Assembly: GCA_949317995.1 (NCBI GenBank)
Contig: OX439050.1
Coordinates: 4,712,001-4,776,000 of the forward strand
Source: Acholoe squamosa
Taxonomy: Eukaryota > Annelida > Polychaeta > Phyllodocida > Polynoidae
Length of the DNA stretch: 64,000 nucleotides
Direction of reading: 5' to 3'
The translations under genes were made by a program, and so were the position numbers. This document shows, piece after piece, positions 1 to 64,000 of the stretch (position 1 is the first letter of the stretch; every line of letters starts with the position of its first letter). Below the pieces are notes generated by a model. That model did not search any database. It was not told the origin of the DNA and saw nothing but the letters and a program-made list of their open reading frames with translations.

Positions 1-325
1 CATAATTACAGGGCAATTATTAGCGTCTATTGCCAACGTGAGTAAAAGGTTTCCAGACATATACTTCACAAAAAAATATCTTATGATCATGTATCATATG
101 AAACCATATATCAAAGTTATACTTCTTTATAAAACGATGTCTTTGTAAGTCTTTGTAAGATACATATATCATGACTAACTAAATAATGCAACATCTATAG
201 AAATGAAATATGAAGTCAATAACAGAGATATATGTGTATATAAAATGTCATTTCCAATATCTGGTATTCAGGTTAACACTTAAAAGGAGTACATCGTAAA
301 CCTTGGTCGTCATGATCCATAAATG
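1..325. other. AT-rich flank, no feature seen
   Basis: The stretch is AT-rich and apparently single copy. I see no open frame, RNA gene or repeat in it. Its right edge grades into a degraded copy of the ATGATGCA foldback repeat in which the next array sits. Confidence 0.5.
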
Positions 326-1272
326 TAGCCTTAGTGAGTAACTCGCCAGGGTTAATGAGTCACTCACTAAGGTTAGTGAGTCCCTCGCCAGGGTTAGTGA
401 GTCACTCGCCAGGGTTAGTGAGTCACTCGCCAGGGTTAGTGAGTCACTCACCAGGGTTAGTGAGTCCCTCACCAGGGTTAGTGAGTCACTCGCCAGGGTT
501 AGTGAGTCACTCGCCAGGGTTAGTGAGTCACTCACCAGGGTTAGTGGGTCACTCGCCAGGGTTAGTGAGTCACTCACCAGGGTTAGTGAGTCACTCACCA
601 GGGTTAGTGAGTCACTCACCAGGGTTAGTGAGTCACTCACCAGGGTTAGTGAGTCCCTCGCCAGGGTTAGTGATCACTCGCCAGGGTTAGTGAGTCACTC
701 ACCAGGGTTAGTGAGTCACTCACCAGGGTTAGTGGGTCACTCACCAGGGTTAGTGGGTCACTCACCAGGGTTAGTGAGTCACTCGCCAGGGTTAGTGGGT
801 CACTCGCCAGGGTTAGTGAGTCACTCACCAGGATTAGTGAGTCACTCACCAGGGTTAGTGAGTCACTCACCAGGGTTAGTGAGTCACTCACCAGGGTTAG
901 TGAGTCACTCACCAGGGTTAGTGAGTAACTCACCAGGGTTAGTGAGTCACTCACTACGGTTAGTGATCACTCACCAGGGTTAGTGAGTCCCTCACCAGGG
1001 TTAGTGATCACTCACCAGGGTTAGTGAGTCACTCACCAGGGTTAGTGAGTCACTCACCAGGGTTAGTGAGTCACTCACCAGGGTTAGTGAGTCACTCACT
1101 ACGGTTAGTGATCACTCACCAGGGTTAGTGAGTCCCTCACCAGGGTTAGTGAGTCACTCACCAGGGTTAGTGAGTCACTCACCAGGGTTAGTGAGTCACT
1201 CACCAGGGTTAGTGGGTCACTCACCAGGGTTAGTGAGTCACTCACCAGGGTTAGTGAGTCACTCACCAGGGC
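326..1272. repeat. 21-bp minisatellite, about 45 units
   Basis: The unit CCAGGGTTAGTGAGTCACTC(A/G) is repeated head to tail. The commonest variations are ACC/GCC and GAG/GGG, and a few units are shortened to TGATCAC. Because the period is 21, stop-free frames exist on both strands with 7-residue periodicity; these are not genes. Most units contain TGAGTCA, the AP-1/TRE consensus. Both borders (AAATGTAGCC on the left, GGGCTACATTCATGCATCAT on the right) match the arms of the TTAA foldback MITE family found elsewhere in the window, so the array looks like an expansion of that element's ACTCGCCAGGG loop region. Confidence 0.95.
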
Positions 1273-1589
1273 TACATTCATGCATCATGCTGGTCCTGTT
1301 TAGAGGAGGTCGTCATGATGCGCTTACGAAGTTATCAGAATAATATACACAGCAGAAAAAAAGATCATTGTAGTTAAATGTGACCATTCACTACCTGAGA
1401 GAAGGCTCAACCCTTTAACCACCAATACATTGAATTGATCAATTCATCTTAGACTTCACAATTGATATTCCTGTATTATTAGGTGACTGATGTGTGGCTT
1501 TTCTGTGTTATAATAGGAATAAGCCACTTGACTTGGTCATGCCCAAGGTCATACTCTTAACTGTATTGACACGTCCAGGAGCTTTATTC

Positions 1590-1745
1590 CCTAAATGACA
1601 AGTTACATTCAAGCATCATGCCGACCCTAAGGAATGATGCTGTCACCGAGGGTCGGCATGATGCTTCAATGAAGTGCTGGCGATACTTCATTGATGCATC
1701 ATGTCGACCATGTAATGGGCATAATACATCAGCGGACCTTTGAGG
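1590..1745. mobile_element. TTAA-type foldback MITE fragment
   Basis: This segment contains CATCATGCCGACCCT and its inverted partner AGGGTCGGCATGATGC, the AATGAAGTGCTGGCGA arm and a TGGGCATAATACATCAGCGG end. The same blocks occur in the same order in the complete copies at 36424-36666 and 46738-47000. The ends are degraded. A shorter remnant lies near 1893-1945. Confidence 0.7.
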
Positions 1746-2265
1746 TTTAAGCTACATTAGTGTCAGGGAGAGACAGAACATATATATGTATTGAGTAATG
1801 ACTCTTTACTGACATACACCACCTGCTGTACAAAATAAATGGACATTTAGAACAGGTTCAAAGTCTTTATAGCCTAATACAGTCAACTAACCCTTTAAAG
1901 GCCAAAACTGCTTTAGTGCATGACGCCCATTGGTCGACCCTGGAGGAGGATAACAAGACAAGACCCAATAAAGGTGCATGATAACTTACATCTTATACAT
2001 CATATACATAGGAATGCTCAATGGTGCTAGGGATATTTTTCTCCTACTACAGGTTTTTTTATTTTTTGTTCGGTGTGACGGTCTACTCCGACTAAAACAC
2101 CTGTCCGCTTCAACGCTTCGCGCTTGGGGGGCTTCAAACCAAAAAAAAAAAAAAATGCTAGGGATAGATACCATCTTTCACCTAGCTAATTGCTAATGAA
2201 TACTTTTAATGAACAGCATCAGCAAAACAACAACAACAACAAATCACATGTTATTCTCTGGAGCC
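1746..2265. other. Intergenic, no gene seen
   Basis: The stretch holds pyrimidine-rich and oligo-A runs near 2045-2155 and a short CAA repeat near 2222-2242. The short open frames look like chance. Confidence 0.4.
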
Positions 2266-2269
2266 TCTT

Positions 2270-2640
2270 CATTTCCGCACACGCGCAGAGAGACGTGTTG
2301 ACTGCCCCTAGCGACAAGGAGGAGAATGTGTCCCCACCAGGGAGGATTTGTCCGCCCTGGTGGTCTCTGGGCAAAATAAGCCTGCAATACCAGCGCGCAT
2401 GCGCAGGCAGTTGCGGGACGCGGCCACAAGACGACGCCGCCATAATTACGACTGTTCCCGGCGTGTTTGTGTAGTGATTAGAAGTGCGACACGCGCGGGA
2501 CCAGCCGCACGACGATTGTCGTCTGCTCTGGTGTTTGGGGGCGCAGTGTCCCGGATGTGGCGTCTGTCTGACGGGAAATGGACGCTGATAGGCGACCGCT
2601 AACAGGACGCAGGACACTCTACCACTGTACCAAACTTGAC
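2270..2640. promoter_or_regulatory. CpG-rich segment with NRF1-type site, candidate promoter
   Basis: CpG dinucleotides are much denser here than in the AT-rich surroundings. CGCGCATGCGCA at 2394-2405 is a perfect match to the NRF1 palindrome, and GCCGCCAT (a YY1-like motif) lies near 2437. Open frames exist on both strands (for example minus 2671-2219), but their composition just follows the GC-rich DNA. I infer an unmethylated CpG-island promoter or a first untranslated exon. Direction and target gene are unknown. Confidence 0.35.
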
Positions 2641-2988
2641 TTCTTATTCTTCTCCACCACACCACATCCACTTCTTGGTGGATGTGGTAAACTTGGAAAA
2701 GTTTGCCTTTTTCTTTCTTTCATTGTTTACAGATCTGCTACAGCGATCCCAAATGGATCATTCAGTGGAAATTGTCTTCTAAAGTGGGTTTTGGTGTTTT
2801 AATTGTAACTAGACTAGGGGTATTTTACTGCAAGTCAATTATTTATGCAGTGCAGGGGCCAGGTTACTTGAAGTTACCATATATTCAGGCTGTGCCTGTA
2901 TAATATGTTAACATGAGCTCTGTAATGGCATGTTTAAGCGCTGGGGTCTCAAATAAGCGCTGAGGATATAGGGGTATTCAAATTAGCC
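2641..2988. other. Intergenic with a TAAGCGC repeat remnant
   Basis: No gene is seen. The segment TTTAAGCGCTGGGGTCTCAA at 2933-2985 belongs to a dispersed motif also present near 28380, 46605, 60900 and 61300. Confidence 0.4.
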
Positions 2989-3393
2989 TTAGGCCAAAGA
3001 AAAAAAATATTGTAAGTTTCCGGTAACATGGTTCAAAAACTTGACGTAGGTAGGTCGGATTTTTTTTTTTTTTTTTTGCTGACCAATATGTTGGTTAGAA
3101 TATGGAGATTTTATTATTGATAACCATTACAGATAATCGATTTTAGCTATTATACTAGCCAAAACATGTAAAGCTTCAGTAAAAATCTTGGATTCTTTGC
3201 TTGGGCACAAGGGAAATCTCAAAACATTAAAAATATGAATTATATGTAAAAAATTATGAAAAATATCGAAAAAAAAAAAAAATTGGAAAATTCTTCAAAA
3301 AATTATGAAAAGTTTGTTCAAAAATTCTGAGGTCGGTCCTGGTTGGCTGAGATAGGTTGGGTGACCGGAAACCAAACTTTTTTTTTGGCCTTA
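2989..3393 (+). mobile_element. MITE with GGCCAAA...TTTCCGGT inverted ends
   Basis: The ends are imperfect inverted repeats: TTAGGCCAAAGAAAAAAAA followed by TTTCCGGTAAC on the left, and GTGACCGGAAACCAAAC followed by T-run-GGCCTTA on the right. A second copy lies in reverse orientation at 22976-23340 and shares the inner blocks GACGTAGGTAGGTC and AGGTCGG(C/T)CCT. There is no coding capacity. The superfamily is not identified. Confidence 0.7.
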
Positions 3394-3454
3394 GCACTAA
3401 AAACTATCTCATTTAAGCCCCTGTCTTGTATGAATGCCGGTAGAGTAGGATTGA

Positions 3455-3786
3455 AATCGTTGAGTGGCGCAGTGGATAGCGCGCTCGCCGACGGATCGCC
3501 AGATCGCCGGTTCGAGTCCCGTCCGAGTTGACTCAGCTCTCCATTCATTCGTTGGTAGGTAAAATGAGGAGCACCAGAGATTTATCTCACTGTGCGAAAG
3601 TAAGCAGGGGGCAGTGACAAAACGTGGAGACAGAAATGTCAAAGCGAAGCGACCATAGGCTGGCATCCATGGGCACTGTGTATGTATCCTGAAACCTGTA
3701 TAGCCCCATGGTACTTGTTTCTGTGAGGTACACCTCCTGATAGCTGAATTGCCTGTGAGGGAGATCAGCACCCAGCTCCATGTGCA
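3455..3786 (+). mobile_element. tRNA-Arg-derived SINE, cut by the LTR element
   Basis: An RNA polymerase III promoter is visible: box A TGGCGCAGTGG at 3465-3475 and box B GGTTCGAGTCC at 3509-3519. The anticodon loop CGACGGA matches the tRNA-Arg(ACG) pattern, but the anticodon stem no longer pairs, so this is not a functional tRNA gene. A non-tRNA body follows (GGTAAAATGAGGAGCACC near 3556), as in many tRNA-SINEs. The 3' limit is uncertain because the retroelement starts at 3791. Confidence 0.65.
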
Positions 3787-3790
3787 CGAG
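3787..3790. other. Target site duplication CGAG (left)
   Basis: CGAG directly abuts the left LTR, and the same 4 bp directly follow the right LTR at 20887-20890. Four to six bp is the range expected for Ty3/Gypsy integrases. Confidence 0.85.
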
Positions 3791-4515
3791 TGGGCTGTGT
3801 GGGTTGTGTTTATATGTATATTAATGTGGTATAATTTGTGTAGTTATTATCAGCTCACTCCGCTGTTCTCACGTATTTGGGAAGACTAACTCTAGTGGTA
3901 TGATGTTGGCTCAGCCCATCCTTTTAACCAACACCAAGACGCCGATACAAGTCACCATTTATTGTTCATTGGTTATTCACAGTTACAGTTGTTTGGTGAT
4001 CTCCTTCAAGGTTGTACAGCTTCACCGACATTAGTCTATTCATACAAGCAGTTCATGTTTTAACAATCCGATGCTACTGGAGAGGTATGAGTGCCATAGA
4101 GATCCTGTTCAATCCATTCTTACATTGGCTAAGTGTAATACTAAATACTAAACAGCTTCATCCTCGTCTACTCCAGGAGTATGTGTTGCCTCCTCGGCTG
4201 CTCCCACAATACTGACTCCTCCCTATCTCTTACCAACCCCTCACACCTTTCAGACGCCGATGTTTGGCTCACCCGTATTCCCCCCTCCCCCTCTACAGAA
4301 TCTACCTGACCAGATCTCGTCGACTCCCCTCCGTCTACACATTCCACAGCCTACCATAAACTCTTAGCTACCATAAACCCTATACAGGACTCCCATAGCA
4401 CTCTCCCATATAGCATATAATAAATACACACATAATACAGCATACAATAAATACCTACATAAGTGTACCCTGTTATACCCGTTCATTATAATTATTGGCT
4501 ATTGATGACAAAACA
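3791..4515 (-). repeat. 3' LTR (725 bp)
   Basis: Compared by eye with 20162-20886, this copy has the same length and I found no difference. In element orientation it starts TGTTTTGTC and ends CACAGCCCA. It contains AATAAA at 3963-3958 on the minus strand. A 67-residue open frame inside it is also present in the other LTR and has no recognisable features. Confidence 0.95.
3958..3963 (-). terminator. AATAAA polyadenylation signal in the LTR
   Basis: AATAAA reads on the minus strand toward the 3' end of the element, with about 170 bp of LTR left after it. The same motif in the 5' LTR is at 20329-20334. It is a plausible R/U5-type poly(A) signal. Confidence 0.5.
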
Positions 4516-4525
4516 GGTGCGGGCG

Positions 4526-4535
4526 CTCCCCTCTT
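4526..4535 (-). other. Candidate polypurine tract
   Basis: The minus strand reads AAGAGGGGAG just upstream of the 3' LTR. Ten bases (4516-4525) separate it from the LTR boundary, whereas the plus-strand primer tract usually abuts the LTR. Either the primer extends further or cleavage occurs off the purine run. Confidence 0.5.
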
Positions 4536-5390
4536 GTGACGCGAGTCACACCAATTGTCAAGCATAAATTATGCCTGAATACATCTTCTGTATTGTTTTG
4601 TCACTAATACCTGAGGTAATCATCGTTATTATATTATACATTTCAATAGTTATTTATATACATACATATGCAACACACTTATATAATACCATGCATTATT
4701 ACTATATATATTTTCCACACTGCATTGGTGACTTATTCTTAGCGCAAACTTGTCCTCTAACATATATTTTATTATTACAATTCTCTCATTCCTTGATTCT
4801 CAATTTGTTTTTCTTTCCTTTGTTATTTATTTTACTCATTCACTCGCCTTTACTAAGCACTTTGTCCCATTCTATGTTTATATATTCTTTTTACTATCCT
4901 TACCCGGGAGTCGACACCAGTTACACCCAATCGGGCCAATAAATCTCCTTACATCTGTCAACTCCTTGTTCCGAAACGTTCCCCTCTATCTACCCTTTGC
5001 CCCAAGCATCACTCTAAAACACACTCTAACGCGTCTTGGGTTACACCTGGCAACCTCTTACTTAACTCACGCGTGCACAGCTTGTCAACGAGTATATACA
5101 TCAGAAATCTTTTCACTTGCCACATTACGTCGTAGTTAGTGTCTCATTAGTTGGTCGTACATTTAAATTACAGTTTCTTTTGGCTATATTATCTTACTTA
5201 ATAATATACACTGGCACCATTCCCAGACATTATATCAATTCATTTGTAGATAGTCTTTGTATTGTCTATTCCATCCTTTCGTCTCACGCCAGCTGCACGA
5301 TATCTTTCTCCCCCCCCCCTTTTTCTCATGTCCTGCCACCGTCTATGTCAAGTCTCTATCATGATGGCGTTTTATTCATCACCTTCAGTC
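4536..5390 (-). other. 3' untranslated region of the retroelement
   Basis: Between the env frame stop and the polypurine tract there is no minus-strand frame of note. The plus strand is pyrimidine-rich and gives several open frames (4571-4942, 4750-5139, 5117-5506) with T-rich, hydrophobic low-complexity translations. I treat these as composition artefacts. Confidence 0.5.
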
Positions 5391-6521
5391 TCATTCATTC
5401 AGGTCCACGTACACCGATGACGATCCCGTCCTGGGCTCTTGACCTCGCAAAGCCACGTTCACCGACTCTTTATGACCCTTGTTTACTGAATATGATACAG
5501 CCGTAGCCCCATATGATTCTCCAGGTACTTCTGGTAACTGTCTTGATCTTCTTAACTGAGCCATGGCTCTGGCATGGCCCGTGTCAGATAACTGATGTGT
5601 ATTTATCTCTCTGTTCCTTATTGGTGTCCAGCCCGCCGCTGATATCATCGGTATCTCTAGTGGTACACCTGTCGCCAGGCCCCCACTATACCTAATCAAT
5701 CTTGTCATCACCGTAAATCCATAGTCACCGTTCAGTATCCCTGCTAATTTCTTTGACACCTTCACAGTGGCCGGTAATGGCAATGGCACTGCGTTTTCCG
5801 CCGTTGCCATCTCAGTGGAATATAACACTCGACCCCACTGCACTGTAGCTATGTACTTCGGGCACGAATAGCTTATTGCTACGTCTCTAATAAGAGCCTG
5901 TTCTGCTGGTCTTTGAAATACCTGGTCCAAAGGCATTAGACTCTCCCCCAATGGTATTATTTCTGTGATCTCTTTAGTTGCCACCTGTAGATACAGTCCA
6001 TCCACTGGTTGAAGCCTCTTTAGTTGTCGCACTTTCCTCACCAGTAACGCTATTATTATTATCAGTACTATCAATATCAATGATAACATAGCTATTGTCG
6101 TTTTGTGTTCCGGATCTTCTTCCTCATAATTACCTCCGACATCTTCACCGTATTTTTCATAGTCCCAAGTTTCTAGACTCCTTATTCTCATAGGCATTCT
6201 TGCTAATATGTATGCCATTAATAGTCTTTTTAAACAAAAATATTGTACCACCATCAGAGTCATAACAATCACCCCTGCAATCATTATTGGTGAATAATCC
6301 CATAGTGATTCAGTAGGAAAATGGCCTCCACCACTCATGCCATCCAAATCAGGTAATGCCGATCCGTCTTCCATTGCACTCACCAAATTCTTCAGATTGA
6401 CAGCTGCTGGCGACTGTTGTATCCTAGCCTTGTGCTTCATTTTGGTCTTTACTAATTTTGGCAACACTTCATCTTGCAATACCTCTACAGTTTCACCATT
6501 TAATACGGCCTTTATCCATGT
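5391..6521 (-). CDS. env: Env downstream part with membrane anchors, after amber codon
   Basis: This segment continues the env frame: the distance from the env start (8141) is a multiple of three, and the only interruption is the TAG at 6524-6522. Numbering from the first possible start (TTG at 6479), it has a hydrophobic segment at about residues 63-83 (start SPIMIAGVIV), an acidic stretch at 109-125, a second hydrophobic segment at 127-147 (MLSLILIVLIIII), then a basic and soluble tail of over 200 residues. There is no good ATG near its beginning, so independent translation is unlikely. I read it as the membrane-proximal, anchor and cytoplasmic part of Env, reached only by amber readthrough, or lost in this copy if the stop is a mutation. 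Confidence 0.7.
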   Translation of the reverse strand, partial: TWIKAVLNGETVEVLQDEVLPKLVKTKMKHKARIQQSPAAVNLKNLVSAMEDGSALPDLDGMSGGGHFPTESLWDYSPIMIAGVIVMTLMVVQYFCLKRLLMAYILARMPMRIRSLETWDYEKYGEDVGGNYEEEDPEHKTTIAMLSLILIVLIIIIALLVRKVRQLKRLQPVDGLYLQVATKEITEIIPLGESLMPLDQVFQRPAEQALIRDVAISYSCPKYIATVQWGRVLYSTEMATAENAVPLPLPATVKVSKKLAGILNGDYGFTVMTRLIRYSGGLATGVPLEIPMISAAGWTPIRNREINTHQLSDTGHARAMAQLRRSRQLPEVPGESYGATAVSYSVNKGHKESVNVALRGQEPRTGSSSVYVDLNE

Positions 6522-8141
6522 CTATTTCTTAACGCTGTTCATTTGTAGCAAATCGTTATTTACAAAAGTCACATTAGTTTCCATGTTCACATGACCACAT
6601 CCTGCCAAACTGTAAGGCATCCACGCCCCGGCAGTCATGAATGCGCAATCACACCCAATGTTCAATATGGCGTAATGATGCATGTTCACCTTAACAGGTG
6701 GGCTTGACTGACACATCAATTGACCTTGTATGTCGGGTCCCGATACCAAAGTACGACCCTTTCCCAGTGCTATCGCAAATGAAGGAAAATTTGGTTGCAC
6801 TATATAGTTGATCTCACATGTTTCTGCTATGGCCACCTTGTCATTTCTTATTAGTGCCGCCATGCACCCTCGCTCGGCTATTTTTCTCATGTGTGGAATA
6901 TCTGGGCATACTGCTATTGAGTTGCCATGGCAACGCGCCCAATTCACCACTGGCTCTGATATATAATACCGCCCATTCTTTGATATGGCTACTTCTGATG
7001 GCAATCCCTCTATTCTCGTCCCGTCAGCTTCTTTATTGGCCAGCCGCACTGGTACTGGAAACACCTTTACAGAGTATACACAAAATATGTGTTCCTCTGA
7101 CACCACCGGAATCCTTATCTGCATTTTTACACGACCTTGGTGCTGATATACTCGCACCACACTATTATCATAGTAATATTCCGGATCAGTAAAAGCGACT
7201 CTAAATCGTGGGTACGTAGCCTTTAGATATACTTCAGTGTTGATTATAGCTTCTTTCAAATCTTCTCTAGTGACCAATTTTGAGGATAGTTTTCTTCGTG
7301 ATGCCAATCTTACCTCAGCTGCCATATCCTTTATCTCAATGAGTTCATTTAATAAATGTATAATATACCCCCATTTGACCCTTGTCAGCAGGCTTTCATG
7401 GTTGTATACAATGGATAGTTCATATAATGCCACACTGTGCATAGTTTGAGTTCTTTCCAGCAATTTCCGTCTTTTCAATGATATCTTAGCCATTTCATAC
7501 AATTGTAACTGTCTATCAGCCAACTCTCCCACTTCCGCCATGACGTCCTCCAAGCCATTGCTAGTACTTGTGGCCAATGTTTTAATAACATCACGCATCT
7601 TATAATATGATGTCTTCAGTAATTGAATATCTTTTTCATTTCTGGCTACATCATCAGCTCTCCCAGTGCCAAAAATATAGTACGACAACTCTCCTATAAT
7701 ATTTAGACCTGGTATACCTGCTCTCTTAGACCTTTTGACTTGTTGTTTTTCAGGTATGTTTTCCATCAGCTTTTCCACTTCCTCCTCTCTGGCCTGTATT
7801 AATTTTCTAATAATTTGATTCAGCCATTCTTCTTTCTGTTTGATGTTGTCACAGGTATCTTCAAATAATAAGGTTCTGTTATGATGTTGAATATCACACA
7901 TAACCTGCATGTTCTTCACACATTGTTCATAAATACTTTCCATTTCCGGCTCTGGTAATCTATCTGGTATCTCTAATACAAACACTTGTGACACATGATT
8001 GTGCTCAGCCGTAGAAATACGTCTACCAGGTTGCAAAATGACACCTAATTCGGCTCTCTCTAAAGTCTCGAAAGTGTGCCTTCCAGCATCTACCACACCC
8101 CACAAGGAACATAAGACACATAGTATAGTTAGCCACGCCAT
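6522..8141 (-). CDS. env: Env, F-like fusion glycoprotein (ectodomain)
   Basis: The 539-residue frame starts at an ATG in strong context (AAAATGG). Residues 1-19 form a signal peptide (hydrophobic LTILCVLCSLWG). A furin-type site RSKR lies at 137-140, followed by a Gly-rich hydrophobic stretch (AGIPGLNIIGELSYYIFGTG, 141-160) and a DD pair. This arrangement matches the cleavage site plus fusion peptide of baculovirus F and errantivirus Env proteins. A long helical region follows (about 165-290), then a Cys-rich ectodomain. N-glycosylation sequons include NRT at 88 and NVT near the end. The frame ends at an amber codon before any transmembrane segment; the anchors lie in the same frame downstream (5391-6521). 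Role in the family: membrane fusion for cell entry. Whether this copy makes a functional protein is unknown. Confidence 0.78.
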   Translation of the reverse strand: MAWLTILCVLCSLWGVVDAGRHTFETLERAELGVILQPGRRISTAEHNHVSQVFVLEIPDRLPEPEMESIYEQCVKNMQVMCDIQHHNRTLLFEDTCDNIKQKEEWLNQIIRKLIQAREEEVEKLMENIPEKQQVKRSKRAGIPGLNIIGELSYYIFGTGRADDVARNEKDIQLLKTSYYKMRDVIKTLATSTSNGLEDVMAEVGELADRQLQLYEMAKISLKRRKLLERTQTMHSVALYELSIVYNHESLLTRVKWGYIIHLLNELIEIKDMAAEVRLASRRKLSSKLVTREDLKEAIINTEVYLKATYPRFRVAFTDPEYYYDNSVVRVYQHQGRVKMQIRIPVVSEEHIFCVYSVKVFPVPVRLANKEADGTRIEGLPSEVAISKNGRYYISEPVVNWARCHGNSIAVCPDIPHMRKIAERGCMAALIRNDKVAIAETCEINYIVQPNFPSFAIALGKGRTLVSGPDIQGQLMCQSSPPVKVNMHHYAILNIGCDCAFMTAGAWMPYSLAGCGHVNMETNVTFVNNDLLQMNSVKK

Positions 8142-8549
8142 TTTCTTCTTATTATGGCTTCCGGTTACAGTTCGAGTTGGGCTACTACGACTCCTAACTG
8201 ATCGCTCCTGGAATTTTTTTATGGATCTTGAACACTTAATAAGCCCTATCGTGTCAGATAGTTCACCAGTTCATGACCCTTTTACCCCTTCCTGTATATA
8301 TTTTCCCGTCACTCTAAACACGTGTGCCTTCCTCTCCTATCTAGCTGTACGTCTCTTCCATCTGATAACACCAATTTATTGGATTGGAGTCTTTGTCTCA
8401 GCGACTCCTCCTAATGTGCCCTCAATTTTTTTTTACTATAGTTTTCACTATATTTTTGTTTTCTTATTTCAACTTCCCATCCCCTTTGGTTAGATACCTA
8501 GAATTAAATTCTCAGTCGATGCTTGACTTCCACCCTGTTCGCACTGAAG
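8142..8549. other. Spacer between env and the antisense gene
   Basis: Env begins at 8141 leftward and the antisense gene at 8550 rightward, so these 408 bp separate two divergent starts. Minus-strand splice-acceptor-like AG sites occur (for example near 8195), which could serve a spliced env mRNA. On the plus strand there is an AT/T-rich stretch near 8425-8470. A bidirectional promoter is possible but only inferred. Confidence 0.3.
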
Positions 8550-10447
8550 ATGGCTAGCTATTCCAGCGTTTCTGTCAATGGCGCACTCGTCTATCTCCCG
8601 ATAGATCGTCTCCAGCCCGGCTTCACCTACATCGTCGGCTGCAGAGACCTGTCCTCCACAGATGCTAACGTTACTCCGTGCATGCTAGTATGCACCGGAC
8701 CGCAAGGCGCGACCATGCCCTCACACACCACCATTCGAGATCATCTACGCTTAGCTTGTAACATGACTGATATGACACTGCGCGTCATCCACCTGGATGG
8801 GATGCCCGATCCCAGTTACCGCCTGCAATCAACTGCTGCTGTTCCACCTATTCCTACTCCTGCTTATCAACCAGCTTATGTCGACATCACTCCGCCTCCA
8901 GTCAACCCTACCACTCCTTTCGTGCCACCTTGGAATCCCACTCTGATGTCGCCCATAGGTGCGCGTCCCACCTATAGCGCTATAGTGCCTGCTACCTCTG
9001 CTCCAAGTCTCGCATCCACCTTTACCTCCAATGCGCTACCAACTTGCACAGCGACCCTTCCTCTACGAGTGGACACCTCCCACCAATATTCTCTGCCTGC
9101 CAACTTCGCTGTGTCATCAACTTCTCGTCCATTGCCACCTCAGCATCACTCTTCATATGTAGACTACAATGTGTTTTCTCACCTTCCTGCTACTTCCGGT
9201 GTTTCGCCCTTACCTAACACACCTTCGCTAACCACCACTGCACCTCTGACGTCCAGAACAACCCTAACATCCGCATTTACCTATTCTGCCGCTGCTTCTC
9301 GTCCCTTTTCTACTACCAGCGCCACTACTTCCGGTCAGTTTCCTGCTGTATCTTCATTAAGGATGCCTCACATCACCATCCGAGCTGCTCCAGCTGCAGA
9401 TGCCCGCGCCACCTCGGCTTCTAGGTCTCCGCCTTCCTGCCTACATACGCCCGCTCTGGCCCTGACCTCTTCCACTTCCGGTCAGTTTACTTCATCTTCA
9501 TCCACTGCAGCTTCACTTCCACACCTTCCAGTAATGTCGCCCTCGTTCTGGAGTACTCTGGCTATCTCACCTGGACATCCACCCTTCTCACCATTGACCT
9601 GTCAGTCCAGCACCATGGCCTCTTCCTCACGACTGACTCACAGTTCTTCTACCATCATATCTCTCTTGACATCTTCATCTGCTACCACTACGCGATATCA
9701 TCCCTATCAGCTTTCTGCCAGACCACAAGCCTCCCGTTCTTCTAATCTTGGAGGTCCTATCCTTCCAACATTGGCTTCCCCAGCTTCTACCCTCTCGCAG
9801 AAGTAAGTATATTTCCCTAGTGATTCATACTTTGATTCCTAGAGACGCTCACTTCGTTCTTGTAATAAGATACTATACACATATTTTCTTTTTTAAAATA
9901 TATGCATAAGCTAACTCTATAAAGTCGCTGAGCTCCTCTGATTTGTGAGTAGTGGCGATCACATTCACAGTCTCAGGTGTATAACTGATCTCATTAATAC
10001 ACCCATATGGCTGAATTTTATGTGTCCTAATACCTTCTTAGAAAAGAATTTCACTCACACTTATTTTTGAATATATATCTACAGCTATAGACATCGTATT
10101 TCCTTTCTCAGAGTCTGGGCTTCTTAAATAATTAAACCATTATAGGCTCTGGTTCTTTAACAGAATGCCTTACTTCTGGACAAATATATCCTTTAAATTT
10201 AGGCCTCTTAATTATGGACCTTGTTACTGGAGTCATTCTATGTGTGTCGCGACTGTGGTCCTGCTGGTTCCGACTAGTGTTTCCATTCACCCTTAGACAA
10301 CTTATAAGGTGCCCCATAGTGGTTGCCTCCTGTATGTGATGCACTTCTTTCTCTTTGTCTCATATACCTGCTTTATTTACTATCTTCAGTTCTTCTCCCG
10401 CTTCATCTGCTGATGATGATGATGCCTCTACTCCTACTAGTCCTTAA
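8550..10447 (+). CDS. Antisense gene of the retroelement, two apparent exons
   Basis: On the strand opposite to gag/pol/env, a frame open from 8523 has its first good ATG at 8550 (AAGATGG). It runs to a stop at 9804-9806, which overlaps a strong 5' splice site (GTAAGT at 9803). A 3' splice site (TACTATCTTCAG) ends at 10389; the exon joined there stays in frame for 18 more codons of the same Ser/Pro/Thr-rich composition, including four Asp, and stops at 10445-10447. The product would be about 436 aa. The first ~100 residues look globular, with several Cys; the rest is low-complexity P/S/T-rich without a signal peptide. The other two plus-strand frames have no comparably long open run here, which argues against a mere pyrimidine-strand artefact. 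Function unknown; no family recognised. Antisense genes are known in some retroviruses (HTLV-1 HBZ) and plant Gypsy elements. Confidence 0.6.
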
Positions 10448-10460
10448 ATCTTCACTTCAG

Positions 10461-11021
10461 GTATGTATTTCTAATATGTTTTATATTAAATGCATCCTAA
10501 ATGGATCCGACCTTTTACAATTTTCCACAAACTGTATTAAGTAGTTAAGTCTTATCCATAGAGTAGGGTGTATCTGAGCCTTAATATCTCTACCCTCTCT
10601 ACAGTGGGCGATGATTCCTTTCCTTCAGTAAATTATTACTGATCTCCATTAATTCATCTCAACCGCTATGAACCTTCCGTTGTCTATGATCCAGGCTTTT
10701 CCACTAGAACTCATGTTTATAGCTTATCTAAACTGCTGATTATGTTGTCTTGTCTTGGTCATGTCCGCGTAGCATGCTAGTTGTTCTATCTTGTTAAACT
10801 TTCGAGTGTAGTCTGTATCTGTTGCTTGCCGATGTCTGTACAGCTGGAGTTCCACTCCTGCACTGCCAACTGTCTTGCTTGTTATTGCATCTTATCTCTT
10901 TCTTTACCTGCGCATGTCTGCTCTCTTCCCCCCCCCCTTTTTCTGTTACTAGACTGTTAATATACATATGTCTGTCTCAGTGTCCGACACTTCCCCCCCC
11001 CCCCTTTTCTCACTCTCGTGT
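10461..11021. other. Non-coding part of retroelement interior
   Basis: No substantial frame reads through on the minus strand. The plus strand shows another donor-like CAG|GTATGT at 10458-10466 just after the antisense gene's stop, suggesting a further 3' UTR intron, and an ATTAAA near 10486. C-runs lie at 10930-10938 and 10993-11004. Confidence 0.4.
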
Positions 11022-11363
11022 TCATTCCCCCGCTGGCTCTGTTTCCGCGCCGTCATTCTCGCGCTGTCTTTTCTGTCTCTTTCCTCCTGTACCCCATTCT
11101 TTCCAGGCATCTGGAGCTGCAAATACTGCCATGGTTATTTGCTGTATCTTCCATGCAGTATTCTTACTTTCCTCAGGTAATTTCCTAACCCAAGTTTTCA
11201 CTTCACCTTTCATTCCCCACAATAATAATGCCACATATTCCATTTCCCCTAGATCATATATTCTCTTAATCAAATCCATGTCGTAGAAATATTCTTCTAT
11301 CTTTTCTCCTGGTGCTCCTCTAAAGGTAGGTGGCGTTATACTGATACCTGCCATTTTGTACAT
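11022..11363 (-). CDS. ORF-C: small Gag-capsid-like protein
   Basis: The frame encodes 113 aa from the ATG at 11363; an inner ATG at 11354 has a better context (AAAATGG). Residues ~6-80 align by eye with the capsid region of the element's own Gag. Both have P-x-F-x-G-x-PGE then a Y(F/Y) pair at the start, a hydrophobic EYVALLLWGMKG / EYAKLGLKKGAS block, and W followed by a P-E-E/G-E-x-K turn. The copy stops after the N-terminal half, then has a basic stretch (KRQKRQREN) and an acidic end, without the RG-rich region or zinc knuckle. It looks like a duplicated, diverged and shortened Gag. By analogy to Ty1 p22 or Fv1, such fragments can poison capsid assembly or restrict incoming particles. That role is inference only. 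Confidence 0.68.
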   Translation of the reverse strand: MYKMAGISITPPTFRGAPGEKIEEYFYDMDLIKRIYDLGEMEYVALLLWGMKGEVKTWVRKLPEESKNTAWKIQQITMAVFAAPDAWKEWGTGGKRQKRQRENDGAETEPAGE

Positions 11364-11453
11364 TTCTTCAACCCCTCACAACGTTCCCTTAACAGGTATT
11401 GTATTTTATAACCATACAGTCCCTCTGTTCCTTCCTATCAACTCATATCCTTT

Positions 11454-11939
11454 CTAGTTATATTTATCAAAGTCTTCAGTTACATCCTCCTCCTCCAGGG
11501 TCGTCTCATTGTCTTTAACCCCGGATGTTAATACTCCTTGGGTGATATGCTTTCCCTTTTGCTTCAGTTTGAACATTTCCCAAGTTTCATCTCTTTGTCT
11601 ACACTGCCTGCATCGTTTCCCTCTACTAGTCTTGCGATGCCTCCTACACTTTCTTGAGAAAAAGAATGCATTAGTCACACTCCCTACTCCATATTTAAAA
11701 TGATGTCTATTTACTTGTTCCCTCAAATATCTTGGCAATCTCGCGATGTCCAATTTCAGTTTTGATATTTTCTGCATTACTATATCCTGTAACGTCGCCC
11801 CATTGTATCTGAATACCTTCGGCAATGAATATCCAAATCCATATATAGCATCCAGCGCGTCTTCTACCTGTTGTCCCCTATATCTCCCTGCCTTTACTAT
11901 AGATGGTGCTCTCTTTCCCGCATCCTCACTAGTGGACAT
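11454..11939 (-). CDS. ORF-B: basic Cys/Arg-rich accessory protein
   Basis: The 161-residue frame starts at an ATG (11939) whose A is also the last base of ORF-A's TAA stop. An upstream in-frame extension to 12017 lacks an ATG (TTG only). The middle (residues ~35-95) looks folded. Residues 96-116 form a strongly basic cluster with three Cys (SRKCRRHRKTSRGKRCRQC), and residues 149-159 are acidic. Arg-rich motifs of this kind bind RNA or act as nuclear localisation signals, as in retroviral Rev/Tat-like proteins; no homology to those is claimed. Coupled translation with ORF-A suggests the two products work together. Function unknown. Confidence 0.62.
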   Translation of the reverse strand: MSTSEDAGKRAPSIVKAGRYRGQQVEDALDAIYGFGYSLPKVFRYNGATLQDIVMQKISKLKLDIARLPRYLREQVNRHHFKYGVGSVTNAFFFSRKCRRHRKTSRGKRCRQCRQRDETWEMFKLKQKGKHITQGVLTSGVKDNETTLEEEDVTEDFDKYN

Positions 11940-11941
11940 TA
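11937..11941 (-). promoter_or_regulatory. TAATG stop/start overlap, ORF-A to ORF-B
   Basis: On the minus strand the stop codon TAA (11941-11939) and start codon ATG (11939-11937) share one base. UAAUG pentamers drive termination-reinitiation in influenza B segment 7 and in the SART1 retrotransposon. The arrangement therefore points to one mRNA making both proteins. Confidence 0.6.
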
Positions 11942-12526
11942 TATGAGATGTTTTATCCCATGTACCTGTTCCAGGTGTTTGGCCGCTCCTGCCGCTGTTG
12001 CTGTTGTTCTGCCACAAATGTGACAGAGCCTTGAGGTCACTTGTCTTCTGCTATAATACTCTTCTATCAATATGTCATCCAATCTGATTGATGCATCCAG
12101 CACAAATTCATCGTCTTTACTATAAAATATTGATGGTTCTGTCTGTGTCGCTGTTTCTGTGGTCTGAGTCTCTCTCTTAATTATACCACCGGTGCCTTGT
12201 AGAGTAGCATCCAACAGCCACTCCCATTCTGTCTGTCCCACAGTGATGTCACGTATGCTATCCCATATGTTTCCCTGATGATTTACCAGGACCTCGGCTT
12301 GAGCTGCTTCCACCACCTGTATTGGCTCTTGCGCTGAGCTTGGTTGGCCTGACGTTGAAGTCGCACCAAATCCTTTTTCATTTGTTTCTGTTGTTGTTGA
12401 ACTTGCTGCAGACACTGTGCTCCTTTCATTGTAAGTGCTATTGCAATAGTTGTCTTGAATCATCCACGTATTATAGTATTGTTGGTATTGCTGTTCTCCA
12501 ACACTATCGTACCAGCTATCTGCCAT
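11939..12526 (-). CDS. ORF-A: acidic protein with C-terminal C2H2 zinc finger
   Basis: The 195-residue frame starts at the ATG at 12526. Residues 1-100 are Q/S/T/Y-rich and low in basic residues; residues ~115-160 include an acidic/hydrophobic stretch (DDEFVLDASIRLDDILIEEY). The C-terminus carries Cys168, Cys171, His184 and His189, spaced C-x2-C-x12-H-x4-H, a classical C2H2 finger. An acidic, Gln/Ser-rich domain plus a nucleic-acid-binding finger is the layout of a transcriptional activator. I infer a possible LTR transactivator, or a nucleic-acid chaperone. It lies 325 bp downstream of pol and overlaps ORF-B by one base. Confidence 0.65.
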   Translation of the reverse strand: MADSWYDSVGEQQYQQYYNTWMIQDNYCNSTYNERSTVSAASSTTTETNEKGFGATSTSGQPSSAQEPIQVVEAAQAEVLVNHQGNIWDSIRDITVGQTEWEWLLDATLQGTGGIIKRETQTTETATQTEPSIFYSKDDEFVLDASIRLDDILIEEYYSRRQVTSRLCHICGRTTATAAGAAKHLEQVHGIKHLI

Positions 12527-12851
12527 CCGTCCATCAGCACCTGCTATTTACTTTGAGGTCTTATCTCGTCCCTCGTTGTGCGCGCACTGCCACCTCCTGA
12601 TGCATCTCCTCCTGCATATACCTGTTGCGCTGGCCTCCCCCCCCTCCCCTCTTTTCCTACCTTGCCCTACTTTCCCCTTTTCTTTGTGTATCGCCCTCCT
12701 TTCCGTCTACCTGCATGAGTCAGCTTGACCTGCTCCTCCGGGCGGCCCCTCCCCCTTCGGCACCTGCATCACCCCCCCTTCTCCCTCATAGCAACACACG
12801 TGAATACTACAGGATTATCGCCCATCCTGTAGCATCCCGTCTAAGCTCACC
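12527..12851 (-). other. Spacer between pol and ORF-A
   Basis: There is no minus-strand frame of note. Short C-runs lie at 12639-12652 and 12774-12780. Splice-acceptor-like sequences on the minus strand may lie here, which would allow a subgenomic mRNA for ORF-A and ORF-B. This is not resolvable by eye. Confidence 0.35.
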
Positions 12852-15800
12852 CTATTCTCCATCGCTGGATGAGCTGAGCTCCTCTCTGCCTCTCCTGTGA
12901 TGCTTACAAATCGGTCCCTTTGGAATGATATGTTCACTGCTAGATTCCTCACTCATAATAGCCCCTGCAGCCAATTGCGCTCTCCTATCTCTTTGCCTCC
13001 GTCTCTTCTCAGCTCTATCCTCTCTCTCTTTTCTCTTCTGTCTTCTCTCCAATTCTTCTCTCTCTCTTTCTTCGTCCATCTGTCTCTTCACCTCAACATT
13101 TCTCACTCTACCCTTCCTTTTCTCTTCATTATCCTGTCTTCGGCCACCCTCGACCTTATCAATATCACTATCCTGTAACCCTTTCTTTTTACACCAATTA
13201 TCGACCACAGCTTCCTGCCTGTGCTTCTCCCGGCTATCTCGCCTTACAACTCCATCTTTCTCATTATCAGATTCCTGTATAGGTGCGCGCGATCCAGCTC
13301 CGGCCACCTCTCTCTTTTTCTCATGTGCACTTCTATCGTCGTCTGACGTATTCAATTTGTCCTCCTTATCAGCGCCCGCTAACGCTGTATCCTCCAGACC
13401 AGATGAAGGATGTTCCACCTCAGTCACCCCTCTCGGGTTCTCATGTCCTATGTCTTCTTTATCCACTTGTGATTCCACTTCTGACTTATCCACTTCCACA
13501 GACCTCTCATCTTTGGCTACTCCTTCGTCATTTTCACCCTCCCCTTTGTATGCTCTCTTCAGTTTATTCACATTTACCAAGTGAGGTATCTCTTTGCCCG
13601 TCTTCACTGCTCTCAACCTCACCCTGTTATCCCCCACCACCTCTATTATCCTATGTGGCCCCGTGTATCTACCAGCAAACTTCGATGTATTATTCACCGC
13701 GCATTTCGGATCATAGTAATATACCCACTCCCCCTCTATAAAAGATACAGGTCGAGCCCGTCCATCCAATCTACGTCTGAGCTGCTCCTCATACCTAGCA
13801 GTATGAGCGTTGGCCGCCTCTTGTAATAACTGTATGCTATGATTTGTTCTAAGAAACCAATCCCTCTCAGATGGCACTTTAGGCAGTGGCCTTTCCTCAG
13901 CAAAGGACATAGCCACTGGATCCCTCCCGAATTGTAGTGCATATGGTGAAAACCCCGTCCTCATACTGATATTGGAGCGCACTGTCCACAATGCAATGGG
14001 TAACAGTTCTGGCCAGTGTTCATGATCCTCGGTCACATAGCATCCTATCGTATCCTCTAATGATTTATGCAATCTTTCAACCCTGGCATTTCCGGTCGGA
14101 TTCCTAGAAGACGTAAACCTCTGTTTGGTTGATAGTCTAGCTGTAACCTCACGAAAAACCTGACCCATATATGTAGACCCTCTGTCGCTGCACATCACTT
14201 CCACCTTGCCGTACCTACACACGATCTCCCGTAGAAACACCCCAGCTGCCGTGTGCGCAGTCGTGTCTTTAGTACAGAATGCCTCCGGCCATCCCGTCAG
14301 AAGGTCTATGAAGGTCATAATATATTTATAACCTTCTTTGGACCTACGTAGTGGCCCAACAAAATCTGTCTGTATCACTTGCCATGGATAATCCGGCGTA
14401 TCCCATGATCTTGCCTTGGCTCTAAAGTGAGGTGCTCTTTTTCTCAACGCGCACCTTTCACATAGCCGCACGTACCTAGCTATGTCCACCATCATATTTT
14501 TCCAATAAAACCGAGCCTGTACTTTTGTATTCAGCGCCACTGTTCCCACATGTCCTCCGCACATAATATCATCATGCATGAGATAGAGCACTCTATTCAC
14601 CATAGCCTTAGGCACCACTATTCTTGGGTTTAGGTCAGCTATAGGCCCACCCCTCTTTCTAGCTGGTTTTATATACTTGCATAACAATCCATCCTTCATA
14701 CCCATGAAATCAGCATTATGTAAAATCCCTCGCGCCTTTTCCTCATCCACTGGCAATTCATCTCCCGCCAAATATCTCATCATCCCCCTGCAGAATCCAT
14801 CCTTCCACTGCTCCTGAATGAAGGTTTCCCTATCCAATTCCTCCCCTATCAGTTCCATCACGAGTAACTCACATCCCACCTCAGGCTCAAACTCCCCCGA
14901 CTCCTCGCCAGGTGTATCCTGTCCCACTGCCAACGGCACTCTGGATATAAAATCCGGCAGGTAGTGAGTGGCTCCCGGCTCATACCTAATCTCATAGTCA
15001 AAGTCAGTCATTGCTAAACCCCATCTAGTCAACCTTTTGGATGGAGCCTTACTGGCTTGTTGAAGCAAAGGTATTAATGGTTGATGGTCTGTTATTATCG
15101 TGATCTTAGCCCCAGTCAGCATATCCTCAAATTTCTTCAATACTCTTATAACAGCTAGGCCTTCTTTCTCTGTTATAGTGTAGTTTCTTTCAGCCTTTGT
15201 AAATGTATACCCATAATATGTTACCGGTCTCAGCAATCCATCCCTTTTTATACAGATGGCCGCTCCACACGCGCCATCCGAAGCATCTGTTAAAACATAA
15301 AAGTGACCCCCGATCTCTGGATGTACCAATAACGGTGTGCTAGCTAATGCTGCTTGTATTTTCTTGAATGACACCTCACACTCATCTGTCCACTTAAATG
15401 GCACCTTGATTTTCAACAAATTATTCAGAGGCATCGACAAAACAGCATAGTTAGGAATAAAACTCCTGTAATAATTACAAAGCCCCAGAAAGGATCGAGT
15501 TGTATGTTCATTATACGGTCTACCAAATTCCTGCACCTTTCTGATCACCTTAGATTGCGTCTGCACTCCCTCAGCATTAATAATGTGCCCCAAAAACTTG
15601 ATTTCCGCTTTGCCCCACTCACACTTTTCCGGCTTGACTGTTAACCCTGCTTTACCTAAAGCTACTAATACTCTGCCGACATTAGTAATATGGCTGTCCA
15701 CATCCGGATCAAAGATAATGATATCGTCTAGGTAGGCTAGACAAGTACGTGGTATTAAGCCCCCTAGTGCTAATGACATAATCTTAGTAAATTGCCATGG

Positions 15801-17270
15801 GCTCTGCTTCATACCAAACGGCATCCTCGTCCATTGCCAAACTCCCGAGGGTGATTCAAATGCTGAGTATTGCCTGCTGTCATGATGTAAATCGCACTGA
15901 TGATACCCACTGAGCAAATCCATGGCTGTAAAGATTATAGGTTTTCTGTATGCCATATACAAAAACATGCTTCTGGCTGTGGGCATAGGATATGTGTCAT
16001 CCGCCGTAATAAGATTCAACATGCGATAGTCTGTACATAATCTAGCCTTTCCATCCTTCTTCTGCACTACCACCAACGGACTTCTCCAGACGCTGTCACT
16101 GGGCTCAATAATTCCCAACTTTAACAATTCCCTCACCTGTTCATCAATAATATCCATTTTCTGAGGAGAATACCTGTATGGTCGTGCCATACACGGACCC
16201 TTGGACTCATCGACCCTTATTTTCATTGGAGCCAATGAACAATGACCCAACTCCTTCATAGAAAATGCTATAGTGTCCATGTTGACCACCAACATTTCTC
16301 TGAATACCTTCTGCTCCTCCAGCGTCATCATAGTGTCACCCAAATCAAGGCCCCTGATCTTCTCAATTTTATCCAGCCTCTCCTGCTCACTTAATGTAGA
16401 AACGCCACATCCACCACCATTGTTCTGATGATCCCTCCGGTGCATTGATCCTCCCCCAACATCTTGACCATTCCCCCGCCGTTCTTCATTACATCGTGCC
16501 ACAATCTCACGAGCCTCATCCTTTCTATCCCTGCCAACATTAGCTGTATCAATTACCTCCAGCAAATTAAGTTCCGGTTCATCTATGTCTTCCGCATATG
16601 CTATAACCTCAGTTGTATCCACATACACTTGCCTGTCAGAGAGATTAGCAATTCTCATATACCATTTCTTCCCCACATAGTTCACCGCACCATCCGCAGC
16701 TACCACCGCCAAATTAGATGGTCTCAACAAGACCGTTGTTCCAACCCTTTCAGCCGCAACATCCCATCCTTTCACCGTCACCAATCTTTCCTCCCATGGG
16801 TCCAAAATCGCCGCTACTTCAATTGAGACCGGATCCTCAGTAAATAGACGTACCTTTCCATCTATAGCTATAATCTGTGCCCTTGCGTCAATCAGAAAAT
16901 TACGTCCCAGCACAATATCATAAGCCAGTGAATCCACCACATTAAAATCATAGTATATGCAAGCACCATCCATAAAACACTGCAGTCGCACCGTCTCATA
17001 AACTTGTAATGATGTTCTGTCCCCCAGACGCACCTTCCCCAATTGAGATGGCTGCCTGTCCCAAATTGCTCTCTCACTTATACTACTCACAATTGTCCGT
17101 GCTATAAAACAATCAGACGCGCCCGTGTCCACTAAACATCTGTATGTATTCTCGTCAATAGTACACTGAACCAACCATGGCGCTTTGTCTTTTGATCCCC
17201 TGTTTCCCGACCCATCCCCTGATATCAAATTTAATTCTGGGGTAGGAATGAGCCGTTGTGCCCGTTTCCC
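12852..17270 (-). CDS. pol: Pol polyprotein, made by -1 frameshift from gag
   Basis: The frame is open from 17282 down to 12852 and has no ATG at its head; entry is by the slippery site at 17270-17264. Numbering from the codon at 17228 (1458 residues): aspartic protease LVDTGAS (DTGA 34-37); reverse transcriptase ~345-555 with FTAMDLLSGYHQ and AYLDD (YLDD 499-502); RNase H ~640-760 (TDAS, TEKE, TDHQ, PDF); integrase zinc domain H885/H893/C923/C926; catalytic D955, D1015, E1051 with the D,D-35-E spacing; GPY/F module ~1183-1226. No chromodomain is seen. The last ~230 residues form a highly charged K/E/R/D tail, unusual in length and of unknown role. Expected products: protease, RT/RNase H and integrase for copying and inserting the element. 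Confidence 0.95.
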   Translation of the reverse strand, partial: GKRAQRLIPTPELNLISGDGSGNRGSKDKAPWLVQCTIDENTYRCLVDTGASDCFIARTIVSSISERAIWDRQPSQLGKVRLGDRTSLQVYETVRLQCFMDGACIYYDFNVVDSLAYDIVLGRNFLIDARAQIIAIDGKVRLFTEDPVSIEVAAILDPWEERLVTVKGWDVAAERVGTTVLLRPSNLAVVAADGAVNYVGKKWYMRIANLSDRQVYVDTTEVIAYAEDIDEPELNLLEVIDTANVGRDRKDEAREIVARCNEERRGNGQDVGGGSMHRRDHQNNGGGCGVSTLSEQERLDKIEKIRGLDLGDTMMTLEEQKVFREMLVVNMDTIAFSMKELGHCSLAPMKIRVDESKGPCMARPYRYSPQKMDIIDEQVRELLKLGIIEPSDSVWRSPLVVVQKKDGKARLCTDYRMLNLITADDTYPMPTARSMFLYMAYRKPIIFTAMDLLSGYHQCDLHHDSRQYSAFESPSGVWQWTRMPFGMKQSPWQFTKIMSLALGGLIPRTCLAYLDDIIIFDPDVDSHITNVGRVLVALGKAGLTVKPEKCEWGKAEIKFLGHIINAEGVQTQSKVIRKVQEFGRPYNEHTTRSFLGLCNYYRSFIPNYAVLSMPLNNLLKIKVPFKWTDECEVSFKKIQAALASTPLLVHPEIGGHFYVLTDASDGACGAAICIKRDGLLRPVTYYGYTFTKAERNYTITEKEGLAVIRVLKKFEDMLTGAKITIITDHQPLIPLLQQASKAPSKRLTRWGLAMTDFDYEIRYEPGATHYLPDFISRVPLAVGQDTPGEESGEFEPEVGCELLVMELIGEELDRETFIQEQWKDGFCRGMMRYLAGDELPVDEEKARGILHNADFMGMKDGLLCKYIKPARKRGGPIADLNPRIVVPKAMVNRVLYLMHDDIMCGGHVGTVALNTKVQARFYWKNMMVDIARYVRLCERCALRKRAPHFRAKARSWDTPDYPWQVIQTDFVGPLRRSKEGYKYIMTFIDLLTGWPEAFCTKDTTAHTAAGVFLREIVCRYGKVEVMCSDRGSTYMGQVFREVTARLSTKQRFTSSRNPTGNARVERLHKSLEDTIGCYVTEDHEHWPELLPIALWTVRSNISMRTGFSPYALQFGRDPVAMSFAEERPLPKVPSERDWFLRTNHSIQLLQEAANAHTARYEEQLRRRLDGRARPVSFIEGEWVYYYDPKCAVNNTSKFAGRYTGPHRIIEVVGDNRVRLRAVKTGKEIPHLVNVNKLKRAYKGEGENDEGVAKDERSVEVDKSEVESQVDKEDIGHENPRGVTEVEHPSSGLEDTALAGADKEDKLNTSDDDRSAHEKKREVAGAGSRAPIQESDNEKDGVVRRDSREKHRQEAVVDNWCKKKGLQDSDIDKVEGGRRQDNEEKRKGRVRNVEVKRQMDEEREREELERRQKRKEREDRAEKRRRQRDRRAQLAAGAIMSEESSSEHIIPKGPICKHHRRGREELSSSSDGE

Positions 17271-20122
17271 GGCCTGCGAACATCATTTCCCTGATCTCGT
17301 TGGTCTCTGTTCTGCTGAGAGGATGACAACTGATCCCTGTATTTCTTCAAAAACGTGCACTCCTCTGTAGAATGTGTAGTAGAGTCATGAATTAAGCAAT
17401 AGATTGCCCCTCCTCCTTTCTGACTCTCTCCTGCATCTCCCATCATCCTAGCATATTCCTGTGCTCTTCTCTGACCTTTATCATCCCCCTGTTGACCCTG
17501 CCTGCTTCCTCCTGTGTATCTCTGTCCTTGAAACCTGTTATTGAAATACTGAGATGCGTTATACTGATTTCCACCGCGTCCCCCTTGATAATTCCATCCT
17601 CGGCCTCCACCGCCTGTACCAAACTGCCTATTCTGACCATATGTTCCCGCGCCGGTCCCTCTGCCCGCCTGCGCCTGATACTGCCCTTGTGAGTTACCAC
17701 CCCTTCCAGCATATTGTCCCTGCTGATTCTCCCGTCCATGTTCCATCTCTCTGAGCCCCCGTCTATATTCCATAGTGCACATCTCCACCACTGCTTTAGT
17801 TTGTTCTCTAGCATACTCTTTAGGATCGAATTGATCGTCCCCACATGCTCCATCCCGAGTCCCCTCAGACTCTAGCATGTGTAGCTGCGCCACACCTTTG
17901 GAGTTCCTGCCCTTCTCCACATTTTCCCAATAAGACGCCAGTCTGAGAGCCTCTTCAAAAGAATCAGCATTGTGTTTCATCAGGTCCTTATCAATGGGCG
18001 GAAGCAAACCCCCCACAAAGACTGACAATTTGATGACATCAGGAACATCCAACTCGTCATATTCCTTTATTTTCAATGCGAAGTCCCAGACCGACTGTCC
18101 CTTTTCCTGCTTCAGACAGTGCAAATCCCTATGTTTCTGCCACAGTGGCCTTTTGTCTTCAAAAACCCTCTTCACTATAGCCACTACTTTGTCCAAAGTA
18201 TCCTTTTCCCCCTCTGGAATACCATCCATCCATTTCGATGCCCCCTTCTTCAAGCCCAATTTTGCATACTCAAGATGTTGATCCGGAGACCATCCAAATA
18301 GCTTTTGCATTCCATTCAATTCCTTGAAATATCTCCGATAATCCTCCCCAGGCTCCCCATTGAAGGATGGTAGTTTAACATTCGGACTAGGCGCCATGTC
18401 GTCGTCTTCAGAACCAATAATAGGTGCAATATCCTCCTCCACCTGTTTCTCCGCATCCAAATCACCCACTGAGCTCTCTTCACTATCGTTCCCCTGTACA
18501 CCAGTTCCAACACCTGCAGCTACGGAGCCCTCAGCGGCTTCCTCCCGGGCCTCCCTTTCTATCTGCCGTCTTCTCTTTTCATCCGCTCTCCGAGCCCACC
18601 AATCCTCCCAGTCACCCGAAACATCAGTCTGAAGATGGCTATTTAGAACATCATCTAAATGCCCCTCATCTGTAGTACGACCTGTACTATTGCCTGAGCG
18701 GATATTCGCAGTTACCTTCCTCCAATTTACAGTGTCGTTCAAAAATCTCTCCCTTCGTGCTACACGCTCCCGGTCTATCTCCAGCCTCGCGGGCGGCTCT
18801 TCCCCATCAATGGCCTGCCGATATCTCAGCTCCTGTTCCAATATGGCCCTCCCCCTCTCTATGCTTTGTCGTACCCTAATATTAGTGTTCTGCAGACCTG
18901 TAATAACTTCATCCACCCTTGTTTTACTCACAGACTCTCCCAGACGACTGTCACTTCGATCACCTGTAACAACCGGTGTAGTACAGCTTGTCCAATCCTG
19001 TCCAACTCCACCAGTCTCATCCTGACCCACCAAGTCTCTATCACTTAACTTTCTCCCATTCTCAACAACCACCAAGAAACCAGACGGTAGCAATCCTGCA
19101 CTCCCCCCTTGTGAATCACCACAGGCCTCCGACCCCTGTTCCTGTATCTTCTCACCGACGTCCTCGCTTTGCCCCGGCACTGCCACCACCGTAGACGCCC
19201 CGTCTACTGGATCATTCTCCTCATGTGCGTCCCCCACATTCTCATGACCATCCTGTGTTCCACTCTCATCCACCTGTCCGCCTTCATGTACTGGCTCAAT
19301 TAACCCCAATGACGTTGCAATCGCTTCAAAATTCAAATCCTCATCACCAATATCCGCCACATCCCCCTCAGATGCGCGTCTGACTTGTCCCTGGTCCGCT
19401 GTACCCTCAAACTCAAGGCACCTAGGAGTAGCCTTACAGAAATTAATACTGGAGCTCCTAGCAATGGGCGTCGAAAAATACTTATAATTCACTAATCTGT
19501 CTCCTGTCGTCCATCCTTTGCAGAGATTATCAGGCCGTTCCCCTGCATCAGCACTCACTGTGTGCTCCTGAACCGCCGCCTGTTGCCCATCACTAGAAAT
19601 ATCAGCCCTGGTCTCCGACTCTGCCGCAGATGACTGATGCTCGTTCTCCACTCCCAATGCTGAGAATGGTCCAGAGGTATCGTCCACCACCACCGACCCT
19701 GCTGGTTCAGAATCAGCCGCAGTAGACAATTGTAGGCCAGACGTCCCCCCAGACTTGGGATCCCTTTGAGACGACGCCCGCTCCTCCTCTGACCGAGCCA
19801 CGGGGAATCCAATCTCTCTAGACACCACCTCTCCAGGCAAAAGCACCACTTGCGACCTGGGTCCTAATTGCACATGCACATGTGTGTGATCCGATCTAAG
19901 AGTGACACGTGATTGATCAGGTCCCGCTTCACTCACTCCGGATCTTCCACCCTGTCCCTCTGCTACACCACTATGTGCTACTGCTGCATTCCCAGGCAAT
20001 GTGCGCGCTGCAGGTATGATAGTATAGACTTCCACACCGTCACTACTGTCAGTGTGTGGCGATGCCGCTGAGTCACATCCAGCGTCTGAGCTGTTAGGTA
20101 TCGGGTACGGCGAGCCGCTCAT
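17231..20122 (-). CDS. gag: Gag polyprotein
   Basis: The open frame begins at a GTG (20146), but the first ATG is at 20122, giving 963 aa. From that ATG: an acidic, Ser/Gly-rich, low-complexity N-terminal region (~1-400), a charged coiled-coil-like part (~405-525), the retrotransposon Gag capsid core (~577-737, with LPSFNGEPGEDYRRYF and QSVWDFALKIKEY), an RG/GQ/Y-rich RNA-binding region (~794-882) and one zinc knuckle C909-x2-H912-x4-H917-x4-C922 (YCLIHDSTTHSTEEC). This CHHC finger replaces the retroviral CCHC form. Gag forms the particle and packages RNA. At 963 aa it is long for a Gypsy Gag, mainly through the N-terminal extension. It overlaps the pol frame by about 50 nt, where the -1 slippery site sits. 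Confidence 0.93.
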   Translation of the reverse strand: MSGSPYPIPNSSDAGCDSAASPHTDSSDGVEVYTIIPAARTLPGNAAVAHSGVAEGQGGRSGVSEAGPDQSRVTLRSDHTHVHVQLGPRSQVVLLPGEVVSREIGFPVARSEEERASSQRDPKSGGTSGLQLSTAADSEPAGSVVVDDTSGPFSALGVENEHQSSAAESETRADISSDGQQAAVQEHTVSADAGERPDNLCKGWTTGDRLVNYKYFSTPIARSSSINFCKATPRCLEFEGTADQGQVRRASEGDVADIGDEDLNFEAIATSLGLIEPVHEGGQVDESGTQDGHENVGDAHEENDPVDGASTVVAVPGQSEDVGEKIQEQGSEACGDSQGGSAGLLPSGFLVVVENGRKLSDRDLVGQDETGGVGQDWTSCTTPVVTGDRSDSRLGESVSKTRVDEVITGLQNTNIRVRQSIERGRAILEQELRYRQAIDGEEPPARLEIDRERVARRERFLNDTVNWRKVTANIRSGNSTGRTTDEGHLDDVLNSHLQTDVSGDWEDWWARRADEKRRRQIEREAREEAAEGSVAAGVGTGVQGNDSEESSVGDLDAEKQVEEDIAPIIGSEDDDMAPSPNVKLPSFNGEPGEDYRRYFKELNGMQKLFGWSPDQHLEYAKLGLKKGASKWMDGIPEGEKDTLDKVVAIVKRVFEDKRPLWQKHRDLHCLKQEKGQSVWDFALKIKEYDELDVPDVIKLSVFVGGLLPPIDKDLMKHNADSFEEALRLASYWENVEKGRNSKGVAQLHMLESEGTRDGACGDDQFDPKEYAREQTKAVVEMCTMEYRRGLREMEHGRENQQGQYAGRGGNSQGQYQAQAGRGTGAGTYGQNRQFGTGGGGRGWNYQGGRGGNQYNASQYFNNRFQGQRYTGGSRQGQQGDDKGQRRAQEYARMMGDAGESQKGGGAIYCLIHDSTTHSTEECTFLKKYRDQLSSSQQNRDQRDQGNDVRRPGNGHNGSFLPQN
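17264..17270 (-). promoter_or_regulatory. -1 ribosomal frameshift heptamer G_GGA_AAC
   Basis: The minus strand reads GGGAAAC, phased as G GGA AAC in the gag frame: the X XXY YYZ rule. A -1 slip here leads directly into the open pol frame, 31 nt before the gag stop (17233-17231). The same heptamer serves gag-pol in FIV (known). A second GGGAAAC lies at 17208-17202, phased in the pol frame; its meaning is unclear. No downstream pseudoknot was resolved by eye. Confidence 0.75.
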
Positions 20123-20142
20123 CAGTACAATGATAAGCCCAA

Positions 20143-20159
20143 CCACTAATTCTCCACCA
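20143..20159 (-). other. Primer binding site (tRNA not identified)
   Basis: Two bases (GA) after the 5' LTR the minus strand reads TGGTGGAGAATTAGTGG. It begins TGG, complementary to a tRNA 3' CCA end. The implied acceptor sequence does not match a nuclear tRNA that I can name with confidence. Confidence 0.65.
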
Positions 20160-20161
20160 TC

Positions 20162-20886
20162 TGGGCTGTGTGGGTTGTGTTTATATGTATATTAATGTGG
20201 TATAATTTGTGTAGTTATTATCAGCTCACTCCGCTGTTCTCACGTATTTGGGAAGACTAACTCTAGTGGTATGATGTTGGCTCAGCCCATCCTTTTAACC
20301 AACACCAAGACGCCGATACAAGTCACCATTTATTGTTCATTGGTTATTCACAGTTACAGTTGTTTGGTGATCTCCTTCAAGGTTGTACAGCTTCACCGAC
20401 ATTAGTCTATTCATACAAGCAGTTCATGTTTTAACAATCCGATGCTACTGGAGAGGTATGAGTGCCATAGAGATCCTGTTCAATCCATTCTTACATTGGC
20501 TAAGTGTAATACTAAATACTAAACAGCTTCATCCTCGTCTACTCCAGGAGTATGTGTTGCCTCCTCGGCTGCTCCCACAATACTGACTCCTCCCTATCTC
20601 TTACCAACCCCTCACACCTTTCAGACGCCGATGTTTGGCTCACCCGTATTCCCCCCTCCCCCTCTACAGAATCTACCTGACCAGATCTCGTCGACTCCCC
20701 TCCGTCTACACATTCCACAGCCTACCATAAACTCTTAGCTACCATAAACCCTATACAGGACTCCCATAGCACTCTCCCATATAGCATATAATAAATACAC
20801 ACATAATACAGCATACAATAAATACCTACATAAGTGTACCCTGTTATACCCGTTCATTATAATTATTGGCTATTGATGACAAAACA
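20162..20886 (-). repeat. 5' LTR (725 bp)
   Basis: This is a direct repeat of 3791-4515 with no difference seen by eye. It should hold the promoter for the genomic RNA, and TATA-like AT-rich sequence lies near 20780-20800. The CGAG duplication follows at 20887-20890. Confidence 0.95.
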
Positions 20887-20890
20887 CGAG
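20887..20890. other. Target site duplication CGAG (right)
   Basis: This is the second copy of the 4-bp target; see 3787-3790. Confidence 0.85.
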
Positions 20891-21299
20891 CACGGCCACT
20901 ATACCAAGGGCAGGAGAAAAACTTACTTATTACTGGCACTTATACAGGCTATACAGACTACCTTATGCATGTTCCCAAGTCCACCATCCTTTTTCCTTTT
21001 CCTTCTTCATTATCACAGCCGCGCATGATACCTGTGCAAAGCAGGAGATTTGCAGCCCAACTCCTTCCACCCCTTTCGGCAAGCAGGTACACGCTTCCCA
21101 CTAGTTCTAATAGTCCCCTAATAGCATGCCCTAATAGCATGCCCTAATAGGTCCCACGTATGTCATAGGTAACAAACAGTCCGACCTTTCCGCCAACCAA
21201 TGGAACCTTGCCCGGCTTCCTTCCTGTCATTAAGGTACCCTTTCTAACCCTGGTCTACCCTAAGCCTTATGGAGGGATCATTTTTTTTAATAACATGGT
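20891..21299. other. Right flank of the retroelement, no gene
   Basis: No coding or RNA feature is seen. A short tandem TAATAGCATGCCC repeat lies near 21119-21148. The last 11 bases (AATAACATGGT) are the target duplication of the retroposon that follows. Confidence 0.4.
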
Positions 21300-21479
21300 G
21301 GGCTTCCCTAGCCCACTTAAAAGGGTCTATATCTCCTCTTTCCTATCCCTTCGGATGTGTGTGGTGCACATATGCACGGGCACTGACACATTCCTCTCTG
21401 AAATTGTGTAATGTAGTTCTCGCCATGAATATGACATTAGCTGTCGAAATGGCGTTAAACCTCTGTTACTCACTCACTC
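21300..21479 (+). mobile_element. (ACTC)n-tailed retroposon, copy 1
   Basis: The ~180-bp unit starts GGGCTTCCCTAGCCCACTT and ends GGCGTTAAAC...TTACTCACTCACTC. It is flanked by the 11-bp duplication AATAACATGGT (21289-21299 and 21480-21490). The other copies begin at the same 5' point, so the element is full length and not a truncated LINE. No tRNA-type A/B boxes are seen. Confidence 0.8.
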
Positions 21480-21499
21480 AATAACATGGTCAGTGTGGG

Positions 21500-22250
21500 G
21501 AGGGTGGCGCTGGGTTTATGTGTGAAAAAAATATTTGCGCCCCTCCCTCTCTAAAAGGCAGGAAATTGCGTGCCAACAACCAATATTTGAGTGGCGTATC
21601 CAGGATTTTGAAAAGGAGGCGTGCACCCCTTGGTTACCCCTTGTTTTTGGCTGATTTGATTTCAGAATTAAATGAGCTAAATTACCTGTTAACTACAGGG
21701 GAAAAGCAGGGGTGTCCCCCATCTGAATTCACTGATATCGGCCTACAGCCATACAGTCTTTCCCTCTGTAAAGAAGAGAGGTCAGAGATGTCAAAAGAAT
21801 CCCTCCCCCCCCCCGAGGTCAAGGGGTCGAATTAATTCGCTCCCCTTCAAACTCTCCCACCTTGGTGAAAATGGTCACTCCTTAACCTTACCTGACCCCC
21901 AGGGGCCCCCAGCCTGACGTTTGACCTTCATTAAGCTCACTGTGACCTTGACCTTTGTCTCTTTAAGAACTGCATGGTAACTTATAGGTTCCAGCGGGAC
22001 TGGAGCTGGTTCTGGTGACGTGCACTGATAAAGAGCCGTTTGGATGGCAAGAAGCTTGTCCAGGACTCTGATGAACCAAAAGCAGTTCCCTAGCACAGAA
22101 AGAATGAGCTACATGCTAGTTTGACAGGTTGTATATCGGACAATTATTAAGATTTTTAGAGAACACGCCTGGAGGACGTTTAGTCTTTTATTGCCAATTA
22201 GCTGCCAAGTACCCTAATCAAGTCATATTTGTATCTTTCTCAATCTTTCC
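21500..22250. other. Intergenic; hAT-like fragment and TGACCT half-sites
   Basis: A fragment near 21590-21640 (GTGGCGTATCCAGGATTTT) resembles the hAT-like repeats further right. At 21920-21960 the minus strand has three AGGTCA half-sites, two abutting with zero spacing, as recognised by nuclear receptors. A minus-strand frame (22096-21875) contains about 45 plausible residues preceded by an AG, but it is too short to call a gene. Confidence 0.35.
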
Positions 22251-22499
22251 ACCCCAGGAATGGTTTCCCTAGCCACCTCACAACTACTGGGTGTAGCTGT
22301 ATTCATTTCCTTTTCACATTATTACAGGAATAAATCATACATAATCTCTCCTTTGACTAGAGACTTAGGACCCGCAACTGCCACGAGTGGTCTTTGTTTT
22401 AAAACCAGCACACATAACGGTAAACACAGCCCAGGTATCCCCAGAATCTCTCTACCCTCCTCATCCAATGTCCAACAACAACACAGACCAACTCACGAC

Positions 22500-22690
22500 C
22501 ACCGGAAATCCATCTGTCACTGACCTGCGTCTCCGCTGGTCACTTCCGGTCACTAATGAGGCTAGCTGCATGAACACCCTGCGGGAACATTCCGGTGTCA
22601 GCGGTTATTGTCACGGGGTGACGTGTGTCAGCGTCCGACGTGTATGGATGACGTCACGTCATTGACGTTATGACGTATGTCTATGTAGAA
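22500..22690. promoter_or_regulatory. CRE-rich CpG segment, candidate promoter
   Basis: A perfect CRE/ATF palindrome TGACGTCA lies at 22649-22656, followed by further TGACGT cores up to 22676. ETS-like CACTTCCGG lies near 22540. CpG density is raised. No gene could be attached. Confidence 0.3.
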
Positions 22691-22975
22691 CTGGGCATTT
22701 GGAATTCTTTTGTTCGTTAGGGCGTAATGGGTCATTGACGGTATTAACTCGTCCTCATTAAGAGGAAGACATTAACTTGTGTAATTTGATGAAGCTATTT
22801 TTATTTTTCATTATTTTAACCACAAATAATGCTACTTTGTTATAGGTTTCATTTTTAAGGGTTTGATAATTGGAAGGTGACTGAAATACAAAACGTTCTT
22901 AGCTCCTGCTTGCTTGACCAGCATTGGACTAAGGGGCGGAAACTTGGCACATGTATATGGATTTCAATTCTAATC

Positions 22976-23340
22976 GGGCTAAAAAAAAATGGTTCGTTTC
23001 CGGTCACCCAACCGGAAACCTCAGCTAAATAGGGCCGACCTCAGAATTTTTTGAAGATTTTTTTCATTTTTTTACTGATTTTTTAAAGATTTTTTGAAGA
23101 TTTTTTTCAAAATTCTCGAACGTTCTCTTTGAAAATTGTTATTCGACATGTAGGGACATATTTCCCAATGGTTTTCTAATATCTCATGCAGGAAATGAAC
23201 TTTTCTAACATCCACCAGTGAAACTCAGGAAAGAATGACTATATGAGACCTTGGACCAAAAAAAAAAAAAAAAAAAAGACCTACCTACCTCAACTTTTTG
23301 GACCATGTTACCGGAAACAAAGCTTTTTTTTTTTGGCCTC
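22976..23340 (-). mobile_element. MITE with GGCCAAA ends, inverted copy
   Basis: This is the reverse-orientation relative of 2989-3393. It contains TTTCCGGTCACCC, AGGGCCGACCTCAGAATT, CCTACCTACCTCAA and ATGTTACCGGAAAC in the mirrored order. The two copies bracket the LTR element at about 2.1 and 0.6 kb from its ends. Confidence 0.7.
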
Positions 23341-23849
23341 ATGGAAGACTCATCTGGATTAGTACAAAGGGCCCTATCTTTTCCTTTCATTGAAACTCAA
23401 AATATATTCAAGTCTACAACGCTATTCAATTAAAAGTTAAATAAGTATTACAAATAGTAAGTCTTAGGGGAAAAGGGTAAAAACTGGAAACACATTCACT
23501 AAAATGTATATCCGTCAGACAGAAGGTCGGCATTGGAGTACCCCCAGGAGCCTTGTTTACTCACAACTTCAGTCATACATCCATTATCTAAAGGACGAGT
23601 TTCATGTCAAACACCCCACATGACCCATCCTTTGAAATGTTCACCTCTCTTTGAAACAGGCTGTATTTTTTGAGTGCAAACGGAGCCAAAGGGCACTGGC
23701 TGAAATGTAATTCTCATGCTTTATTTAGTCCATTAAACCCTTCAACGGCTTCTAATGTATAAAAAATGTCACAGGTGAAGGACTCAGTCCTAAGGAACAG
23801 GTTTCAATGTCAAATGTCAACTGTCAATTGACAAGTGGTCAGTGATAGT
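23341..23849. other. Intergenic, no gene seen
   Basis: AT-rich sequence without a supported feature. Confidence 0.4.
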
Positions 23850-25120
23850 ATGGAGCTACTGACATATTTTGATTAGTTACTGACAAATATTGACTAAGTA
23901 GTGATATATTTTGGCTAATTGCTGACAAATAGTGACTAAGTACTGACATGTTTTAACTAAGTGCTGAAAAACAGTGACTATTACTGACATATTATGACTA
24001 TTTGCTGACAAATAGTGACTAATTACTGATATATTTTGACTAATTGCCAACAAATAATGATTAGGCACTGACATTTTAACAAGACAGTGTAAGTTCAACA
24101 CACATTTTTTACAGTGTAGGAATAACAAAGTACTGACACACCGGTACATTGACTTATTGCCGACAAAATGTGAGTAAATACTGACATATTGACTAATTGC
24201 TGCCAAATTGTGAGTAATTACTGACATATATTGACTAATATCTGACAAATTTTGAGTAATTACTGACATATATGGACTAAGTGTTGTTATATAACGACTA
24301 AGTACTGGCATATATTGACTGATTGCTGACAAATAGTGATTAAATACTGTCATATATTGACTGATTGCTGACAAATTGTGAGTAAATACTGATATATATT
24401 GACTATTTGCTGACAAATAGTGAGTCATTACTAATATATATTGAATAATTGCTGACAAATAGTGAGCAAATACTAACATATAGACTAATTGCTGACAAAT
24501 AGTGAGCAATTACTAACATATATTGACTAAATACTGATAAAATGTAAGTAACTACTACCATGTTTTGACTAACTGCTGACGAATAGTGAACAATTACTAA
24601 CATATATTAACTAATTGCTGACAAATAGTCCATAGATACTGACATATTTTGACAAATACCAGTCAAGACAGGATGCACAATTGAATCAATGGCTATTTCT
24701 CTGTTATGTATTGACCAAAATGCTGACAGATTGTGAGTAAATAATGACATGTATTGATAATTGCTGATATTCAATGACTAAGTACTGACATATATTGACT
24801 AATTGCTGACAAATAGTGAGTAATTACTGACATATATTGACTAATTGCTGACAAATCGTGCATTATTTCTGACATATTTTGACTAATTACTGACAAAAAG
24901 TGAGTGCATCATATCAATCTGGGCATGATGCACAAATGATTAAAATGCCATTAATCTTTTTAATGTCAATACTTAGTCACTAGGTGTATACTGACTAATT
25001 GCTGACAAATTGTGAGTAAATACTGACATATTTCGACTAATTGCTAACAAATAGTGAGTAATTACTAACATAAAAATTATATTGATTAACCGCTGACAAA
25101 TAGTGAGTAATTACTATCAT
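23850..25120. repeat. 42-bp satellite, array 1 (about 30 units)
   Basis: The consensus unit joins CTGACATATATTGACTAATT to GCTGACAAATAGTGAGTAATTA. Units are diverged, some with a 14-bp step missing. The period gives a 14-residue periodic minus-strand open frame (24509-23877), which is not a gene. Unrelated spacers lie at ~24660-24715 and ~24905-24980; the second holds ATGATGCA-type MITE sequence. Confidence 0.9.
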
Positions 25121-26462
25121 ACCATAGCACTAACACTAACCTTTTATAGCCCTAAACTCAATACATGTACCATAAAAACACAGATTAAAACACAAATTAA
25201 AACACAGAATGACGTCAACATTTTCAATCAAACACCAGAGAATGGAGAAATGGAAAGATATCCATTCAGTGCAAACAGGGCTTGCGCAGGTATTGATGTG
25301 TAAAGCTTATTAACAGTGATAATGCACTGGTAACTAGCATTTGGATCTAAAAGGTTTAAGCATCTGATCAAGCAATGGCTGCCTCCATTGAACAACTTGT
25401 TTGATGCTATACAAAGGTAGAGGAGGGGTCTTTCTTTTCTACTGTTCAGATTCCACTAGTCACTAGGTGCAGTCAGTAGTTTATACTTGCAAGCATATGA
25501 ATTCTATAAGGGACCAATGGAACATATCTATATTATATTGAAGAGTACCAAGATACTGCATAATTATGCTAATTATGCAAATAATATGCGCGGATATGGA
25601 ATGTTCGGTATCAATCTGGGGTGTTTCGTCCCCCTAAAGAACATGCCCCCCTAAAAAATTTGTTTCGGAAAAGAATAAGCGAAATAAATTTTTTAACTAG
25701 CAGCCTTTTCGGCCTGGGCCGGTCCACCTGCGCCCTACCTCCTGCCAAAACCTATCTGTTTTATGTGTCACCGGCGAAAAAGGGCAGGTTTGAGGAAGGA
25801 ATGGATCAAAATATAGGCTTTTTTGGGACGCGGGGGCAGACGCCAGTCCAGGCACTGGCAGAGAGGTCCAAGAACTGGCAGTTTTACAAAATAAATCCTA
25901 TCTCCCTTAATAATAGGAGTTTCCCATAGTGTGACCTATAGATAAAGGGTAGCTCGAGCTGGCGAACGTCATGGCGGTCTTTATTTTCAGATCTGCACAA
26001 TGGGAACAAAGTTATCAATGTTTTAAAGCTATGACATCACAAAAATGGCCATAACTTTCCACCAAATCGTCGTAGGAAAAAAATTCAAACAGCTATGGAC
26101 TCCTCTGGAAAATCGTTTTTCTCTCGGAACCCTATTATCGCCCAACGATGTCTCTCTGTCTTCAGGCCATTTTGGCCTTTCCCCAGCATTTTTGGCCTCT
26201 ACAGCGATGTTTTGAGGGTATTCATGAAAGAATGATACAGACCTGTTCTCGGACCACCAATATCGGACCACCAATGGGGCCGCGCAGCAGGCGGTGTCAT
26301 GATTTGTTCAAATCGAACAATTTCCTGCAATTTCTCGGCACCATGCGGCAAACAAGGACGAGTTGTGATAATAATCCATGTGTACTGCGACAATAAAGCA
26401 AGTTTCCGTTCAAATAACAACACATTTAGGCCAAAAACACTGACATCGGCAACAACAACATT
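25121..26462. other. Intergenic, possible old transposon body
   Basis: No supported gene. The stretch 25610-26030 is of mixed composition with short frames on both strands and could be a decayed element. I recognise no domain. Confidence 0.35.
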
Positions 26463-26499
26463 TTCGCTGGTACCGCGGTCCTGCAGCGGTACCAGCGAA
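26463..26499. other. Perfect 14-bp hairpin
   Basis: TTCGCTGGTACCGC (26463-26476) and GCGGTACCAGCGAA (26486-26499) are perfect inverted repeats around a 9-base loop. Confidence 0.6.
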
Positions 26500-26893
26500 G
26501 TGGCTTCTGGCTGTGTTCGTAAACACCTGAAAGCCTGGTGGTCTACTACTCGTCGAATATGTGACAAAATGAATGAAATACTGCATAATTGTCACAGATA
26601 TAATGTTTTATTGTCACAACTCATCAGTTTTTATCGCAGGAAACCGGAAAATTGAATTACTCACTCATATGAGATGGCTAACATGCGAAAACCCACCACC
26701 CCCCCTGTTGATAAATAATGACCACTCCCTAACTGCGGGCGTCGTGCGATACGGCACCTGATCGGCACGTGCGATAACCCCCCGACATTCCTCATACTCG
26801 TGAACCTTTGCATTTATTTCATGTTATTTTCATCTAAATCAGATAAATAGAATCAAATTTACCAGAATTACTCGCCATAGGTATTGTTTACAT

Positions 26894-26917
26894 CGCCATC
26901 TTGGAGCTATGACGTCA
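26894..26917. promoter_or_regulatory. YY1-type and CRE sites, candidate promoter
   Basis: CGCCATCTTG (26894-26903) and TGACGTCA (26910-26917) lie 6 bp apart, followed by GGTCATGTGACC. The same YY1/CRE pairing recurs at 43053-43091. The YY1 motif near transcription starts is usually read as AAGATGGCG, that is, on the minus strand here. Confidence 0.3.
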
Positions 26918-27044
26918 TCAAATGGTCATGTGACCTCGGCGTGTGATATTTTCGCGGGTTATTGCACGGGGGGGTGTGCGATACGGCCCTCGAGTGCTAG
27001 AGCTATGGGCTGTCAGTATCTCGGGCATATCAACATGAAATAAA

Positions 27045-27915
27045 TGCCAGTACTTAGTCATTATATAACAACACTTAGTCCATATATGTCAGTAATTACT
27101 CAAAATCTGTCAGATATTAGTCAATATATATCGGTAATTACTCACAATTTGTCAGCAAATAGTCAATATATATCAATATTGACTAATATCTGACTAATTG
27201 TGAGTAGTTACTGACATATGTAGACTAATTACTAACATATATTGACTAAATACTGATAAAATGTAAGTAACTACTACCATGCATGACTAATTGCTGACAA
27301 ATAGTGAATAATTACTAACATATACTAACTAATTGCTGACAAATAGTCCATAGATACTGACATATTTTTACAAATACCAGTCAAGGCAGGATGCACAATT
27401 GAATCAATGGCTATTTCTCTGTTATATATTGACTATTTGCTGACAAATTGTGAGTAAATACTGACATGTACTGATAACTGCTGTTTTAGAGTGACTAAGT
27501 ACTGAGTGAGTGAGTAATAGATGTTTAACGCCATTTCGACAGCTAAGGTCATATTCATGGCGAGAACGACATTACACAATTTCACAGAGGAATGTGTCAG
27601 TGCCCGCGCATATGTGCACCACACACATCCTGAGGGAGTGGGAAAGATGAGAAGTAGACCCTTTTAAGTGGGCTAGGGAAGCCCACTAAGTACTGACATA
27701 TATTGACTAATTGCTGACAAATTGTGAGTAAATACTGATATATATGTTATAGAGTGACTAAGTACTGACATATATAGTGATTAATTACTGACAAATAGTG
27801 AGTAATAACTAATATATATTGACTAATTGCTGATAAATGGCGAGTATTTACTGACATATATTGACTAATATCTGACAAATTGTGAGTAGTTACTGACATA
27901 GGTAGACTAAGTGTT
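27045..27915. repeat. 42-bp satellite, array 2, with an inverted segment
   Basis: Units are the same as in array 1. The first part (27045-27175) is in the opposite orientation to the rest, so the junction near 27172 is a head-to-head inversion. The segment 27250-27435 is a near copy of 24530-24725, including the unique spacer CAGGATGCACAATTGAATCA. The inverted part matches 24231-24310. The array is split by a retroposon at 27504-27684. Confidence 0.85.
27504..27684 (-). mobile_element. (ACTC)n-tailed retroposon, copy 2
   Basis: Same unit as 21300-21479, inserted into the 42-bp satellite with a 10-bp duplication ACTAAGTACT (27494-27503 and 27685-27694). Confidence 0.85.
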
Positions 27916-27974
27916 GTTATGAAATTAGGCGAAAGAAAATTTTGGACTGGGATAAACTTTTGTCAAAACCCCGA

Positions 27975-28054
27975 ATAGATGGTCGATTTATGGCAGTTTA
28001 CCCAGCTGTACGCAGCACTGGGCTGTGGTAAACTGACATAAATCGCCCATCTAT
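27975..28054. other. Long hairpin, 28-bp arms
   Basis: Arm 27975-28002 pairs with 28027-28054 over 28 positions with two mismatches, around a 24-base loop. The total of 80 nt is in the size range of a microRNA precursor, but a short foldback transposon is equally possible. A separate 11-bp palindrome with a 2-bp centre (TGGAACAGGCT) lies at 28167-28190. Confidence 0.5.
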
Positions 28055-28194
28055 CAGCAGTTAGTCAGTGCTATTAGTGCTATTTACTGATACAATAGCA
28101 CAGGTCGACTCATGGGAAGTTGGACTGTCCGATTCCGTGTGCAATCGACGTCCCATGTGACTGCAATGGAACAGGCTAGAGCCTGTTCCAATAA

Positions 28195-29238
28195 ATGCAG
28201 CCCTGGCAAATAACCCCCCAGGACTGCATCGTGCCAAAGCTCCTGGAGTGCATCAAATATGCATCACCCCATAGAGCATGATTCACCATTGAAGTCCTGG
28301 TGAGAAGACTCACCTGCACTTCATTGGTGCATCAGCCATTGGGCATCATGCATTAGCGCTTTTGTACTGCAATGGCACATCTAAGCGCCGAGGTCTCAAA
28401 TAAGTGCCTCACTGGAATAAGCACAGGGGTATATGAAATAAGCACCTGTCTCGAATAAACACCTCGGGTATATTATCTCGCGACCTGCCTCTATGTTGGG
28501 GACATCACAGAGGCAGGCCATGTCTAAGAAGTTACCAGTCAATCATCCCCTGTTTTAACCCTTACTCACAAGAGGGCACCCTAACACCCCAATGGTCAAC
28601 CTGTCTCTCCTATACAGATGTTTGGATATAGTCGGTGATTGGAGAATAGAAATACTCCCATCTAGTGGAGTTCAAAAGTACTTCTCCCCATGATCTGGGG
28701 AGAATGTCATCAGACATGGCCAGCGGGTATCTAGTCCTTAAATACCTGCGGGGACCAGCATATCGGGTATACAGGGGTATTGAAAACAATTGTAAGCACT
28801 AGAAACAAATAAGCGGCAGCCCGGGGTACAGAGTTATCGAAAGCAATGAGGTGTTTTGAGGTGGCTGGTGGGGATAGACTGAAAGTAATTAGATTTTCGC
28901 CATATTCTCACCACAGTTCCAAAATGATATGTACTTTTCATATATACAAAGAAAATATGGGGGTCCCATGCATAATTTTGAGATACAGAGTCTTCAACCT
29001 TATATAGGATTATATAGCTATTTGTTACGTAAATCCCCAAATTGATATCCAAAAGTAATTAGATTTTCTTATAACCTCTTGAGCACTTCGATTATAAGAA
29101 TATCTTTGCATTAAATGTATTACTGACCTATGGTTAAGGCCATATTTCATGTTTTGGGGCATCAAAAAAAAAATAGATGCTTTTAACATATGGGGAGGGG
29201 GCAGCTAACTGGATACCTAGACAGGGCTCATAAGCACA
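28195..29238. other. Intergenic with MITE and TAAGCGC remnants
   Basis: ATGATGCA-type foldback remnants lie at 28200-28370. TAAGCGCCGAGGTCTCAAATA and related decayed units lie at 28380-28480. I see no gene. Confidence 0.45.
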
Positions 29239-29309
29239 GACATCATGGCGCAGTGGTAGCAGGTTTGACTATCCATCAGAAGATGGTGGGTTCGATTCCT
29301 GCTGAGGGC
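29239..29309 (+). other. tRNA-like sequence (pseudogene or SINE head)
   Basis: Box A TGGCGCAGTGG (29246-29256) and box B GGTTCGATTCC (29289-29299) are intact. A 5-bp anticodon stem TTTGA/TCAGA with the 7-base loop CTATCCA gives anticodon ATC with T33 in place. The T arm GTGGG/CCTGC folds, but the D arm and two acceptor pairs are broken. I therefore call it a SINE head or tRNA pseudogene and not a working tRNA. Confidence 0.6.
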
Positions 29310-30802
29310 AACATTAGAGCACTTTTTCAATCATACAGGGATTGTAATGAAAGAAACAGAAGAAAGTGGTTGCCTGATGAAGGTTAGAGCTCCAGAGTTG
29401 GAGGAGAATGTCTTCACCAACACGATTATGCTCCTGATACTGTGCTAAGACTGGCCTGATTTAGTAATAAAGTAGCAATTTATTGAAGATAGATGAGCCC
29501 CCTACTGTATTCTGGAGGAACTACATCTAGATGTGCGCAGAAAGCTGCCCAGTAGTCACGATTTCAAAGGCCGCCTGCCACCTTAACAGGCAACAACGGT
29601 AACCCATACAGGGTTAACACAATACGTAGAACAAAGAGCCCAGCTATGTACCACATTCAGGGTAACGAGAGATGGACGTATTTATGGTCATGGAGGGAGG
29701 GTCACTGTCATACTCTGCACTCTTTGATATCCGCACACAACGGGGAGGGTTGGTCGGGGAGGGTTGGTGGGGGGGGGGGCAGTCAGAGGGGGAGGCGGGG
29801 AGATAATGGAAGGAAGGGAACAAGGAGAAAAGGGGATGGGGGGGGAATACAGGGAGTTAAGGAAACATCCGTACTGTTTACAGTGCCACCCTCTCCTGGA
29901 GTACGTCACTGTCTTGGTGCCGGCCATGGCGTAAATCTGTACTTATATTATTGCGCTAGTGGTGTGGCTGAGTTGTTAGGCTTGTAACCTGTTGCAAAAT
30001 ATAGTCCTCTGGAATTTCACCTTTAGCTTCTTGTAAATTATACATATGGCATGTTTTTATTTAGAAGTTTGCCCTCTGAACAAATCTTAACTGTTTTAAC
30101 TTTGAATAACTAGGAAATGATATGAAATGATTATAAAATGCTAACACTGTCAGTTGCTGCTCTCCCGACCTCCTCGCCGATAGAAATCCATTGTTATGGT
30201 TTGAGTTTAGGCATTTGGAGAGAATTTAAGCACCATTGAGCTTTACGAGGCTTTTAGTCTTAGCTTTCTGTAGACATTTGTAAAATATCATAACCTATTT
30301 TTGCATAGACTGTCATAGATTTAGCCTCAAAGTTTTAATACTCTACAAGTAGTACCACATCATTGTGGCCATGACAGGTTGACATACTTCTTTTTCATTG
30401 GTCCGTTTACACTTCCCAGAGGGCCACGGTGTCAGAGACGCATTCAACGTAATGTGGTGCTGAGGTTAGAGTGGGAAACATCTAAAGGAAGGTGGGGCGG
30501 GGGAAAAAAGAGGGGGGAAGGAAAAAGAGGGACGGACGGGGAAGAAAGAGAGGGAGGGGAAGGAAAAAGAGGGACAGACGGAGGCAAGCAGGGCTCCTTT
30601 TGAAGATAGGCTTAACTGATTGACAGGGTCACCGACATGGGCCTCTGAAAATGACAAGAAGAAATGAGATGAAAATCCCAAATTCTCTATGGAAAATAGC
30701 AAAAAATAGGAACATTTTGATAAAAAAAAAAATTAAATGGGAACATATAAGTAAAACTGCTGATATGAAATAAGAAAGAGTATGATGTCTGCAATGTGTT
30801 AC
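29310..30802. other. Intergenic; G-rich tracts
   Basis: No gene is supported. Purine-rich G tracts lie at 29740-29870. A ~39-bp duplicated purine block (AGGGACGGACGGGGAAGAA type) lies at 30484-30597, and its one-sided base composition makes the short open frames there untrustworthy. Confidence 0.45.
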
Positions 30803-31764
30803 AGGCCTATATATAAGTACAATGTGTGAGTCAGTGTGGGGGACGTACCCATGGCTGCACACAGTGTACAATGTGTAAGAGGCCTATATATAAGTACAAT
30901 GTGTGAGTCAGTGTGGGGGACGTACGTACCCATGGCTGCACACAGTGTACAATGTGTAAGAGGCCTATATATAAGTACAATGTGTGAGTCAGTGTGGGGG
31001 ACGTACCCATGGCTGCACCCAGTGTACAATCTGTTAGAGGCCTATATATAAGTACAATGTGTGAGTCAGTGTGGGGGACGTACCCATGGCTGCACTCAGT
31101 GTACAATGTGTTAGAGGCCTATATATAAGTACAATGTGTGAGTCAGTGTGGGGGTCGTACCCATGGCTGCACTCAGTGTACAATGTGTTAGAGGCCTATA
31201 TATAAGTACAATGTGTGAGTCAGTGTGGGGGACGGACATACCCATGGCTGCACTCAGTGTACAATGTGTTAGAGGCCTATATATAAGTACAATGTGTGAG
31301 TCAGTGTGGGGGATGTACCCATGGCTGCACCCAGTGTACAATGTGTAAGAGGCCGATATAAGTACAATGTGTGAGTCAGTGTGGGGGTCGTACCCATGGC
31401 TGCACCCAGTGTACAATGTGTTAGAGGCCTATATATAAGTACAATGTGTGAGTCAGTGTGGGGGACGTACCCATGGCTGCACTCAGTGTACAATCTGTTA
31501 GAGGCCTATATAAGTACAATGTGTGAGTCAGTGTGGGGGACATACGTACCCATGGCTGCACCCAGTGTACAATGTGTTAGAGGCCTATATATAAGTACAA
31601 TGTGTGAGTCAGTGTGGGGGACGTACCCATGGCTGCACCCAGTGTACAATCTGTTAGAGGCCTATATAGAAGTTCAATGTGTGAGTCAGTGTGGGGGACG
31701 TACCCATGGCTGCACCTAGTGTACAATGTGTTAGAGGCCTATAGAAGTTCAATGTGTGAGTCAG
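30803..31764. repeat. 77-bp minisatellite, about 12 units
   Basis: The unit begins AGGCCTATATATAAGTACAA and includes GTGAGTCAGTGTGGGGG and ACGTACCCATGGCTGCAC. Some units carry an extra ACGT (81 bp). Late units degrade (TATATAGAAGTTC). It is cut at its right end by the inverted-repeat element at 31765. Confidence 0.95.
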
Positions 31765-32026
31765 TCGAGGCGTTCGGAGTACGGCCGAGGGATCAATGCT
31801 AGTTTGTAAGGCCATCTCCTATTGGTCCTACCCATGTGGGTCAAGGTTGATCCCTGAGTCAACTTACTACCCTCCCAAGCATAGTTAGGGACTGGTACCT
31901 AGCCAGACCTGGCTGGGGGGGAAGGGGGTGGAGGGAACAAGCTAAGGTGGTGTAGTTAGCGTTCGAGGTCACCCCTACCCATAATGCACTGGATCTAGTC
32001 AGAAAACTGTACACCGAACGCCTCGA
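31765..32026. mobile_element. 262-bp element with 13-bp perfect inverted ends
   Basis: TCGAGGCGTTCGG (31765-31777) and CCGAACGCCTCGA (32014-32026) are perfect terminal inverted repeats. There is no coding capacity, and no target duplication is evident. It lies at the edge of the 77-bp array. Confidence 0.6.
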
Positions 32027-32223
32027 GTGTAGGTATGCGTGTGGCAGTATAGCGGGTACAGCTCGTGTTGCTTCCCTGTGGGGGATGTACACGTGCCACA
32101 CGCTAACGCCATTTTAGTATTTCACAGGTAGTCTGAGTAGGGGGAGAGGAAGGTTAGGGGGTGTGGGGGCATGAGGGGGGAGGGGGGGGCTAGTTTGTCC
32201 TCATGTCAACATAGCTCTGTCTA
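32027..32223. other. Intergenic, G-rich
   Basis: A G-run region lies at 32140-32190. I see no gene. Confidence 0.4.
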
Positions 32224-32732
32224 AAGCGGGTATTCCACCCAAGCCAATTGACAGAAATTGGCCTGATTTCAGCCCTATTTTAAATAATTAGCAGGTATTC
32301 CACTGCTGTCGGTCTGCCGAATTTTTGCTTATCCGACCGATTTTTTTCTATACTTTTGCATAATCAAAAATAATCGGATTAGTAAATATTCAGCTGACAG
32401 ACGGGAGTGGATTACCCGATTGAAGGACTGGTTCTACAGCATCAGTCGAGTCCATTTTTTGTTAATCCGACTGATTTTTATAGAGCAAATATATGGAAAA
32501 AAATCTTTGGATTAGAAGAAAATGCACCCGACTGACACTGTGGAACCAGCACTTTAATTGGAATTGAGAGAAATAATGGATGAAATTTCAGATTTTTTTA
32601 TGGTGGATTCCCAATGCATTTTACCATGATGTGAGGAAATTTTTTTTTTATTCAATTTGATTTGAAGGTTGTGGAAATGCATCTGGAAGATTAAAAATCT
32701 GGAATAAATTCACCTTAGTGAAATACCCGCTT
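32224..32732. mobile_element. ~509-bp MITE with AAGCGGGTATTCCAC ends
   Basis: AAGCGGGTATTCCAC at 32224 and its inverse GTGAAATACCCGCTT ending at 32732 match at 14 of 15 positions. Internal AATCGGATTA/TAATCCGA-type motifs recur in both orientations. There is no protein capacity. Confidence 0.6.
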
Positions 32733-32735
32733 ACT

Positions 32736-32905
32736 TTAACCCTTTAAGGACTGCTGATGCATTGGTGCATCATGACGAATAGTCGGCATGATGCACCAAT
32801 AGAGTGCTGGAAGGTCTGCTCCTCATTGGTGCATCATGCCGACCCTCCAGGAGTGTATTAACCCTCTAGGGTCAGGGTGATGTAAGCAATGCGCCAGGGC
32901 TGCAT
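32736..32905. mobile_element. TTAA-type foldback MITE, 3' decayed
   Basis: It starts TTTAACCCTTTAAGGACTGC and carries GTCGGCATGATGCACCAAT, its inverted partner ATTGGTGCATCATGCCGACC, and the GGAGTGTATTAACCCT block. Confidence 0.7.
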
Positions 32906-32954
32906 TCATCCCCCACTATCTAACGTCTTCAAAATAAAGAGTCTGTGCATGGCG

Positions 32955-33102
32955 ATTTAGAGGCGCCCCCCCCCCTTTTCCCCAGTACTTACGAGTTTAA
33001 CTACATATTTTGGGCCCCAAAATTTGTCCAAAAATAGGGAGTGTGCCCCCTCTTTTTAGGTCACGCCCCCTCCTTTTCCAAATCCTGGATCCGCCACTGT
33101 GC
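32955..33102. mobile_element. hAT-like MITE fragment (CAGTGGCGGATCC family)
   Basis: It ends AAATCCTGGATCCGCCACTG, the inverted form of CAGTGGCGGATCCAGGATTT. Relatives lie at about 21590-21640, 38164-38511, 39102-39291, 40094-40256, 52590-52623, 54815-54986 and 56372-56519. CAGTGGCG-type ends and 8-bp duplications are typical of hAT elements (known). Confidence 0.55.
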
Positions 33103-33423
33103 CAGGACTGATAAAAAAATGAATATGACAGGTTTTGACTGTTCAATCAAAAGACCCTAGCGATTCTATAAGATTTAACGTGTGATATAATTATATCACA
33201 TATGGCCCAGGGTCTACTACCCCCACCAATATAAAAATTGGGCGTTGTGCATTGAAGCACAGAAGGCTCAGGGTAGGTACCATAAAACCCTCTATCAACC
33301 CTGTAGGGTCACAGGAATCAGCACTTGCGAAATATTGACTAATTACTTACAAATAGAGACTATTATCTATACATGTACTGACACCAGTCTGGCATAATCT
33401 TCTCTTACTAAACCCCTTGGACC

Positions 33424-33575
33424 GCTGGCCCCTGGTGTGCTGGCCCCCCAGACACCTGGCCCCCGGACACCTGGCCCCTCGACACTTGGCCCCCGGACAC
33501 CTGCCCCCCTGGAGACCTAGCCCCTGGACACCTGGCCTCCTGGAAACCTGGCCCCCTGGACACCTAGCCCCCACA
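33424..33575. repeat. 15-bp C-rich minisatellite, about 10 units
   Basis: The unit is GGACACCTGGCCCCC with variants. The long minus-strand frame that runs through it (33817-33347) is real coding sequence, if at all, only before 33658. Confidence 0.85.
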
Positions 33576-33657
33576 GAAAACTTTATCCTTAGCATGCTTA
33601 GTTTATCGCTCAGTCCCCAATGTGTTATGTTTATAGCTTGGACACTGTAAACATTAC

Positions 33658-33817
33658 CTGCTGAAAAAAAGTGTTTCACTTGGTGATTACCCATAGGACT
33701 CCATGTGCTAATTTCATCGCCAAAATCTATCTGACCCATAGACCCAATGGGTAAAGAACTTGTAGTCAGTATAGCTCCCAAAAGTACAGCAGCTTTTTTC
33801 GTAGAGAAAGACCTCAC
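33658..33817 (-). CDS. Candidate host exon, unknown gene
   Basis: On the minus strand about 53 codons of varied composition (AAVLLGAILTTSSLPIGSMG and IDFGDEISTW) end at a good donor (CAGCAG|GTAATG). The frame has an in-frame stop right before 33817 and no ATG at its start, so it would need a 3' splice site near 33817, where a GAG|G lies. The hydrophobic segment could be a membrane helix or signal sequence. I do not recognise the protein. Confidence 0.25.
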
Positions 33818-34136
33818 TCACCATAAAGGACAAAATGTTGTCTGATAGATGAGATTTAAAACTTTCCGTTGGCTTTTGAAAAATGTGTAAACTAACAGTA
33901 TATCACTGAATGATTACACCCTAAAGTTGGTGATTATAAATTTGTGGATCTGACTGAAAACCCGGCTCCAATAGCCCAGGGGATACCATGGGCGAATTAT
34001 GTGTGTGTTGTTTACTTTGTGCTCATAAAGCCAAGTAAAGTTTTGAGTGTTCCGTGTAGCACTGTTAGATATATGATATGCATAAAGGGATACTGCATTC
34101 TATGGCGCCAACATAACGGTTTACAACTGGTATAAC

Positions 34137-34278
34137 CCTTATACTGCCGCATGGCCCACTGATGCATCATGCCGACCAGCGGGCATGATGCATTCACGGC
34201 ATGATGCATTCACATAATGCCCACTAGTCTCGTCTTGATGCACATTTATCATGCCCATTGGTCATCATGATCTATAGA
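34137..34278. mobile_element. TTAA-type foldback MITE fragment
   Basis: It contains TGATGCATCATGCCGACC, its inverse, and TGCCCATTGGTCATCATGAT. A related copy at 34446-34620 ends GCGGCCCTTAAAGGGTTAA. Confidence 0.65.
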
Positions 34279-34445
34279 TTGAGTGAGTATTAGATGTTTA
34301 GCGCCATTTTGATGGCTAAGGTCATATTCTTAATGAGAAAACTACAATACACGATTTCACAGATGGATGTGTGGGCACCCACACATATGTGCAGTACCTC
34401 AAAGAGAGGGCAGAAAAGATGAGATTTGGACCGTTTAAAAGCCAA
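34279..34445 (-). mobile_element. (ACTC)n-tailed retroposon, old copy
   Basis: It follows the same order of blocks (GAGTGAGTATTAGATGTTTAG, GCTAAGGTCATATTC, CACATATGTGCA) but is clearly more diverged than the other five. No target duplication was found. Confidence 0.65.
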
Positions 34446-34507
34446 TGGGTGCATGGAAGAAGCCCCTGGCTGCATTAATCCATCATAATGGACATGATGT
34501 GGAGGGT

Positions 34508-34573
34508 CGTCATGATGCACCAATGAAGTGCTGGCGAGCAGACTCGTCAGCACTTCATTGGTGCATCATGACG
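34508..34573. other. MITE internal hairpin, 31-bp arms
   Basis: Arms 34508-34538 and 34543-34573 pair with a single mismatch around a 4-base loop. The arm carries CATGATGCACCAATGAAGTG. This is the best-preserved hairpin of the TTAA MITE family. Confidence 0.75.
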
Positions 34574-34850
34574 ACCATTGGGCATGATGCATCAATGCAT
34601 CAGCGGCCCTTAAAGGGTTAATGCATTGCCATCTTTTAAAGGGTTAATCTAATATTTAATGGGCTATAACTACTAAAACCTGTCTCATACCCCAACAGCT
34701 ACACGCCAACATTGTCCCATGACCTATAGGGGTGATGCCCCTACATCTATCATACACTTTGAAGTTGAATATGAAATCTGACTTGTGTCATAAAAGATAG
34801 AGATATCTACGTGCATCCTGAGGGAGAATACGCTATTACTCACATTAGTA

Positions 34851-35220
34851 GCCCTGTAAGGGCCATTAATGCAGGAGTGCGCCATGCCCATTGGTCGTCA
34901 TGATGCACCAATGAAGTGCTCTGAGCAGTCTAGCCAGCATTTCATTGGTGCATCATGACGGCCAATGGGCATGATGCATTAATGCATCAGCAGTCCTTAA
35001 AGGGTAAAAAGTGTTTATTCAAGAGGCTACTCTGAAGGATCAGAAAATGCCCCCCGCCCCCTTCCCCAATTCGACGCACTTCACTTCATTGGAGCATCCT
35101 GCCGACCCTCTGGGAGTGTATCAACCCTGTAGGATCAGCGTGATACATGATTACAGGCCTGGTGACTAACTCAGACGGGCCGCATTCATGTATCATGACA
35201 TAGCACCTTACAGGGTTAAA
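34851..35220. mobile_element. Two more TTAA-type foldback MITE pieces
   Basis: 34851-35007 runs from GGGCCATTAATGCAGGAGTG to GCAGTCCTTAAAGGGTAA. 35085-35220 holds the middle blocks (GGAGTGTATCAACCCTGTAG). The second is open-ended. Confidence 0.6.
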
Positions 35221-35394
35221 ACTTTGACTTGAAATACTATTCATTATGGCCTTAGGAAGCAGACGGCATTTAGAAATTAGAATCAGAGACAAAGAGCTGA
35301 TCTTGGCTGTGATTGGCTGATATTGGCGCCATCATGACAGGAAGTCTGGCTGTAAGAACAAAGGGCTTATCTTGTCTGTGATTGGCTGTAACTG
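35221..35394. other. CCAAT/E2F-like sites, no gene
   Basis: Inverted CCAAT boxes (GATTGGC) at about 35310 and 35382 and TTGGCGCC near 35325 are seen. They may be fortuitous. Confidence 0.25.
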
Positions 35395-36423
35395 CTGATG
35401 CCCACCTAGGGGCGGGTGTACACATTACTCCAAGTAAAGGGTTTTATAAAATGCCGCCTAGGGGTGGGTGTACACATTACTCCAAGTAAAGGGTTTTATA
35501 AACTGCCACCTAGGGGCGGGTGTACACATTACTTCATGTAAAGGGTTTTATAAACTGCCGCCTAGGGGCAGGTGTACACATTACTCCATGTAAAGGGTTT
35601 TATAAACTGCCACCTAGGGGCAGGTGTACACATTACTTCATGTAAAGGGTTACGTCTTTTGGGGAGAAGCGCTAACGTGGCGCCAATTTCGCTTGTAAAA
35701 TATGAGCAGTAAACTTTCGCATATTCACCGGTACCAGGGACACACTTCCGATCATACCGTTTCTCCCCGAAAGGGTTCACGCATGTAAAGGGTTTTATAA
35801 ACTGCCACCTAGGGGCGGGTGTACACATTACTCCATGTAAAGGGTTTTATAAACTGCCACCTAGGGGTGGGTGTACACATTACTTCATGTAAAGGGTTTT
35901 ATAAACTGCCACCTAGGGGTGGGTGTACACATTACTTCATGTAAAGGGTTTTATAAACTGCAGCCCAGGGGCGGGTGTACACATTACTCCAAGTAAAGGG
36001 TTTTATAAACTGCCGCCTAGGGGCAGGTGTACACATTACTCCATGTAAAGGGTTTTATAAACTGCCACCTAGGGGCGGGTGTACACATTACTCCAAGTAA
36101 AGGGTTTTATAAACTGCCACCTAGGGGCGGGTGTACACATTACTCCATGTAAAGGGTTTTATAAACTGCCACCTAGGGGTGGGTGTACACATTACTCCAA
36201 GTAAAGGGTTTTATAAACTGCCGCCTAGGGGCGGGTGTACACATTACTCCAAGTAAAGGGTTTTATAAACTGCCGCCTAGGGGCAGGTGTACACATTACT
36301 CCATGTAAAGGGTTTTATAAACTGCCACCTAGGGGCGGGTGTACACATTACTCCAAGTAAAGGGTTTTATAAACTGCCGCCTAGGGGCAGGTGTACACAT
36401 TACTCCATGTAAAGGGTTTTATA
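35395..36423. repeat. 52-bp minisatellite, about 17 units
   Basis: The unit includes GCCGCCTAGGGGCGGGTGTA, CACATTACTCCAAGTAAAGG and GTTTTATAAACT. It is interrupted by a small inverted-repeat insertion at 35656-35773. Confidence 0.95.
35656..35773. mobile_element. 118-bp MITE inside the 52-bp array
   Basis: CTTTTGGGGAGAA and TTCTCCCCGAAAG are inverted ends with one mismatch. The AAAGGGTT sequence of the array appears on both sides, consistent with insertion into a unit. Confidence 0.65.
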
Positions 36424-36666
36424 TTAACCCATTAAGGGCCGCTGATGCAGTCATGCAGCATGCCCATTGGTCAGGATGAATGCAGCCCTGGCGAGTAACT
36501 CGCCATGGCTGCATTCATGCACCATGCCGACCCTTCAGGATTAATACAAACTCCTGGAGGGTTGGCATGATGCACCAATGAAGTCTGCTCACCTGCATTT
36601 CATTGGTGCATCATGAGGACAAATGGGCATGATGCACTCCTGCATTAGTGGCCTTTAATGGGTTAA
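36424..36666. mobile_element. Complete TTAA-CCC foldback MITE (reference copy)
   Basis: TTAA at 36424-36427 and 36663-36666 flank inverted ends CCCATTAAGGGCC / GGCCTTTAATGGG. Inside are nested hairpin arms (CATGATGCACCAATGAAG; GAATGCAGCCCTGGCGAGTA and its inverse). TTAA target use and CCC/GGG termini are hallmarks of piggyBac-type elements (known), so I infer a piggyBac-mobilised MITE. Confidence 0.8.
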
Positions 36667-36689
36667 GGATAGGAGTCCAGTTTGGTTTG

Positions 36690-37138
36690 AACATGTAAGG
36701 CTCAATGATGCAGGAATGCATCATGCCCATTGGTCTTCATGATGCCCCAATGAAGTGCTGGGGAGTCTACTCGCCAGGACTTCATTGGTGCATCATGCCA
36801 ACCCTCTGTGAGTGCATCAACCCTGCAGAGTTGGTACAATGCTGTAATGCAGCACTGGTCAGTTACTCGCCAGTGAGTGAGTGAGTAATAGATGTTTAAC
36901 GCCATTTCGACAGCTAAGGTCATATTCATGGCGAGAACGACATTACACAATTTCACAGAGGAATGTGTCAGTGCCTGCGCATATGTGCACCACACACATC
37001 CTGAGGGGATAGGAAAGATGAGAAGTAGACCCTTATAAGTGGGCTAAGGGAAGCCCAGTTACTCGCCAGAGCTGCATTCATGCATCAATAAAACCAATTG
37101 GCATGATGCATTAAAGCATCAGTGGCGGGTAAATGGTT
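36690..37138. mobile_element. TTAA-type MITE split by a retroposon
   Basis: Left half: AATGATGCAGGAATGCATCA to CAGTTACTCGCCAG. Right half: CAGTTACTCGCCAGAGCTGC to CATCAGTGGCGGGTAAATGG. The retroposon sits exactly in the MITE's ACTCGCCAG loop. Confidence 0.75.
36874..37055 (-). mobile_element. (ACTC)n-tailed retroposon, nested copy
   Basis: Flanked by the 14-bp duplication CAGTTACTCGCCAG (36860-36873 and 37056-37069). Confidence 0.85.
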
Positions 37139-39860
37139 AAGAGTTAATAATGAATCCAAACAGACAAAGAGGGTGTACACTGACGCCGCAGTGCAGTGTG
37201 GGTAATTACATTGTATCATTATCTGATATAAGGATCATGGTGGTTAATTATACTGTTTTTAAGCCTTTTGGCTTTTGGCGGAGTGGCTAAGACTGCGCTT
37301 GTACACTCGGATTGGTCTGAAATTTTTCCATCCCATATTCTGTTCTTTAGTAGCGTGTGGGCTTTTTTCGCTCAAAAGGGGTGAAGTTTCTTTTTTTTTT
37401 TGCCCCCTAAGAGGGGACCTGCCATCTTTTTTCCCCTTCAACATCCCCCCCCCCCAGTTGTTAAAAAATACCACTTCCTCAGAATAAATCCCTTTCCATC
37501 TCTCTCTATATAGACCCTTTTACCCTGGGCAGTAAAGTTGGCTTTACATCCACAATTTCTACACGTCATATTCAATCATATTAGGGAGGTTAAGATACGG
37601 CAACGAGTACGGGTAGCGACATAGGCCACGTAGGGGGTATTCCCATTTAGCAGTACAGAACCTGTAGGCTAGGCGTTTTGAACCTGGAGACCAAGGGTGG
37701 GCAGCTGTCGCAATATCGCAAAAAATGTGCGACAGAGACCTTGGAAACTGCGACAGTCACAGTGACATGGGGCATAATCTCAGCTTTCTAAATCTGAAAG
37801 AATTTCCTGAATATTCCAATTAGATCCAAAGTTATGCCCTTCTCAATAGGTTTGTTTGGTAGTTTTATTCCTGGAATTGTCTTGAAGAAATACATTCTCA
37901 AAACGTTTTAGATACATTTATAATTTGAGTTTGAGTTTAACAAGTTTTATTGGCCAAATAACATCATACAGTTAAAGCTTTTCAGGATCAGCCAAATATA
38001 ACAAAAATACCCCTAAAGTTTGAAGCAGCAATTTGTTCAACTTATAAAGTTAGAATCTGAATTTCCTTGGAGAAACTTATCCTCCAGAATACACTTTTGG
38101 ATTTATATTTTGTTTTAAGGCCCGGTAAGGTAGGGCTGAAACTCCTGTATTGACTTGGGGAAACAGAGGCGTAGGAAGCAAATCTTCATTGGGGGGGCCC
38201 AGCGAGGGCACCATCGCGACCACCTTGAATTGTCGGCTGATGCGGGATGGCGTCTATATAATGCGTATATAGAATTCATATAGAAAAGTAATTTTTGGTA
38301 AATTTTGGATCTGACTTTAGGCTCAGACCCCCATTTTCCCTATGACATCACCATAATAATCTAATTTGAGCTTCTTTTCCATTGTGTTTATGAGTTCTTG
38401 GAAAATATTGGGGGGGGGCCCAGACATACTCAGGCCCCACCTCCTTCATGATTGGGGGGGCCCAGGCCCCCCTGCCCCCCCCCCTTTTCCTACGCCCCTG
38501 GGAAATGTATGTATTCCCTAGTCCCCGCATCCCCTAGAACATACCAATTTAATTCAAATCTTAAATGTGGAATATGAAAATCTTCTTAAAAGATTCTGCC
38601 TTCAAACCACCTAGATCACACCCATTTCAAATGCAATATCTAAGAATCTTCTTGGACCAAGCTCCATCCAAATCCTCTAAATTTCATCTATTTCAAAGAT
38701 AGAATTAGAAAACTTTCTTGGACACATTTACCACATAAATCTAAGAACACTTCAACTTAAAATTACTGATAGGATCTAAGGATAATAATCTGGATATTTT
38801 CTTATACTACTCATCCCCTTAATTGTCTAAAACACATGTAAAGGTCAAAATCAAAAGACTTTTGAGCATATACTCTGCTTCAAATGCATCCTATCCTAAA
38901 ATAGCGATTCAGGAGAATCTGGAAGTTATTTTGGGGCATTTTGCCTCAAAACCCCCATAACACACTCATTTTGAAGGTTGAATTTGAACATTTCCTTGCA
39001 GCAATTAACACCTAACTCCCATTAGAAGACAGCAAAACTTTGAAGTAGAATATGAAAGCTTTCTGGGAGGAACTAGTCCCCCTGAAACCTCTAAAACACA
39101 GTGGCGGATCTAGGGGGCTGGGGGGAATGCCTTAATTTATAAGACTAAATTATTAGGGTCTAGAATGCACCATTTGATTTTCAGATTTCAAAATTTTCTT
39201 TAGGGGAGGGGGCCGCACCCTCAAGCCTACATTAGACCTCATCACCAAATCTCGCCCCCTTCTCTTAGCAAATTCCTGGATCTGCCTCTGTTGCCCCCCA
39301 TCCCTCCCCCAATCCCCCTGAAAGACCTTGCTACAATAATTTGTGGGAGAGGGTGCTCTACACGTAATGTAGAGATAATAGATATATAAAACAATTGGAT
39401 GTCTGTAGAGTTGTAACAAGTAGATATATGACTACCGGCTGTGGGTGTAAATTGTCCCACATCTATTTATATCCCAAGGTAAATAGCTGTTGTTTATACG
39501 CCTTAGACTACTCAGCTGGAACCATAGACTTGAGGTGTTGGTCATATAAGACCACTATATCCTAACCACATTACCTCTACCTGTAATGGAACCTGTACAT
39601 CTAGCCCTTGCCGTTCTCGTACAGGTGGACGTCCCAATACCTTCACCTCTATATTGACCTAAATCAGATTAGTTTTCTGATCTCTCTGTTCTGGTTTCTC
39701 CCAAATCCCTCTCCCCCCCCCCTTACACCCAACCCACCCACTAGAAAAGTGTCCATTTGCCTCGGGTGCCAAATTGAAATTGAGAAGTCTGGCTAAGGAG
39801 GGAGCGGGGGGCAATAGTAAAGGTTGAGGGACTACTGATGCCCTGAGGGCATACTCTGAA
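37139..39860. other. Intergenic with hAT-like fragments
   Basis: A tRNA-like box A (TGGCGGAGTGGCTAAG) at 37276 has no convincing box B. CAGAGGCGTAGGA (38164) and CCTACGCCCCTG (to 38511) bound a 348-bp hAT-like MITE. GTGGCGGATCTAGG (39102) to CCTGGATCTGCCTCTG (39291) bounds another. The rest (38520-39060) is AT-rich with no gene seen. Confidence 0.45.
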
Positions 39861-39995
39861 TTAAACCTTTCAAGTGCTGCTATTGCAGGAGTGCATCATG
39901 CCCATTGGTCGTCATGATGCACCAATGAAGTGCTTCGTGCATGATGCACCAATGGGCATGATGCACCATTGCATTGGTAGCTGTTAAAGAGTTAA
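39861..39995. mobile_element. Short TTAA-type foldback MITE
   Basis: TTAAACCTTTCAAGTGCTGC at the left and GCTGTTAAAGAGTTAA at the right, with ATGATGCACCAAT arms inside. At 135 bp it lacks the central blocks. Confidence 0.7.
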
Positions 39996-40093
39996 GGGAT
40001 TTTTTATACTTAAGGGCTCAGTTCTCTTTGGATATCATGATTTATGAAAGTAGTGCTGGTCAGACAACTTGCCAGAGCAACCGTAACCTACAG

Positions 40094-40256
40094 AAGCGGA
40101 TGGGGCGGGGGCGGGGGCACGCGCAAACCCCATTTTCCCAAGTACTTAAGACTTTAATTACATATTTTGGTCCCCAAAATTTGCTCAAAAATAGGGGGTG
40201 CGCCCCCTCCTTTTGGACTGCGCCCCCTCCTTTTCCAGATCCTGGATCCGCCGCTG
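40094..40256. mobile_element. hAT-like MITE with 8-bp duplication
   Basis: ACCTACAG occurs directly before (40086-40093) and after (40257-40264) the element, the 8-bp length expected for hAT. The right end reads ATCCTGGATCCGCCGCTG. Confidence 0.65.
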
Positions 40257-40732
40257 ACCTACAGATTTCATACACTACTGAAGGTTGGCATGATGCACCA
40301 ATCAGCTGCTTCATGTTTGCATCATGACAACCATTGACAATGATGCACTCCTACATTAGCAACATGTAAATGGTTAAATATAAAAAAAAACCCAGAATAA
40401 TAGATAAACTCGATGTTAGCTCTGGGCTGAGACCACCAAGATACATGAGTAATAGCCTCTGCCTGTGTATGTTTTAATGGGATTTTTCTGGTGTTTAACT
40501 CTGAAAGCCGCCCCTCCTTTATCACCCAAGGCCCCGGTAGGAATATCTATTACAGCGACGCAAAACATGGTTATTTAGATTCAGTTTAAACCGAGGGTAT
40601 TTCAGTAAAGGATGTTGATACCATGACTATTCTGTCTATTCACATAGCTTGGATCAAAGTTTGACAAAAATCATTAGGATTGATCACTTTGAACTGAATT
40701 TACCTTCCTACCGAAAGTCCATTTTCATTATA

Positions 40733-41870
40733 TTACTACACTCTCCATACACAATGTCCACTTTTATTATACTACTACAACACTCTCCATACACATGGTC
40801 CACTTTCACTATACTACAAGTAGTACTACACTCTCCATACACAATGTCCACTTTTATTATACTACTTCTACACTCTCCATACACAATGTCCACTTTTATT
40901 ATACTACTACACTCTCCGTACACATGGTCCACTTTCACTATACTACAAGTACTACTACACTCTCCATACACAATGTCCACTTTTATTATACTACTTCTAC
41001 ACTCTCCATACACAATGTCCACTTTTATTATACTACTACACTCTCCATACACACTGTCCACTTTTATTATACTACTACTACACTCTCCATACACACTGTC
41101 CACTTTTATTATACACTCTCCATACACATGTCCATTTTTATTATACTACTTCTACACTCTCCATACACACTGTCCACGTTTATAATACTACTACTACACT
41201 CTCCATACACACTGTCCACTTTTATTATACTACTACTACACTCTCCATACACAATGTCCACTTTTATTATACTACTACTACACTCTCCATACACAATGTC
41301 CATTTTTATTATACTACTTCTACACTCTCCATACACAATGTCCACTTTTATTATACTACTACACTCTCCATACACACTGTCCACTTTTATTATACTACTA
41401 CTACACTCTCCATACACACTGTCCACTTTTATTATACACTCTCCATACACATGGTCCACTTTCACTATACTACTAGTACTACTACACTCTCCATACACAA
41501 TGTCCACTTTTATTACACTACTACTACACTCTCCATACACACTGTCCACTTTTATTATACTACTACTACACACTTTTATTATACTACTTCTACACTCTCC
41601 ATACACACTGTCCACTTTTATTATACTACTTCTACACTCTCCATACACACTGTCCACTTTTATTATACTACAACACTCTCCATACACAATATCTACTTTC
41701 ACTATACTAATACACTCTCCATACACAATATCCACTTTCATCATACTACTACACTTTCCATACACAATATCCACTTTCATTATACTACTACACTCTCCAT
41801 ACACAATGTCCACTTTCATCATACTACTACACTCTCCATACACAATGTCCACTTTCATCATACTACTTGC
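40733..41870. repeat. 39/42-bp minisatellite, about 29 units
   Basis: The unit contains ACACTCTCCATACACAATGT and CCACTTTTATTATACTACTA, with or without an extra TAC. Open frames on both strands (up to 365 aa) follow from the multiple-of-3 period and are not genes. Confidence 0.95.
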
Positions 41871-41905
41871 ATGGTTTCATGTAGACATGTAGTTTTCTAT
41901 TTCAG

Positions 41906-42172
41906 TTTTGGCATTCTGTTGTTGTAGTGGAAACAAATGATAACAAACTAAATAGGACTTCCTCAAGTGGAGGTTGTTTCTACAAAGCTAAAAGAACTAA
42001 CATCGGAAGTCAACCAACACAGTTTCATAAAGAGAATCACTTCGTAAGTTTTGATAGAACATCTGGGATTGAGTATCAAGTAGATAACATAGACCATGCA
42101 AGTTATTTGGCACATTTTGAGGCGTCAAAACACATTTATGTCATGGGTGATACAAGGGTCACTATAGATTAG
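41906..42172 (+). CDS. Candidate terminal exon, unknown host gene
   Basis: A pyrimidine-rich 3' splice site (GTTTTCTATTTCAG) ends at 41905. From 41906 the frame is open for 88 codons to a TAG at 42170-42172, with varied, protein-like composition (GGCFYKAKRTNIGSQPTQFH; KHIYVMGDTRVTID at the end) and no repeat character. The upstream minisatellite would be intronic. I do not recognise the family. Confidence 0.4.
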   Translation, partial: FWHSVVVVETNDNKLNRTSSSGGCFYKAKRTNIGSQPTQFHKENHFVSFDRTSGIEYQVDNIDHASYLAHFEASKHIYVMGDTRVTID

Positions 42173-42362
42173 TACTAGAACTGCTGTATTCAATAGGGGC
42201 CATATAATGGCTTCGTGGGATACGCCAGTCTCACCTCGGGGAATACGATGTAAAAATATCCCATGGTCATGGACATTTGCTTAATCTAGGGATATTTCAG
42301 ACTTATCAGATGTTGAACATTGTAAGCTATATAATGTAAGTTTTTAAATAGCACCATAGCCA

Positions 42363-42459
42363 ATGACAACTAAACATTCTCTTCATAAGGCTGTTCTGTA
42401 TTTAATTGGAATTCTAGCAACCACTAGCACTGTGATAGAGAACAGACATACAAAAACAG
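42363..42459 (+). CDS. Candidate first exon with signal-like start
   Basis: ATG at 42363 opens a frame with a hydrophobic run (AVLYLIGILATTS) and ends at a strong donor AACAG|GTAAGA (exon end 42459). The next exon is not found. It could be chance. Confidence 0.2.
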
Positions 42460-42829
42460 GTAAGATAAGGCTGCCACATACAGTTACCGAAGTAGCTGCT
42501 TTAAGCGCCCGTACACTCATTACTTTCAATAGCTGTGTATCCTGGGCCCTTATTGGAGACAGGCACTTCTTTGAATACTGATTGAGTGCTTAAGATTGGG
42601 TTCAATACCCCTGGTACCCCTGGTGATTATTCAAAACTTATTTAAGACCCCGGCACATAACCGACCCATTACGGTACCCCGCCTACAAAATCCGCCGACC
42701 AAGGTAGCACTAAACATCACACAGACACCCTAAGGCAATGGCTTCTATCCCAAATTGAAAACGCCTCCAACCCATGTACAAGTCCCCTTACAACCAGCAA
42801 TGGCCAATCTCCCGCCAGATGGGCATCTG

Positions 42830-43110
42830 TGTGCGCGAGGCACAGCCGGCCGGCGGGGGTCTGTCTGCGCGAGGCAAGGATACCATCGTCTCTCTCACAG
42901 CGAGGCCAAAAGATGGCGCCACCGGAAACGATTTCAATTAATAGAAATCTGATAAACTCGGGACTGCGAATCAAAGGGGCGGGATTGGGCAGAATAGTTG
43001 GCTATAGAGGCTGCTATGGAGACCTGCGCGCGCATATTTACGACGCCAACTGTGACGTCATCTGTCGCCATCTTGACTGACAGTGACGTCATCATCGGAC
43101 ATCTTAATAC
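42830..43110. promoter_or_regulatory. CpG-rich segment with CRE and YY1 sites
   Basis: CpG density is high. TGACGTCA lies at 43053-43060 and 43084-43091, with CGCCATCTTG between them (43066-43075), and AAGATGGCGCC near 42911. This is the strongest promoter-like segment in the window and lies about 240 bp before a candidate coding exon at 43347. Confidence 0.45.
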
Positions 43111-43346
43111 CATCTGGACTGGTGGCAGCGCATCACTTCTTCACTCCCTGGCACTTCCCTTTTTAATTTCTTGTCACTTTTTCTTTCATTCTTGTCCTTT
43201 TTCCTCTTTATCATCACTTTTTCCATTTTATTTTTCAAACATGACATGACTCCATTCTGTTCTTCCAGCCCATGCCCACTTTTTGACCTTTCATTTAATT
43301 CCTTATACACGCTGATCGTGTTTTTATCTCTGTGTTTGACGATAGA

Positions 43347-43706
43347 ATGGCGTTGTCTCATGACACTATGGGATCTGCTGATCGTGTCAGTACAGAAAAC
43401 CCATTTATGGCTTCCTCCTCTCGGCTATCACTGGCTGATGGAGCTACTGTAAAAGTCCATGTGTAAGGTGTAACTGACAGTATAGAGCATTTCGGAAACC
43501 TTGTGTGGATTATTCCTCCTTACAGGTGGAGTTTAACAGATCTAGAGGAGACATTACAGAGGCTACGATTTGCCGCAAACGTTGTGAACCTTACCTCTCT
43601 AGCACTTGAAATCTTCCTAAGTCCAAAGTGTTTTCCCCTCAATACCCCATTGAGTGGAATATTGTGTAATTGGGAGGACCTTGACAATGCAGTGCTTGTG
43701 GGCTGA
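43347..43706 (+). CDS. Candidate two-exon start of a host gene
   Basis: ATG at 43347 has a strong context (AGAATGG) and opens 38 codons of varied composition (start MALSHDTMGSADRVSTENPF). A donor-like GT|GTAAGG at 43463 and an acceptor CTCCTTACAG ending at 43525 would remove a 63-bp intron and keep the frame, continuing with a helix-like segment (WSLTDLEETLQRLRFAANVV) up to a TGA at 43704-43706. The end runs into a MITE, so the true exon may stop earlier. It lies downstream of the CRE/YY1 CpG segment. Family not recognised. Confidence 0.35.
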
Positions 43707-43724
43707 CTTGTTGTCAGCACTGCA

Positions 43725-44030
43725 TTGGTGCATCATGACGAGCAAGGCACTGGAGGCGTCATGCTGCATTGGTGCATCATGACGAGCAAGGCACTGGAGG
43801 CGTCATGCTGCATTGGTGCATCATGACGAGCAAGGCACTGGAGGCGTCATGCTGCATTGGTGCATCATGACGAGCAAGGCACTGGAGGCGTCATGCTGCA
43901 TTGGTGCATCATGACGAGCAAGGCACTGGAGGCGTCATGCTGCATTGGTGCATCATGACGAGCAAGGCACTGGAGGCGTCATGCTGCATTGGTGCATCAT
44001 GACGAGCAAGGCACTGGAGGCGTCATGCGG
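43725..44030. repeat. 44-bp tandem array, 7 units, grown inside a MITE
   Basis: The unit joins GCATTGGTGCATCATGACGA to GCAAGGCACTGGAGGCGTCA, followed by TGCT. The units look nearly identical, so the expansion is recent. The flanks (CAGCACTGCATTGG left, GCGGCCCTTT right) are TTAA-MITE arms. Confidence 0.9.
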
Positions 44031-44179
44031 CCCTTTCATGGTAAAAGTATCAGCCAATAGAGATGTCACGATAAGTGAGAGGTTTTTCTATTTTTTACCA
44101 CTTCCTTTAAAGTAAACACAACATTTATCCTACACATCTGCTGCCTGGATAGGGAGATTTCTATCATTATGTGGGTTAT

Positions 44180-44408
44180 TTAACCATTTAACTACAATTA
44201 ATGCATCATGGCCATTGGTCAGAATGATGCATGAATGCAGCCCTGGCGAGTAACTCACCAGGACTGCATTCACGCATCAGGCGGACCCTATAGGGTTGAT
44301 ATAGTCCCAGAGGATCGGCATGATGCACCAATGAAGTGCTGGCTCGCTAGCATCTCATTGCTGCATAACGACAACCAATGGTCATGATGCAACCCTTTAA
44401 AGGGTTAA
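44180..44408. mobile_element. Complete TTAA-type foldback MITE
   Basis: TTAA at 44180-44183 and 44405-44408. Ends CCATTTAAC / CCTTTAAAGGG. Central arms AATGCAGCCCTGGCGAGTAA and the inverse are present. Confidence 0.75.
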
Positions 44409-45549
44409 ATGGTCTGTGCTATTCAGTACCAATCAGTAGTCTTCATTCATACTAATTCCCAACTCCTCCCCCCACTCACAATCCCCAAGTCTCTCAATCT
44501 ATCTCAAACTAAGAAAGGCGGACTTGATAACTATACGGGAGGACGCTGTAGGGGTACACATTAGCCTCTGGACCAAATCCTGCTTGACCTTGGAAGATTG
44601 ACCTTGGGAGATTGACCTTGAGGGGTTGACCTTGGAGGGCGGATTGACAGGAGGTTCCCTGCAGGTCATGCAGAGACGATCTGAGACATCTGGATCAGCT
44701 AGCCGCGGGGGGGGGGGGGGTTATGGTGGGGGGGGGTGTATCTGTTTGCTAGAGGGGATTTAGGGCTGTCTGACCAAGGGAACGTTCAACAATTACGTCA
44801 CTGCTTAGGGAGTGGGGGGGGGGGGTCTTTGGGTTCCTCTATATGTTCCATACAAAAACAGTGACATAATTGTTGAACGTTCCCCAACGTCTTATCCCTA
44901 CTGCGCTTTTATAGCTCCAGCAGAAGCTTTGAGTGTATGTATCATTGTATGCACGGACAATAATAACCAAGACCAGTGCTGCATTCGTACATCATGGTAG
45001 GAAAACGGCATGTGCAGGGTCCCTACAGAAATTTTAATTTGAGCCAGTTGACTGGTTCAGGCAACCCCTCTGAATCCGATGTTTCAATTCCCCGTGTCAG
45101 ATGTCAGTGTAGTAGGTTTCATGGCCTTTTGACATTGAGTTTTTCATACTGGGTCTCAAATCATTTTTTGCCTGTGTGCCAATTTTTCTTTTTCCTTGTT
45201 TTTGAATTATCTTTACCTTCTGTCTTTTCCCTATTTCTTGTTCTATCAATTTCCCTACGGGTTGGGAGCCTTGAAAGCGACCCGCAAAGGGCAGAACCCA
45301 ATTCACAGAGAGCACATCTAGTGAATGCGGGGGATCATAAGGGTACTGAGGAATTGTCAGTCCTGGGAAAGTCCCCTGAGCCAGCCAATACTCTATTGGT
45401 ACCTAATGGACATAGCCATCCCCTACCACCACAGTTCTATGCCCAAAGAATCAATATCAAATATGAATTATACATTGGTTGAACTAAGACTTTTCACTAT
45501 CATCCATTCTGCCCTCAGGCCTCTGTCCTACCATGGGGGGGGGGGGGGG
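44409..45549. other. Intergenic; GACCTTG clusters and G-runs
   Basis: Four GACCTTGG-type motifs lie at 44586-44640 (nuclear-receptor half-site-like). Long G-runs are at 44706-44722, 44814-44825 and 45535-45549. A plus-strand frame at 44976-45482 looks like chance. Confidence 0.4.
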
Positions 45550-46187
45550 TTAACCCTTTAGGATCGCTAATGTAGGAGTGCATCATACTTATTGGTCGCT
45601 GATGTAGGAGTGCACCATACTCATTGGTTGCTGATGTAGGAGTGCATCATACTCATTGGTCGGCAGATGTAGGAGTGCATCATACTCATTGGTCACTGAT
45701 GTAGGAGTGCATCATACTCATTGGTCGCTGATGTAGGAGTGCACCATACTCATTGGTCGCTGATGTAGGAGTGCATCATACTCATTGGTCGCTGATGTAG
45801 GAGTGCATCATACTCATTGGTCGCTGATGTAGGAGTGCATCATACTCATTGGTCGCTGATGTAGGAGTGCATCATACTCATTGGTCGGCAGATGTAGGAG
45901 TGCATCATACTCATTGGTCGGCAGATGCATCAATGAACTGCCGGTGCTTCTGCTAAACAACATCCCTGAACCCTCTAATTGACAATGATAAGGCAGAAGT
46001 GCATCATGCCCATTGCATCAGCATGATGCATCGATGAAGCGCTTGCTAGTCTACTCTGCAGCACTGCATTGGAGCATCATGCTGACCCTCAAGAAGCGTA
46101 TCAAGCCTGAAGGGTCAGGCTGTATTCATGCACCAAGAGAACAAATGGGCATGATGCATTAATGCAGAAACAGCTACAAAAGGGTTA
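45550..46187. mobile_element. TTAA-type MITE(s) with a 32-bp internal array
   Basis: Starts TTAACCCTTTAGGATCGCTA. The terminal arm GCTGATGTAGGAGTGCATCA plus TACTCATTGGTC is tandemly repeated ~11 times (45555-45935), with two units reading CGGCAGATG. A second MITE body follows (45990-46187) and ends GCTACAAAAGGGTTAA. Confidence 0.8.
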
Positions 46188-46245
46188 AAGTGACACACAG
46201 AAAAGCTCCAGCTACAAAAGGGTTAAAGTGACACACAGAAAGCTC
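46171..46245. repeat. 38-bp tandem duplication
   Basis: CAGCTACAAAAGGGTTAAAG with TGACACACAGAAAAGCTC occurs twice in a row at the MITE end. Confidence 0.8.
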
Positions 46246-46737
46246 TGGGTTTTGTTAGTCTTTGCCCTTTAACCTCTAAATGACCTGTCAGTGACCTTGA
46301 GGATATACATCTGATGACCTTGTGACCTTGGGTGGCCCCAGGCTGGGTAGTATTGGCTAGGATATATTCTCTACCATTGGTCTTTGTGAATATAGATGGC
46401 ACTACCGGCGTCTGGCCGGAAGTGAGATAGATGACAAACCGTGACCAAAGAAACTGGTCCCCTGTACCCTGCACTGCTACAAACAAGGCCTGGGGATAAC
46501 AACTGTAACTTCTCCACCTACACAGGTTTTTATTAACTGTACCAAACTCAAAGACTCCATATCTGTCTCTGGGACAATTGTTCTACTGTAATAACTCGGT
46601 TAAGCGCCGGGTCTTCAAATGAGCGCAGCACCTGAAATTTATAAGTGTAGGTGAGCTTAAATGGGCAATCGGTTCTATAGACATAACTGCACTAAAACCT
46701 TTGAAGGCCACAACGTATATAAATGCATCATGGTCAG

Positions 46738-47000
46738 TTAACTCGTTAAAGGCCGCTGATGCAGGAGTGCATCATGCCCATTGGTCGTCATGATGCACCA
46801 ATGAAGTGCTCGCGAGTCTACTCACCAGCACTTCATTAGAGCATCATGCCGACCCTCTGGGAGTATATGTATCAACCCTGTATGGTCTGCATGATGCTCC
46901 AATGAAGTGATGGCGAGCAGTCTCGCCAGCACTTCCTTGGTGCATCATGACGACCAATGGGCATGATGCATTAATGCATCAACGGTCATTAAAGGGTTAA
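46738..47000. mobile_element. Complete TTAA-type foldback MITE
   Basis: TTAA at 46738-46741 and 46997-47000 (263 bp). Ends CTCGTTAAAGGCC / GGTCATTAAAGGG. The long hairpin arm GTCATGATGCACCAATGAAG recurs inverted. Confidence 0.78.
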
Positions 47001-47016
47001 ATGACATGATGCATGA

Positions 47017-47202
47017 GTGAGTGAGTGAGTGAGTAATAGATGTTTAACGCCATTTCGACAGCTAAGGTCATATTCATGGCGAGAACTACATTACACAATT
47101 TACAGGGGAATGTGTCAGTGCCCGCACATATGTGCACCACACACATCCCGAGGGGATAGGAAAGAGGAGAAATAGACCCTTTTAAGTGGGCTAGGGAAGC
47201 CC
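47017..47202 (-). mobile_element. (ACTC)n-tailed retroposon in a MITE fragment
   Basis: Flanked by the 14-bp duplication GACATGATGCATGA (47003-47016 and 47203-47216). Confidence 0.85.
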
Positions 47203-47559
47203 GACATGATGCATGAATGCAGCCCCAGGAAGTCAACCCATCAGGAATCATGTCTTGCTTGTGATTATTGGTGCATTATGACGAAAATAGACCATAAAAC
47301 CCATGTGCCCCCCGCACTGCCACGACATGGCCTGCGGATAACAACTGGGACTTCTCTAGCTACAAACTGCATAAACCGCACTCTAAAAAGAGAAATGTTG
47401 ATGATATAACGATGAAATCTTTGTCCCAAAGTTGCCCAGAGATCCCTTGTTATTTTCACTGATATTCGGGGGGGGGGGGGGGTAAAGCCTGCTAGAAATC
47501 AATCTAAGAGCCCAGGCACTTATACAGGCCCATAGACTAATGCCAATAAAATGTTGGCA

Positions 47560-47761
47560 GTGAGTGAGTGAGTGAGTGAGTGAGTGAGTGAGTAATAGTT
47601 GACTAACGCCATTTCGACAGCTAAGGTCATATTCATGGCGAGAACTATTTTACACAATTTCACAGAGGAAAGTGTCAGTGACTGCACATATGTGCACCAC
47701 ACACATCTAGAAGGGATAGGAAAGAGGAGATATAGACCCTTTAAGTGGGCTAGGGAAGCCC
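47560..47761 (-). mobile_element. (ACTC)n-tailed retroposon with long tail
   Basis: Same body. The tail on this strand is (GTGA) repeated about 8 times at 47560-47592. No target duplication was found. Confidence 0.8.
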
Positions 47762-48079
47762 GAAAATCTTGGGAGATGTAGGGGGGAATCCCCCCGAATT
47801 TTAAAAATCTAGATACCAAGATGTTGAAAAATTAGATACCTCCAGCTGCTTGTACATTTTGAGGATGGCTGACACTCTCTGCTCAAAATTTTACGAAGCC
47901 CCTCCTAGTAATCTAAGTGATAACGTGAGACCTACTTGGATCTTGATAAATCATTAGATGGATCTTTAAACAACTAGAAAAAGAAAAAAAGCTAAGACAA
48001 TTGACAAAACTGGAGAGTGAGTGCAGTAAGCAGGCCATGCCCAGGTTGTAAGAGGAGTATAGATTGGAGTAGGAGGACG
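47762..48079. other. Intergenic, no gene seen
   Basis: No feature supported. Confidence 0.4.
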
Positions 48080-49050
48080 GCCTTGGACGGTGTGAGGGGA
48101 GCACCTCATGGGGTTTACCATGAGCTGCTCCCAATACCTCTATGTCCCCCAACACTGATACATGAACTTAACACAGATACATGAGCTACTCAGGTAGGCA
48201 TTAACTCTTTATATGCTCGTAATGCAATAGTGTATCATGAATGATGATACACTACCATGATGCACCAATGAATTAGCTCCACTGATCCATCATTATTAGG
48301 GGAGCAGCTCATAGGGTTACAGTGAGCTGCTCACTGCACCTCTATGTCCCCCATCACTGATACATGAACTCTTCAGGTACAGACAAGGAGGCGTAAATTT
48401 GATGAATTTAGGATATTTTTTAAGGAAATATTCACAGCATAGCTGTGATGAATTATTTTCTTATGGTTAAGGAACGTAGTTACCATAGAACTATGTATAA
48501 ATCTGTGTCTCAGGTGTGTGGAGGCTGTGTGTACTGCCTGGTCACGGCTGAGCACTCCCAATATGCTATCAAGTTAAATCATATACTTGTATTAAGTCTA
48601 AGGTGTGTGGAGGAGGTGTGTACTGCCTGGTTACGGCTGAGCACTTCCAATATGCTATCAAGTTGAATTAAATATTGTAATCTCAGGAGTGTGGAGGCTG
48701 TGAGGTCACTGAGTATGATTTGGACAAAATTCTAGCGTGGACTGTTAGATGTAAATGAATTATTTTCAAATGAAATAAAATTCAATTAACACTTTATATA
48801 ATGGTGGTGCAATAGCGTACCATGAATCATGAAACACTCCTGGCTGTAGGGTCGGCTTGATGCACCAATGAATTAGGTATGAGGGGAGCTGCTCGGGGGG
48901 GGGGGGTTACAGTGAGCTGCTCCCAATGCCTCTCTGTCCCCAACACAGATACACAGGCACCTCACATCATGGACTGAGCACCTTATATGATGGTAGTGCA
49001 ATAGTGTATCGTGAATCATGATACACTCATAGAGGGTCTGCATGATGCAG
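48080..49050. repeat. Thrice-repeated ~300-400-bp module
   Basis: A block GGGGAGC...GAGCTGCTC, CCTCTATGTCCCCCA, ACTGATACATGAAC occurs near 48090-48185, 48295-48380 and 48880-48965. Each is followed by a GTGCAATAG(T/C)GTA(T/C)C(A/G)TGAATCATG-type foldback. The copies are diverged. An ~82-89-bp direct repeat (GGTGTGTGGAGG, CTGAGCACT(C/T)CCAATATGC) lies inside at 48510-48705. Confidence 0.6.
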
Positions 49051-50084
49051 TAATGAAGCTTAGTGTTAAGATGGGGGTGAGGGGTAATTGTTATCTAACC
49101 CAATCCTTATCATGTACGGCTGTTATGTGATACAATAACCCTTGTTACGTCCTTGTACAAGGGTACAGGACCTATCATGTCTCCGCCTCCTATTGAGTGG
49201 TCAATGAACCCTTTAAGGCCTGCTGATGTGGGATTGCTTCATGCCAATTCGTCTCCATGGCGTGCTGATGATTTCAGGTTTATTTGTTCTCATGATGATT
49301 TAATGCAGCAAGGATGGTGAATAGGATGAAAGTGATTGGGCAAAGAAATCCCTGAAAAATTCAAATAGAAATTAAAGATTGATTTCGTGGGAAATTCAAG
49401 AAGACTTCCATCATTGGATAACCATGGAGAGTTAACATAGTAATGGCTGTTTAGTAGAAAATTCATGAGGCTATTCTGAAAGATCAAATAATCCCCCCTC
49501 CCCCATCCGACACATAAACCCCGCCATTCTTCCAAACCATCTGGAGCAGAGATACCTCTGTCCCCTTCTATGACGTCACACATATATACGTCTGATCACG
49601 TCACAAGGTGGAGGGACGTCGTGAACCCTTGCTTATCTTGGTCTAACAGTCAGTCCTTGGATTCCTGTGTTCTACCCTATACTGCTGGTCCCCCTACTGC
49701 AGCCCTGTATGAAGTACAAAGGTGGGACGTCATGGGATTGCCTGCATGAGTACCCTTAGTCCTTTACGGACTGCTCCTGTATGGTTGCATCATGTCTATA
49801 GGCTGTCATGATGTACCAATCAAGTGCTGGCACGTCTGCTCACCAGCACTTCATTCAAGCATCATGCCGACCTTCTGGGAGTGTATCACCAATGTAGGGT
49901 CGGCATGATGCATGAATGCATGATGTGGCCGTTTACGGTCTAGGCACAGCCCACTCTGATCAGCTCAAGCAGCAGCTCACAGATTTACCCTAAAACCCTG
50001 CATATAAGCCGCACCCTGAGTTGGGTAGAATGCTTTAATCCGCACACTTCATCTTGACATCATATAAGCCGCACAAAATGTCTT
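49051..50084. other. Intergenic with MITE remnants
   Basis: TTAA-type remnants lie at 49200-49260 and 49765-49945. TATAAGCCGCACC motifs occur at 50005 and 50065 before the next array. No gene seen. Confidence 0.45.
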
Positions 50085-51105
50085 AAGTACAGGGATTTTA
50101 TATGACTCAGACAGCAGCTAAGGGGCAATTCAAACTGAAGTCTTGATGGTGTGTGGCTTATATTCAGGGTTTTACATGACTCAGACAGCAGCTGAGGAAC
50201 AATTCAAACTGAAGTCTTGATGGTGTGTGGCTTATATTCAGGGTTTTACAGGACTCAGACAGCAGCTAAGGGGCAATTCAAACTGAAGTCTTGATGGTGT
50301 GTGGCTTATATTCAGAGTTTTACATAACTGAGACAGCAGCTAAGGGGCAATTCAAACTGAAGTCTTGATGGTGTGTGGCTTATATTCAGAGTTTTACATA
50401 ACTGAGACAGCAGCTGAGGAGCAATTCAAACTGAAGTCTTGATGGTGTGTGGCTTATATTCAGGGTTTTACAGGACTCAGACAGCAGCTGAGGAGCAATT
50501 CAAACTGAAGTCTTGATGGTGCTGCGGCTTATATTCAGAGTTTTACGTGACTCAGACAGCAGCTGAGGAGCAATTCAAACTGAAGTCTTGATGGTGTGTG
50601 GCTTATATTCAGAGTTTTACATAACTGAGACAGCAGCTGAGGAGCAATTCAAACTGAAGTCTTGATGGTGTGTGGCTTATATTCAGGGTTTTACATGACT
50701 TAGACAGCACCTGAGGAACAATTCAAACTGAAGTCTTGGTGGTGTGTGGCTTATATTCAGGGTTTTACATGACTCAGACAGCAGCTGAGGAGAAATTCAA
50801 ACTGAAGTCTTGGTGGTGTGTGGCTTATATTCAGGGTTTTACAGGACTCAGACAGCAGCTGAGGAGAAATTCAAACTGAAGTCTTGACGGTGTGTGGCTT
50901 ATATTCAGGGTTTTACAGGACTGAGACAGCACCTGAGGAACAATTCAAACTGAAGTCTTTGTGGTGTGTGGCTTATATTCAGGGTTTAACATGACTCAGA
51001 CAGCAGCTGAGGAGAAATTCAAACTGAAGTCTCGATGGTGTGTGGCTTATATTCAGGGTTTTACATGACTCAGACGGCAGCTGCGGAGCAATTCAAACTG
51101 AATTC
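50085..51105. repeat. 74-bp minisatellite, about 14 units
   Basis: The unit includes GTGTGTGGCTTATATTCAGG, GTTTTACATGACTCAGACAG and CAGCTGAGGAGCAATTCAAA. It has no multiple-of-3 period and no long frames. Confidence 0.95.
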
Positions 51106-51518
51106 ATTCATGGTGCCGAGCACCACTTCTATATAAATCATGCCGTCCTTCTACAGCCTCCTTTTGATCTGTGTTCAGTCTATAAAATATCCCCCCCTCC
51201 TCCCTCCTACCTACGTCTTATTTCACGCTCCATGCCTTAACCCTATATAGGGTGAATGATGCATTATGCCCAATTTTTTTTTCAAGTACCTTCTTTAAGG
51301 GAACGACAAAAATTAAAAAAAAAACATGCATTTTGCCCATTGGTTCTTTTGAGTTGAAATTTCTCGTCCCTCAACGTATGGTGGAATGGGTGGCTTTCTG
51401 CAATTTTATCTCATGTATGTTGTGGAGGGAAGCATTATGATCTGTATTATTTCCAGTCGAGTCTTTGTCCAGACTCGACTGGGCGCATTATGCCCTTTGG
51501 TTGGCATGATGTATATAG
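51106..51518. other. Intergenic, no gene seen
   Basis: No feature supported; a MITE-like GGCATGATGTA fragment adjoins the next element. Confidence 0.4.
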
Positions 51519-51658
51519 AGAGAACTAAACGACCGTGGTGTACGAGGTGGCCGATCCACCACGAGGGGGGTGTCTACCCCGAGGGCGTTAGCCCAAGGGG
51601 GAGACATCCCCCGAGGGGTGGATCGGCCACCGAGGACACAAGGGGAGTTCAGTTCTCT
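51519..51658. mobile_element. 140-bp foldback element, nested inverted repeats
   Basis: Outer arms AGAGAACTAAAC / GTTCAGTTCTCT (one mismatch). Inner arms GGTGGCCGATCCACC (51546-51560) / GGTGGATCGGCCACC (51617-51631) are perfect. A C/G-rich core contains CGAGGGCGTTAGCCC. The GGTGGATCGG motif recurs twice just outside (51784, 51801). Confidence 0.65.
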
Positions 51659-53572
51659 ATTTATTTTATGTGTTTAGAGGGTTTAAATAAGGAAAAATTA
51701 ACAAAATCCATTACTGTAGTGCCCCTTAGGAGCGGCAGTCCGCCATTTTGAATGTTTACATGCACCCAGAATGAGCCTGCAGTGGTGGATCGGCCCCTGT
51801 GGTGGATCGGCACACGTTACGCCACTGTGGGTGTGGGGATCGGCCCTGCAATGCTATCTCTATGAAGATATCTCTATAAAATATAAATGCAGTCCTGGCA
51901 TGTAACAGTACTGGGTTGATGCACTCCTGGATGTTTGGCATGAAGAGCTGACGACTAAAACACTCCATTGGTGCATCATTACGAAGGTGTGAAAAAGGTT
52001 CCCATAGAGATAACACCAGAGGTTGTTACTTACGGTGTGTTGCACCATCAGATGTCCTTTTGTTCTAAGACGTTTCTGTTCTCAGAAAGGTCTACAGTGC
52101 GTACCCTCCCCCCCAAAAAAAAAAAAAAAAAAAAAAGGAAAGGGGGAAAGAAAGATGTAGAAGGGGCCCCAAACAAGATTACCGTATTGATATATCTTAT
52201 TGTCGTATTGATTCCTGGCTAGGAATGCCTTAGAATGCACCGTTTTAAGTCTTAGATTTCAATACTTTCTTTGGGGCCGAGCCCCCAACCTCTCAAAACA
52301 TTGAGTGCCAAAAGCTTATTACAAACATTTCATTTTAAATGGTGTTAATGATACACCAGAAAGGACTTTCTTCTGGTAGGAATCCTTAGGCCTAAATATG
52401 TCTGAGTAAACATAAAGATTGATATATTACCTTAGATTTTACAGACCTGAGACTTGATATTTGTTCAATTAGGGTGCATCAGAATGCACCGATTCAAGTC
52501 TAACCCTCAAAATGTTCTTGGAGGCATGCCAACACTCCCCAACCCCAGTGTGACTACTGTGCATTGCTTGTGTACCTGGTAAGCTTTCACTAAGTCTTGT
52601 AGACAATCCTGGATCCGCCACTGTTGGAGGGGGCACGTGCTCTTGTGCCCTCGTCTTAATCCGGCACTGAACTGAATGCACACTGAATCACCCATATTAA
52701 GGCGAGGCTGACAAAGAGAGCTTTGATATAACCAGTTATGGAGACTTCAGTCCACTAGGCATCTCTGACCTTATCATGTACATTTGCTGCAGTCCTGTTA
52801 CCTCAGGAAATACTCCCCCCTCCCACCACTATAAATGCCGTGTAAATGTTTAGTGGCCTTTGGGGACCAGTGATGCATGCATGATGTCTATTGATCACAG
52901 TGTCCGCGAAGTACACCTGTCACACTGGACATTTTGGGCGTAAGTCAAAAATGTCCGGTGTAGGCCATTTCCACACAGGCCATTTTGGCCAGTGTTGAAG
53001 TTTCCCTTATTCTACAACATAAAACCTGTACTCATTAAGAATTGATTGCCTGATTCCATTTCCTTAATCAACCGCAACGGTACTTTATTAGAGTGCCCAG
53101 TTCTAACCATACATACTAAAATTTTTAAAACATTGGCCCGCGTATGGAAAAAAATGTCCTGTGTAGTGGCCTACAACACCGGCCAAAATGGCCTGTGTAA
53201 GAGTTTTGACTTCATGGACACTGGATCATCGGCAAGTTAAAGTTTATTTATCATTATGGTGTCTAATGCAGCCAGGGGGATCAACTCAATGTGGTGCTCC
53301 ATAAATGTGTAGGCCTATACACTAAATGGGTATTGTGCATTATTGTCGCCTACTCTGTGTCCTTGGAGGGTTAAGGAGATAGGTAAATATAAAGAGGCCT
53401 TGTACAAACTACCAATAATACTGTATCAAAGACCAAAAACTCCTTTCCTCTCCCAGATCAAGAGATCAGGTGTACCAAACTTATACAACAACACTTCTAT
53501 AGTCTATACACTAGACGTTATTACAGACCTAGTCTCACATCAATCAGGTATTCTACTGAACCTTCACCCTTT
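51659..53572. other. Intergenic, scattered repeat remnants
   Basis: A poly-A run lies at 52117-52136 and a hAT-like end (CCTGGATCCGCCACTG) at 52608-52623. The open frame at 53343-53627 shows no convincing exon signals. Confidence 0.4.
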
Positions 53573-53802
53573 TTACCCTTCAAGGGCCGCTGATGCAGGG
53601 GTGCATCATGCTCATAGGTCGGCATGATGCACCAGTGAAGTGTTGGCGAGACTGCTTACCAGCACTTCATTGGAGCATCATGCCAACCCTTCGAAAGTGT
53701 ATCAACCCTGTAGGTTCAGCATGATGCATGAATGTAAACCTGGTGAGTCAGGACCCAAAGGGTATGATGAATTAGTTCATTTAGTGGCCCTTAAGGGGTT
53801 AA
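53573..53802. mobile_element. TTAA-type foldback MITE
   Basis: Starts ACCCTTCAAGGGCCGCTGAT and ends GTGGCCCTTAAGGGGTTAA. The left TTAA has decayed. Confidence 0.7.
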
Positions 53803-54067
53803 GCAATGGATCAATGGTCATTATGATGCATTATTGCAACTCTGGTGAGTTACTCGCTACATGCATACATGCCTTATCGGCCCTTGTAGGGTGAAAGGTT
53901 ATTGTTCCCGTGTAAATCAAAGTTACAGTAAGGCGGTAGGAGGTACTCAGGTAGTAGTCTATTGATACAAGGCCTATACAAACCTTGATCAGTGCATATA
54001 TCCTTTTTTTTCTTATTGTTAGGATATGCGAATAGCAGCACTTGGGAGGGGAGGGGGCTATGTTTGA

Positions 54068-54810
54068 ACCCTTCAAGAGCCGCTCGTACAGGAGCACATC
54101 ATGGCCAAAGAATCGACATGATGCTCCAATGAAGCCCTGTCGAACTGTCTCGCCAGCACTTCATTCGAGCATCATGACAAACTTCCGGGTGTGTATTAAC
54201 CCCATAGGGTCAGCATGATACTTGAATGTAGCCCTGGCAACTTACTTTTAGTACTGTATTAAGTTCATGATGCATTAATGCATCAGCAGACCTTAAAGTG
54301 TTGAAGGATAACCTGATGCATTTAGGAATGTGGTTCTGACAAGTTAACATGCTAGTACTGCTGCAATAATGCATCATAATGACCTGATACAGGGTGATAC
54401 ACTCAGGAAGGGTTGGCATGATGCATCAATGCAGTGCTATCAAGTCCCTGAACACTCCAAATGTGTATCAAGCCCATGGGTGTGGAATGATGTGCCAATG
54501 ATGAGATCCAGGTCAGGGCTGCTTCCATTCATCATGCCAACCAACTGGCAAATTGGCATTAATACATCATGCCCATTTGTCATGAATGCAGTCCTGGCGA
54601 GTAACTCGCCAGGGCTACATTAATGCATAATGCCGACCCTACAGGGTCGATACACTCTCGGAGGGTCGGCAGGAAGTTCCAATGAAATATACCAATAACA
54701 AACGGATGAGTCTGGTTCACTTCATCGGTGCATCATGATCAATGGGCATGATGCACTCCTGCATCATTGGTGCATCATGATCAATGGGCATGATGCACTC
54801 CTGCATCAGC
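54068..54810. mobile_element. Cluster of three TTAA-type MITE copies
   Basis: Copies at 54068-54303, ~54385-54660 and 54715-54810 carry the usual blocks (CATGATGCTCCAATGAAG, CCGACCCTACAGGGTCG, GATCAATGGGCATGATGCAC). In the last, a 48-bp segment is doubled. Confidence 0.65.
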
Positions 54811-54814
54811 AGCA

Positions 54815-54986
54815 GTGGCAGATCCAGGATCCAGATAAGGAGGGAGCGTGACCCAAAAAAAGAGGGGGCGCACCCCCTTAATTTTAAGCAAATTTTGGCG
54901 TCCAAAATATATATTTAAACACTCATCTTTAGGACTGGCAAAAGAGAAGGGGGGCGCGCCCCCCTATGCCCGATGTCTGCCACTGC
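54815..54986. mobile_element. hAT-like MITE
   Basis: CAGTGGCAGATCCAGGATCC at the left and GATGTCTGCCACTG at the right. Body with GGGGGCGCACCCCC-type GC runs. No clear 8-bp duplication. Confidence 0.6.
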
Positions 54987-54999
54987 GCTACCCTCGAAG

Positions 55000-55685
55000 G
55001 GTTAAAGGGTAAAGCATCAGCAGAACATAAAGGGTTAAGTACCCTGGTGGACTATCAGTTGGGATCACCTGTACTCAGTACCAGGTATTAGCACTTCTAC
55101 CACCATCCTACAGGTCACTAAGGTCAGCTTACACAGGTCACACAGTGCATGCAGGGGGGGGGACTAGCCTGAGCTGCTCATTGACTTGGTAACCATGGTG
55201 ATGAGGTACTGCTGAGGTGTAAACATAGCCACAAAATCTGTCAACATAGCCACAAATGTCTATACCTTATTCCATCGCCGTAACCATGGAGAAATGACCG
55301 GATCTGACCATTAATGGTTCGAAGGTCCCGACCTCTCCTTCGGAGAGGGGATGAAATGCTATCATCTGGAGAAATGACACTCACCTAAAACAGAAAATAC
55401 AAGTTATTTGTAAATAGCAGTTATGACAAATCAATGATTTGTATCAATGATTTGTATCATTAAAAAAGAGATATATATTGATCACGAGAGGCAATTTAAC
55501 ACCAAAAAATATCTATCTCTCAGTAAGATTTTATGTCAATTTTTCAAGTAAATTGCTGGATCTGGATTTTGGTAGGGGTGTTTCATAGGAAATTTCTCCC
55601 TTTTCCACCGAGAATGAATGTCTTGAAATTGCACTGTAACCTATCTATATAGAGACCTTCAGCCAATAGTCAGAATAGAAAATAA
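55000..55685. other. Intergenic, no gene seen
   Basis: A G-run lies at 55156-55163. No gene found. Confidence 0.4.
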
Positions 55686-55936
55686 TTAACCCTTTAAGAG
55701 TTGCTGATGAGCGCATCATGCCAATTGGTCATCATGATACACCGATGAAGTGCTGGCGAGACTACTTGCCAGCAATTTATTGGAGCATCATGTCGACCCT
55801 CCGGGAGTTTCAACCCCATATGGTGCGCATGATGCATGAATACAGCCCTGACGAGTGACTTGCCAGGGATGTATTCATGCATCATGACAACCCACAGATA
55901 CAATGCATTAATGCATCAGCGGCCCTTAAAGGGTAA
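55686..55936. mobile_element. TTAA-type foldback MITE
   Basis: TTAACCCTTTAAGAGTTGCT at the left and AGCGGCCCTTAAAGGGTAA at the right. Central ACGAGTGACTTGCCAGGG loop. Confidence 0.75.
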
Positions 55937-56371
55937 GATATTATTGAATACTGTACCATCGCTGTACATCAAAACGACTCAAAGCACAAAGACAATTCCC
56001 CCTCTCTCATGATATATCTTGGTTTCTAAGAAGTTGATTAAATGCTTGTGGCAGTAGTGCACATGTTTTATCCCATAATGACGAAGCTCAGAGACATCAC
56101 AGGACGGGTCTGAACATCTATTACTAACATGGTGCCCCATGCACAACCCCACCATCCCCCCCTGCCCTCCAGGGTATTCCTATTCCATCCCACGCTAATT
56201 AAGATTGTCCAACTGTTCACTTCTTTACTGTAAGCAACATTAATACAGTTAACCCTTTATCGGCTAAATGATACCTTGAAATCTGTTCCTTGTTTGTCAT
56301 GTCTATTGCTTGCACAAATACAGTCCTGGTGAGTCTACTCATCACTACTGTATTTGTATCATGCCCAGAGC
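55937..56371. other. Intergenic, no gene seen
   Basis: No supported feature. A TTAACCCTTTAT start near 56250 may be another MITE end. Confidence 0.35.
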
Positions 56372-56519
56372 AGCGGCGGATCCAGGATTTTGGAAAAGGA
56401 GCGGGCGCACCCCTATTTTTGAGGAAATTTTGGAGTCCAAAATATGTAAGTAAATTCTTAAGTACTGAGGAAAAGGGGAGGTGCACGCCCCCGGAGCCCC
56501 CTCTAAATTCGCCACAGCA
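56372..56519. mobile_element. hAT-like MITE
   Basis: CAGCGGCGGATCCAGGATTT at the left and TAAATTCGCCACAG at the right, with a CAGAG-containing flank on both sides. Confidence 0.6.
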
Positions 56520-56565
56520 GAGGAACCCTACAGGGTTCATGAATGCCTATAAATATGTATAGCCG

Positions 56566-57852
56566 GGCTGCATTCATGCATCAGGACAGCCAAGGCTGCA
56601 TTCATGCATCAGGACAGCCAAGGCTGCATTCATGCATCAGGACAGCCAAGGCTGCATTCGTGCATCAGGACAGCCAAGGCTGCATCCGTGCATCAGGACA
56701 GCCAAGGCTGCATCCGTGCATCAGGACAGCCATGGCTGCATTCATGCATCAGGACAGCCAAGGCTGCATTCATGCATCAGGACAGCCAAGGCTGCATTCA
56801 TGCATCAGGACAGCCAAGGCTGCATTCATGCATCAGGACAGCCAAGGCTGCATTCATGCATCATGACAGCCATGGCTGCATCCATGCATCATGACAGCCA
56901 AGGCTGCATCCATGCATCATGACAGCCAAGGCTGCATTCATGCATCAGGACAGCCAAGGCTGCATCCATGCATCATGACAGCCATGGCTGCATTCATGCA
57001 TCAGGACAGCCATGGCTGCATCCATGCATCATGACAGCAATGGCTGCATTCATGCATCAGGACAGCCAAGGCTGCATTCATGCATCATGACAGCCATGGC
57101 TGCATCCGTGCATCAGGACAGCCATGGCTGCATTCATGCCTCAGGACAGCCATGGCTGCATCCGTGCATCATGACAGCCAGTGCTGCATCCATGCATCAT
57201 GACAGCCATGGCTGCATCCATGCATATCAGGACAGCCATGGCTGCATCCATGCATATCAGGACAGCCATGGCTGCATCCATGCATCAGGACAGCCAAGGC
57301 TGCATTCATGCATCAGGACAGCCAAGGCTGCATTCATGCATCAGGACAGCCAAGGCTGCATTCATGCATCAGGACAGCCAAGGCTGCATCCATGCATCAT
57401 GACAGCCAAGGCTGCATTCATGCATCAGGACAGCCATGGCTGCATCCGTGCATCATGACAGCCATGGCTGCATTCATGCATATCAGGACAGCCATGCATC
57501 ATGACAGCCAAGGCTGCATTCATGCATCAGGACAGCCAAGGCTGCATCCATGCATCATGACAGTCAAGGCTGCATCCATGCATCATGACAGCCAAGGCTG
57601 CATCCGTGCATCAGGACCGCCATGGCTGCATCCGTGCATCATGACAGCCATGGCTGCATCCATGCATCAGGACCGCCATGGCTGCATCCATGCATATCAG
57701 GACAGCCATGGCTGCATCCATGCATATCAGGACAGCCATGGCTGCATCCATGCATCAGGACAGCCAAGGCTGCATTCATGCATCAGGACAGCCAAGGCTG
57801 CATTCATGCATCATGACAGTCAAGGCTGCATTCATGCATATCAGGACAGCCA
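56566..57852. repeat. 28-bp minisatellite, about 46 units
   Basis: The unit GGCTGCATTCATGCATCAGG followed by ACAGCCAA. Variants are TTC/TCC/CCG, CAGGA/CATGA and CCAA/CCAT. It starts in the MITE arm GGGCTGCATTCATGCATCA. The open frames (up to 182 aa) are products of a 28-base (84-base) periodicity, not genes. Confidence 0.95.
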
Positions 57853-59469
57853 ATAGCATGGTGCATTATAGCGCTGTCTGGCACTTACAAAAGGAGTTGG
57901 AGGATGGATGGGTGGCAGTATGGTTCTAATGGTATTTGTAGATATACAACTTACATGCACAGAAAAATAGCGTAACTTAAATTTGGCACAACAGAAGGAA
58001 AAGGTCGTGCACATTATTTAACTACGGGGGCACGGGGGCACCCTCCTCTTATTAAAGTGATTAAAATTTATTGGCCAACCCCCCCCCCCGCAAAATTCTC
58101 CTAGTCGATTCCTTTACTCTTTTCTTTTTTAGTAGGCCCCTACATGGGAATATTTTTGTTTTATTTTCTTTCTTTTTTTAACCCCCCCCCCCCCGTGGAG
58201 ACTGGTCAACACTGTGACTGGGTGATAATGAATACACTGTCACCTGCACTGATCTGAAACCTACCTCACTCACTCTCAACTCCACGTCAGGAAATTCACA
58301 ACAACCTTCACGTGATTGATGCACAGATTTCTCCTGAAGCCTACTTTGGATTAGGTTGTTTTCCTCCCTCTTTGACAAAATTTCAACTTCAAATATCGAC
58401 ATAAATGTGTATTGTTGATTTTAAGCAGATGAACCGGAAGTCCGACATTCAGTCACTTCCATGCCTTCCCTCTAGGCGGCAGCACTAGAAAAATAACTAA
58501 TAACTGTGACATGATACCACAGGTAGAGCCACCTGTACATGCACCCTTTCCCGCCTTCATCTGACCCCCATTTCTATCTCCTACTTACCTTTCAAACAGT
58601 CGGCCCACTGAACCCTTACTATCAACTAGAATTCTATTTAGGGGCCATCCACAAATAACGTCATGACAAATTTAACCACCCCCTTCCCAATCATCATCTT
58701 TTTCTCTTTTTGTTGTTGCTAATTTTGTAATGCTGAGGGTATACAGAAAATTAATCCCAGCATGCCTGACCTGACCACCCCCCCCCCTCGTGGATGGCCC
58801 CCTTATGTTACTCCGTAGACACTCTGAGGGAACCTCAGAGACCAAGTGTGTCTGTTGTAGTCTGTTTGGTCAGCCAATCTGGCAGAGTGGCCATTTCTCA
58901 CAGAAGTACTTACTGTTCAGGTCCGATGCGTCCACCAACACTTCCCTCAATGTATATCCAAAGATTCACAATACACAAAGCACTTGAAATACTTGTGATA
59001 ATTAATAATCCAGGTGATTTTCAAATCTCCCTCCCTAACTCCAAATCATTGTCAGCCATCTTGAAGCCAGGTGTAGCCACCTAGTGCCAAAAAGACTACA
59101 CTATTCTTGGTTGGTTAGCCCTATGTTTCAAGAGCAGTCTAACACCAGGTAGCACCCCAGCATGTTGACAATGGAGGCCATTGAGGTAGTGATATTTAAG
59201 CTCAAGATAAACATGTCAGATTTATTGGATATATCTCATGTTTCAGTCAATATAAGCTGATGTACATGAAAACTACATGTTTGTGAATAGGAGGGACAAT
59301 TTCCAGGAACTGGACGTGAGTACTTAGTTCAGACTTGCCATGTGTTTGTGCCACTATAGACTTGTATACATCTTGGATCCTGCCTGTGAGCAGGCAGGTA
59401 TTTCGGCCTACCTGATGTGGTACATGTAGAGGCCAAATTATCCAATTTATTTCAATCTAGAGTTATACC
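57853..59469. other. Intergenic with a possible promoter
   Basis: C-runs lie at 58079-58088 and 58182-58194. An ETS-type CCGGAAGT lies at 58434-58441, about 30 bp ahead of the minus-strand candidate exon. A YY1-like CAAGATGGCTGAC lies on the minus strand near 59062-59050. No other gene is supported. Confidence 0.35.
58265..58402 (-). CDS. Candidate first exon, unknown host gene
   Basis: ATG at 58402 opens 46 codons of varied, charged composition (MSIFEVEILSKREENNLIQS) ending at a donor GAG|GTAGGT. A second possible donor lies further on (GCAG|GTGACA). The ATG context is weak. No family recognised. Confidence 0.25.
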
Positions 59470-59832
59470 ATGGAGTTGTACACGTGTAAACTAGAAGGCC
59501 TGGGCTATATTATGTAGGTCAGTGTATTGTACACGTGTAAACTAGAAGGCCTAGGCTATATTATGTAGGCCAGTGTATTGTACACGTGTAAACTAGAAGG
59601 CCTAGGCTATATTATGTAGGCCAGTGTATTGTACACATGTAAACTAGAAGGCCTAGGCTATATTATGTAGGCCAGTGTATTGTACACGTGTAAACTAGAA
59701 GGCCTAGGCTATATTATGTAGGCCAGTGTATTGTACATGTGTAAACTAGAAGGCCTAGGCTATATTATGTAGGCCAGTGTATTGTACACGTGTAAACTAG
59801 AAGGCCTAGGCTATATTATGTAGGTCAGTGTA
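59470..59832. repeat. 51-bp minisatellite, 7 units
   Basis: The unit TTGTACACGTGTAAACTAGA, AGGCCTAGGCTATATTATGT, AGGCCAGTGTA is almost unchanged between copies, so expansion is recent. Confidence 0.95.
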
Positions 59833-61679
59833 TATTATGTAGGTATATGGATAATTACATGTTGAGTGTCTGAACTATATAATAGTTCTACAAACAAGTA
59901 ATATCCATCCCATGATCTAGCTCTGACTACCTGGATATCTTATACAGATGGAAAATATTATAGTGAGCAATGAACATGTAATGAATGCCATTTTGACAAT
60001 AATGCCACTATTCATGATGGGAAGTAGACCTCAGCTAGTTAGACTACCCTGGCTTATTTTGTGATAGAGTGATAGAGCCCTTGTAAGTAAATCTAATTTT
60101 AGCTGCCTGAGCCTGGTTCAGAAGGTTATCACAGCCCCCCCCCCCCACACACACACACCCACAAGAAAAAAATGTCATATTCGTAGCACTGAGTGCTAAG
60201 TCCCTGTCCTCGATGACAATTTGCTCATCACTATTTTATGGGTTGAAATAGCACAACAATATACATATACTGACATATGTTGACTAATTGCTGACAAATA
60301 GTAAGTGACTGCTAACATAGATATATATCTAAACTCAAAAAAAGCTATGATGAGACATGACCAAGGCGGGCAAGGTCCTGCTATATATAGCATATCTACC
60401 CCTATGGCTTAAAGCCATACATGTAGCTCTTTGGGTATAATTCATATTAAACTACACAAGTTAGGTTTAATATTCAATTATGAGCATGTAGGTACTTGGG
60501 GAGGGTAGGGAGATGCCAGGCATCACCGTGGTCTATAGATAGAGCCTTGTAAAGGTGGCAGTGGCGCCTAGATGATTGTATAGGTCATTATGAGTTGTTA
60601 AAAGCATGTAGGTAATAGGGTAGGGTAGGGAAATGCGAGGCCACTCGAGTGGACAGGGACAAAAATCACCCACAGACTACCAGATCCCTCTGAAGCTGTT
60701 CATTATGAATCCAATTTCTGTGTGCGCATTATGCGTCTAAACGGCTGCTTCCGGTCTATAAGGCACACCTGCCGTATACGATTTATACACATAATAAACA
60801 CCCCCCCCCTGCCTCCCCCTCTCTGTCTGTATTCCCCTAATCACCACCCCACCATCAACCCTGGCCCCTGCAGTCCACATACAAAAATGACCGTAATGGC
60901 CCGTTTAAGCGCCGGGTCTCAAATAAGCGCTGGTCTCAGGTCAGCAACAGGCATACCTGCAAACTCCAGGTGAGAAAAAAACTGAGCCTGAAAACAAGGC
61001 AGGAGAATGGAAATATAAGGGGTCTGGGGGTGTCTCCCCAGGGGCACAAGAAAACTTTGTAAATCTAGAGGCCAAATAAATATATTTTGGTGGTTTTAGA
61101 AGGTGTCTGTTACCGTCAGTTTAGAATTTTACTAAGACTTCTACCCCTATATAAAGGATAAAATGATATCTATGGATAAAGAACGACCCTGGTGGATCTT
61201 TAAAAAACTAAGAAAGCTGAACAAACTGAGGAGTTTGCAGATGTGAATAGGAGTATTGAAAGCAATGTTAAGCAATAACGGAGTATTTAAATGGGCACCG
61301 ATCTCGAATAAGGGCCGAGGGAATGGAGATATTGAAATGACTAAGAGCCAGGGTCCTGAAACAGGCGACTATGGTAAGTCCTAATCAAATTAGAGTTCTC
61401 ATGGGGAAATCATGGCTATTTTGGTCCCCATATTAAATGACCCGCATGTCTCCATTATAGTGGGAAAAAATATGAAATCAAAGAACAAAGAGAATATTTA
61501 AGAAACAGTGTATATTTCTAGAAAAATTGTCCGCTTTTCTTCAAGAGAAATAAATAAAAAAAAATGCAGATATTTCTAGTGCCTGAAAAGAAACCATCAA
61601 CGGGCCTACCATTGCATTTTCATAACGCGGATGGTGTCTGTTTGAGTGACAAAGTGCACCCCAACCAACCATCTACTGA
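59833..61679. other. Intergenic with TAAGCGC repeat remnants
   Basis: One stray 42-bp satellite unit lies at 60265-60320. TAAGCGCCGGGTCTCAAATA at 60905 and a decayed relative at 61240-61370 are seen. No gene seen. Confidence 0.45.
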
Positions 61680-64000
61680 CACCTGCACTCCCCAGGCTGC
61701 ACTGCCCAGGCTGCATTCCGCAGGCTGCTCTCCCCAGGCTGCACTCCCCAGGCTGCACTGCCCTGCCTGCACTCCCCAGGCTGCACTCCCAGGCTGCACT
61801 GCCCTGCCGGCACTGCCAAGGCTGCACTCCCCAGGCTGCACTCCCAGGCTGCACTGCCCTGCCGGCACTGCCAAGGCTGCACTCCCCAGGCTGCACTCCC
61901 CAGGCTGCACTGCCCAGGCTGCACTGCCCAGACTGAACTACCCAGGCTGCACTGCCCAGGCTGCACTGCCCAGACTGCACTGCCCAGGCTGCACTGCCCA
62001 GGCTGCACTGCCCAGGCTGCACTGCCCAGGCTGCACTCCTCAGGCTGCACTGCCCAGGCTGCACTGCCCAGGCTGCACTGCCCAGGCTGCACTCCCCAGG
62101 CTACACTGCCCTGCCCGCACTGCCCAGACTGCACTGCCCAGGCTGCACTGCCCAGGCTGCACTGCCCAGGCTGCACTCCTCAGGCTGCACTGCCCAGGCT
62201 GCACTGCCCAGGCTGCACTCCCCAGGCTGCACTCCCCAGGCTACACTGCCCTGCCCGCACTGCCCAGACTGCACTGCCCAGGCTGCACTGCCCAGGCTGC
62301 ACTGCCCAGGCTGCACTGCCCAGGCTGCACTCCTCAGGCTGCACTCCTCAGGCTGCACTGCCCAGGCTGCACTGCCCAGGCTGCACTGCCAAGGCTGCAC
62401 TCCCCAGGCTACACTGCCCTGCCCGCACTCCTCAGGCTGCACTGCCCAGGCTGCACTGCCCAGGCTGCACTTCCCAGGCTGCACTGCCCAGGCTGCACTC
62501 CCAAGACTGCACTGCCCTGCCTGCACTCTCCAGGCTGCACTCCCCAGGCTGCACTGCCCACGCTGCACTGCCCAGGCTGCACTCCCAAGACTGCACTGCC
62601 CTGTATGCACTCCCCAGGCTGCACTCCCCAGGCTACACTGCCCTGCCCGCACTCCCCAGGCTGCACTCCTCAGGCTGCACTGCTCTGCTGGCACTGCCCA
62701 GGCTGCACTGCCCAGGCTGCACTGCCCAGGCTGCACTGCCCAGGCTGCACTGCCCTGCCTGCACTGCCCAGGCTGCACTGTCCAGGCTGCACTGCCCTGC
62801 CTGCACTGCCCAGGCTGCACTGCCCAGGCTGCACTGCCCAGGCTGCACTGCCCAGGCTGCACTGCCCTGCCTGCACTGCCCAGGCTGCACTGCCCAGGCT
62901 GCACTCCCCAGGCTGCACTGCCCAGGTTGCACTGCCCTGCCTGCACCCCCCAGGCTACACTCCCCAGGCTGCACTCCCCAGGCTACACTCCCCAGGCTGC
63001 ACTCCCCTGCCTGCACTGCCCAGGCTGCACTCCCCAGGCTGCACTGCCCAGGCTGCTCTCCCAGGCTGCACTGCCCTGCCTGCACCGCCCTGCCTGCACT
63101 CCCCAGGCTGCACTGCCCAGACTGCACTGCCAAGACTGCACCACCCAGACTGTACTGCCCAGGCTGCACCCCCAGGCTGCACTCCCAGGCTGCACTGCCC
63201 TGCCTGCACTCCCCAGGCTGCACTCCCCAGGCTGCACTGCCCTGCCTGCATTCCCCAGGCTGCACTCCCCAGGCTGCACTGCCCTGCCTGCACTCCCCAG
63301 GCTGCACTGCCCAGGCTGCACTCCCCAGGCTGCACTGCCCTGCCTGCATTCCCCAGGCTGCACTGCCCTGCCTGCATTCCCCAGGCTGCACTGTCCAGGC
63401 TGCACTGCCCAGGCTGCACTGCCCTGCCCGCACTGCCCAGGCTGCACTGCCCAGGCTGCACTGCCCAGGCTGCACTGCCATGCCTGCACTGCCCATGCTG
63501 CACTGCCCATGCTGCACTGCCCAGGCTGCACTGCCCAGGCTGCACTGCCCAGGCTGCACTGCCCTGCCTGCACTCCCCAGGCTGCACTGCCCAGGCTGCA
63601 CTCCCCAGGCTGCACTGCCCTGCCTGCATTCCCCAGGCTGCACTGCCCTGCCTACATTCCCCAGGCTGCACTGTCCAGGCTGCACTGCCCTGCCAGCACT
63701 GCCCAGGCTGCACTGCCCAGGCTGCACTGCCCAGGCTGCACTGCTATGCCTGCACTGCCCATGCTGCACTGCCCATGCTGCACTGCCCAGGCTGCACTAC
63801 CCTGCCTGCACTGCCCAGGCTGCACTGCCCAGGCTGCACTGCCCAGGCTGCACTGCCCAGGCTGCACTACCCTGCCTGCACTGCCCAGGCTGCACTGCCC
63901 AGGCTGCACTGCCCAGGCTGCACTACCCTGCCTGCACTGCCCAGGCTGCACTGCCCAGGCTGCACTACCCTGCCTGCACTGCCCAGGCTGCACTGCCCAG
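61680..64000. repeat. 14-bp minisatellite, over 160 units, open at right
   Basis: The unit GGCTGCACTGCCCA, alternating with CTGCCTGCACTGCCC-type and CTCCCCA variants, fills 2.3 kb and continues beyond the window. Three units make 42 bp, so stop-free frames up to 378 aa appear (QPGQCSLGSAAWAV repeats). I do not regard them as genes: all lie inside the array, with no splice or start signals. Confidence 0.95.

What the first reader, a model, noticed from the sequence alone, without database searches (positions are those of the whole stretch)
3791..20886. A Gypsy-type retroelement with a complex-retrovirus-like accessory gene set
Beyond gag-pol-env, this recently inserted element carries three extra sense ORFs (A: acidic + C2H2; B: Arg/Cys-rich; C: Gag-like) and a spliced antisense gene. 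Seen: the frames, motifs and LTR structure. Known: Metaviridae usually encode gag-pol, with env in errantiviruses. Inferred: the extra genes regulate transcription, RNA export, particle assembly or host defence, as accessory genes do in complex retroviruses.
Basis: partly seen in the sequence, partly recalled or inferred. Interest (0 to 1): 0.88.

Follow-up and report, generated by a model that had tools for sequence, protein, structure and literature searches.

The report
Env-bearing Gypsy provirus with extra genes
A recently inserted, virus-like jumping gene in an unidentified, probably animal, genome carries, besides its standard genes, a second small capsid-like gene, two small genes of unknown role and a long gene on the opposite strand, so it may regulate itself in the way complex retroviruses do.

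Summary
The element is real: 17,096 bp, coding on the minus strand, two identical 725-bp LTRs, a 4-bp target duplication, Gag, Ty3-like Pol in the -1 frame, and an envelope-like gene. Its closest listed Pol relatives (65-70% over RT-integrase) are unnamed. Extra genes: ORF C (113 aa) is a diverged single capsid lobe, homologous to the element's own Gag. The antisense frame (418 aa) is far longer than chance with strong codon periodicity. ORFs A and B are longer than chance and overlap as UAAUG, an arrangement known from coupled reinitiation; A has one C2H2 finger pattern, B a basic Cys/His cluster, but B has no periodicity. Against the reading: the envelope frame carries an in-frame stop, sense splice acceptors look poor, antisense splicing is only possible, and B and the antisense protein gave no relatives. 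The host genome could not be searched, so conservation is untested. Ty3/Gypsy accessory genes have precedent (Cer1 CERV; plant Retand antisense ORFs), so this is a new combination rather than a new kind. Function is inferred, not shown.

The parts
20162..20886 (-). 5' LTR, 725 bp
   Evidence: identical to 3791-4515
3791..4515 (-). 3' LTR, 725 bp
   Evidence: identical to 20162-20886; CGAG at 3787-3790 and 20887-20890
17231..20122 (-). gag, 963 aa from ATG; long N-terminal region, capsid part, C-x2-H-x4-H-x4-C motif near the end
   Evidence: no Pfam gag hit
17264..17270 (-). GGGAAAC slippery heptamer in the gag frame, within the gag/pol overlap (17231-17282)
   Evidence: a 12-bp stem starts 8 nt downstream, but the stretch folds no better than shuffles (z -0.70, 46 of 200)
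12852..17282 (-). pol, -1 frame to gag: protease-like, RT, RNase H, integrase, 231-aa charged tail
11939..12526 (-). ORF A, 195 aa, net charge -14, one C2H2 pattern near the C terminus
11454..11939 (-). ORF B, 161 aa, basic with C-x2-H-x8-C-x2-C; its ATG overlaps the stop of A as TAATG
11022..11363 (-). ORF C, 113 aa, single capsid lobe plus a tail of low model confidence
8550..9806 (+). antisense ORF, 418 aa: about 110-residue N-terminal part, then Ser/Thr/Pro-rich
9803..10447 (+). possible antisense intron (GTAAGT donor at 9803) and possible short second exon 10390-10447
   Evidence: predicted only
6522..8141 (-). env-like part 1, 539 aa: signal-peptide-like start, RSKR at residue 137 followed by a Gly/hydrophobic run, 14 Cys; ends at an in-frame TAG
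   Evidence: the run after RSKR does not pass the 19-residue hydropathy threshold of 1.4 used
5391..6521 (-). env-like part 2, same frame after the stop, 376 aa, two strongly hydrophobic segments

Best explanation
This is a young integrated copy of an env-bearing Ty3/Gypsy (Metaviridae) element that has added its own regulatory genes. Shown: gag, pol in the -1 frame with a slippery heptamer, an envelope-like gene with one in-frame stop in this copy, a single-lobe capsid paralogue (C), and a long antisense ORF with codon periodicity. Inferred: Gag-Pol is made by -1 frameshifting; A and B come from one sense mRNA, B by reinitiation at UAAUG; A (acidic, one finger) and B (basic, metal-binding-like cluster) are nuclear or RNA-binding regulators; C joins Gag lattices through its lobe but cannot complete them, so it tunes or limits particle assembly as Ty1 p22 does; the antisense gene is a second, opposite-strand regulator in the manner of HTLV-1 HBZ or plant Retand antisense ORFs. 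An antisense intron, if real, would survive retrotransposition because the sense genomic RNA does not splice it out.
Confidence: 0.6

Rival explanations
1. The extra frames are passengers: sequence picked up by one recent lineage, still open only because the copy is young, with no function for the element.
For: LTRs are identical, so the copy had little time to decay; B lacks periodicity; no relatives of B or of the antisense N-terminal part found.
Against: C differs from own Gag at 51 of 70 aligned residues yet is open and models as a capsid lobe; the antisense frame has strong period-3; the sense strand of the env-C interval shows nothing longer than chance (613 of 1000).
Confidence: 0.22
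2. The antisense ORF is a host gene or gene fragment captured in reverse orientation, not an evolved element regulator.
For: Opposite orientation, different composition (43% Ser+Thr+Pro), possible intron.
Against: No relative for the N-terminal 150 residues: 191 candidates, none at E 10; a conserved host gene would probably be found, a fast-evolving one might not.
Confidence: 0.15
3. C is the decaying remnant of a second gag or of a nested element, not a gene.
For: Only one lobe of capsid is left, no nucleocapsid; weak period-3 (31 of 500).
Against: Open frame rarer than chance (2 of 1000), codon model prefers its frame, frame open across the region matched to Gag despite deep divergence.
Confidence: 0.12

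Closest known systems
Cer1 of C. elegans with CERV (PMC10309623, passages read)
   Same: [quoted passage not shown] there needed for nuclear export of genomic RNA
   Different: CERV comes from a spliced 5-exon mRNA whose first exons share the gag frame; here several separate frames, an env-like gene and an antisense ORF; export not tested
Plant Retand Gypsy elements (PMC11963269, abstract read)
   Same: long pol-3' LTR region with antisense ORFs suggested to be regulatory
   Different: 97% of Retand clusters have antisense ORFs with the TRP28 domain; the antisense ORF here has no Pfam hit, and this element has an env-like gene and a capsid paralogue
Ty1 p22/p18 copy number control (PMC8458377, passages read)
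   Same: a single capsid lobe encoded by the element itself
   Different: p18m is identical to the Gag C-terminal capsid domain; C is a separate, diverged gene that probably corresponds to the first lobe of own Gag (by position in Gag and by dArc1 residues 43-121; C-terminal lobes also match)
Drosophila errantiviruses (PMC12992720, PMC5408687, passages read)
   Same: Metaviridae with an env gene carrying a furin-type site and a membrane anchor
   Different: LTR ends TG...CA here versus AGT/AnT; target CGAG is not a palindrome; extra genes
HTLV-1 HBZ (PMC10186651, passages read)
   Same: opposite-strand gene in the 3' part of a provirus
   Different: Retroviridae; HBZ is a bZIP protein driven from the 3' LTR; promoter and function here unknown
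Bdelloid rotifer LTR elements (PMC5408684, abstract and first part of Results read)
   Same: animal LTR elements that captured extra ORFs after pol
   Different: their ORF3s are esterase, exonuclease or env-like; none is described as capsid-like or antisense in the parts read

Membership tests
Metaviridae (Ty3/Gypsy) | Pol order PR-RT-RH-IN | tested here: met
   (protease hits below the curated cut-off; RT, RH, IN above)
Metaviridae (Ty3/Gypsy) | Pol closest to Ty3 among solved structures | tested here: met
   7q5b Ty3 E 7e-92; no labelled tree was built
Metaviridae (Ty3/Gypsy) | LTRs with TG...CA and short target duplication | tested here: met
Metaviridae (Ty3/Gypsy) | tRNA primer binding site | tested here: inconclusive
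   TGG 2 nt after the LTR, but no host tRNA set to match; tRNA ends known from memory did not fit
Errantivirus (Drosophila type) | LTR ends AGT/AnT and palindromic target | tested here: not met
   TG...CA, CGAG against PMC5408687 passages
Errantivirus (Drosophila type) | F-type Env | tested here: inconclusive
   signal-like start, RSKR, anchors; no envelope family in Pfam at E 0.1, no PDB sequence hit, model pLDDT 35
Complex-retrovirus-like accessory set | extra frames conserved in relatives | not testable with these tools
   host genome tool did not complete; relatives held as proteins only; B and antisense gave no hits
Complex-retrovirus-like accessory set | expression from multiply spliced sense mRNAs | tested here: inconclusive
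   no good sense acceptors by consensus near A, C or env; no RNA data
Ty1 p22-like self-restriction | single capsid lobe encoded by the element | tested here: met
   (sequence match to own Gag carries the case; fold scores are moderate)
Ty1 p22-like self-restriction | inhibits particle assembly of its own Gag | not testable with these tools
   needs an assay

The most novel reading that the evidence does not exclude
An animal Metaviridae lineage has independently evolved a complex-retrovirus way of life: an antisense regulator, a reinitiation-coupled pair of nuclear/RNA regulators, and a self-encoded capsid-lobe assembly governor, all kept alongside env.
Probability: 0.3. Interest if true: 0.85.

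Novelty: new variant of a known kind. Interest (0 to 1): 0.6.

Why it matters
Accessory genes are a hallmark of complex retroviruses and have only scattered precedents in Ty3/Gypsy elements. A single element that joins an env-like gene, a capsid-lobe paralogue and an antisense gene would let one test whether regulatory complexity arises repeatedly in retroelements, and whether self-limiting capsid fragments, known from yeast Ty1, also arose in animals.

Tried and rejected
Host identity: no Rfam match, one tRNA-Asp call, many tandem arrays; host stays unknown, and 'animal' is inferred from the env-like gene and from animal-named hits further down. Self-priming instead of a tRNA: no 8-17-base complement of the post-LTR stretch in the LTR. 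Frameshift structure: stem present but not better than shuffles. Collection scans: Pol alone found no relative in viral or genome contigs; the 29-row alignment gave one 31% relative (L001; its frame list was looked at and not compared further) and one 30% match in a bacterial MAG contig (L002, not used). Pfam: only sub-cut-off chance-like hits for Gag, B and env part 1, none for A, C, env part 2 or the antisense frame (C and the antisense frame); PHROGs: two hits at E 0.03 for env part 1 only. PDB sequences: none for env part 1 or Gag; 8 hits at E 0.31 or worse for the C/Gag profile. Env model: pLDDT 35, not interpreted. Copies or fragments of the element elsewhere in the window: none by tblastn at 1e-3. 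B against Gag: nothing. A mixed query of unrelated rows was tried out locally on Pol pieces and not used. The tail script failed once and was rerun: 13 rows examined, P0011 and P0017 lacked the motif used to cut, P0006 and P0009 had short tails, 9 were aligned. Splice matrices and the meaning of the zinc and furin patterns are recalled, not from a call. One paper search was rejected for a character in a term; its question was asked again in other words.

Full report
What is there. The span 3791-20886 is one inserted LTR element read on the minus strand. Its LTRs are 725 bp, identical at every base, begin TG and end CA, and CGAG stands on both sides. Between them lie gag (963 aa from ATG), pol, then 8.3 kb before the 3' LTR. 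Pol carries RT, RNase H and integrase above Pfam's cut-offs and protease hits below them; the nearest solved Pol is Ty3 (E 7e-92). The gag and pol open frames overlap by 52 bases with pol in the -1 frame, and GGGAAAC sits in the gag frame inside the overlap. Gag ends with a C-x2-H-x4-H-x4-C motif.

Relatives. The Pol search gave 681 proteins at E 1e-30 or better out of 4918 candidates, 120 listed. The first 12 listed (P0006-P0017) are 65-70% identical over the RT-integrase part searched; P0018-P0032 are 50-63%; the other 93 listed are 39% or less. These 27 carry only an 'ena' source and no name, so hosts and neighbouring genes could not be seen. Of 13 Pol proteins examined for the C-terminal tail (own plus P0006-P0017), 9 (own and 8 relatives) could be aligned and share an extended charged tail with invariant Trp and Arg positions.

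Extra frames. Against 1000 dinucleotide shuffles the longest stop-free run was reached 0 times for A, 0 for B, 2 for C and 0 for the antisense frame; the sense strand of the env-C interval is ordinary (613 of 1000). A codon model trained on gag, pol and env prefers the coding frame for A, B and C; the antisense frame scores badly in that model, below all three sense-strand frames of the same stretch, though its own frame is the best of the three on its strand. Its Ser/Thr/Pro make-up may explain that. Period-3 power, which does not tell the strands apart, is very high for the antisense stretch (z 23.3) and for gag, pol and env, modest for A (z 2.7), weak for C (z 1.7) and absent for B (z -0.4); three non-coding controls gave none. 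The antisense signal lies in the Ser/Thr/Pro part (z 24.5); its first 110 residues alone are weak (z 1.5, 39 of 500). No tandem array was listed in that stretch.

A and B. A ends with one C2H2 pattern and is acidic; B is basic with a Cys/His cluster. The stop of A and start of B overlap as TAATG, the arrangement described for coupled reinitiation in influenza B segment 7 and, in the title of a cited reference, SART1 (PMC5972666, passages). B had 15 word-sharing candidates and none at E 10.

Antisense gene. The frame runs from ATG 8550 to TAA 9806. Its first 150 residues had 191 candidates and none at E 10. The stop lies in a GTAAGT donor. Of 15 acceptors scoring 5 or more between 9860 and 11010, the one at 10390, which continues the Ser/Thr/Pro style with an acidic run, is tied for sixth. 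Because the sense strand is purine-rich (54-73%), acceptor-like sites are expected on this strand anyway: 14 scored 9 or more on the + strand of 4516-12850, 1 on the minus strand of the whole element. Splicing is therefore possible, not shown.

Env. Part 1 starts with a hydrophobic signal-like stretch and has RSKR at residue 137 followed by a Gly/hydrophobic run that did not reach the hydropathy threshold used; part 2 has two strongly hydrophobic segments. They share a frame but a TAG lies between them. Whether the stop is private to this copy is unknown. Pfam, PDB sequences and an unaligned model gave no support for an F-type fold, so 'F-type' rests on motifs read by eye and recalled.

How it probably works is stated in the best explanation; only the frames, the Gag relation of C and the overlap at A/B are shown, the rest is inference.

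Known or new. In seven paper searches (open-access library only; titles and abstract starts of the listed papers seen, lists capped in four of them) I saw no animal Ty3/Gypsy element with this set. Partial precedents are Cer1 CERV, Retand antisense ORFs, Ty1 p22 and bdelloid ORF3s, hence 'new variant of a known kind'.

Noticed in passing
12852-13560: Pol ends with a 231-aa charged tail; 8 relatives have tails of 320-393 aa with a shared block (invariant Trp and Arg), and 7 of the 8 end in a Ser/Glu-rich stretch; possibly a clade-specific addition after integrase.
   Followed up: partly
17231-20122: Gag has about 580 residues before the capsid part matched by ORF C, an unusually long leader; Gag as a whole has net charge -51.
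   Followed up: no
3000-3076 and 23258-23334: Inverted 77-nt repeat, 84% complementary, with the element between the arms.
   Followed up: no
331-1271, 23857-27900, 30792-31765, 40717-41867, 50090-51115, 56566-57853, 61683-64000: The window outside the element is rich in tandem arrays, main units 14-77 bases.
   Followed up: no
4516-4575: No purine-rich tract directly next to the 3' LTR; the nearest (AAGAGGGGAG) ends 10 bases away.
   Followed up: no
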